Shown here: piece after piece, positions 1 through 21,585 of the stretch
How positions within the stretch are numbered: position 1 is the first letter of the stretch
Layout: the number at the start of each line of letters is the position of its first letter
From: a virus
Direction: 5' to 3' (one strand)
Length of the DNA stretch: 21,585 bases
IMG/VR virus record: IMGVR_UViG_3300033146_003231
Location: 1 to 21,585 of that record
Translations under genes and position numbers: made by a program
The notes under the pieces: generated by a model
Databases searched by the model: none
Told to the model about the DNA's origin: nothing
What the model saw: only the letters and a program-made list of their open reading frames with translations

Positions 1-1
1 T

Positions 2-49
2 GATGAGATGTATCAGAATGTACTAGACATTATTAATGGATTTTTATAG
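2..49 (+). CDS. 3' end of an unidentified gene (partial)
   Basis: An open frame enters from the left edge and ends at TAG (47-49), giving the tail DEMYQNVLDIINGFL. It converges on the flaG stop 11 nt further on. The tail is too short to recognise, and the frame could be chance. Confidence 0.3.
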   Translation, partial: DEMYQNVLDIINGFL

Positions 50-60
50 ATAATATTGAG

Positions 61-420
61 TTAACCTATAGTATCGAATAATACACCAATATTATCACGG
101 TAATATCTAAGTCTAGTAAGAAATTCTTCACTTGGATATTGACGTATTAAATCATCAGTCTTTTTATCTCTAATCTGAACTAACAATTGGTTCTCATCAT
201 TTGCATAACTGAATCTTAGACTATCACCTATTATAGGCATACTGTTTAACCCAGCTAATACTTTATCAAGTTCAGGCTTATCGGTTTTTGCTTCTTCCTG
301 TACTTCTTTTTGTTGAGTCTCAATAACCTTCTCGGGTTTTAAAACTTGATTTGATAATTCTTTTGCAGAAATATTAGGGCTAAATACCTCACTAACTGCT
401 TTTCCTATTTGTTCTAACAT
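61..420 (-). CDS. flaG: FlaG family flagellar protein
   Basis: 119 aa. The C-terminal half (about residues 65-119) has the FlaG pattern: LRFSYANDENQLLVQIRD, then DDLIRQYPSEEFL and a closing GVLFDTIG. The N-terminal half is charged and low in complexity, as in bacterial FlaG. FlaG affects flagellar filament length in several bacteria, and in Campylobacterota it is often encoded near flagellin, fliD and fliS. The start ATG (420-418) overlaps the upstream gene's stop (ATGTTAG), so the two are translationally coupled. Together with the flagellin this makes a flagellar module in what otherwise reads as a phage genome. Whether it was captured from a host or belongs to a decoy or modification strategy cannot be seen here. 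Confidence 0.85.
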   Translation of the reverse strand: MLEQIGKAVSEVFSPNISAKELSNQVLKPEKVIETQQKEVQEEAKTDKPELDKVLAGLNSMPIIGDSLRFSYANDENQLLVQIRDKKTDDLIRQYPSEEFLTRLRYYRDNIGVLFDTIG

Positions 421-767
421 AATACTAGATACTCTTTAATACCGTTACTTTTTTCCGATACTTGTTTTAATTCTTCATAATCTTTAACTAATTTAATACT
501 AATATCTATTGTATTTTTAGTATCTTCTTCTGAATTTCCAGAACCAGCTTTATAAGCATCAATTTTATTCTGAGTAACTTCTGCAGCGACTTTAGTCGTT
601 TGCATATCAGTTAAAGAAGGTGTAAAATTCTGCATCTCTTCTTTAGTATCTTGCTCTGCGTTTTTTACTTCTGCTTCTACTTTATTTTGTAACTCATTTA
701 GTTTACCGTTGTACTCTTCTTGTATTGGTTGTGAAGGTATTCCTGGTTGAATTGGTTGTATAGTCAT
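414..767 (-). CDS. Coiled-coil protein between flagellin and FlaG
   Basis: 117 aa, family not recognised. A proline/glutamine-rich N-terminus (MTIQPIQPGIPSQPIQ) precedes charged, heptad-like helices (NGKLNELQNKVEAEVKNAEQ and the C-terminal third). No signal peptide or membrane segment. An AAAGGATAT ribosome site precedes the ATG. It lies between flagellin and flaG on the same strand and overlaps flaG, so a filament-related role such as export partner or structural accessory is possible. It does not resemble FliS or FliD, so the flagellar role rests only on position. Confidence 0.65.
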   Translation of the reverse strand: MTIQPIQPGIPSQPIQEEYNGKLNELQNKVEAEVKNAEQDTKEEMQNFTPSLTDMQTTKVAAEVTQNKIDAYKAGSGNSEEDTKNTIDISIKLVKDYEELKQVSEKSNGIKEYLVLC

Positions 768-833
768 TTTATATCCTTTAGTCTATCACTATATTATTTA
801 TTATATAGCAATAAACTTAAAACTAAATTAAAT

Positions 834-2861
834 TTATCTTAAGAAACTAAGAATTAATTGTTGTGATTCTGCTGCTTTACCTGCTGCCCACGCACCTGCT
901 TGTAGTTGTAGTGATAATTTTTGAGAATTAGCACTTTCTGCTGCGAAGTCAACATCTCTAATTTGAGATTCAGCCGCTTGTACATTTGCTGATGTCGCTT
1001 CATTAACTCTAACTCTTGATTCTAAAGAAATTTGTGTACTACCTACATTACTTCTAATAGCATCAATGCTTTTAATCGCAGCATCAATACTTACGATTGC
1101 TGCATCAGCACCTGCTTGAGTGGTTAAATCTAAATCACCATCTGCGACACCCATTGTAGCAATATCGGCATTAGTAATAGTCATACCAATTGTTTGACCA
1201 GATTCTGAACCAACATGGAATTTTTTACCGGTAAATGTACCATCTAATAAATTAATTCCATTGTATTGTGTTTGTTTTGCAATATCATCTGCTTGTAACA
1301 TTAGTTGTTTAACATCTTCTTCTAATGCTGCACGAGCCTCTGGCGAATTTGTGTCCGAAGATGCTTGAACTGCTTTATCTCTTGCTAAAGTTAAAAGTTC
1401 AGTGTACTCGTTAAGACCCGCATCTGCGATTTGAGTTAAACCAATCGCATCTTGTGCGTTTTTATTACCTTGTAATAAACCTTGTGATTGAGTTCTAAGT
1501 TGATTAGCAATTGCTAGTCCTGCCGCCATTTAACTTCAAATTAAATCGTTAATTTAATTTCGTTCTCTTATGAACTGCTATATGTTTCCATATAGATGAG
1601 ACTATATCTTCCGGCTATTTCTAGCTTGAGTGGTACTTCGGAATAACTTTATTCCTACTCCCTATCGGGATAGTCGTTGAACCTTCTTCTTTAACTTAAT
1701 ATTAAGAAGCTCGGATGCTGATTGTCTAATCCTAAAGATTTTCAAACATTCATAGTCTAATTTCTTGACTATTGTAGTTCTTTGGGCTCTCAAGAGTTTC
1801 CAGCAATTCTCCACTTTTATAGATGACACACGGCATATAAATCTTCTAAAAGGATTGAACATTTATCTTGTTTTGAACAGTTTTCGGAATGATGGATAAT
1901 CTCTAGGTTATTAATGTTACCAATTACATTTGGCAACACACTTAATCTAAATCCTTCATTTATTGAAAATCTATGGTCAAGGTGATGAGCATTTTCGATT
2001 AAGTCTGCTCTTCCTCTCAACTCTATATTAGGTAGTGATGATAAATTACATTTATTAGTTATTTTCCAAACTTGTAATTTATAGTCTTGATAGTCACTTA
2101 AAATTTTAGGAGGTAATTTTGGATATTTACATAAAATTTCTTTCAATGTAATCGAGCCATTATCTATTTTTGTTAGATAACCTTTCCTATATATTTCTTG
2201 TAACATTTTATAAGTTTTATTTGAATAAGTTTCTAATCTTATTTTATGAGAATCGCTCCCAATATAACCAAAAGTATTATTTTCTGATTTAGTTTTATTC
2301 ATTTTATTTCTTATTTCACTATTTTTAGTTTGGTCTTTACCTATAAATCCTAATTTTCCTGTTCTTTCTATAATATCTCTAGGTCTACTTTTGTTTAGTG
2401 TTTTGGTTATATTTTGTTTTTTGGTTGCTTCACTTAAATTGTGATTTTTATCAACACAACTCTTACACATATAATCAAATCCCTTATATAAACCTAGCCT
2501 ATCATTAAATGTTCTCATTATAGTTTTTGATTTAGTATTACAAGAAGGACAAATATATACTATACTATCATTATGAGATATTCTTTTTTCGTCAACATAA
2601 ATCACTTTCTGTTTAATTGAACCTGAATGTCTATACCACATAGTATAATTATTTGTTTTAATTCCTGATATACTTAAAATCTTAACCATAATATATTTCC
2701 TTTTTTATATTATTTATATTTTTCTATTTATCATCTGCTGCACGATTAATTCTAAAACCACTTGATAATTTTTCTAATGAACTGTCTAGTGAACCTTGTG
2801 TTTGTCTGTTATACATATTTGCGAATAAACTCGCTGTATTTGTTTGAATTGAAAAACTCAT
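834..2861 (-). CDS. Flagellin, gene split by a group I intron (exons 2861-2730 and 1526-834)
   Basis: Exon 1 gives residues 1-44, beginning MSFSIQTNTASLFANMYNRQ and ending GFRINRAADD. Exon 2 restores the frame with AAGLAIANQLRTQ. The joined protein is about 274 aa. The D0/D1 N-terminal flagellin core and a D1/D0 C-terminus (ESQIRDVDFAAESANSQK to LILSFLR) are present with almost no variable central domain. Without splicing, exon 1 runs AADDK-stop. The C-terminal D0 helix (LSLQLQAGAWAAGKAAESQQ) departs from the usual pattern of alternating small and polar residues, so packing into a host filament may differ. Start ATG at 2861-2859 follows AAAAAGGAT. A 6-bp leader hairpin (2900-2885) and a TATAAATA promoter (2935-2928) lie upstream. 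The 14-aa-conserved junction region is the strongest identity evidence. Confidence 0.9.
1817..2689 (-). CDS. HNH homing endonuclease encoded in the flagellin intron
   Basis: 290 aa. An N-terminal zinc-binding part has CPSC (C47, C50) and CKSC (C75, C78). The C-terminal HNH nuclease core starts at about residue 234: AHHLDHRFSINEGF, then NNLEIIHHSENCSKQDKC. The middle is basic and probably binds DNA. The gene starts 40 nt into the intron after AAAAAAGG and a TATAAATA box, and ends inside the P1 guide sequence. The expected role is to cleave intron-less flagellin alleles at the AADD/AAGLA site and so drive intron homing. The organisation resembles phage T4 intron endonucleases, but the nuclease family here is HNH. 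Confidence 0.88.
   Translation of the reverse strand: MVKILSISGIKTNNYTMWYRHSGSIKQKVIYVDEKRISHNDSIVYICPSCNTKSKTIMRTFNDRLGLYKGFDYMCKSCVDKNHNLSEATKKQNITKTLNKSRPRDIIERTGKLGFIGKDQTKNSEIRNKMNKTKSENNTFGYIGSDSHKIRLETYSNKTYKMLQEIYRKGYLTKIDNGSITLKEILCKYPKLPPKILSDYQDYKLQVWKITNKCNLSSLPNIELRGRADLIENAHHLDHRFSINEGFRLSVLPNVIGNINNLEIIHHSENCSKQDKCSILLEDLYAVCHL
2711..2718 (-). promoter_or_regulatory. TATAAATA late-type promoter inside the intron
   Basis: The octamer TATAAATA is followed by ATATAAAAAAGG and the HNH start codon at 2689. It matches the T4 late promoter consensus read by gp55-type sigma factors, and would let the endonuclease be made from a short late transcript independently of flagellin. Confidence 0.6.
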
Positions 2862-2927
2862 TATAAATCCTTTTTATATTTAAATTCTCATCCTTGAGAA
2901 AGTCCTGTACTTCATTTAAGTATACAT

Positions 2928-2935
2928 TATTTATA
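2928..2935 (-). promoter_or_regulatory. TATAAATA promoter of the flagellin operon
   Basis: TATAAATAATG lies about 66 nt before the flagellin ATG. The leader carries a TTCTCA/TGAGAA hairpin (2900-2885) that exposes AGGA in its loop. A TATAATCATA on the same strand slightly upstream is an alternative -10 box. Confidence 0.6.
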
Positions 2936-2968
2936 AGCAATATATGATTATAACAAATCGCGACGCAA

Positions 2969-3018
2969 CTTAAGAAAACTTTAAGAAAACTTTAAGAAAA
3001 CTTTAAGAAAACTTTAAT
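2969..3018. repeat. 11-bp tandem repeat of TTTAAG tracts
   Basis: TTTAAG/T tracts (the first is CTTAAG) start at 2969, 2980, 2991, 3002 and 3013, exactly 11 bp apart, with a unit of TTTAAGAAAAC. The array lies between the leftward flagellin operon and the rightward small genes, immediately upstream of a promoter. The spacing is close to one DNA helical turn, so it may act as a phased upstream element. Confidence 0.85.
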
Positions 3019-3039
3019 ATTAGATTAATAAAACTAGTA

Positions 3040-3047
3040 TATAAATA
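3040..3047 (+). promoter_or_regulatory. TATAAATA promoter for the rightward small genes
   Basis: GTATATAAATAATT lies 15 nt before the ATG at 3062, with AAAGGA between. It follows the 11-bp phased tract array, so it may combine features of both promoter classes in the window. Confidence 0.5.
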
Positions 3048-3061
3048 ATTAAAGGATTCCT

Positions 3062-3199
3062 ATGTTTAAATACTTCAAAATAACTCACACATCTGGCGAA
3101 AGCAAACTTATTGATATAGAAGATTACTGTATAGGTGATTTAATCACAATATCAAGTTTTTATGATAGCAATAGTGGTTATCAATTAACAAGAGTATAA
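3062..3199 (+). CDS. Small protein of unknown function, 45 aa
   Basis: The ORF starts after AAAGGATTCCT and encodes a soluble peptide (MFKYFKITHTSGESKLIDIE to SGYQLTRV). No family recognised. It is first in a run of three tiny ORFs with almost no spacing, typical of phage accessory clusters. Confidence 0.6.
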   Translation: MFKYFKITHTSGESKLIDIEDYCIGDLITISSFYDSNSGYQLTRV

Positions 3200-3200
3200 C

Positions 3201-3368
3201 ATGGTTACAGGAACTGAAAGCACTTCAACACTAACTACAATAAATACTGGAATGACAGGTCAAGCATCAACTAATGCTAGAGCAGAACAAAATGCTAATA
3301 TCGAAAATAAAGGAAATCAGTATAAACAACTTACAGGTTTCGGAATTAAATTGGATATTTACGTATGA
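3201..3368 (+). CDS. Small Thr/Asn-rich protein, 55 aa
   Basis: Starts one base after the previous stop and overlaps the next ORF by 4 nt (GTATGA). Polar and rich in T, A and N (MVTGTESTSTLTTINTGMTG), with no membrane segment. Function unknown; no clear ribosome site of its own, so coupling to the upstream gene is likely. Confidence 0.5.
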   Translation: MVTGTESTSTLTTINTGMTGQASTNARAEQNANIENKGNQYKQLTGFGIKLDIYV

Positions 3369-3451
3369 GTGTAATAGGTGGTTGGATATTAGCAGGCGCT
3401 TTGATTATTCTTATAATATTAGAATTTTCTGATACTTGCCTAAAGAAATAG
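3365..3451 (+). CDS. Single-span membrane peptide, 28 aa
   Basis: MSVIGGWILAGALIILIILE forms one hydrophobic helix followed by a short tail (FSDTCLKK). The start overlaps the upstream stop. A phage membrane miniprotein of unknown role; short enough that it could be spurious, but coupling and composition support it. Confidence 0.45.
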   Translation: MSVIGGWILAGALIILIILEFSDTCLKK

Positions 3452-3467
3452 CAAATTCTTTTAAAAC

Positions 3468-3510
3468 ATAAGGCGGTTTAAACTAGATTTAATGTTAAAC
3501 ATGGTATAAT
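3468..3510 (+). promoter_or_regulatory. TTTAA-phased promoter
   Basis: Two TTTAA tracts 11 bp apart are followed by TTAAACATGG and TATAAT (3505-3510). The same arrangement recurs near 8242, 12784, 20728, 20828 and 20934. There is no TTGACA at the normal -35 spacing. Confidence 0.75.
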
Positions 3511-3532
3511 ATAGTATATAAAGGATAAAGAT

Positions 3533-3769
3533 ATGTTAAGATTACTTACTTCAGATACGACTGTTACCAACTCCGCGACAACAACTGGTATTATTGCCGC
3601 TTTGTTAATGGCTTTAAATTTAAACATGTACATTTTAGCATATTCACTATTTATCACTAGTTCTTTGTTATGGGCAATTTATGCTTATAGACAAAATAAT
3701 AGACAATTACTAACTATGAATGTGATATTCACATTAATAAACATAGTTGGTATTATAAGATTTTCATAG
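3533..3769 (+). CDS. Small integral membrane protein, 78 aa
   Basis: After a polar N-terminus (MLRLLTSDTTVTNSATTT) come two or three hydrophobic segments: IIAALLMALNLNMYILAYSL, FITSSLLWAIYAY and VIFTLINIVGIIRF, separated by a basic RQNNRQ loop. The layout faintly recalls small PnuC/YgjV-like membrane proteins, but identity is not established. A promoter and AAGGA ribosome site lie directly upstream. Probably inserted in the host inner membrane. Confidence 0.7.
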   Translation: MLRLLTSDTTVTNSATTTGIIAALLMALNLNMYILAYSLFITSSLLWAIYAYRQNNRQLLTMNVIFTLINIVGIIRFS

Positions 3770-3780
3770 AAGGAATTACA

Positions 3781-3954
3781 ATGTGTAGAGCAAGAGCAAG
3801 AAGAGATTTTGTACAAATTTGGCGGGATTGCATAAGTCAAAATAAAAGACTGGTTGGTGATAGAATTGCAAAAAATCAAGAGTGGTCTTTTTATATTGAT
3901 GGACTATGCAAGAGCGGCATTATTACACTTAAACAATACGAAAATTGGTTATAA
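3781..3954 (+). CDS. Small basic protein of unknown function, 57 aa
   Basis: Starts after AAGGAATTACA, 11 nt past the previous stop. The N-terminus is arginine-rich (MCRARARRDFVQIWRDC) and the C-terminus ends SGIITLKQYENWL. The sequence resembles many short conserved phage ORFs by composition, but no family is recognised. Confidence 0.55.
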   Translation: MCRARARRDFVQIWRDCISQNKRLVGDRIAKNQEWSFYIDGLCKSGIITLKQYENWL

Positions 3955-3963
3955 GGAATTACA

Positions 3964-4017
3964 ATGAGAACAATTAGAAATATAGTATTCACTGGAAAAT
4001 TTGGATTATATAAATAG
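3964..4017 (+). pseudogene. Truncated 5' end of the BRCT gene
   Basis: MRTIRNIVFTGKFGLYK-stop, preceded by AAGGAATTACA. IVFTGKF is the first strand of a BRCT domain and matches IIFTGKI at the start of the gene at 4908. The frame is terminated by the TAG formed where the TATAAATA box of the following endonuclease begins. Most likely this is the original N-terminus, cut off by endonuclease insertion. Confidence 0.6.
4009..4016 (+). promoter_or_regulatory. TATAAATA four bases before an endonuclease start
   Basis: TATAAATA-GAAT-ATG. Transcription started from a T4-type late promoter here would begin near the ATG itself, giving a leaderless mRNA. No ribosome site is visible. The same spacing is found before the gene at 17788. 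Confidence 0.5.
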
Positions 4018-4020
4018 AAT

Positions 4021-4908
4021 ATGAAGAAGTTAAAAAATGAAGATATATTAATAAAATTTGGCAGTATACATAAAGATAAATATGATTATTCTTTGGTAAA
4101 TTATATTAATTATCATAAAAAAGTTAAAATAATCTGCAAAAAGCATGGAGTTTTTGAACAAACACCAGCCAATCATATATCTGGCCAGAATTGTATTTAT
4201 TGCTCTAATAAGGTAAAACACCAAATTGATATAATTGAAGAATTTATTAAAATAAATGGTAATAAATATGATTATAGTTTAGTAAAATATACAGGTGATA
4301 AAGAGAAAGTTAAAATAATCTGCAAAAAGCATGGAATATTTGAAACTAGGCCACAGATACATAAATATGGGTCTGATTGTCCGCAATGTAGTAATATATT
4401 AGATAAAGAAACAGTAATAAAACAATTTAATGAAATTCATAATAATCTATATGATTATTCTCTTATTGAGTATATAGGTGGTAAAGAAAAAGTTAAAATA
4501 ATCTGTGAAGAGCATGGAATATTTAACCAAACACCAAATTCGCATAAAAATGGTAGAGGTTGTAATAAATGTATGTTAGAGAAAAGATATAAAGATAGAA
4601 AAACATTTTTGTATTATTTATTAATAAATAATACCCAATATAAAGTAGGTATATGCTTAAAAGGTAATAATGCTTCCATACAATCAGCGATAAAAAGCAG
4701 ATATCATAAAGAGATAAAGAGTGGCGTTAATATACAAATATTAGATTATGAATTATTCATGGATGGGAACTTAGCATATACCAAGGAACAGAGAATAAGA
4801 ATAGATTATAATTTTGGGATAGATAAGAATAAATCTTTACTTATAGGTGGCGGACATACTGAAATTAGTATGAATAACTTATTAGAAGATACATTGAAGG
4901 ATAAATAA
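4021..4908 (+). CDS. Homing endonuclease-like protein with three DUF723-type repeats
   Basis: 295 aa. Three zinc-finger-like repeats (about residues 7-62, 70-123 and 130-184) share KYDYSLV, KVKIICKKHGIF and a closing CxxC; this type is common in phage homing endonucleases and probably binds DNA. The C-terminal 110 residues (FLYYLLINNTQYKVGI to GGGHTEIS) resemble divergent GIY-YIG nucleases of the T5orf172 sort, with the core tyrosines, K-V-G-I and a late acidic residue. It separates the 5' stub of a BRCT gene from its body, and its stop shares bases with the next start (TAATG). Nuclease assignment is by pattern, not proof. Confidence 0.75.
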   Translation: MKKLKNEDILIKFGSIHKDKYDYSLVNYINYHKKVKIICKKHGVFEQTPANHISGQNCIYCSNKVKHQIDIIEEFIKINGNKYDYSLVKYTGDKEKVKIICKKHGIFETRPQIHKYGSDCPQCSNILDKETVIKQFNEIHNNLYDYSLIEYIGGKEKVKIICEEHGIFNQTPNSHKNGRGCNKCMLEKRYKDRKTFLYYLLINNTQYKVGICLKGNNASIQSAIKSRYHKEIKSGVNIQILDYELFMDGNLAYTKEQRIRIDYNFGIDKNKSLLIGGGHTEISMNNLLEDTLKDK

Positions 4909-5159
4909 TGAATATAATTTTTACAGGTAAGATAGATGTTACTAGAAAAAAGATTGAAGTAATGTGTAAGGGTGTTGGAATAACTTTACAGAAAAGCGTA
5001 ACCAATAATACAAATGTTCTTTTTGTGGGAGTTAGAGGTCAACATTTTATTAATGATGGATATGGCACAAAATCAACTAAAGAAAAGGCTGCACTTGAAA
5101 AAGGTATTAAAATAGAACATATAGAATCTATAGATGAAATACTAGAGTATTTCGTTTAG
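4908..5159 (+). CDS. Stand-alone BRCT-domain protein
   Basis: 83 aa covering one BRCT domain: IIFTGKIDVTRKKIEVMCKG, then SVTNNTNVLFVG, then STKEKAALEKGIKIEHIES and a final ILEYFV. This is the order found in the C-terminal BRCT of NAD-dependent DNA ligase and in small phage BRCT proteins, which bind DNA ends or partner proteins. The start codon lies within the end of the upstream endonuclease gene, and a separate stub with the same first strand sits at 3964, so the present N-terminus appears to have been supplied with the endonuclease cassette. Confidence 0.8.
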   Translation: MNIIFTGKIDVTRKKIEVMCKGVGITLQKSVTNNTNVLFVGVRGQHFINDGYGTKSTKEKAALEKGIKIEHIESIDEILEYFV

Positions 5160-5179
5160 TATAAAAATAGGAGGAAAGA

Positions 5180-5518
5180 ATGGGACAATATTTAGTAACA
5201 ATTTTCGACCACAATGCAAATGTAGTTGAATATCAAAAAGAGAATGAAAAATCATTTAGAGTTTCTGGCTCTAGTAAATGGGGACCAGGCTCAAGTGTTA
5301 GTAAGAAAAAAATATACAAAAAATTTACTAGTATGACTAAAGCAAAATTATATGTTAAAGTAATAAATAAACGGTTAGATAAAATAAAAGAAGAGCCAGG
5401 TTATAGAGAACTTTTGGCTGAACAAAAAAGAATTGCAGCAGAAGTTTCTAAAAAAAGAAATGAACTGTATAAAGACTACATTGAAAATAGTTATGAATTA
5501 ACAGAATATTTTATATAG
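5180..5518 (+). CDS. Basic protein of unknown function, 112 aa
   Basis: Starts after a strong AGGAGGAAAGA ribosome site. N-terminal strands (MGQYLVTIFDHNANVVEY), a Gly/Ser/Lys stretch (SGSSKWGPGSSVSKKK) and a long charged helix (VINKRLDKIKEEPGYRELLA) are visible. The C-terminus ends YELTEYFI; several genes in this cluster end with a similar EYFI/EYLI tail. No family recognised. Confidence 0.7.
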   Translation: MGQYLVTIFDHNANVVEYQKENEKSFRVSGSSKWGPGSSVSKKKIYKKFTSMTKAKLYVKVINKRLDKIKEEPGYRELLAEQKRIAAEVSKKRNELYKDYIENSYELTEYFI

Positions 5519-5527
5519 GAGGAAATA

Positions 5528-5647
5528 ATGACATTAGTAGAAGCGTTCGCACTTGGATTAGGAGTTTGGATATTTTTCAAATTCTTTGGAAGTGCAATAG
5601 TTATGGGAATATTTAGAATATTCATATTTTTTAAAGAAGGAAAGTAA
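5528..5647 (+). CDS. Membrane miniprotein, 39 aa
   Basis: MTLVEAFALGLGVWIFFKFF followed by a second hydrophobic stretch (AIVMGIFRIFIFF) and a KEGK tail. Preceded by TAGGAGGAAATA, and its stop overlaps the next start (TAATGA). Likely a real phage membrane peptide, function unknown. Confidence 0.65.
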   Translation: MTLVEAFALGLGVWIFFKFFGSAIVMGIFRIFIFFKEGK

Positions 5648-6183
5648 TGAGACCAGGTAACAATTTTTTCTTAAACCTATTTTCAAATAAATGGGGAGTA
5701 ATACTATTTTTTACGTTAATATCATTATTATTAATATTTATTCCATTTCATATAGGAACATTTGCTTTATTTGGTGGGGTATTTTACGGTATTCAATTAA
5801 TTATGCTTGCAGATACTCACCGTGAAGAAATGATTTATGCTCACTTTATGATTATGGTTAATACTATATTTCTCGTGGGTTTATTCGGTTGGAATGTTCT
5901 AACATTCAACGATAAAATTGATAGGTATGTAGATGTCAATACAACAGACTGTATCTATTTTTATGAAAATGAAGGAGACCAGAAATCTACATTGTATTTT
6001 GTTAAAAATGGAAGCAAAAAAGTTTCGTTAGATATAACAATAAGCGATGAAGAACTTAAGGAATTTTTAAGTAAAGAAAATCCTAAGCTTTATAAACATG
6101 AAACTAAAAGTGTGTTCTTTCAAACTTTAGATAATGAGTATACAGTCTCTAAAAAGGATATTAATGATACAAGATTACAGTAG
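5647..6183 (+). CDS. Membrane protein with a cytoplasmic or periplasmic tail, 178 aa
   Basis: Three hydrophobic segments (about residues 17-35, 38-55 and 65-85) are followed by a soluble domain of about 90 residues (IDRYVDVNTTDCIYFYENEG to KKDINDTRLQ) rich in beta-strand pattern. No family recognised. The start is coupled to the upstream miniprotein, and the 3' end overlaps the next gene. Confidence 0.7.
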   Translation: MRPGNNFFLNLFSNKWGVILFFTLISLLLIFIPFHIGTFALFGGVFYGIQLIMLADTHREEMIYAHFMIMVNTIFLVGLFGWNVLTFNDKIDRYVDVNTTDCIYFYENEGDQKSTLYFVKNGSKKVSLDITISDEELKEFLSKENPKLYKHETKSVFFQTLDNEYTVSKKDINDTRLQ

Positions 6184-6451
6184 AGGTTGTAGTGGAGATT
6201 ATTTAAGACTCAGCGACTATACTTGGACTGGTGATTTAGATATTCTCGATTGCGATGAAAATAAATTAGCATATCTAAATTTTGCTAAGTATAATAAAAG
6301 TCTCACTTACTCTGAATTTATGGAGAAGAGTTTTGAAAATATTCCAGGGATATTCTGGCCTATTATCTCGATAATTGCTTCAGTAAGTTATTGGAAACAG
6401 AAGAAGAATATTGAAAAATTTGAAGATGAAAATCCAGAATATTTTATTTAA
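6164..6451 (+). CDS. Small protein with one membrane segment, 95 aa
   Basis: The ATG at 6164 is preferred over 6134 because AAAAAGGATATTA precedes it. The protein begins MIQDYSRGCSGDYLRLSDYT, has one hydrophobic span (IPGIFWPIISIIASVSYW) and ends DENPEYFI. It overlaps the upstream gene by 20 nt. Unknown function; probably expressed together with the membrane protein before it. Confidence 0.6.
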   Translation: MIQDYSRGCSGDYLRLSDYTWTGDLDILDCDENKLAYLNFAKYNKSLTYSEFMEKSFENIPGIFWPIISIIASVSYWKQKKNIEKFEDENPEYFI

Positions 6452-6459
6452 TTTTTATT

Positions 6460-6495
6460 TAATTTAATATTCATTTAATAATAAAGCTATATAAT
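6460..6495 (+). promoter_or_regulatory. A/T-rich promoter before the 6515 gene
   Basis: TTTAA tracts at several positions lead into CTATATAATATAT (TATAAT 6490-6495), 20 nt before an AAAGGA-ATG start. A degenerate form of the TTTAA-phased promoter. Confidence 0.6.
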
Positions 6496-6514
6496 ATATT
6501 AACAAAGGAATATT

Positions 6515-6775
6515 ATGGGTCACTTAGTAATACACGATGAGAAAACATTCGATGAGAATTTAGATTATTTTATAAGACATGGCTGTCCTTGTCACATGGA
6601 TTTTAATTCTAAAGATAATGTTGAATATGTTAAATGGTTAATTGATATGGACCAAAATTTAGATGATGAATTTATACCATACGGTTTTACCTGGAAAATT
6701 ATATCAGAAGATGAAAATGAAATATTAAAATTAGATAGATATTTAAAAATGTATCTACAAAGTAAATACAAATGA
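6515..6775 (+). CDS. Acidic protein of unknown function, 86 aa
   Basis: MGHLVIHDEKTFDENLDYFI, then HGCPCHMDF and an acidic C-terminal half. No family recognised. First gene after its own promoter, with AAAGGAATATT ahead of the ATG; the stop overlaps the next short ORF (ATGA). Confidence 0.65.
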   Translation: MGHLVIHDEKTFDENLDYFIRHGCPCHMDFNSKDNVEYVKWLIDMDQNLDDEFIPYGFTWKIISEDENEILKLDRYLKMYLQSKYK

Positions 6776-6819
6776 TAACACCTGCAGATATTTACAGAGA
6801 CGTTATAAATAAAGTATAA
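6772..6819 (+). CDS. 15-codon stub before the endonuclease leader
   Basis: MITPADIYRDVINKV-stop, coupled to the preceding stop by ATGA. The stop lies within the 5' arm of the structured leader. It may be the cut-off start of the gene that resumes at 7742, as seen with the BRCT stub at 3964, but no sequence similarity proves this. Confidence 0.35.
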   Translation: MITPADIYRDVINKV

Positions 6820-6918
6820 GAGATATTAAATGTGTATGTGAGTTGCTCTTTCCGGACTCTTCTCATATACATTTAATGTAGTCCGGAATACTGCCCTCTT
6901 ATAATTAAATTTATAAGG
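6803..6918 (+). ncRNA. Pseudoknotted leader of a GIY-YIG endonuclease (copy 1)
   Basis: Outer pairing is TTATAAAT (6803-6810) with ATTTATAA (6909-6916), and TATAAGAG (6815-6822) with CTCTTATA (6896-6903). Inside, a 16-bp stem with a 2-nt bulge (6825-6842 with 6862-6877) has a loop element TTCCGGACT (6850-6858) that pairs with AGTCCGGAA (6880-6888) downstream, forming an H-type pseudoknot. A TATAAATA box (6804-6811) lies in the 5' outer arm; the AAGGA ribosome site (6915-6919) overlaps the end of the 3' outer arm. The antisense copy at 20306-20414 has the same plan with different stem sequences. Confidence 0.8.
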
Positions 6919-6924
6919 ATACGA

Positions 6925-7755
6925 ATGACTTATTTGTATATAAAAACTCACAATAAAACTGGTCTACAATATTTTGGAAAATTTACTGGAACAGAAAGAA
7001 GATTTAAAAAATATAAAGGTTCTGGATTATACTGGAAAAGGCATATAAAAAAACATGGATATGATGTAACTACCAATATATATTCTATATTCGATATTAA
7101 TAATTGTAATATCGAAGATGTAGCATTGGATTTTTCTATAGAAAATAATATAGTAGACTCAAAAGAATGGGCTAACTTGGTTTTAGAAAATGGATTAGAT
7201 GGTTCTCTAAATAATCTAGGTAAAAAATTATGTAATGATGGTATTTTACAAAAATATTTTAGGGAAGATGATATACCACATAATTTTAATATAGGCAGCA
7301 TTTACGAATATAAATGGTATAATGATGATATAAACGAATATTTTATTACTATAAAGAATAGTAAAAATCTTAAACTTGGGAGACTAAAGAAAAAAGGGGA
7401 GTATTATAATAATGGAAAAGAATTATTATTGATTATGAATAAAATAAATATTCCTAAAGGTTTTGTAAAAGGTGGAATTATAAGTAAAGTCTATAATAAT
7501 GGTATAATAGAAAGACGATTTAAAACAGATGATATAATACCAGAAAATTTTAATCGTGGTATGCTAAAATTAGGTAAATGGTATAATAATGGGGAGATGG
7601 AAAAAAGGTTTAGAATAAATGAACCGATAACAAAGGGTTTTGAATTAGGCCAGATTATTGTAACCTGCCCACATTGTTTAACTAAATGTAATAAAGGGAA
7701 TGCTAAAAGATGGCATTTTAATAACTGTAAAAAGGCAATTGATGTATATAACTGA
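6925..7755 (+). CDS. GIY-YIG homing endonuclease with YNNG-type repeats
   Basis: 276 aa. The N-terminal GIY-YIG domain (residues 1-95) shows YLYIKTHN, YFGKF, YKGSGLYWKRHIKKHG and NNIVDSKEWANLVLENGLDG, the style of T4 Seg-like enzymes. The middle has spaced repeats of the form KWYNNGEMEKRF followed by a GF.xG turn. The C-terminus has a CPHC...HFNNC zinc-finger-like end. The first 95 residues closely match the antisense gene at 20296, while the C-terminal DNA-binding parts differ, as expected for enzymes with different targets. It is preceded by a structured leader, and its last 14 nt overlap the start of the next gene. Confidence 0.85.
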   Translation: MTYLYIKTHNKTGLQYFGKFTGTERRFKKYKGSGLYWKRHIKKHGYDVTTNIYSIFDINNCNIEDVALDFSIENNIVDSKEWANLVLENGLDGSLNNLGKKLCNDGILQKYFREDDIPHNFNIGSIYEYKWYNDDINEYFITIKNSKNLKLGRLKKKGEYYNNGKELLLIMNKINIPKGFVKGGIISKVYNNGIIERRFKTDDIIPENFNRGMLKLGKWYNNGEMEKRFRINEPITKGFELGQIIVTCPHCLTKCNKGNAKRWHFNNCKKAIDVYN

Positions 7756-8206
7756 TAAATTTAGAACGATAAAAAGATTTTTTAGAAATTTAATATGGTA
7801 TTGGGAAATATTAAAGACGGATGAATGGTGGGACTATAGCTTTTTTCTAGAGTTACAAGCTCGTAAATTAGAGAATATGTCAATTAATTGGAAGCACAGC
7901 CATTATGTGGATTTTGAAGCAGAGCAAGTTACTATTGATAGAGCTTTATTTTTAACTAAAAAATTAAAAGAAGATAACTATCTTGAAAATGCTATGGGAT
8001 TCATGGACATAAAATATGGAGCACTTGAGCTTAATGAAGATGACTCAGATGCTACTTCTTTATTTCTAAGAGGCGGGAAAGAACCATCTCCAGAAGAAGA
8101 GGAAGATTGGTTAAAAGCTTTCGCAGAAGCTAATAAAAATAAAGAAGCCGATAAAAAAGAACTCTTTGAATTAATTGCTACCCACCTAGAGTTTTGGTGG
8201 GATTAA
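7742..8206 (+). CDS. Unknown phage protein, 154 aa
   Basis: The ATG at 7742 follows AAAAAGGCAATTG and lies within the end of the endonuclease gene; an ATG at 7700 would add 14 residues but has no ribosome site. A basic, aromatic N-terminus (KFRTIKRFFRNLIWYWEILK) leads to WWDYSFFLELQARKLENM and an acidic tail ending LEFWWD. The W-D-Y-S-x-x-L-x-x-K-L pattern recurs in many T4-like phage hypothetical proteins from memory. Function unknown. Confidence 0.7.
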   Translation: MYITDKFRTIKRFFRNLIWYWEILKTDEWWDYSFFLELQARKLENMSINWKHSHYVDFEAEQVTIDRALFLTKKLKEDNYLENAMGFMDIKYGALELNEDDSDATSLFLRGGKEPSPEEEEDWLKAFAEANKNKEADKKELFELIATHLEFWWD

Positions 8207-8207
8207 C

Positions 8208-8247
8208 CCCAAATTTAAGCTAGAACTAATGTTAAACATGGTATAAT
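8208..8247 (+). promoter_or_regulatory. TTTAA-phased promoter with leader hairpin
   Basis: TTTAAGCTAGAACTAATGTT leads into AAACATGG and TATAAT (8242-8247). The transcript would start with an AGAGTC-GAA-GACTCT hairpin (8263-8277), similar in place to the leader hairpins near 20650. It serves the two lipoprotein genes. Confidence 0.75.
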
Positions 8248-8295
8248 ATAGTATATAAAGAAAGAGTCGAAGACTCTAAACAAAGAAGGATTTAA

Positions 8296-8535
8296 ATGAA
8301 GAAAATATTATTAAGCTTAACAGCTTTAACAGCGGTACTATTACTTACTGGTTGTCAAGAGACAATAGCACAAAAACCAAATACTAGTAAAGTAAAAACA
8401 AAAGCTGTACAATATGGTATAAAAGTATATTGCGATAAAGAAACGAACGTAGAATATTTAATTCGTAAAGATTATGGAACTGGTGGAATAACTCCTAGAT
8501 ATAATTTAGATGGCACATTAAAAGGTTGTAAATAA
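8296..8535 (+). CDS. Lipoprotein, 79 aa
   Basis: Classical lipoprotein signal: MKK start, hydrophobic core and lipobox LLTGC with the modified cysteine at C20. The mature part is small and basic with two cysteines (C50, C78) that could pair. Exported and lipid-anchored in the host envelope. Small phage lipoproteins often block superinfection, as T5 Llp does, but no sequence match to such a protein is claimed. Coupled to the next gene by TAATG. Confidence 0.8.
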   Translation: MKKILLSLTALTAVLLLTGCQETIAQKPNTSKVKTKAVQYGIKVYCDKETNVEYLIRKDYGTGGITPRYNLDGTLKGCK

Positions 8536-8783
8536 TGAAAACATTACTAATTGGCTTAACAGCATTACTATTACTAAGCGGTTGTACAAATAAAAATGAT
8601 ATGGATAGAGCACTTGAAGCACAAGGTTTCACTAATATCCAAGAAACTGGATATAATTTTTTCAGTTGTTCTCAAGATGATTTTTATCACTCGGGATTTA
8701 AAGCAACAAATGCCCAAGGTAAAAGTGTAGAAGGAACTGTATGTTCTGGAATACTTTTCAAATCAGCAACAATTAGATTTTAA
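8535..8783 (+). CDS. Second lipoprotein, 82 aa
   Basis: Lipobox LLSGC with C17. The mature domain contains ALEAQGFTNIQETGYNFFSC, an aromatic DDFYHSGFKATNAQGKSVEG stretch and VCSG, with two cysteines likely to form a disulfide. This small domain is common among phage and prophage lipoproteins from memory, function unsettled. The first 17 residues resemble those of the upstream lipoprotein only as signal sequence; the mature parts differ. Confidence 0.8.
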   Translation: MKTLLIGLTALLLLSGCTNKNDMDRALEAQGFTNIQETGYNFFSCSQDDFYHSGFKATNAQGKSVEGTVCSGILFKSATIRF

Positions 8784-8791
8784 GGATTAAT

Positions 8792-8980
8792 ATGACTGGT
8801 GGAGAAATATTTTTAATATGTTTTGTGATTTTTATTGGAGCTATTTTAGTAGAGAATTATCAAACAGGTAAATTGACTAAAGAGATGGCTGATAAAGGTT
8901 ATGAGCAAGTTTTAGAAGATGGGTATGATAGCGAAGGTCATAAAATGAGTAAGAAAATTTGGAAAAAAGTGAAGGACTAA
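8792..8980 (+). CDS. Single-span membrane protein, 62 aa
   Basis: The N-terminal helix (FLICFVIFIGAILV) is followed by a charged tail of about 40 residues (KEMADKGYEQVLEDGYDSEG). Starts after AAGGATTAAT, 8 nt past the lipoprotein stop. Unknown function, probably part of the same envelope operon. Confidence 0.65.
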   Translation: MTGGEIFLICFVIFIGAILVENYQTGKLTKEMADKGYEQVLEDGYDSEGHKMSKKIWKKVKD

Positions 8981-8981
8981 A

Positions 8982-9236
8982 ATGGCAGGACTTAATCAAA
9001 TGATTGGAAAATACATTAATGTTGAAGTTATTAAATCTGGAGTAATTACAGATTGGAATGATGAATCTTATAATGTTGTAGAGGGCGAAATTTATGAACT
9101 TGATGATAAAGGTTGTATCGAAGACCCCGATTTAGAAGAAGGTGATATGGACACATTTACAATTTCAGGAAATAAACTTGATGGTGTAACTATGTCAGAG
9201 TATGTTTTTAATGAATATTTTTTAATTAAGGACTAA
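8982..9236 (+). CDS. Acidic protein of unknown function, 84 aa
   Basis: Begins MAGLNQMIGKYINVEVIKSG and is strongly acidic in the centre (DPDLEEGDMD). No membrane segment and no recognised family. Two bases separate it from the upstream stop (AAGGACTAAAATG), and one base separates it from the next gene. Confidence 0.6.
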   Translation: MAGLNQMIGKYINVEVIKSGVITDWNDESYNVVEGEIYELDDKGCIEDPDLEEGDMDTFTISGNKLDGVTMSEYVFNEYFLIKD

Positions 9237-9237
9237 T

Positions 9238-9435
9238 ATGGAAGATATAGAGAATATTGATTATAATTTGAGTGATATGGTTATGGAACATTATCCAAAT
9301 GATAAAGGTCTTATTAATGGGTATGAAGTTCAGGAATGGATGGATATTCTTAAAGTTGATATTTCAAATAACCCCGAACGTTACTTAGTAAATTGGTTAA
9401 AAGATTTAGAAGATTGGAAGGTTAAAAATGGATAA
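9238..9435 (+). CDS. Small acidic protein, 65 aa
   Basis: MEDIENIDYNLSDMVMEHYP to WLKDLEDWKVKNG; helical, tryptophan-containing and acidic, in the size range of many phage host-takeover proteins. AAGGACTAAT precedes the ATG, and the 3' end overlaps the next gene by 8 nt. Function unknown. Confidence 0.6.
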   Translation: MEDIENIDYNLSDMVMEHYPNDKGLINGYEVQEWMDILKVDISNNPERYLVNWLKDLEDWKVKNG

Positions 9436-9637
9436 AAAATTATTCCGAAATTACACTCACGATTTACCTGCAATGATGAGAGATATTTACATAGCTTTAT
9501 GTAAAGGTTTTGATGAAATGCAAGACGATTTCGATGGTGTTGATAAAGGTAAAATGATTGGATTCATTATGAAGGAAACTAGAGGTTCAGTTAACCCTGT
9601 AGTTCTAAATGAAATCTTAAAGGATTTTGAGAAATGA
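9428..9637 (+). CDS. Small helical protein, 69 aa
   Basis: MDKKLFRNYTHDLPAMMRDI then KGFDEMQDDFDGVDKGKMIG. Overlaps both neighbours (start inside the previous gene, ATGA with the next). Not recognised. Confidence 0.6.
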   Translation: MDKKLFRNYTHDLPAMMRDIYIALCKGFDEMQDDFDGVDKGKMIGFIMKETRGSVNPVVLNEILKDFEK

Positions 9638-9858
9638 TTTATCAAAGTGGTCGAATTACCAAAAATAAATCTTGGGAATTACAAATAGCTAATATGGCTG
9701 ATACTATATTTAATTTAAGTATCAGTTGGACTCGCAAATGTGACCATGCAGGATTTAATTTTAACTTAGAAATACATAAATTTATGTTTGATTTTAATCT
9801 TCGTGATAACCGTCACTGGGATTATGATAACGATTGTTATGAAAAATATGATTCTTAA
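9634..9858 (+). CDS. Small protein of unknown function, 74 aa
   Basis: MIYQSGRITKNKSWELQIAN and a tryptophan/aspartate-rich end (DNRHWDYDNDCYEKYDS). Coupled by ATGA to the gene before and overlapping the one after. The W-E-L-Q-I...F-N-L-S-I-S-W strand pattern suggests a small beta fold; no family assigned. Confidence 0.6.
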   Translation: MIYQSGRITKNKSWELQIANMADTIFNLSISWTRKCDHAGFNFNLEIHKFMFDFNLRDNRHWDYDNDCYEKYDS

Positions 9859-10030
9859 AAAAGAAGATTATCCAGGTATATCACAGGACATTAATTTAGA
9901 TGAAACTAAAGATATAAAATTTTATCATAAGAAGATGAAAGTAGTTGCAGGAAATAATACAAAAAATTCAGAGACTGCTGCAAAAATTGCGAAAGTAATT
10001 GAAGAGAATTACTCAGAATATTTAATATAG
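9839..10030 (+). CDS. Small protein, 63 aa
   Basis: The start at 9839 (MKNMILKKEDYPGISQDINL) is preferred over 9788, which lies deep in the previous gene and gives an artificial hydrophobic lead. The C-terminus ends EENYSEYLI, the recurring EYLI/EYFI tail of this cluster. The ribosome site is weak, so coupled translation is likely. Confidence 0.5.
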   Translation: MKNMILKKEDYPGISQDINLDETKDIKFYHKKMKVVAGNNTKNSETAAKIAKVIEENYSEYLI

Positions 10031-10040
10031 AAGGAAGAGA

Positions 10041-10286
10041 ATGATAAATGTATTACTAGTATTAGGTTACTTAATAGTTGCTTACGTTGTTGCCAAATTA
10101 GGCTTAAAAGCTCAAATAGCAATGTTAGCAAATAATCAAAAACGTTCATTTGATAAAGATGAGGCTAAAGGAAACTGGGCAGCAATAGGATTAGCATGGG
10201 GTTTTACGGTTCCATTCGGATTAATGTTTCTTGTTGTAGGAATTATGATTTATATTATTATGGAAACTGGTAAGAAAATTTTATAA
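10041..10286 (+). CDS. Two-span membrane protein, 81 aa
   Basis: Hydrophobic spans at residues 3-18 (NVLLVLGYLIVAYVVA) and 47-74 (WAAIGLAWGFTVPFGLMFLV and on), with a polar loop carrying NNQKRSFDKDE. Preceded by AAGGAAGAG. Inner-membrane location likely; role unknown. Confidence 0.65.
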   Translation: MINVLLVLGYLIVAYVVAKLGLKAQIAMLANNQKRSFDKDEAKGNWAAIGLAWGFTVPFGLMFLVVGIMIYIIMETGKKIL

Positions 10287-10295
10287 GGAATTAAA

Positions 10296-10589
10296 ATGGG
10301 TTTATATATTGAAGTTGAAGATAAAGCGGCTTGGCTGATGATTAATGGGACAAATATTGTTCCAAATAGTTTTACAGCAGAGAGTATTAAAGATGAAGAT
10401 TTTTTAGTTTGTCTAATTGATAATGGTCCATTTCTAGCGGCTGGAGTTGCGTACAATGAGCAAGAATTAGGTTATATTCTTAATGAAGTAACAGATGAAA
10501 AAGATGCAAGACCTAAATTCTTTTTTGAAGTACCTAAAAAATTGTTAAAAGATGTTTGTCCTAGTTGGAACGATTATGTTAGCGAATAA
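10296..10589 (+). CDS. Unknown protein, 97 aa
   Basis: MGLYIEVEDKAAWLMINGTN with alternating hydrophobic residues and a C-terminal FFFEVPKKLLKDVCPSWNDY. Soluble. Starts after AAGGAATTAAA. Contains the start of the next miniprotein in another frame. No family recognised. Confidence 0.65.
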   Translation: MGLYIEVEDKAAWLMINGTNIVPNSFTAESIKDEDFLVCLIDNGPFLAAGVAYNEQELGYILNEVTDEKDARPKFFFEVPKKLLKDVCPSWNDYVSE

Positions 10590-10665
10590 TAAAAATAACA
10601 GACTGGCAAAAGTTGTAGCGATAGTATCAGTATTACTAATACTCGGCTGGTTTATTTTACTGTAA
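10576..10665 (+). CDS. Single-span membrane peptide, 29 aa
   Basis: MLANNKNNRLAKVVAIVSVL continuing LILGWFILL. A basic N-terminus plus one helix suits N-in insertion in the inner membrane. It overlaps the previous gene by 14 nt and lacks its own ribosome site. Confidence 0.45.
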   Translation: MLANNKNNRLAKVVAIVSVLLILGWFILL

Positions 10666-10673
10666 GGAATAAG

Positions 10674-10883
10674 ATGCAATATATAGTATTAGAAAATGAA
10701 AACTTAGATAATTATTATGGTAATAAACTAGGATTAATTGCTCAAGTTAATAATAAAATTGAAGCAGGTTGGATTCCTCAAGGTGGAATTGCAATGAAGC
10801 AAGAAAAAAATTGGGTCTCTTCTGCAAATACTGGGCAACATGATGTTAATGTAACCTATATGCAAGCAATGATAAAGGAATAA
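10674..10883 (+). CDS. DUF1737-like small protein, 69 aa
   Basis: Short fold with the pattern MQYIVLENENLDNYYGNKLG, INxKIEAGWIPQGGIA-like centre and a closing VTYMQAMIKE. This matches the DUF1737 family of small proteins found in phages and bacteria (the G-W-x-P-Q-G-G and Y-x-Q-A-M features). Its biochemical role is unknown. AAGGAATAAG precedes the ATG. Confidence 0.65.
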   Translation: MQYIVLENENLDNYYGNKLGLIAQVNNKIEAGWIPQGGIAMKQEKNWVSSANTGQHDVNVTYMQAMIKE

Positions 10884-10884
10884 T

Positions 10885-11397
10885 ATGTTTAAAATATTTG
10901 ATAAATTAAAATCACCTAAAAGCAGATTAAAAGAAGCTTTTGTTGCGAGGGTAAAAAATGGAAAATCGTTTAATACTTTTTATACTCATGGTATTCTTGA
11001 TAGCCGTATTCAAGTATTAAGAACAGATTTTTTAGCTGCACGACATGGTGTAAAATCTGCTTGTTTTACTGTGGCTGATAAAAATTATCCCAATAATAAA
11101 ATTAGAACAGATAATACTCAAGGTAATATTGGACACGAAACTTTAATCTTTCCTAATGGTGAGTTTTATAATTATAATCATAGCAAGTATGGTGACGACC
11201 ACTGGACTAGCCCAAGTTGTATTAATTATGATATGCTAGAATATCTTGTAAAGAATTCTGATATTCCCTTAGATAAAAGATATAAGCTTTTGGAATCTTC
11301 TAAATCACAAGGTGAAGAGTATTCACTTATTTACACTAAGAATCACAAAAAAATTAAAAAACAAATGGAAATTAATTTTCCAGAATATTTAATATAA
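10885..11397 (+). CDS. Unknown protein, 170 aa
   Basis: Basic N-terminus (MFKIFDKLKSPKSRLKEAFV), a histidine- and aspartate-rich centre (GHETLIFPNGEFYNYNHSKY then DDHWTSP) and a C-terminal NFPEYLI tail. The clustered H, D, N and C residues might bind metal, but no known motif fits. Starts one base after the previous stop with AAAGGAATA ahead. Confidence 0.65.
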   Translation: MFKIFDKLKSPKSRLKEAFVARVKNGKSFNTFYTHGILDSRIQVLRTDFLAARHGVKSACFTVADKNYPNNKIRTDNTQGNIGHETLIFPNGEFYNYNHSKYGDDHWTSPSCINYDMLEYLVKNSDIPLDKRYKLLESSKSQGEEYSLIYTKNHKKIKKQMEINFPEYLI

Positions 11398-11405
11398 GGA
11401 TTAAA

Positions 11406-11645
11406 ATGAGAGATGCAATAAATCAAGAACTTAAAATTGGTGATACTGTTTTATTCAAATTCGCCACTGGTACTGAATTATTAAAAGGTGTTATAGATGA
11501 ATTTAAAACTGTTAAAGAGGGTATTAAAGTTAATATAACATCTTTTGCCCCTTCAGAAAAAAGAAAAACTCAACACTGGCAAAGACCAGAAGCAATTGTA
11601 AAAATAGATTTAATCTATGAAGCAATGCCAGAATTAAATATATAA
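11406..11645 (+). CDS. Unknown small beta protein, 79 aa
   Basis: MRDAINQELKIGDTVLFKFA resembles the start of small SH3-like barrel proteins (a K-I-G-D-x-V-x-F segment), followed by GVIDEF and KVNITSF strands. The barrel fold is a guess from strand pattern. AAGGATTAAA precedes the ATG. Confidence 0.6.
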   Translation: MRDAINQELKIGDTVLFKFATGTELLKGVIDEFKTVKEGIKVNITSFAPSEKRKTQHWQRPEAIVKIDLIYEAMPELNI

Positions 11646-11653
11646 GGAAACAA

Positions 11654-12022
11654 ATGTCAGATATGGAAACACACTTTGGTAAAGCAAAAAGGATAGGATT
11701 TAAGAATTCTAAATTAACATTCGGTAAAAAACTTGGATTACTTAAAGATTTAGGTTATGAATTTGATTACGATATTGTAGATAATTATTTTGAATCAGAA
11801 AAATTAATTTATGTCCCGAGTTCAGGAAATTTTTATGAACTGTTTGAGCATGAGAGAATTGATTCAGATGGATTTTGTAAAATGACAGAAAATACTGATG
11901 GCTCACTAACATTTGGAACTAGTTTCTATAATGGCGGAGTAGGATTTGATGAAGTCATGATTGATATGTTTGAAGAAATTGAAAAACCTAAATCAAGAAA
12001 AGAGAGGAAAAAGAGTGGATAA
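11654..12022 (+). CDS. Unknown protein, 122 aa
   Basis: MSDMETHFGKAKRIGFKNSK, aromatic centre (ESEKLIYVPSSGNFYELFEH), acidic helix (DEVMIDMFEEIEKP) and a very basic tail (KSRKERKKSG). No family recognised. Overlaps the next gene by 8 nt. Confidence 0.6.
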   Translation: MSDMETHFGKAKRIGFKNSKLTFGKKLGLLKDLGYEFDYDIVDNYFESEKLIYVPSSGNFYELFEHERIDSDGFCKMTENTDGSLTFGTSFYNGGVGFDEVMIDMFEEIEKPKSRKERKKSG

Positions 12023-12401
12023 ACAAATAGAAGTAAAATGGACTGGAAGCTACCCTAACTTATGTTCTGGTGTTTGGGAAATTACGATTGACGGTATGCC
12101 AATTAATGATAATTCTAAGATGCAGAATACTTATGACTCTATGCTGAAACGCAATATGGGTACAGAGGGTAGTTATGAATCTTGGCACTTTGAAAACTGG
12201 AGTGAAGTATTTGAAAGTTACGATGATGGATTATATTTTGATGATTGGGTAAAGTCAACGCAAGCTGTTGAATTACGTTTAATGATTGATGATAACTTAA
12301 TACAGAAACAAACTAAAATGTCAGACTCTGATATGAAGAATTTATTCTCTGAACTTCAGAATAATGACTGGAGAGCATCAAGTTGTGGAGGGTGTATCTA
12401 A
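12015..12401 (+). CDS. Conserved-looking unknown protein, 128 aa
   Basis: The GTG start at 12015 is chosen because AGAGAGGAAA lies just before it; an ATG at 11961 would add 18 basic residues that are a shadow of the upstream gene. The N-terminus (IEVKWTGSYPNLCSGVWEIT) recalls small bacterial proteins of the form VKYxGxYPNLCSG from memory. Two cysteines close the protein (SSCGGC), suggesting a disulfide or metal site. Function unknown. Confidence 0.65.
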   Translation: MDKQIEVKWTGSYPNLCSGVWEITIDGMPINDNSKMQNTYDSMLKRNMGTEGSYESWHFENWSEVFESYDDGLYFDDWVKSTQAVELRLMIDDNLIQKQTKMSDSDMKNLFSELQNNDWRASSCGGCI

Positions 12402-12409
12402 TATAAATA
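12402..12409 (+). promoter_or_regulatory. TATAAATA late-type promoter
   Basis: TATAAATAACT directly follows the upstream stop and lies 20 nt before the ATG at 12430, with AAGGAATTAAA between. Confidence 0.6.
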
Positions 12410-12429
12410 ACTAAAACTAAGGAATTAAA

Positions 12430-12741
12430 ATGTCAATTAGAAATTTATTTGAAGCTAAAGGCGACTACAAAGTATTAAACGGAACTTATACAGAAGCTGT
12501 TCAACAAATTACAAAATATGCAAATGATATGGGATATATGCTAGATTCTAGTGAAGACCCAGAAGATGCCGGTGCTCAAATGTTCGATGTAGTTGGGTCA
12601 GGTCCACGTAAACCTAAAGATGGAGTAACTAATAAATTTAGTTTTGAGCTTTATAAAGGTGAAAAGAAAAATAAGAAAATGCTTCATGCACAAATTACAG
12701 GTGTAGGAACTAAGTACGAACTCAACATTTACATAAATTAG
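12430..12741 (+). CDS. Phage protein of unknown function, 103 aa
   Basis: MSIRNLFEAKGDYKVLNGTY, a helix AVQQITKYANDMGYML, then SGPRKPKDGVTNKFSFELYK and a YELNIYIN end. The G-x-R-K-P-x-x-G-x-T-N-K-F segment followed by a Y-E-L-N-x-Y-I end recurs in T4-like phage hypotheticals as I remember them. Preceded by its own late-type promoter, so it may be a late, possibly virion or packaging-linked product. This is inference. Confidence 0.65.
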   Translation: MSIRNLFEAKGDYKVLNGTYTEAVQQITKYANDMGYMLDSSEDPEDAGAQMFDVVGSGPRKPKDGVTNKFSFELYKGEKKNKKMLHAQITGVGTKYELNIYIN

Positions 12742-12750
12742 CAAATTTAG

Positions 12751-12789
12751 AGTGAGTTTAAGCTCACTTTAATATTAACACGTTATAAT
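12751..12789 (+). promoter_or_regulatory. Combined terminator hairpin and promoter
   Basis: AGTGAG-TTTAAG-CTCACT followed by TT can end upstream transcripts, while the same TTTAAG and the next TTTAA tract (11 bp on) lead into AACACG and TATAAT (12784-12789). One stretch thus seems to serve both jobs. Confidence 0.6.
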
Positions 12790-12815
12790 ATATAAACCAA
12801 ACAGAAGGAGCCAAA

Positions 12816-13103
12816 ATGGCGAAAGATAAAACAGGACAAAAATCACTTAGACTAGAATCGAGTGTTTCAGCAATTGGAATTAGCCGTGTGCTATTAGCAG
12901 AAAATTATACTCGTGCAAAAAATGCAGTTCTTAAAGGTTCAGTAAATGCACCAAAAGAAATTCGTAAAGCCCTTTATGAATACATTTTTTCAGGTGACCC
13001 AGAGGCAGTTTCTCCACTCGAAGAAATCACTGGAGAATTCCTTAAGAAAAATCAATCACTTGATAACAAACTAGAAGCTCTCGTAGCTCGTGCAAAGATT
13101 TAA
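12816..13103 (+). CDS. Basic helical protein of unknown function, 95 aa
   Basis: MAKDKTGQKSLRLESSVSAI then ENYTRAKNAVLKGSVNAPKE and a helical end (QSLDNKLEALVARAKI). Mostly alpha-helical and basic at the N-terminus, so nucleic-acid or RNA-polymerase binding is conceivable. It stands first after a promoter with an AGAAGGAGCC ribosome site, upstream of nucleotide-metabolism genes. Codon use here is slightly less A/T-rich than its neighbours, as for a well expressed gene. Confidence 0.65.
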   Translation: MAKDKTGQKSLRLESSVSAIGISRVLLAENYTRAKNAVLKGSVNAPKEIRKALYEYIFSGDPEAVSPLEEITGEFLKKNQSLDNKLEALVARAKI

Positions 13104-13140
13104 ATAAACCACAAAACAAAACAGAACAGAAGGATAAAGA

Positions 13141-13491
13141 ATGAAAGAGAATGAAATTTGGGATTTAGTAGAAGAAGCTGCGGAGAGAAGTCACTGTAAA
13201 AAAAGAACAGTTGGCTGTGTACTAGTTGATACAAATAAAGATTTTGTATCTATGGGTTGGAATTACAATCCTATTGATGGTGATTGTGAAGACAAAAATA
13301 ACAAAACACTAGAGCACGTTCAACATGCTGAAATTACAGCTATACAACATATTCCAAAAGATTTTACTGGAGAATTAATTGCTTACGTAAATCATGGTTG
13401 TTGTAAAAACTGTTTCAGTGAACTTTCAAGAATAGTTCAATACATAATTATCAAACCCCAAAAATATGAAAATCTACACGTAGCACATTAA
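13141..13491 (+). CDS. dCMP/cytidine deaminase family protein
   Basis: 116 aa. Zinc deaminase signature: H62-A63-E64 (HAEITAIQH), and C88-K-N-C91 in HGCCKNCFSELSR. The N-terminal strand RTVGCVLVD and MGWNYNPIDGDCE match deoxycytidylate deaminases, which make dUMP from dCMP for phage dTTP supply. The usual proline before the first zinc cysteine is replaced by C87. The protein is shorter than T4 dCMP deaminase (193 aa). Lies between a small helical gene and a dNMP kinase, consistent with nucleotide metabolism. Confidence 0.82.
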   Translation: MKENEIWDLVEEAAERSHCKKRTVGCVLVDTNKDFVSMGWNYNPIDGDCEDKNNKTLEHVQHAEITAIQHIPKDFTGELIAYVNHGCCKNCFSELSRIVQYIIIKPQKYENLHVAH

Positions 13492-13502
13492 AAAGGAATA
13501 TA

Positions 13503-14084
13503 ATGAAAAAAACAATTGTACTTATAAATGGAAAGAAAAGAAGTGGTAAAGATTTTAGTGCTTCTATCTTACATGAAAAATTAGCAGTCAAAAATACTGT
13601 TACTACAATGTCGGTCGCTGGACCAATGAAAAATATAATTTCTACAATTTTTGGAATTAGTTTAGAGCAACTAGACAAATTTAAAAATGAGCCTGAAAAT
13701 TATATGATTAAAATTGATGGTTTTCCAGAATACGAAGGTACAACATTTAGACAAACTTTAACTAGATTTGGTACTGATGCAATGTACCCAGAATTCGGTG
13801 AAAATGTATGGGCAGATTTATTTGTGTCTAAAATTAAAGAATCTAAATCTGATATTATTTTAGTACCCGATTTTAGATATATTAGTGAGCATGTTTCTGC
13901 CTTAGAAACTGGTTTTAACGTTGTAACATTATTCATTAATAATGATGAGTGCGATAGTGTTGATACACATAGAAGTGAAACAGAACTTGATGATTTTCGT
14001 TTTGATTACAGCATAGATAATACTGGTTATAGCGAAAAGCTATATGACTATTTAGATACATTTATTGCAGAGAAATTAACATAG
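13503..14084 (+). CDS. Deoxynucleoside monophosphate kinase (T4 gp1-like)
   Basis: 193 aa. A P-loop GKKRSGKD (residues 10-17) opens the protein after strand TIVLIN. Further family features are FRQTLTRFGTDAMYPEFGEN with VWADLFV, the DFRYISE segment, and THRSETELDD near the C-terminus. Such kinases phosphorylate dNMPs to dNDPs in phage DNA synthesis. It starts after AAAGGAATATA, 11 nt beyond the deaminase gene, and stands just ahead of the polymerase region. Confidence 0.85.
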   Translation: MKKTIVLINGKKRSGKDFSASILHEKLAVKNTVTTMSVAGPMKNIISTIFGISLEQLDKFKNEPENYMIKIDGFPEYEGTTFRQTLTRFGTDAMYPEFGENVWADLFVSKIKESKSDIILVPDFRYISEHVSALETGFNVVTLFINNDECDSVDTHRSETELDDFRFDYSIDNTGYSEKLYDYLDTFIAEKLT

Positions 14085-14191
14085 GTTTAAGTTAAGGTTA
14101 AAGTTAAGGTTAAGTTAAGGTTAAGTTAAGTTAAGGTTAAGTTAAGGTTAAGTTAAGGTTAAGTTAAGGTTAAGTTAAGGTTAAGTTAAGG
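14085..14191 (+). repeat. Tandem array of an 11-bp unit upstream of a promoter
   Basis: About nine copies of GTTAAGTTAAG, with small length variants (12 bp at the left, one 16-bp copy in the middle), run from the kinase stop to the next -10 box. The unit holds two TTAAG steps. It is the same tract found singly or doubly in the other promoters, expanded. No spacers are present, so it is not a CRISPR array. Confidence 0.92.
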
Positions 14192-14206
14192 TTAACACGT
14201 TATAAT
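14191..14206 (+). promoter_or_regulatory. Promoter at the end of the 11-bp array
   Basis: GTTAACACGT-TATAAT, followed by ATAGAAAATAAGGAGGATAT, a very strong ribosome site, and ATG at 14227. It drives the HNH endonuclease and polymerase N-half. Confidence 0.75.
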
Positions 14207-14226
14207 ATAGAAAATAAGGAGGATAT

Positions 14227-14268
14227 ATGAATAAAATAAAAAAACACACTTATTATCACTTGATGTAA
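14227..14268 (+). CDS. Short leader ORF in frame with the HNH endonuclease
   Basis: MNKIKKHTYYHLM-stop follows the best ribosome site in the window (AAGGAGGATAT). The stop (14266-14268) is in the same frame as the endonuclease, whose TTG start lies 6 nt later. It is either a stub of the gene that once stood here, or the true N-terminus interrupted by a stop. Confidence 0.45.
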   Translation: MNKIKKHTYYHLM

Positions 14269-14274
14269 AAAAGC

Positions 14275-14964
14275 TTGATAAAGTTAGATAAATATATAAC
14301 TTTTTGTATTGATAATAATACAAATAATAGTGTAAAAAGTGATTTACATCATATATTACCTAAATCTCAATGGTTATTCCCACAGTTTGCAGACCTAAAA
14401 AATAATTGTTGGAATGGAACTTACTTAACACCAATTAATCATATTAAAGCACATAAATTATTAGCTGAGGCTATTAATCATTTATCAATTGATAAAGCTT
14501 TCACATGTTTATATGATTTTTCTTATGATGTATCTAATATGAATGAAGATGAAATAAATGATATAATTATAAGAGGTAGAAAACATTCTGAAGAAACTAA
14601 GCAAAAAATTAGTAAAAGTAATACTGGAAAATCCAGATTAAAAGGCGAATCTTCACCAAATTTTGGAAATAAACATAGTGATGAAACAAAAAAGAAAATG
14701 TCTAATAATCATGCAGATGTTTCAGGAGATAAAAATCCAATGTATGGGTGTAATAGAAGTGGTGAAGCCGGGCCAAACTTTGGAAATAAGCATAGCGATG
14801 AAGCAAAAAAGAAAATGTCTAATAATCGTAAAAATAAAGGCACAGGAAAAAGAGCAGGATATATTAAAAAAGCAAGCGTATGTATAATTTGCGGCTTAAT
14901 ATCTAGTAGTAATACTATAAGTAAATATCATAATGCTAAATGTAAAGGAAATAATAATGAATAA
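14275..14964 (+). CDS. HNH homing endonuclease with NUMOD3 repeats
   Basis: 229 aa from a TTG start. HNH core: LHHILPKSQWLFPQFADLKN then GTYLTPINHIKAHKLLA. From about residue 100 there are several NUMOD3-type DNA-binding repeats of the form GNKHSDETKKKMSNN, then a zinc-finger-like CIICG...YHNAKC end. Free-standing phage endonucleases have this layout. With the stop at 14266 the start is uncertain; reinitiation after the leader ORF is likely. The last 8 nt overlap the polymerase start, so endonuclease and polymerase are translationally linked. Confidence 0.85.
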   Translation: MIKLDKYITFCIDNNTNNSVKSDLHHILPKSQWLFPQFADLKNNCWNGTYLTPINHIKAHKLLAEAINHLSIDKAFTCLYDFSYDVSNMNEDEINDIIIRGRKHSEETKQKISKSNTGKSRLKGESSPNFGNKHSDETKKKMSNNHADVSGDKNPMYGCNRSGEAGPNFGNKHSDEAKKKMSNNRKNKGTGKRAGYIKKASVCIICGLISSSNTISKYHNAKCKGNNNE

Positions 14965-16870
14965 TTTTTCGGATTTTATGTACGAGAATGTATTTGAAAA
15001 ACCAGACTATTCAGGTAAAAAAGTAAAAAAACAAGTTTGGGCTAGATTATATAACCCCGCTACTAAACAAAGTGACTTTAAAAATGTCACTAGCTACAGC
15101 ATACCACACATTTATCAATATAGTAAAAATGGTCAGTTTGTCTCACATATAGATACTAGCCTAAAATTAACTCCTAAGAAATTCAACGAGATGGATGCTT
15201 TCGATAAATTCGTAAAAGAAATTAAAGTTGAAACTGGAGAAATGGTTCAGATTGAAGTTGATGGTGAAGAATTTGAATTTGAAGAAACTGTATTTGAAGA
15301 TGATGTATATGGATATACAAATAAACCTCACACATTTATTCACAGATATTTTACAGATGCTTTAAAATCAGACCACTTACATCGTACTTGGTTTTTCGAT
15401 ATTGAAACTCGCTCTGGTGTTGTAATACCAAATTCATTCCCGCATTCATATTTAGCCCTAGAAGAAATTTCTATGATACAGATATATGATAACTTTCTTA
15501 AAAGTTATATTGTAATTGGACTAAAAGATTTCACAGGTAAATTTGATGACCCTAAGAATACTAGATTTATTAAAGTTGATACTGAAGCAAAACTGTTAAC
15601 TTTATTTTTGCAACTATTAGAGAAGATGAAACCTAGTATTATTTCTGGTTGGAATAGTATGATGTTTGATATTCCTTATATTACAAATAGAGTCGCACGT
15701 GTATTAGATGGATTTAATGGACCTGTTGATGAGCTTAATAAAAAGAAATCTTATATTGAAATGGATAATGTTAAAAGATTAAGCCCTGTTCGTTCAGTGT
15801 ATGGAAGTTCAGCAAAAACTAAAGATGGAATGGAAGGGGTCACATCGCACTGGCAAGGAATTGCTTTAGTGGATTATCGTGAGCTTACAATTAAATATGG
15901 ATACTTAGGTTTACCAAGTTACTCTTTAGCTAACGTTGCAAGACACTTTGATTTATCACAAAAAATTGACCACTCTCAATATTCTAAATTTGATGATACA
16001 TATACGGGTGAGAATTATTTCATGCCTCTTGAACCAATGGTTGGAGATGAAGTATATGATATTCAGCTAGCATATAAAAATGGTACAGCGACTAAAACAG
16101 AAATGCAACAAGTTGTATATAATAGATTTGTTGATTACTCATTAAGAGATGTCGAGATACTTGTGCAACTTGATGAGATGACAAAATATTTAGCATCACA
16201 ACAAGGTATTGCATATACTTGTTCAGCATCATTTGATGATTGTTGGGGTACAGCTAAACACTGGAGTTCTTATATGTTTACTGAAGCACTTCAAAAACAA
16301 GAAGTCCTTCCGCTAACACAGAGATTCCCAGATAAAGATGTTGTATTCTTGGCTGGTTGGGTTAGAAATATGCCAGGAAAATATGAGTATATTTCTTCAT
16401 TTGACTTTACATCACTGTACCCATCGTTAATTATGGCTTTCAATATTGGAGCTGACGTATATGTGAATGATGAAGAAATGCACCAGGATTTAAAAGACCT
16501 CCGGGCTAAATTCTTTACTTATCACACTATGGAAAATGTTAATAGAGAATTAGTCTTACACGATGGAACTGAAGCAGCTCTTGGTAAAATGGTTCTTAAG
16601 CACAACGGAGAAATCTCAGATTTAGAAGAAGAAACTATTTTCTATAAATCTTTAATCGATAATAAAGATGAGATTTCTGCAGTGTTACAGAAGCACGATG
16701 TTTGTGCTACACCAAATGGATTTTTCTACAGAAAAAATAAAGAATCTCAAAGTTCTATATTAATGAGAAGAAACTTCTTAAATCGTGTAAAAGCGAAACG
16801 TGCTGGTCAAGCTGATGGTGCAGAACTTGAGAAACTTAAAAAAGAAATGCAACATAGAGGCTTATTATAA
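14957..16870 (+). CDS. 43: Family B DNA polymerase, N-terminal half (T4 gp43-like)
   Basis: 637 aa from ATG 14957, which follows AAAGGAAATAATA; an upstream ATG at 14933 adds eight residues without support. Exonuclease motifs are intact: Exo I FFDIETR (D148, E150), Exo II GWNSMMFDIPY (N233, D238), Exo III YSLRDVEI (D398). Polymerase motif A SFDFTSLYPSLI has the metal ligand D483. The frame then ends at LKKEMQHRGLL, in the fingers region ahead of motif B. Motifs B and C are in the gene at 17879. So this chain has the 3'-5' exonuclease and half of the palm, and must join the second chain to polymerise. An antisense endonuclease gene starts right at the break. Confidence 0.92.
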   Translation: MNNFSDFMYENVFEKPDYSGKKVKKQVWARLYNPATKQSDFKNVTSYSIPHIYQYSKNGQFVSHIDTSLKLTPKKFNEMDAFDKFVKEIKVETGEMVQIEVDGEEFEFEETVFEDDVYGYTNKPHTFIHRYFTDALKSDHLHRTWFFDIETRSGVVIPNSFPHSYLALEEISMIQIYDNFLKSYIVIGLKDFTGKFDDPKNTRFIKVDTEAKLLTLFLQLLEKMKPSIISGWNSMMFDIPYITNRVARVLDGFNGPVDELNKKKSYIEMDNVKRLSPVRSVYGSSAKTKDGMEGVTSHWQGIALVDYRELTIKYGYLGLPSYSLANVARHFDLSQKIDHSQYSKFDDTYTGENYFMPLEPMVGDEVYDIQLAYKNGTATKTEMQQVVYNRFVDYSLRDVEILVQLDEMTKYLASQQGIAYTCSASFDDCWGTAKHWSSYMFTEALQKQEVLPLTQRFPDKDVVFLAGWVRNMPGKYEYISSFDFTSLYPSLIMAFNIGADVYVNDEEMHQDLKDLRAKFFTYHTMENVNRELVLHDGTEAALGKMVLKHNGEISDLEEETIFYKSLIDNKDEISAVLQKHDVCATPNGFFYRKNKESQSSILMRRNFLNRVKAKRAGQADGAELEKLKKEMQHRGLL

Positions 16871-17788
16871 ATGATATATTTTATCTAACTCCAATAATAT
16901 ATCATTTTTTACTGATATATTAAACCATTCTGTTCTCCCATCTCCTTCTAATAATGGATTATTATCTAAATTATATTTACGATGATAATAATCCTCATAC
17001 ATATATACATGTGCAAAAAAATATTTTTTTACTATTTTTATATCAGGTATAAATTTTAAGAAAGATTTTATTCGCTCATCTGGTTTCATAGAAACACCTA
17101 TTTTAATCTTATTAAGTTCTTTAGATTCCATTATATATAAATACCCATATCTATAATATTTAGATGGGTCATAATATAAAGAATTTGATAACCCAGTACA
17201 AATTTGAGACCCATTTTTTACCCCATATTTATTCAAACATGATAACTCTTTATTTATTTTAGTCTCTTCTGAACTATTAGCACATTTTCTTCCGCAAAAT
17301 TTTGTGTATTCGCTAGCATGCGAATAAGTGTAAGTTGTTGCTTTTATTTTACAATTTGGGCACATTGGTTTTTTCACTATATTATTTGTAATACAATAAC
17401 CAGCCTCTCTTATACTATTACACCAGTATAACTCTTCTGGAATTATATATTCAATATTTGCTGATGATTTTAATCGTCCATTATTTGTGTAAATATCTTT
17501 CACATTATTTTTGTTAAGCATTTTGGCATCTTTATCTTTAGGCCTTACAATTGACCGTGAACAAGTAGTTGAACAGCATGCACTATAACCTGAGCTCATA
17601 TTCTTAAAATTTAATGGGTTGTTACAATAACATTTTGGTTCTATATCTATATTATTTTTATAACAATATACTGCCTCAATATTAGTCTTATGCCAGGTTT
17701 CTGGGTCTGGGATATATAATAATGATTTAGTTCTACTTATCCTATTGCCAGAAATTATATTTGCGTAATTATTTTTATTTAGTATCAT
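16865..17788 (-). CDS. Homing endonuclease-like protein with T5orf172-type GIY-YIG domain
   Basis: 307 aa. The N-terminal 190 residues have paired cysteine clusters (CYCNNP...CCSTTC; CPNC...FCGRKC) that look like zinc-binding DNA-recognition modules. The C-terminal part (from about residue 213: YRYGYLYIMESKEL, KIKIGVSMKPDERI, YYHRKYN, GDGRTEWFNIS) fits the T5orf172/MUG113 branch of GIY-YIG nucleases. It lies antisense between the two polymerase halves. Its stop shares 6 bases with the end of the N-half gene, which fits an insertion that truncated gene 43. No ribosome site; a TATAAATA box lies 4 nt before the ATG. Confidence 0.8.
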   Translation of the reverse strand: MILNKNNYANIISGNRISRTKSLLYIPDPETWHKTNIEAVYCYKNNIDIEPKCYCNNPLNFKNMSSGYSACCSTTCSRSIVRPKDKDAKMLNKNNVKDIYTNNGRLKSSANIEYIIPEELYWCNSIREAGYCITNNIVKKPMCPNCKIKATTYTYSHASEYTKFCGRKCANSSEETKINKELSCLNKYGVKNGSQICTGLSNSLYYDPSKYYRYGYLYIMESKELNKIKIGVSMKPDERIKSFLKFIPDIKIVKKYFFAHVYMYEDYYHRKYNLDNNPLLEGDGRTEWFNISVKNDILLELDKIYHL

Positions 17789-17792
17789 ATAT

Positions 17793-17800
17793 TATTTATA
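17793..17800 (-). promoter_or_regulatory. TATAAATA four bases before the antisense endonuclease
   Basis: TATAAATA-ATAT-ATG, the same spacing as at 4009-4021. It predicts a leaderless late transcript. Confidence 0.5.
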
Positions 17801-17821
17801 AAATCTCTTTAATCAATAAGA

Positions 17822-17855
17822 GTTTAATAAAAGTTTAAGTATATAATGTTATAAT
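17822..17855 (+). promoter_or_regulatory. TTTAA-phased promoter for the polymerase C-half
   Basis: TTTAATAAAAG and TTTAAGTATATAATG (11 bp apart) lead to TATAAT (17850-17855), then TTAAAGGAACACT and ATG 17879. The second half of gene 43 therefore has its own promoter and ribosome site. Confidence 0.75.
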
Positions 17856-17878
17856 AGTATATGAATTAAAGGAACACT

Positions 17879-19016
17879 ATGAATTTAGAAAATTATTCTG
17901 ATGAAGAATTACTAAAAAAATACAGTGAATTACAGCAATCTAAAGACTTGAATGAAAATATTTCTCAAGTTCTTAAGATTTTGCTTAATTCTTATTATCG
18001 GCAGTCTCAGCATGGGTCATATTACGTACAGTAATGGTAACATAACAGCTTCTAGTATCACTACAGCAGGCCGTATGAGCAATAAGATAGCTTCTATGTA
18101 TGCTAGTAATAAAGTTGCAGGTATGCTTGGTGAGCCCACAGGGACAGATTTAAGATATGTTCCACAAGTAGATACTGATAGTTACTATCTAAATCTAGGT
18201 GATGTTGTTAAAACTAAGATGAGTAATTTCGATAAAGATAAAAAAGTGAAAGCTGTTCTTAAGATTTCTGATACTATTATACTTGAGAGTAATAAAAAAG
18301 CGATGGTAGATATTGCAGAAACATTAAACTTAAGAGATACTAAAGCCTTAAACTTAGAGAATGAAATTATTGCTGATGGATTTGTATCATTAGCAGCTAA
18401 AAGATATTTCGGTCGTAAAGTTGTAGAAGATGGAACTATATTAGCTAAACCTAAAATGAAGTCAACGGGTATATCTCTAGTTTCTAAGAAGACTCCTAAG
18501 TTTTTAAGAGATGCACTTGCACCTGTACTAGAAATTATACTTGATGGTACGAATTCAGATTTGAATAAGTATATCAAAGGGGTCCGAGCAGAATTTGGTG
18601 AGCTAAGTCCTACTGAATTTGCACGTTCAGCAAATGTTAATAATCTTTCTTATAGTCCTGTTGGATTTAAGTACAAGAGACAAAAGGAAGATGGTAAATT
18701 CTTAACAGCCCCAATGGGCTCGCACGCTTCTTTAGAGTTCAATAGATATATTAAAGAAAATAATATGACTGGAAAATACAACCCTATTGAGGTTGGTGAA
18801 GCAGTAAGTTATGTTTATATTAATGAACCTAATGAGAAAAAATTGCATGGCTCTTTAGCTTGGAATGACCCGAACTTTACAGATGATGTAGACTTAAAAG
18901 ATTTTGTATCTTATGCTGAACATTTTCATAAAGATTTTGAGAAGAAAGTTGAGATTGTTGTTAAGCCTATTGGATGGAATATTTATAATAAGACTGAAGA
19001 AATGGAAGTCTGGTAA
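17879..19016 (+). CDS. 43: Family B DNA polymerase, C-terminal half, with a +1 frameshift in motif B
   Basis: The first frame (17879-18034) reads MNLENYSDEELLKKYSELQQ to KILLNSYY and then stops as RQSQHGSYYVQ. Skipping one base (C at 17999) continues as GSLSMGHITYSNG, completing motif B KILLNSYYG. The next frame carries motif C QVDTDSYYLNL (D at 18171 and 18177) and the thumb KPKMKSTGISLVSKKTPKFL, similar to T4 gp43. The shifted product would be about 378 aa, so both halves together total about 1015 aa against 898 for T4 gp43. The skipped base is not in a homopolymer; TAT TAT CGG places a rare arginine codon in the A site. Programmed +1 shift, true mutation or sequence error are all open. Confidence 0.85.
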
Positions 19017-19017
19017 T

Positions 19018-19025
19018 TATAAATA
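19018..19025 (+). promoter_or_regulatory. TATAAATA late-type promoter
   Basis: TATAAATAATAC begins two bases after the polymerase stop and lies 20 nt before the ATG at 19045, with AAAGGGAACA between. Confidence 0.6.
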
Positions 19026-19044
19026 ATACATTAAAGGGAACAAT

Positions 19045-19302
19045 ATGAAATTTAAAGATATATTTGAAAAAAGTTATGATACAAGTGCTATAGAGGATTT
19101 ACTTACTTCAATTGCAAATGAAGAAGGTGGAGCTGCTTTTGACGAAATGGAAGATTGGTTAATTCAGAATGTCGATATTGATATGGATAAAGATGAAGCC
19201 GTACCAGAAGATTATTTAGAAGATATGTATGATGATTTATTTATTGATTTATATAAGTTCTTAGAAAAGAAAAAATTAGTTAAGAATTATAAGGTTAAGT
19301 AA
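19045..19302 (+). CDS. Acidic protein of a paralogous pair, 85 aa
   Basis: MKFKDIFEKSYDTSAIEDLL then an acidic helix (AFDEMEDWLIQNVDIDMD) and a lysine tail. The start MKFKDxxE and the general plan recur in the next ORF, indicating a tandem duplication. Strongly negative, like DNA-mimic or phage tail/baseplate small proteins, but no role can be assigned. A late-type promoter and AAAGGGAACA precede it. Confidence 0.65.
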   Translation: MKFKDIFEKSYDTSAIEDLLTSIANEEGGAAFDEMEDWLIQNVDIDMDKDEAVPEDYLEDMYDDLFIDLYKFLEKKKLVKNYKVK

Positions 19303-19579
19303 ATGAAATTTAAAGATTTATTAGAAAATAATAAAAAAAGCACTTGATGCTATTATTGATATATTAATTGATGGAGCAGAAGATAATTTAGATACAGATT
19401 ATTATGACCCAGATGCAGACCAGGAATATTTTATTAATGATATGATTGATAAAGTTATGGAATGGTCTTCTGATAGCTTAGAAGATGCACTAGATATGGA
19501 ACTAGACGAATTAATGGATTTAGTTTCAGATAACCGTAAGAAGATTGTGAAAACTCTTCTTAAAAAATTAAAAAGATAA
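19303..19579 (+). pseudogene. Frameshifted paralogue of the acidic protein
   Basis: Frame 1 reads MKFKDLLENNKKST-stop. After a run of seven A (19333-19339) the other frame continues ALDAIIDILIDGAEDNLDTD to KIVKTLLKKLKR and stops at 19577-19579. Treating the run as six A, or skipping one base, gives about 91 aa closely analogous to the gene before. There is no ATG near the start of the second frame. A homopolymer sequencing slip or transcriptional slippage are both likely explanations. The stop touches the stop of the antisense endonuclease with no gap. Confidence 0.65.
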
Positions 19580-20296
19580 TTAATTCATATGAACACATAC
19601 TTTATTAAGTATTCCTAATTTTCTAGCGGCAGCATAAGCTCCACTAGAACCCCTCCCAAATTTTGTTCTTGTTGTATATTTTAACGCTTCAATTTTAATA
19701 TTATTTTCACACCATGATATTATTATAGCGGGCATATGCGAGCATACCTCATTCATTATTTTCCTTTTGGAAGCAGCTTGATATGCCATCAAATCATGTT
19801 TACGAAATTCATCTCTAGTTAAATATTTTGATGCTGACATTTTAATATTCGCATTTGTCCAAGTAAATTTTTTAATCATATGACTACATATATTTTTTAA
19901 AATACCTAATTTTAAAGCTGTTTGATAAGCCCCGCCACACTTATTTTTAAATTCGCTTCTATGTTTATATTTTAACGCTTCAATTTTAATATTATTTTCA
20001 TCCCACTTTATTATTCCACCATCTAAACCATTTTCTTCAGTTAAATTTGCCCAATCATTAGAGTCTACTATATTATTTCTTTTAGAAAAATCTAGAGCTA
20101 CTTCTTCTAATAATGGGTCATCTTCATAAAAAATACCGTATAATTCAGTAGTTACATTATAGTTATGCTTCTTAATATGCCTTTTCCAGTATAAACCGGA
20201 ACCCTTGTAGTTATGTATATTTTCATTTATTGTTTTACCGAAATATTTTAATTGTGTTATATTGTGAGTTTTAATATATAGATATACTAGTCGCAT
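19580..20296 (-). CDS. GIY-YIG homing endonuclease with A-Y-x-A-A/C-x-H-M repeats
   Basis: 238 aa. The GIY-YIG domain (residues 1-97: VYLYIKTHN, YFGKTIN, YKGSGLYWKRHIKKHNYNVT, NNIVDSNDWANLTEENGLDG) closely matches the gene at 6925. The C-terminal half consists of three repeats of about 47 residues, each with IKIEALKYK/T-x-R-x-F, an A-Y-x-x-A-x-K-x-x-I stretch and a C-x-H-M end. Such repeats are DNA-binding modules in other phage endonucleases as I recall. An AAGGATA ribosome site and a pseudoknotted leader precede it. Its stop abuts the stop of the convergent frameshifted gene. Confidence 0.85.
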   Translation of the reverse strand: MRLVYLYIKTHNITQLKYFGKTINENIHNYKGSGLYWKRHIKKHNYNVTTELYGIFYEDDPLLEEVALDFSKRNNIVDSNDWANLTEENGLDGGIIKWDENNIKIEALKYKHRSEFKNKCGGAYQTALKLGILKNICSHMIKKFTWTNANIKMSASKYLTRDEFRKHDLMAYQAASKRKIMNEVCSHMPAIIISWCENNIKIEALKYTTRTKFGRGSSGAYAAARKLGILNKVCVHMN

Positions 20297-20305
20297 ATAT
20301 TATCC

Positions 20306-20414
20306 TTATAAATTTAATTATAAGAGGAGTATGCTAGGACTCAAATTATATATGTAGATGGAGTCCTAGCATAGAGCATCTACATATATAATCTCTCTTA
20401 TACTATATTTATAA
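20306..20414 (-). ncRNA. Pseudoknotted leader of a GIY-YIG endonuclease (copy 2)
   Basis: Same plan as 6803-6918. A perfect 16-bp stem joins 20345-20360 with 20377-20392. Its loop element pairs perfectly over 13 bp with downstream sequence (20361-20373 with 20330-20342), making an H-type pseudoknot. Outer pairings are CTCTTATA (20395-20402) with TATAAGAG (20319-20326) and 20407-20414 with 20306-20313. The outer arms are nearly identical to copy 1, but the stem and pseudoknot sequences are entirely different and still pair, which is covariation. TATAAATA (20413-20406) lies in the 5' outer arm. Confidence 0.82.
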
Positions 20415-20417
20415 ATA
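20410..20417 (+). promoter_or_regulatory. TATAAATA on the plus strand, overlapping the antisense copy
   Basis: The palindromic TTTATAAA core makes TATAAATA readable on both strands. On the plus strand it would serve the 25-codon ORF at 20444. Confidence 0.4.
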
Positions 20418-20443
20418 AAGTAATTAAACTTAAAGGAAATGAT

Positions 20444-20521
20444 ATGAATAACTTAATTATAATAACTAGCACAAATAATTTAGATACAAATAATTTCCGT
20501 ACGGAAAACGAACCCGTTTAA
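20444..20521 (+). CDS. 25-aa ORF
   Basis: MNNLIIITSTNNLDTNNFRT-ENEPV after TTAAAGGAAATGAT. The ORF contains a perfect 14-bp palindrome TTTCCGTACGGAAA (20494-20507), and its stop forms part of a terminator-like hairpin. It may be a stub of a gene removed when the neighbouring endonuclease arrived. Confidence 0.35.
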   Translation: MNNLIIITSTNNLDTNNFRTENEPV

Positions 20522-20543
20522 GTAACTCCTTTCAGAGTTACTT
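20520..20543 (+). terminator. Terminator-like hairpin
   Basis: AAGTAACTC (20520-20528), loop CTTTCA, GAGTTACTT (20535-20543): nine perfect pairs followed by a short T run. It closes the plus-strand unit before the non-coding right end. Confidence 0.55.
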
Positions 20544-20599
20544 TAAGGTAACTTTGAATCTCCCAAAAACTTTTCAAATTTACCACCAGAAGCTTATAA

Positions 20600-20696
20600 T
20601 TTAAGCTAAAACTAATGTATAACATGTTATAATAGTACATATAAAGAGAGAGCGTTCAAACGAAACTCCTTCTTGAAAAGAATGAAAATTCTTTTT
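20600..20696 (+). ncRNA. Small promoter-hairpin-terminator unit 1
   Basis: Promoter tracts and TATAAT (20628-20633), a transcript from about 20640 with GAGCGTTCAAACGAAACTC (20650-20668; CGT-TCAA-ACG hairpin inside GAG/CTC), then an AAAAGAAT-GAAA-ATTCTTTT hairpin and T (20676-20696). Predicted RNA is about 57 nt. No ORF. Confidence 0.55.
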
Positions 20697-20752
20697 ATAT
20701 TTAAGCTAACTTTAATGTTAGTTATGGTATAATATAGAATATAAAGGATGAG
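20677..20752 (+). repeat. 76-bp direct repeat, copy 1
   Basis: Identical to 20777-20852 and exactly 100 bp before it. It covers the terminator-like hairpin, the phased tracts, TATAAT (20728-20733) and ATAAAGGATGAG. Confidence 0.95.
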
Positions 20753-20796
20753 TCTCGAAAGAAACTTTGACTTTAGAAAGAATGAAAATTCTTTTT
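20740..20796 (+). ncRNA. Small promoter-hairpin-terminator unit 2
   Basis: Transcribed from the promoter at 20728-20733. The leader GAGTCTCGAAAGAAACTT can fold as GAG-TCT-CGAA-AGA-AA-CTT, the same shape as unit 1 with exchanged inner pairs, and ends with GAAAGAAT-GAAA-ATTCTTTT-T. Confidence 0.55.
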
Positions 20797-20852
20797 ATAT
20801 TTAAGCTAACTTTAATGTTAGTTATGGTATAATATAGAATATAAAGGATGAG
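20777..20852 (+). repeat. 76-bp direct repeat, copy 2
   Basis: See 20677-20752. TATAAT at 20828-20833. Confidence 0.95.
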
Positions 20853-20901
20853 CGTTCAAACGAAACTCTTCCTTTATTTAAAAGAATTGAAAAATTCTTT
20901 T
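20840..20901 (+). ncRNA. Small promoter-hairpin-terminator unit 3
   Basis: Carries GAGCGTTCAAACGAAACTC again (20850-20868), exactly 200 bp after unit 1. It ends with AAAAGAATT-GAAA-AATTCTTTT (20880-20901), a nine-pair hairpin with the same GAAA loop but little T run after it. Confidence 0.55.
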
Positions 20902-20903
20902 GA

Positions 20904-20939
20904 AATTTAAGCTAGGTTTAAGCTTAAACATGGTATAAT
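20904..20939 (+). promoter_or_regulatory. TTTAA-phased promoter of the long structured RNA
   Basis: TTTAAGCTAGG-TTTAAGCTTAAACATGG-TATAAT (20934-20939): the most regular copy of the promoter type, with two TTTAAG tracts 11 bp apart. Confidence 0.75.
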
Positions 20940-20944
20940 ATAGA

Positions 20945-21585
20945 AGTAGAAGATAAGTTAGTTCAAAGAAGATATTGAGTTCAAAATTAAAAAATCGTAA
21001 TAGGTTTAATCTGATATTTTCTTTGAGTTAATTAAAATCATAGTAAACAGAAACGCTGGAGACTGTCCGTAAGGAAGATGCACCGGCCACTGGAGGTTAC
21101 TTGATTTACCTAAGCTGAAAGGTAATTAATTTTGTCAAGATTAGACTGTTTAAGACATAAAAATAAACAAAGGTATCGTTGATTCGTTGGAAGACTCGGA
21201 ATTGAATAAGTAGTAGAGGTTATAGTCTGCGAAAAAGAATTCAGGAAGAATGAGGAATGCAGGTACAAATTGATTCAATGAAGATTATTTGACACCAACC
21301 AGAGAATGGTATAGGTAATTTTCATTGAGTTAATCACTCTACCGTTGTAAGTTATAGGACTTTTGAGAACAAAGTAAAACTTTCCGAGAACCGTAACTCG
21401 TAATCTGTTCGGTGATTTTGAGACGAATTTGTAGAATAAAATTCTCAAAATCCTTGGTATTGATTATACTGAGGTTATACTTATATAGAAGCACCAGGAT
21501 GAATTTATTCACTGTAACAGACGCTAATATAAGTTAAGCAGTTCTTGGGTAAGGCTCAAACTCCCTTGAATTATACGACTGTAGG
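20945..21585 (+). ncRNA. Long structured non-coding RNA (continues past the window)
   Basis: At least 640 nt with no credible ORF and a balanced, less A/T-extreme composition than intergenic DNA nearby. Long helices can be read: 20958-20976 with 21013-21031 (19 pairs, four G·U); 21270-21289 with 21314-21333 (20 pairs including G·U); 21414-21430 with 21439-21452 (14 pairs, one bulge); 21479-21488 with 21524-21534. Smaller ones are 21044-21050/21146-21152, 21055-21059/21083-21087 enclosing a TCC-GTAA-GGA GNRA hairpin, and 21100-21104/21135-21139 enclosing TTACC/GGTAA. Long phage RNAs of this kind are known (GOLLD, ROOL), but membership cannot be judged by eye. No tRNA was found in it. Confidence 0.7.

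Follow-up and report, generated by a model that had tools for sequence, protein, structure and literature searches.

Why do two nuclease genes on one phage fragment sit behind leaders that differ in their inner sequences, yet pair in the same pattern? The leaders lie in a window of 21,585 bases, a complete IMG/VR record and a 21.6-kb piece of a T4-like phage genome. Its T4-like DNA polymerase gene, with a coding sequence interrupted by the insertion of a T5orf172 nuclease gene, has its nearest cultured relatives in Campylobacter T4-like phages at ~29% identity, and gp23 or gp43 genes on four leader-bearing contigs support a T4-like phage origin. Many window genes are preceded by TATAAATA, the T4 late-promoter consensus.

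We note some peculiarities of the window outside the leaders: (i) A flagellin ORF at 61-1529 (- strand) lacks the start of its N-terminal region (Pfam Flagellin_N matches from position 41) and is adjoined by a FlaG-like ORF, on what is a T4-like phage contig. (ii) The polymerase halves at 14933-19016 surround a T5orf172 nuclease gene of opposite orientation; the polymerase of the L284 contig is also interrupted. (iii) An array of ~11-bp repeats, GGTTAAGTTAA, occupies 14076-14206, ahead of a NUMOD3 nuclease ORF. (iv) The ORF-poor 626 nt at 20960-21585 fold better than shuffles (z -3.95) and have no Rfam or tRNA match; near-identical sigma70-like promoter repeats lie ahead of them at 20599-20945. 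This segment is possibly a large noncoding RNA.

Both leaders follow one order: TATAAATA, 3 nt, the P1 5' arm TATAAGAG, A, a CTC loop, B, A', B', the P1 3' arm CTCTTATA, SD and ATG. Helices A and B interleave as A-B-A'-B', i.e. as a pseudoknot, with A of ~16-20 bp in both leaders and the crossing helix B of 9 bp in leader 1 and 13 bp in leader 2; A and B are of different sequence in each leader, yet pair in both. The features are as follows, where R1 denotes a covariance model built from P1 and A, with B left out.

6804-6924, + strand: leader 1 overall
6804..6811, + strand: leader 1 late promoter TATAAATA, T4-type (from sequence)
6815..6822, + strand: leader 1 P1 5' arm TATAAGAG, proposed anti-sequestor (R1 match 6815-6903, 76.4 bits)
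6823..6842, + strand: leader 1 helix A 5' arm (helix search, 24-copy alignment)
6843..6849, + strand: leader 1 loop L1, TTGCTCT, with the conserved CTC (CTC in L1 of nearly all copies)
6850..6858, + strand: leader 1 helix B 5' arm TTCCGGACT (helix search, partner-swap test)
6860..6879, + strand: leader 1 helix A 3' arm (helix search, 24-copy alignment)
6880..6888, + strand: leader 1 helix B 3' arm AGTCCGGAA (helix search, partner-swap test)
6896..6903, + strand: leader 1 P1 3' arm CTCTTATA, common to P1 and the SD hairpin
6911..6919, + strand: leader 1 SD region TTATAAGGA, forming the SD hairpin with 6897-6904
6925..7755, + strand: GIY-YIG-like homing endonuclease ORF after leader 1 (tblastn relatives in 32 viral loci)
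20413-20297, - strand: leader 2 overall
20406..20413, - strand: leader 2 late promoter TATAAATA (from sequence)
20395..20402, - strand: leader 2 P1 5' arm (R1 match 20319-20402, 73.5 bits)
20377..20394, - strand: leader 2 helix A 5' arm
20374..20376, - strand: leader 2 loop L1, CTC
20361..20373, - strand: leader 2 helix B 5' arm TATGCTAGGACTC
20343..20360, - strand: leader 2 helix A 3' arm
20330..20342, - strand: leader 2 helix B 3' arm GAGTCCTAGCATA
20319..20326, - strand: leader 2 P1 3' arm CTCTTATA, common to P1 and the SD hairpin
20303..20311, - strand: leader 2 SD region TTATAAGGA, pairing with 20318-20325
19580..20296, - strand: GIY-YIG-like homing endonuclease ORF after leader 2 (N-terminal domain 65% identical to the first ORF)

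Pattern scans of IMG/VR viral contigs followed by an interleaved-helix search gave 24 unique copies; R1 added copies from the same contigs, and a scan with the SD-hairpin sequence alone brought in new copies on L498, L499 and L520, each with the whole pseudoknot. The pattern and covariance-model searches of IMG/VR thus total 31 intact copies on 17 contigs, which are related to one another, such that all counts given here are of non-independent events. Beyond these, one copy (L486) precedes a decayed GIY-YIG gene and another (L161, 4807-4887) is itself decayed; a single 81.7-kb contig holds six copies, the decayed one among them. At 6338 TAAATA sites, a set enriched by the retrieval patterns, the P1+A+B architecture occurs 30 times as against 2 after dinucleotide shuffling, which argues for an element beyond chance, and R1 found no match in ~2.3 Mb of decoy loci, mostly fetched by the same patterns. 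No convincing element appeared among the matches listed in a full-architecture scan of bacterial genome contigs, and R1 had no match on 24 bacterial-contig loci. The leader is absent from cultured relatives of the downstream nucleases (NBG2, KP185, RB16, p000v), blastn against cultured phages gave no convincing copy, and the exact 23-base 3' block is absent from viral contigs. A related-locus search with the second endonuclease as query returned no loci.

Is the fold itself selected? Alignment of the 24 copies shows 95.5% of P1+A cells paired, falling to 31-35% when the partner is slid by one column. Two-sided changes occupy 110 cells compared to 31.9 in shuffles, with none of 500 shuffles as high, and 15 of the 16 A pairs are altered in both arms. 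The sequences of the P1 arms are nearly constant and show almost no covariation; P1 could be conserved as sequence rather than as helix. For helix B, the pairing score is 25.1 with its own partner and 13.1 with swapped partners, the own partner being the best of all 24 in 22 of 24 copies. Because R1 was built without B, the B pairing in all five new intact copies that it found (one with a bulge) is an independent check. The original prediction had described the arms of both leaders and held that preserved pairing reveals selection on the RNA: the arms were found, with TATAAGAG/CTCTTATA, A and B all pairing, and further copies with compensatory changes support the claim of selection. Its description of the stems as completely different holds in that A is hypervariable, but some copies have stretches of A in common.

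The inverted repeats are visible in DNA, and an element acting as DNA, whether a cruciform, a binding site or a recombination site, might also be suspected from the apparent movement of leaders as cassettes, described below. Departures of helix A from Watson-Crick pairing, scored symmetrically on the transcribed-sense strand, are however 25 G-U and only one A-C, which indicates selection at the RNA level, and the leader keeps one orientation and a fixed distance to promoter, SD and ATG; a role in DNA is therefore highly improbable. The symmetric count for helix B is 8 G-U and 10 A-C cells, the A-C cells appearing at helix edges, so the RNA-level argument rests on A.

The promoter TATAAATA ends 3-6 nt upstream of P1 in 28/28 copies (the L498 copy has no perfect TATAAATA), and an ORF starts 18-26 nt downstream of the element in all 31 intact copies. 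Family searches recognized most of these ORFs as homing endonucleases of unrelated families, GIY-YIG, HNH and NUMOD3, along with DUF7487 genes; a few matched only unknown-function families or nothing above threshold and are called nucleases by sequence resemblance. The leader is not specific to GIY-YIG genes. Window leader 1 and the leader on L476 are near-identical, with a C-G to A-U exchange within helix B, while their downstream proteins have no significant similarity; leaders appear to move as cassettes.

A structured RNA adjoining nuclease genes on mobile elements invites comparison with HEARO or omega RNA, as an RNA partner or guide of the nuclease. This role is very improbable here, since one leader type stands before unrelated nuclease families, near-identical leaders (window 1 and L476) precede unrelated proteins, and the arms are self-paired. 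Leader cores match their own retrieved flanks just as they match control flanks from other copies (9.54 vs 9.53 nt), in agreement with the earlier view that the sequence implies no guide role. Rfam gave no match for the leader at gathering score, its HEARO/omega RNA and ribozyme families included, and on these grounds together (flank match equal to control, several nuclease families, no Rfam match) we set the guide candidate aside as unlikely.

Other leaders of GIY-YIG genes were seen in the same material. Eight loci (L003, L008, L012, L014, L046, L059, L067 and L068) have a second covarying leader motif, with the order, after ATAAATA, of stem1, C(A/G)C, a 4-bp stem (GATG/CATC, GGTA/TACC or GATA/TATC), loop, C/U, stem1' and CTAA; this second motif has no Rfam match. 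A separate A-B-A'-B' leader precedes a related GIY-YIG gene at L025 ~2390-2500, with the SD within B' and no P1 sequence of the window-leader family. At L007 ~1250-1326, a GIY-YIG gene is preceded by an I-TevI-like hairpin whose loop holds TATAAATA and whose 3' arm contains the SD.

What could the leader do for its gene? The P1 3' arm CTCTTATA is complementary to the SD region as well as to the P1 5' arm in 28/28 copies and in three added later, its partners in the SD region being TATAGGAG, TTATAAGGA or GATTATAA. The SD-hairpin partner is TATAGGAG or TTATAAGG in some copies and, in others, GATTATAA or GAATTATAA, immediately 3' of the SD, with pairing kept; in L478, where P1 is AACAAGAG/CTCTTGTA, the SD hairpin is altered to match. 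The hairpin has a mean z of -2.75 (below -2 in 26/28) and favors its own over swapped partners (p=0.009). The predicted unpaired fraction of the SD averages 0.15, versus 0.71 across 22 further genes of the window (p=3e-8). Having one strand in common, P1 and the SD hairpin are mutually exclusive: predicted SD accessibility is 0.65 with P1 forced and 0.17 with the P1 5' arm blocked, forced exceeding blocked in 28/28 copies. The predicted energies of A+P1 and A+SD hairpin, from nested folds without pseudoknot terms, lie <3 kcal/mol apart in 20/28 copies, compared as per-copy values and counts (the L479 structure is not evaluable). Such a strand, able to pair with either of two partners, is what a translational switch is built on.

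The outermost arms TTATAAAT/ATTTATAA had originally been taken for a conserved helix, for which the pairing is not convincing: the 5' half is the late promoter and the 3' half an arm of the SD hairpin. This complementarity, present in both window leaders, is also what an I-TevI-type late gate would use, whereby the promoter sequence TTATAAAT in read-through transcripts would pair the SD-proximal region and block translation, and late transcripts, lacking it, would be translated. Such gating is known for I-TevI/II/III, segB and Aeh1 mobE (PMC2988022), a late promoter lies just upstream of nearly all copies, and the plain hairpin of L007 holds TATAAATA in its loop. Across copies, however, promoter-SD pairing scores 13.75 with its own and 13.2 with swapped partners (p=0.056), predicted SD accessibility is 0.18 in read-through and 0.22 in late transcripts (p=0.11), swapping the upstream part has no significant effect on that accessibility, and A and B are left unexplained. 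With pairing not clearly copy-specific and no significant predicted change in accessibility, the simple form of this gating is not supported, and we consider late gating of the I-TevI type quite unlikely as an account of the leader.

T4 late promoters consist of an 8-bp TATA box, with transcription starting roughly one helical turn downstream (PMC2988020), and the P1 5' arm would sit near the expected late transcription start. A 5' end buried in P1 could instead serve as a stabilizer or ribosome standby site, the fold protecting the mRNA or holding ribosomes near the hidden SD. P1 lies at the expected 5' end with the ATG 18-26 nt after it, the seg43(25) hairpin stands upstream of a free SD (PMC2988022), and in another system an upstream pseudoknot is reported to mediate toxin translation (PMC11228461). 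A stabilizer, though, would have no need to lend its closing strand to the SD throughout the copies or to retain two long interleaved helices, and we think this reading unlikely.

Our favored reading is that the leader, placed at the start of late mRNAs that encode free-standing homing endonucleases, probably works in cis as a switch of their translation. Its computed basis comprises covarying A and B, a universal SD hairpin, the sharing of one strand, similar energies, and promoter and gene context. With the SD hairpin formed, the ribosome site would be covered (OFF); with P1 formed, the SD would be free (ON). The 60-75 nt A-B-A'-B' domain could be a clamp joining the P1 arms, changing from a long A hairpin to a B-containing pseudoknot and back, and so tipping the balance of P1 and SD hairpin. 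Helix A measures 14-21 bp across copies and the A'-B' gap only 0-5 nt, from which geometry full-length A and full-length B should not coexist; melting of the AU-rich base of A would permit the pseudoknot. That both helices are maintained makes it likely that two states are used. On kinetic grounds, P1 in fresh late-promoter transcripts may fold before the SD emerges, allowing translation, while transcripts that are refolded, deprived of their 5' end or unfolded by upstream ribosomes may adopt the SD hairpin. Points against the switch include that B pairing alone does not tell whether P1 or the SD hairpin wins, that a late start inside the P1 5' arm would shorten P1 in late transcripts, and that P1 itself, as noted, barely covaries. 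Of the three options first offered, a translational switch, a processing element or an RNA partner of the nuclease, the switch fits best, whereas a partner of one nuclease is unlikely with unrelated families served.

The trigger of the switch might be a protein. By analogy to gene 32, whose pseudoknot in T4 stands upstream of an AU-rich SD region (PMC3014915), a phage protein on the leader pseudoknot could spread over the AU-rich SD and repress, or stabilize P1 and activate. The CTC of L1, the sole conserved unpaired element, offers a candidate contact; with A and B hypervariable and only CTC conserved, a sequence-specific site would be very small. Such an operator is compatible with the translational switch, as its trigger, and seems to us unlikely.

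More tentatively, and with less confidence than in the switch as such, the leader may represent a new riboswitch-like RNA class of T4-like phages: a modular cassette of late promoter, pseudoknot and SD hairpin, reused by unrelated homing endonucleases, with alternative long helices as a folding clock or factor sensor coupling nuclease synthesis to freshly started late transcription. In the open literature, to which the search was confined, we found no description of the element. A 2010 review stated that no T4 riboswitch system had been characterized and that related genomes might yield candidates (PMC3014915); the leader is such a candidate. The family is compact and highly covarying, with many natural variants within single phage contigs, which makes the competition between P1 and the SD hairpin directly testable, and it suggests how unrelated selfish genes of one phage lineage use one expression cassette.

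Several known systems share parts of this arrangement. HEARO and IscB omega RNA are likewise structured RNAs adjoining a nuclease gene, but the leader serves several unrelated nuclease families and shows no evidence of guiding. Translational riboswitches have a domain closed by P1, one strand of which is common to the stem controlling the SD; the leader has the same strand sharing but, unlike riboswitches, no conserved ligand-pocket core, only the L1 CTC being kept. The gene 32 operator of T4, T2 and RB69 is also a pseudoknot upstream of an AU-rich SD in T4-like phage, but serves gp32 autoregulation, has no link to homing endonucleases, and is not described as sharing a strand with an SD hairpin (PMC3014915). 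The seg43(25) gene of Aeromonas phage 25 likewise has a stable structure just upstream of a homing endonuclease SD (PMC2988022); that leader is a simple hairpin with no TATAAATA and no crossing helix, and R1 had no match in the 50 kb searched. The hairpins of T4 homing endonucleases (I-TevI/II/III, segB, Aeh1 mobE) resemble the window leaders: their own leaders have a late or middle promoter, and RNA structure hides the SD (PMC2988022). Of the I-TevI type, the leader has the late promoter and predicted SD sequestration (28/28), and does not lose the arm from late transcripts. Those are single hairpins, lost from late transcripts that start inside the hairpin, whereas here every transcript contains the sequestering arm, which lies ~80 nt past the promoter, with a competing upstream arm and a covarying A-B-A'-B' domain between the competing arms.

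What the first reader, a model, noticed from the sequence alone, without database searches (positions are those of the whole stretch)
17879..18034. +1 frameshift exactly inside DNA polymerase motif B
The frame breaks between KILLNSYY and G of the KxxxNSxYG motif at TAT TAT C GGC. The extra C (17999) is not in a homopolymer, so a simple homopolymer slip does not explain it. The downstream frame is intact for 338 residues with DTDS, so selection still acts. A slow CGG codon after two tyrosine codons could favour a programmed +1 shift.
Basis: seen in the sequence. Interest (0 to 1): 0.7.

Follow-up and report, generated by a model that had tools for sequence, protein, structure and literature searches.

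The report
Split phage polymerase with +1 frameshift
This virus's DNA-copying enzyme gene is cut in two by a selfish DNA-cutting gene, and its second half carries one extra base in the most conserved part of the active site; a distant relative has the same odd arrangement, so ribosomes probably skip one base there, a trick that may also hide the site from the DNA cutter.

Summary
In detail: in a T4-type family B polymerase, the frame breaks by one extra base (T17998 or C17999) inside motif B, KILLNSYY|GSLS. 43A (14933-16870) is followed by an inverted T5orf172/GIY-YIG homing endonuclease (16865-17788), then 43B with its own Shine-Dalgarno and ATG (17879). A relative (IMG/VR 3300003177_000008; about 46% identical in 43B's C-terminal part and in the endonuclease) has the same layout and also a +1 break in motif B, 12 nt earlier in the alignment, at CTT TAA C, a prfB-like site. 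An intact relative has neither endonuclease nor break. The window has an unusually stable hairpin (17927-17991) ending 7 nt before the extra base, the strongest of 243 polymerase windows tested against synonymous recodings (z -5.4). I conclude that gp43B is probably made by programmed +1 frameshifting. By analogy with T4 gene 60 (endonuclease plus bypass) and Aeromonas phage 25 (endonuclease plus group I intron just after motif B), the extra base may be an endonuclease-resistant allele. Frameshifting is inferred; nothing was measured. Only two genomes show it, at different shift sites; a sequencing error in the window is not excluded.

The parts
14933..16870 (+). gp43A: N-terminal half of the family B DNA polymerase (exonuclease domain, palm to ..DFTSLYPSL.., first fingers helix); likely start ATG 14957; ends ..EMQHRGLL*
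   Evidence: Pfam DNA_pol_B_exo1 and DNA_pol_B over cut-off; about 51-60% identical to L004/L005 polymerase
16865..17788 (-). T5orf172/GIY-YIG homing endonuclease gene, inverted, overlapping the 3' end of 43A by 6 nt
   Evidence: Pfam T5orf172 over cut-off; 46% identical homologue at the same site in L005
17868..17881 (+). Shine-Dalgarno AAAGGA (17868-17873) and ATG start (17879-17881) of gp43B
   Evidence: read from the sequence; L005 has AAAAAGGAG before its ATG at 8268
17879..17998 (+). gp43B frame 0: codons 1-40, second fingers helix and motif B up to KILLNSYY
   Evidence: 21 of 40 residues identical to L005, 10 of those 21 by a different synonymous codon
17927..17991 (+). 27-bp imperfect mRNA hairpin ending 7 nt before the extra base; candidate stimulator
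   Evidence: MFE -18.7 kcal/mol for 17927-17998; z -5.4 against synonymous recodings, z -4.9 against dinucleotide shuffles; none in unshifted L004
17993..18002 (+). shift site TAT TAT C GGC in motif B; one extra base (T17998 or C17999)
18000..19016 (+). gp43B +1 frame: Gly of motif B, DTDS, palm and thumb to stop
   Evidence: Pfam DNA_pol_B; 338 codons, 46% identical to L005
18032..18034 (+). frame-0 stop TAA that ends the unshifted 51-aa product

Best explanation
The phage makes its polymerase as two chains. A homing endonuclease gene was inserted between the two helices of the fingers domain, and the second chain, gp43B, gained its own ribosome-binding site and start. Forty codons into gp43B, inside motif B, the ribosome skips one base: UAU UAU C GGC in the window, CUU U AAC in L005. 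This gives an intact KxxxNSxYG motif and the rest of the enzyme. Shown: the split, the endonuclease, the +1 break in two diverged phages, and the unusually strong predicted hairpin behind the window's shift site. Inferred: that ribosomes shift there, that the hairpin refolding behind the ribosome and the rare CGG codon promote it (in L005 a slippery CUU before a poor UAAC stop), and that the extra base was kept because it spoils the endonuclease's target in a motif whose protein sequence cannot change.
For: Same architecture and +1 break in window and L005: HEG inverted at the 43A end, 43B with its own SD and ATG, break after 40 or 36 codons. HEGs 46% identical and polymerase C-terminal parts 46% identical, as expected for shared descent. 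In L005 the motif-B frame has a stop four codons upstream and no ATG/GTG/TTG before 8464, so the conserved NSSYGVSS...TSGR stretch is reachable only by a shift within AAG GTT TTA CTT TAA; ending in CTT TAA C, it resembles the known CUU UGA C site of prfB. Unshifted L004 has no HEG and no break. Synonymous differences at conserved residues on both sides of the break show coding constraint. Hairpin z -5.4, the lowest of 243 windows. L005's contig shows no other frame break in 44 shared ORFs. Precedents: T4 gene 60 (PMC5009743); Aeromonas phage 25, where a HEG at the 43A/43B junction goes with a HEG-less group I intron just after motif B (PMC2993671); 8 of 8 phages found with that HEG at this junction have the intron.
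Against: Only two genomes, both metagenomic contigs, and no reads to check. The two shift sites differ in position and sequence, so shared descent of one shift site is not shown, and no downstream element stands out. UAU to AUC is a poor re-pairing for Tyr-tRNA. L005's upstream hairpin is weak (z about -2). A second frame break in the window, in an A7 run near 19330-19340, keeps contig error possible. No cleavage or resistance data exist; the HEG target is unknown.
Confidence: 0.68

Rival explanations
1. The extra base in the window is a sequencing or assembly error, or the contig comes from a defective genome; the polymerase is in frame in the living phage.
For: A single-base break in a metagenomic contig; another frame break of the same sign in an A7 run about 1.3 kb downstream (near 19330-19340).
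Against: Not a homopolymer. An independent, diverged phage has a +1 break in the same motif and the same rare layout, and no break in 44 shared ORFs. The hairpin beyond coding expectation sits exactly at the break.
Confidence: 0.17
2. The break is real but is not decoded at NSYY|G: either the +1 ORF starts by itself (ATG 17952) and two or three chains assemble, or the ribosome shifts later, for example at GGG U (18015), giving NSYYRQSQHGHITYS.
For: The +1 frame is open from 17952 (ORF 17952-19016); frame 0 is open to 18034; GGG U allows good +1 re-pairing.
Against: A start at 17952 gives a protein without the motif B helix (MKIFLKFLRFCLILII). A shift at GGG replaces the near-invariant motif Gly by Arg. 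In L005 no start exists and the overlap is only about four codons.
Confidence: 0.08
3. The two indels are scars of cutting by the endonuclease: real, inactivating mutations at its target, rescued by other genomes or transient.
For: Both indels lie in the same short stretch next to a homing endonuclease, at different bases.
Against: The downstream frames are conserved through DTDS to the stop in both; assembled consensus genomes are unlikely to be dead in the replicative polymerase; a scar does not explain the hairpin.
Confidence: 0.07

Closest known systems
Phage T4 gene 60 with mobA (50-nt translational bypass next to a homing endonuclease)
   Same: A homing endonuclease split an essential replication gene; the downstream piece has its own start, and a recoding event lies about 40 codons in; the insert is proposed to protect against the endonuclease (PMC5009743).
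   Different: Here one extra base and a +1 shift instead of a 50-nt bypass; DNA polymerase instead of topoisomerase; the break lies inside a catalytic motif; the endonuclease is of another family and inverted.
Aeromonas phages 25, Aes120, phiAS4 and coliphage G2285: gp43 with a fingers-region HEG and a group I intron just after motif B
   Same: Endonuclease between the two fingers helices, a new start for the second piece in the Aeromonas phages, and a DNA insertion at or next to motif B.
   Different: There the insertion is a HEG-less group I intron after YGAL; here no intron is detected and one base is inserted before N or G. The HEGs are not alike by sequence.
prfB (release factor 2) +1 frameshift, CUU UGA C
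   Same: L005 has CUU UAA C, with an AAGG 5 nt upstream as a possible Shine-Dalgarno stimulator.
   Different: UAA instead of UGA; a polymerase gene; the window's UAU CGG C site is not of this type.
Yeast Ty1 +1 frameshift, CUU AGG C (from memory)
   Same: CUU read by tRNA-Leu(UAG) before a slow codon; L005's phage encodes Leu(UAG) and Leu(UAA) as its only Leu tRNAs found in 52 kb.
   Different: Phage and bacterial ribosome; A-site codon is a stop.

Membership tests
T4 gp43-type family B DNA polymerase | Exonuclease, SLYPS, motif B KxxxNSxYG and DTDS in order | tested here: met
   Pfam, RB69 alignment, alignments; motif B only after joining the frames
GIY-YIG/T5orf172 homing endonuclease | Domain match over curated cut-off | tested here: met
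   23.3 and 32.8 bits against a cut-off of 20
GIY-YIG/T5orf172 homing endonuclease | Cleaves DNA at a defined target | not testable with these tools
   needs biochemistry
T4 gene 60-type HEG-linked recoding cassette | HEG splits the gene; downstream piece has its own start; recoding-type frame break about 40 codons in | tested here: met
   window and L005
T4 gene 60-type HEG-linked recoding cassette | Long non-coding insert (50 nt) bypassed between matching codons | tested here: not met
   one base only; works like it, not a member
T4 gene 60-type HEG-linked recoding cassette | Insert protects from the endonuclease | not testable with these tools
   needs cleavage assay
Phage 25-type split gp43 with intron at motif B | Group I intron near motif B | tested here: not met
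   no Rfam group I hit in window or L005 region; positive control in L056
prfB-like +1 frameshift | CUU followed by a stop codon and C | tested here: not met
   met in L005 (CTT TAA C), not in the window (TAT CGG C)
prfB-like +1 frameshift | Shine-Dalgarno-like stimulator just upstream | tested here: inconclusive
   AAGG 5 nt upstream in L005; none evident in the window

The most novel reading that the evidence does not exclude
A homing-endonuclease-resistant allele of an essential gene made by a single-base insertion in an otherwise unalterable catalytic motif, kept functional by programmed +1 frameshifting: a minimal counterpart of the T4 gene 60 bypass and of the motif-B introns, present in two phage lineages with different recoding signals (a 5' hairpin in one, a prfB-like slip site in the other).
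Probability: 0.4. Interest if true: 0.82.

Novelty: new variant of a known kind. Interest (0 to 1): 0.7.

Why it matters
Replicative DNA polymerase would depend on recoding inside its active-site motif, which makes replication hostage to decoding. It would show that T4 gene 60 is not a lone oddity but one of several ways (intron, bypass, +1 shift) to keep a gene working while its DNA target is disrupted next to a homing endonuclease. Both steps, the shift and the resistance, can be tested with short reporters and oligonucleotides.

Tried and rejected
Group I intron at motif B: no Rfam match. Intein or trans-splicing: none visible at the break (L005 has an intein, but in the exonuclease motif). 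Transcriptional slippage: no homopolymer at either site. Further relatives with a +1 at motif B: protein and alignment scans of viral and genome contigs and DNA-pattern scans returned only L004, L005, L006, Campylobacter phages and distant relatives; other pattern hits were chance. In a spread sample of 60 of 2,402 phage records nearly all read motif B and the following region in one piece. Campylobacter phages F379 and CJLB-12 have breaks at DTDS, not motif B; F379 is a split intein with a presumed endonuclease. A downstream stimulator structure: none above expectation in either phage. A gp60-like nascent-peptide signal in LLKKYSELQQ: rejected, because unshifted L004 has KYQEIKQ there. Apparent frame overlap at 6134-6183: an ordinary overlapping start (ATG 6166). 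The window's tRNA set could not be examined (no tRNAs in 21.6 kb). A first joined translation of L005 started one base too late and was redone.

Full report
The window is a 21.6-kb virus record of a T4-type phage. ORF 17879-18034 ends its polymerase-like stretch with KILLNSYY, and the polymerase goes on in the +1 frame from Gly 18000 for 338 codons. The extra base is T17998 or C17999; both removals give Tyr-Tyr-Gly. Read with the break joined, 43B aligns through it to RB69 gp43 with K33 on K560 and G41 on G568. It is motif B, the heart of the fingers helix that binds the incoming nucleotide (function from general knowledge of family B polymerases).

The polymerase is also split. 43A (14933-16870) ends after the first fingers helix. 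Next comes an inverted gene with a T5orf172 (GIY-YIG clan) domain (16865-17788). Then AAAGGA and ATG 17879 start 43B. The split lies near the place where Aeromonas phages 44RR and 25 are split into 43A and 43B.

Relatives decide between accident and programme. L004 (183-kb contig; about 51% identical) has an uninterrupted, in-frame polymerase and no such endonuclease. L005 (52-kb contig) has the window's layout: 43A, homologous inverted endonuclease (46%), and 43B with strong SD and ATG 8268. It too has one extra base in motif B: AAG GTT TTA CTT T AAC AGC TCA TAC GGG. In L005 frame 0 stops right there (CTT TAA C). The motif-B frame has a stop four codons earlier and no start codon until 8464, beyond NSSYGVSS..TSGR. 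So that conserved stretch can only be made by a shift within about four codons. CTT TAA C is of the same form as the bacterial prfB site CUU UGA C, with AAGG 5 nt upstream. Of residues shared by window and L005, about half use different codons on both sides of the break (10 of 21 upstream, 77 of 154 downstream), so both frames are under coding constraint. A comparison of 44 ORFs shared between L004's and L005's phages found no other frame break in L005's contig, though that test only sees breaks with long flanks on both sides.

The window's own signal is a hairpin. Nucleotides 17927-17991 fold into 27 base pairs and end 7 nt before the extra base. Its energy (-18.7 kcal/mol for 17927-17998) is far below synonymous recodings of the same peptide (mean -5.0, z -5.4, 0 of 500) and below dinucleotide shuffles (z -4.9, 0 of 200). 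In a scan of 243 windows along 43A and 43B it is the lowest; the lowest that does not overlap it is -3.3. L004 has nothing there (z 0.0), and L005 has a weaker hairpin at the homologous place (z -2.0, p 0.04). With UAU in the P site the hairpin's foot lies in the exit path, so its refolding could push the ribosome forward (inference; T4 gene 60 also uses a 5' structure, from memory). The frame-0 codon at the shift is CGG, used 3 times in about 5,000 codons. The phage of L004 encodes 23 tRNAs and a tmRNA, but its Arg tRNAs are only UCU and ACG, neither of which is expected to read CGG well. The window's own tRNAs are unknown.

Why would an essential motif carry an extra base? Homing endonucleases favour conserved sites that cannot mutate (general knowledge). 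In T4 a homing endonuclease split gene 39, and the 50-nt bypass in gene 60, between codons 46 and 47, may have protected against the nuclease (PMC5009743). In Aeromonas phage 25 a GIY-YIG endonuclease sits at the 43A/43B junction, and 43B carries a group I intron right after ..NSLYGAL. This intron lacks its own endonuclease and is predicted to use a free-standing one (PMC2993671). All eight phages found here with that endonuclease at this junction carry the intron. Three Aeromonas phages with an unrelated HNH endonuclease at the junction have no intron hit; the two examined, Aes007 and 50AhydR13PP, have an in-frame motif B with a changed next residue, GCLG. The window and L005 would be a further solution: disrupt the DNA site by one base and recover the frame on the ribosome. 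This last step is a hypothesis; the endonuclease target is unknown, and no phylogeny of events was possible with two cases.

Against: n is two; the shift sites differ (12 nt apart in the alignment, different sequence), so either the site moved or it arose twice; UAU is not a slippery codon; and the window has another frame break in an A7 run (near 19330-19340), so a contig error cannot be ruled out. Overall I put 0.68 on programmed +1 frameshifting and about 0.4 on the full endonuclease-resistance story. It is not a member of the gene 60 system (no long bypass) nor of the intron series (no intron), but it works like them if the inference holds.

Noticed in passing
837-1529 (-) and about 2729-2860 (-): A flagellin gene in a phage genome, interrupted after ..RINRAADD by an about 1.2-kb insert holding an ORF (1817-2689, -) that resembles an HNH homing endonuclease by eye; no Rfam intron hit. 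Nearest flagellins found are from Sulfurimonas and other Campylobacterota (38-53% identity), hinting at the host.
   Followed up: partly
19303-19579 (+): A second frame break: MKFKDLLENNKK then ALDAIIDILIDG.. in the +1 frame, at an A7 run (AATAATAAAAAAAGC). Could be slippage, +1 shift or a homopolymer error.
   Followed up: partly
1817-2689, 4021-4908, 6925-7755, 14275-14964, 16865-17788, 19580-20296: Six endonuclease-like genes in 21.6 kb, about a fifth of the window; only 14275-14964 (NUMOD3) and 16865-17788 (T5orf172) are backed by Pfam families typical of homing endonucleases, the others by eye.
   Followed up: partly
3964-5159: A BRCT-like small gene (4908-5159, MNIIFTGKI..; by eye) with an endonuclease-like ORF inserted ahead of it, leaving what looks like a duplicate of its first codons (MRTIRNIVFTGKFG..) at 3964.
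   Followed up: no
L049 (G002) 6916-12249 and L040 (G001) 12180-18129: The related phages carry 23 tRNAs and a tmRNA (tags VNNTDYTPAALVA and VNNTDYTPAAQVA) next to the polymerase.
   Followed up: partly
L005 4737-6001: An intein in the exonuclease motif of the relative's polymerase (..SGFN|CIPLDSNIWTD .. YTHN|CKTFDFPY).
   Followed up: no
L014 2724-4103 (Campylobacter phage F379): A natural split intein at DTDS of the polymerase with a presumed endonuclease gene between its halves; CJLB-12 has a rearranged remnant at the same site.
   Followed up: no
19045, 19303, 12430 and L005 9486, 9826: Small acidic proteins sharing an N-terminus like MKFKDIFEK / MSIRNLFEA / MSFRKLFTEG, reminiscent of capsid-targeting leader peptides of T4 internal proteins.
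   Followed up: no
L067, L068 motif B (Aeromonas phages Aes007, 50AhydR13PP): Phages with an HNH endonuclease at the 43A/43B junction have GCLG instead of GALG after motif B, a possible substitution-type resistant allele.
   Followed up: no

Follow-up and report, generated by a model that had tools for sequence, protein, structure and literature searches.

The window analysed here is the whole of the IMG/VR virus record IMGVR_UViG_3300033146_003231, 21,585 bases long. Judged from its sequence, the phage is T4-like, and it encodes a T4-like family B DNA polymerase in two ORFs (14933 to 16870 and 17952 to 19016; Pfam/PHROG). The best matches of the N-terminal half among phage records are phages of Campylobacter jejuni, at about 29% identity. 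Nearer relatives were found in IMG/VR, namely G001 (183 kb), G002 (52 kb), and G003 (44 kb), with 51 to 60% identity in the best polymerase segments, and a polymerase search of GTDB genomes returned no relative. Because of the matches to C. jejuni phages and the IMG/VR relatives, we infer a Campylobacter-like host, i.e., bacteria of the Campylobacterota type. The window polymerase is split by a homing-endonuclease-like ORF on the minus strand (16865 to 17788) carrying a T5orf172 domain; in G002, the polymerase is split at a similar place, again by a homing-endonuclease-like ORF that runs opposite to it (15568 to 16488).

At the other end of the window, the minus strand carries genes for FlaG (61 to 420) and flagellin (834 to 1529), neither of which was found in G001 to G003. 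The flagellin gene (834 to 2873) is apparently interrupted by a group I intron, with a 5′ exon at about 2727 to 2873 ending in ...RINRAADDK and a 3′ exon at 834 to 1529 reading AAGLAIANQ.... Inside the gene lies a match to RF00028 above the cut-off (1578 to 1862, minus strand, E 6.9e-17), and the ORF at 1817 to 2689 within the intron has, by its sequence, the look of a homing endonuclease.

Upstream of the promoters described below lies another homing-endonuclease-like ORF (19580 to 20296, minus strand), assigned by sequence and with no Pfam hit. Between this ORF and the promoters, at 20330 to 20392, a perfect 16-bp inverted repeat overlaps a second one with 82% complementarity. The features relevant to the RNA, all on the plus strand, are as follows.

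17952 to 19016, +, C-terminal half of the DNA polymerase (split T4-like gene, Pfam/PHROG); synteny anchor, followed in relatives by the tRNA/tmRNA cluster
20599 to 20698, +, tandem unit 1 (repeat family D1): TATAAT at 20628 to 20633, short hairpin GAGCGUUCAAACGAAACUC, then a AAAAGAAU-GAAA-AUUCUUUU stem with a U-rich tail
20699 to 20798, +, tandem unit 2: TTTAAT at 20711, TATAAT at 20728, leader of about 50 nt, AU-rich terminator-like hairpin
20799 to 20905, +, tandem unit 3: TTTAAT at 20811, TATAAT at 20828, leader hairpin as in unit 1, hairpin without a U run
20917 to 20939, +, promoter of unit 4: TTTAAG-N11-TATAAT (TTTAAG at 20917, TATAAT at 20934), predicted start at about 20946
20946 to 21585, +, predicted structured non-coding transcript of at least 640 nt, with its 3′ end past the window or just inside it
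20956 to 21033, +, long hairpin H1: 22 continuous pairs, or 25 with one mismatch; 6 G-U pairs in the continuous run, 7 overall
21036 to 21268, +, middle segment: GC content 0.37; predicted helices including GCUGG/CCGGC, with a GUAA loop at 21069 to 21072
21269 to 21334, +, long hairpin H2: 23 continuous pairs, 6 of them G-U; sequence-related copy of H1
21344 to 21579, +, multibranched 3′ domain: closing helix GUUGUAAGUU/AAUUAUACGAC, most helices with pair probabilities of 0.7 to 0.95

Tandem promoters and the ORF-free region

The repeat units of about 100 nt that begin at 20599, 20699, and 20799 (family D1) combine a promoter, a leader with a short hairpin, and an AU-rich terminator-like stem. 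Since the hairpin of unit 3 lacks a U run, read-through from this unit is plausible. Unit 4, the last of the four tandem repeats, starts with a strong predicted promoter that opens the long RNA. Promoters of its class, TTTAA[GT]-N10-12-TATAAT, number 8 in the window (0.75 expected from shuffles) and 54 in G001 (5.25 expected), most of them 20 to 30 nt ahead of the start of a gene or ORF; three of the eight window copies (20711, 20811, and 20917) stand before the ORF-free block. An earlier note on this DNA had proposed a dedicated promoter, and this is borne out by a gene-linked promoter class that is enriched in both sequences and has one copy at 20917. For C. jejuni, the motifs TTTAAGTnTT (−35) and TATAAT (−10) have been described, which the window elements resemble, although with shorter spacing (PMC3824568). 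The promoter was also the sole notable match in BLASTN searches against phages; it is found in the Campylobacter phages CPt10 and CP20, ahead of an ordinary gene.

Between 20945 and 21585, the longest ORF comprises at most 57 amino acids in all frames and at most 50 on the plus strand, whose frames contain 19 to 20 stops per 213 codons. As claimed previously, no frame is open through to the window end. The region as a whole folds with a minimum free energy of −150.4 kcal/mol (z −3.06), equaled by 1 of 300 dinucleotide shuffles, and its minus strand folds more weakly (z −1.73, 16 of 300 shuffles). A structured non-coding transcript with its own promoter is thus well supported on sequence grounds, namely by the promoter, the absence of ORFs, and the folding.

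The helices of 19 and 20 pairs described in the earlier note are present and in fact longer, with 22 and 23 continuous pairs in H1 and H2, respectively; neither hairpin was matched in 500 shuffles, and a 23-bp helix did not occur in any of 300 dinucleotide shuffles of the region. The two predicted hairpins are copies of one hairpin of about 22 bp. When the H1 region is turned into a single-sequence covariance model, H2 is picked up in the other 551 nt (E 7e-5), and in the reverse search a model containing H2 picks up H1 in 671 nt (E 1.4e-4). In the alignment of the two, all 21 pairs are canonical in both copies, with four double changes, three G-U/A-U exchanges, and no breaking change; as both were picked as hairpins, the canonical pairing is in part a consequence of this selection, and what is independent of it is how similar the two are to each other. 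This compensation lies within one RNA and is distinct from covariation between genomes. In the aligned cores of both helices, the non-Watson-Crick pairs are G-U on the plus strand, and none is A-C, in line with the suggestion that they reflect RNA rather than a DNA palindrome. Such G-U-rich pairing argues for an RNA made from the plus strand.

The medium-sized helices that had also been noted fare unevenly: the 3′ domain is moderately significant (z −2.84, 3 of 500 shuffles), whereas the middle segment folds at chance level (z +0.4, 311 of 500 shuffles). Since the middle segment is not significant, what speaks for an ornate RNA is the two hairpins plus the 3′ domain. Regarding the GNRA loops, only one is predicted within the RNA, i.e., the GUAA loop at 21069 to 21072 on a 3-bp stem, whereas the GAAA loops sit in the short upstream hairpins. 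A role as a CsrA sponge was considered and rejected, GGA not being enriched in the region (1.40 versus 1.24 per 100 nt).

Known RNA families and the clusters of related phages

The proposed kinship with GOLLD or ROOL was not upheld, as covariance-model searches of the region with the ROOL, GOLLD, OLE, and HEARO models gave no match. Specifically, neither GOLLD (RF02032) nor ROOL (RF03087) matched the window at E≤10, and ROOL was likewise absent from the Rfam scans; HEARO (RF02033) and OLE (RF01071) had no match in the region. The GOLLD search works, since its model recognizes a partial GOLLD in the phage G014 (see below), whereas the ROOL search had no positive control match and the OLE model no positive control. 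Rfam scans at gathering and at permissive thresholds yielded nothing beyond chance hits in the region. The gathering scan of the whole window is weak on its own, because it missed the group I intron that the single-family search found, and the region was scanned again with laxer filters. The group I intron model (RF00028) had its lone window match in the flagellin gene and none at 20945 to 21585. None of the collections searched yielded a homologue of the RNA: BLASTN against plasmids gave noise only, exact RNA patterns had no match in IMG/VR and GTDB genomes, a hairpin-motif pattern had seven matches, apparently all within open reading frames, and searches of G001 to G003 and about 40 other loci or records by nhmmer, by BLAST, and with three covariance models, each built from a single sequence, detected nothing significant but generic long hairpins.

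GOLLD and ROOL, whose function is not known, form homo-oligomeric RNA cages and may reach high abundance and a high degree of order. Both are frequently encountered close to the tRNA islands of phages (PMC12286853). ROOL, like the predicted RNA of the window, is a large structured RNA, encoded by phages and prophages and often found by tRNA islands, with a model of 574 positions and a length of 659 nt for env-120 (PMC12286853), but the window RNA does not match its covariance model. With GOLLD it would share the tRNA-island setting, the tRNA cluster of the window phage being predicted by synteny with G001 and G002, and it differs in lacking a match to that model. OLE, a structured bacterial RNA of about 600 nt, is similar in size and differs in hosts and gene context. 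The tRNA cluster of T4 contains two extra stable RNAs, RNA C and RNA D, of roughly 100 to 150 nt, which are not tRNAs and lie within the tRNA transcription unit; likened by description only, they share the T4-like phage setting with the window RNA but are much shorter.

In G001 and G002, 23 tRNAs and a tmRNA lie downstream of the same polymerase gene. ARAGORN detected no tRNA or tmRNA in the window itself, so the downstream cluster is predicted from this synteny, according to which the window probably breaks off where a tRNA/tmRNA cluster starts. The G002 cluster opens with promoters of the same class as in the window, arranged in tandem (12669 and 12570). Unannotated RNAs and long hairpins also occur in the clusters of the relatives. 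Helices with 17 or more pairs are concentrated there; they number four in the 6.3-kb cluster of G001 versus four in the 177 kb elsewhere, and three in the 6.1-kb cluster of G002 versus two in the 46 kb elsewhere, some hairpins entering these counts twice, once from each strand. On the minus strand of G002, at about 7477 to 8129, a promoter (8129) leads into an ORF-free RNA (7477 to 8110) that is about 600 nt long, contains a 27-bp helix, and is located between a gene of the phrog_11311 family and the tmRNA and without an Rfam match. This RNA and that of the window share the promoter class, a size of about 600 nt, the lack of an ORF, and very long helices, but there is no detectable sequence homology, and the G002 RNA precedes the tmRNA rather than standing at the cluster head.

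Via phrog_11311, a protein family of the clusters, further phages carrying tRNA arrays were reached. At two such loci, an ORF-free, strongly folded stretch lies directly ahead of the first tRNA (L124, 4726 to 5200; L125, 5416 to 6007). The 328-kb jumbo phage G014 has a tRNA array with the phrog_11311 family and a sub-threshold partial GOLLD at 266206 to 266694 (L134, 2201 to 2689), which scores 81.8 bits (E 1.6e-22; cut-off 150 bits) and overlaps an odd tRNA call.

Further RNAs were observed in these genomes. The tRNA clusters contain tRNA-like RNAs not called by ARAGORN (G001, 33056 to 33189 and 33735 to 33815; G002, 9380 to 9490, minus strand), with a closing helix of 10 to 21 bp and two T-arm-like hairpins of the GGUUCGAUUCC type. 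Two cluster spacers (G001, 34943 to 35270; G002, 11263 to 11577, minus strand) have in common an unannotated motif, GGCAAUCAGCGCC...AAGCGGGAACCUA...GAAAAUCCUUA, which to the eye is reminiscent of a portion of the group I intron core and has no such Rfam hit. The contig ends of G001 (182000 to 183351 and 1 to 300) carry a long, coding array of repeats of about 60 bp of the LTSLEGAPEVVNGNF type.

Interpretation of the window RNA

The explanation we favor, to which we would give an even chance of being correct, is that the window RNA is an unclassified non-coding transcript of a phage stable-RNA cluster, with the duplicated hairpins serving as sites for processing or protein binding. The stable-RNA gene cluster would begin at this locus, with the tRNAs following, and the four tandem promoters, recognized by their motifs, would drive the long transcript predicted from ORF absence and structure. 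H1 and H2 would bracket the middle segment of about 235 nt and stand ahead of the folded 3′ domain, as repeated double-stranded recognition sites at which host RNase III may cleave or a single protein may bind. The endonuclease RNase III is specific for double strands (PMC6121014), and the predicted helix length of 22 to 23 bp fits the approximately 20-bp helix of a hairpin processed by it. Processing of the primary transcript would then release at least one stable, structured RNA, or several, which may act as large phage RNAs made alongside the phage tRNAs.

Alternatively, the RNA could remain intact and unprocessed from 20946 to about 21580 as an ornate RNA of about 640 nt with a GOLLD- or ROOL-like function, either RNA-only assembly or a host-directed scaffold, in which H1 and H2 would be struts. 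Its length, phage origin, and probable tRNA-island setting are as in ROOL and GOLLD (PMC12286853), the closing of the 3′ domain at 21579 with high pair probability suggests that the end is nearby, and G014, which shares the marker family phrog_11311, has a GOLLD-like match in its tRNA array. Considering, however, that no covariance model matches, that the middle segment is not significantly folded, and that the folding signal comes mostly from two plain hairpins, we regard this reading as rather doubtful. It is also unlikely, somewhat more so, that the region serves as an extended, structured 5′ leader for a protein or tRNA operon lying downstream, i.e., an attenuator or transcription-control region with no stable-RNA function of its own. 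The three upstream tandem units, with promoter, short hairpin, and terminator-like stem, are indeed attenuator-like, and the stretches ahead of the first tRNA in L124 and L125 are likewise ORF-free structured leaders; yet 640 nt and two paralogous 22-bp hairpins are long for a leader, and apart from one weak match at 21452 to 21474 there is no internal terminator with a U run. That the helices are inverted repeats at the DNA level, or debris of a mobile element near a homing endonuclease and without RNA function, appears highly improbable. The homing-endonuclease-like ORF and the inverted repeats just upstream would fit such an origin, but the minus strand folds weakly, a promoter is directed into the region, and the departures from Watson-Crick pairing in the H1 and H2 cores are G-U on the plus strand and never A-C, so that RNA is favored over a decaying DNA palindrome.

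Beyond the favored reading of a cluster transcript with duplicated hairpin sites, we tentatively suggest, as a possibility with the balance against it, that the window RNA is the first representative of a new class of large RNAs in phages, marked by internally duplicated long hairpins, and that it belongs to a larger group of structured RNAs, so far undescribed, which fill the tRNA/tmRNA clusters of T4-like phages of the Campylobacterota type. The duplicated hairpin offers a concrete, testable handle, namely cleavage by RNase III or a single protein partner. If the suggestion is true, an unrelated RNA at a GOLLD- or ROOL-like site in T4-like phages of Campylobacterota-type hosts would suggest that phage tRNA islands repeatedly collect large structured RNAs.
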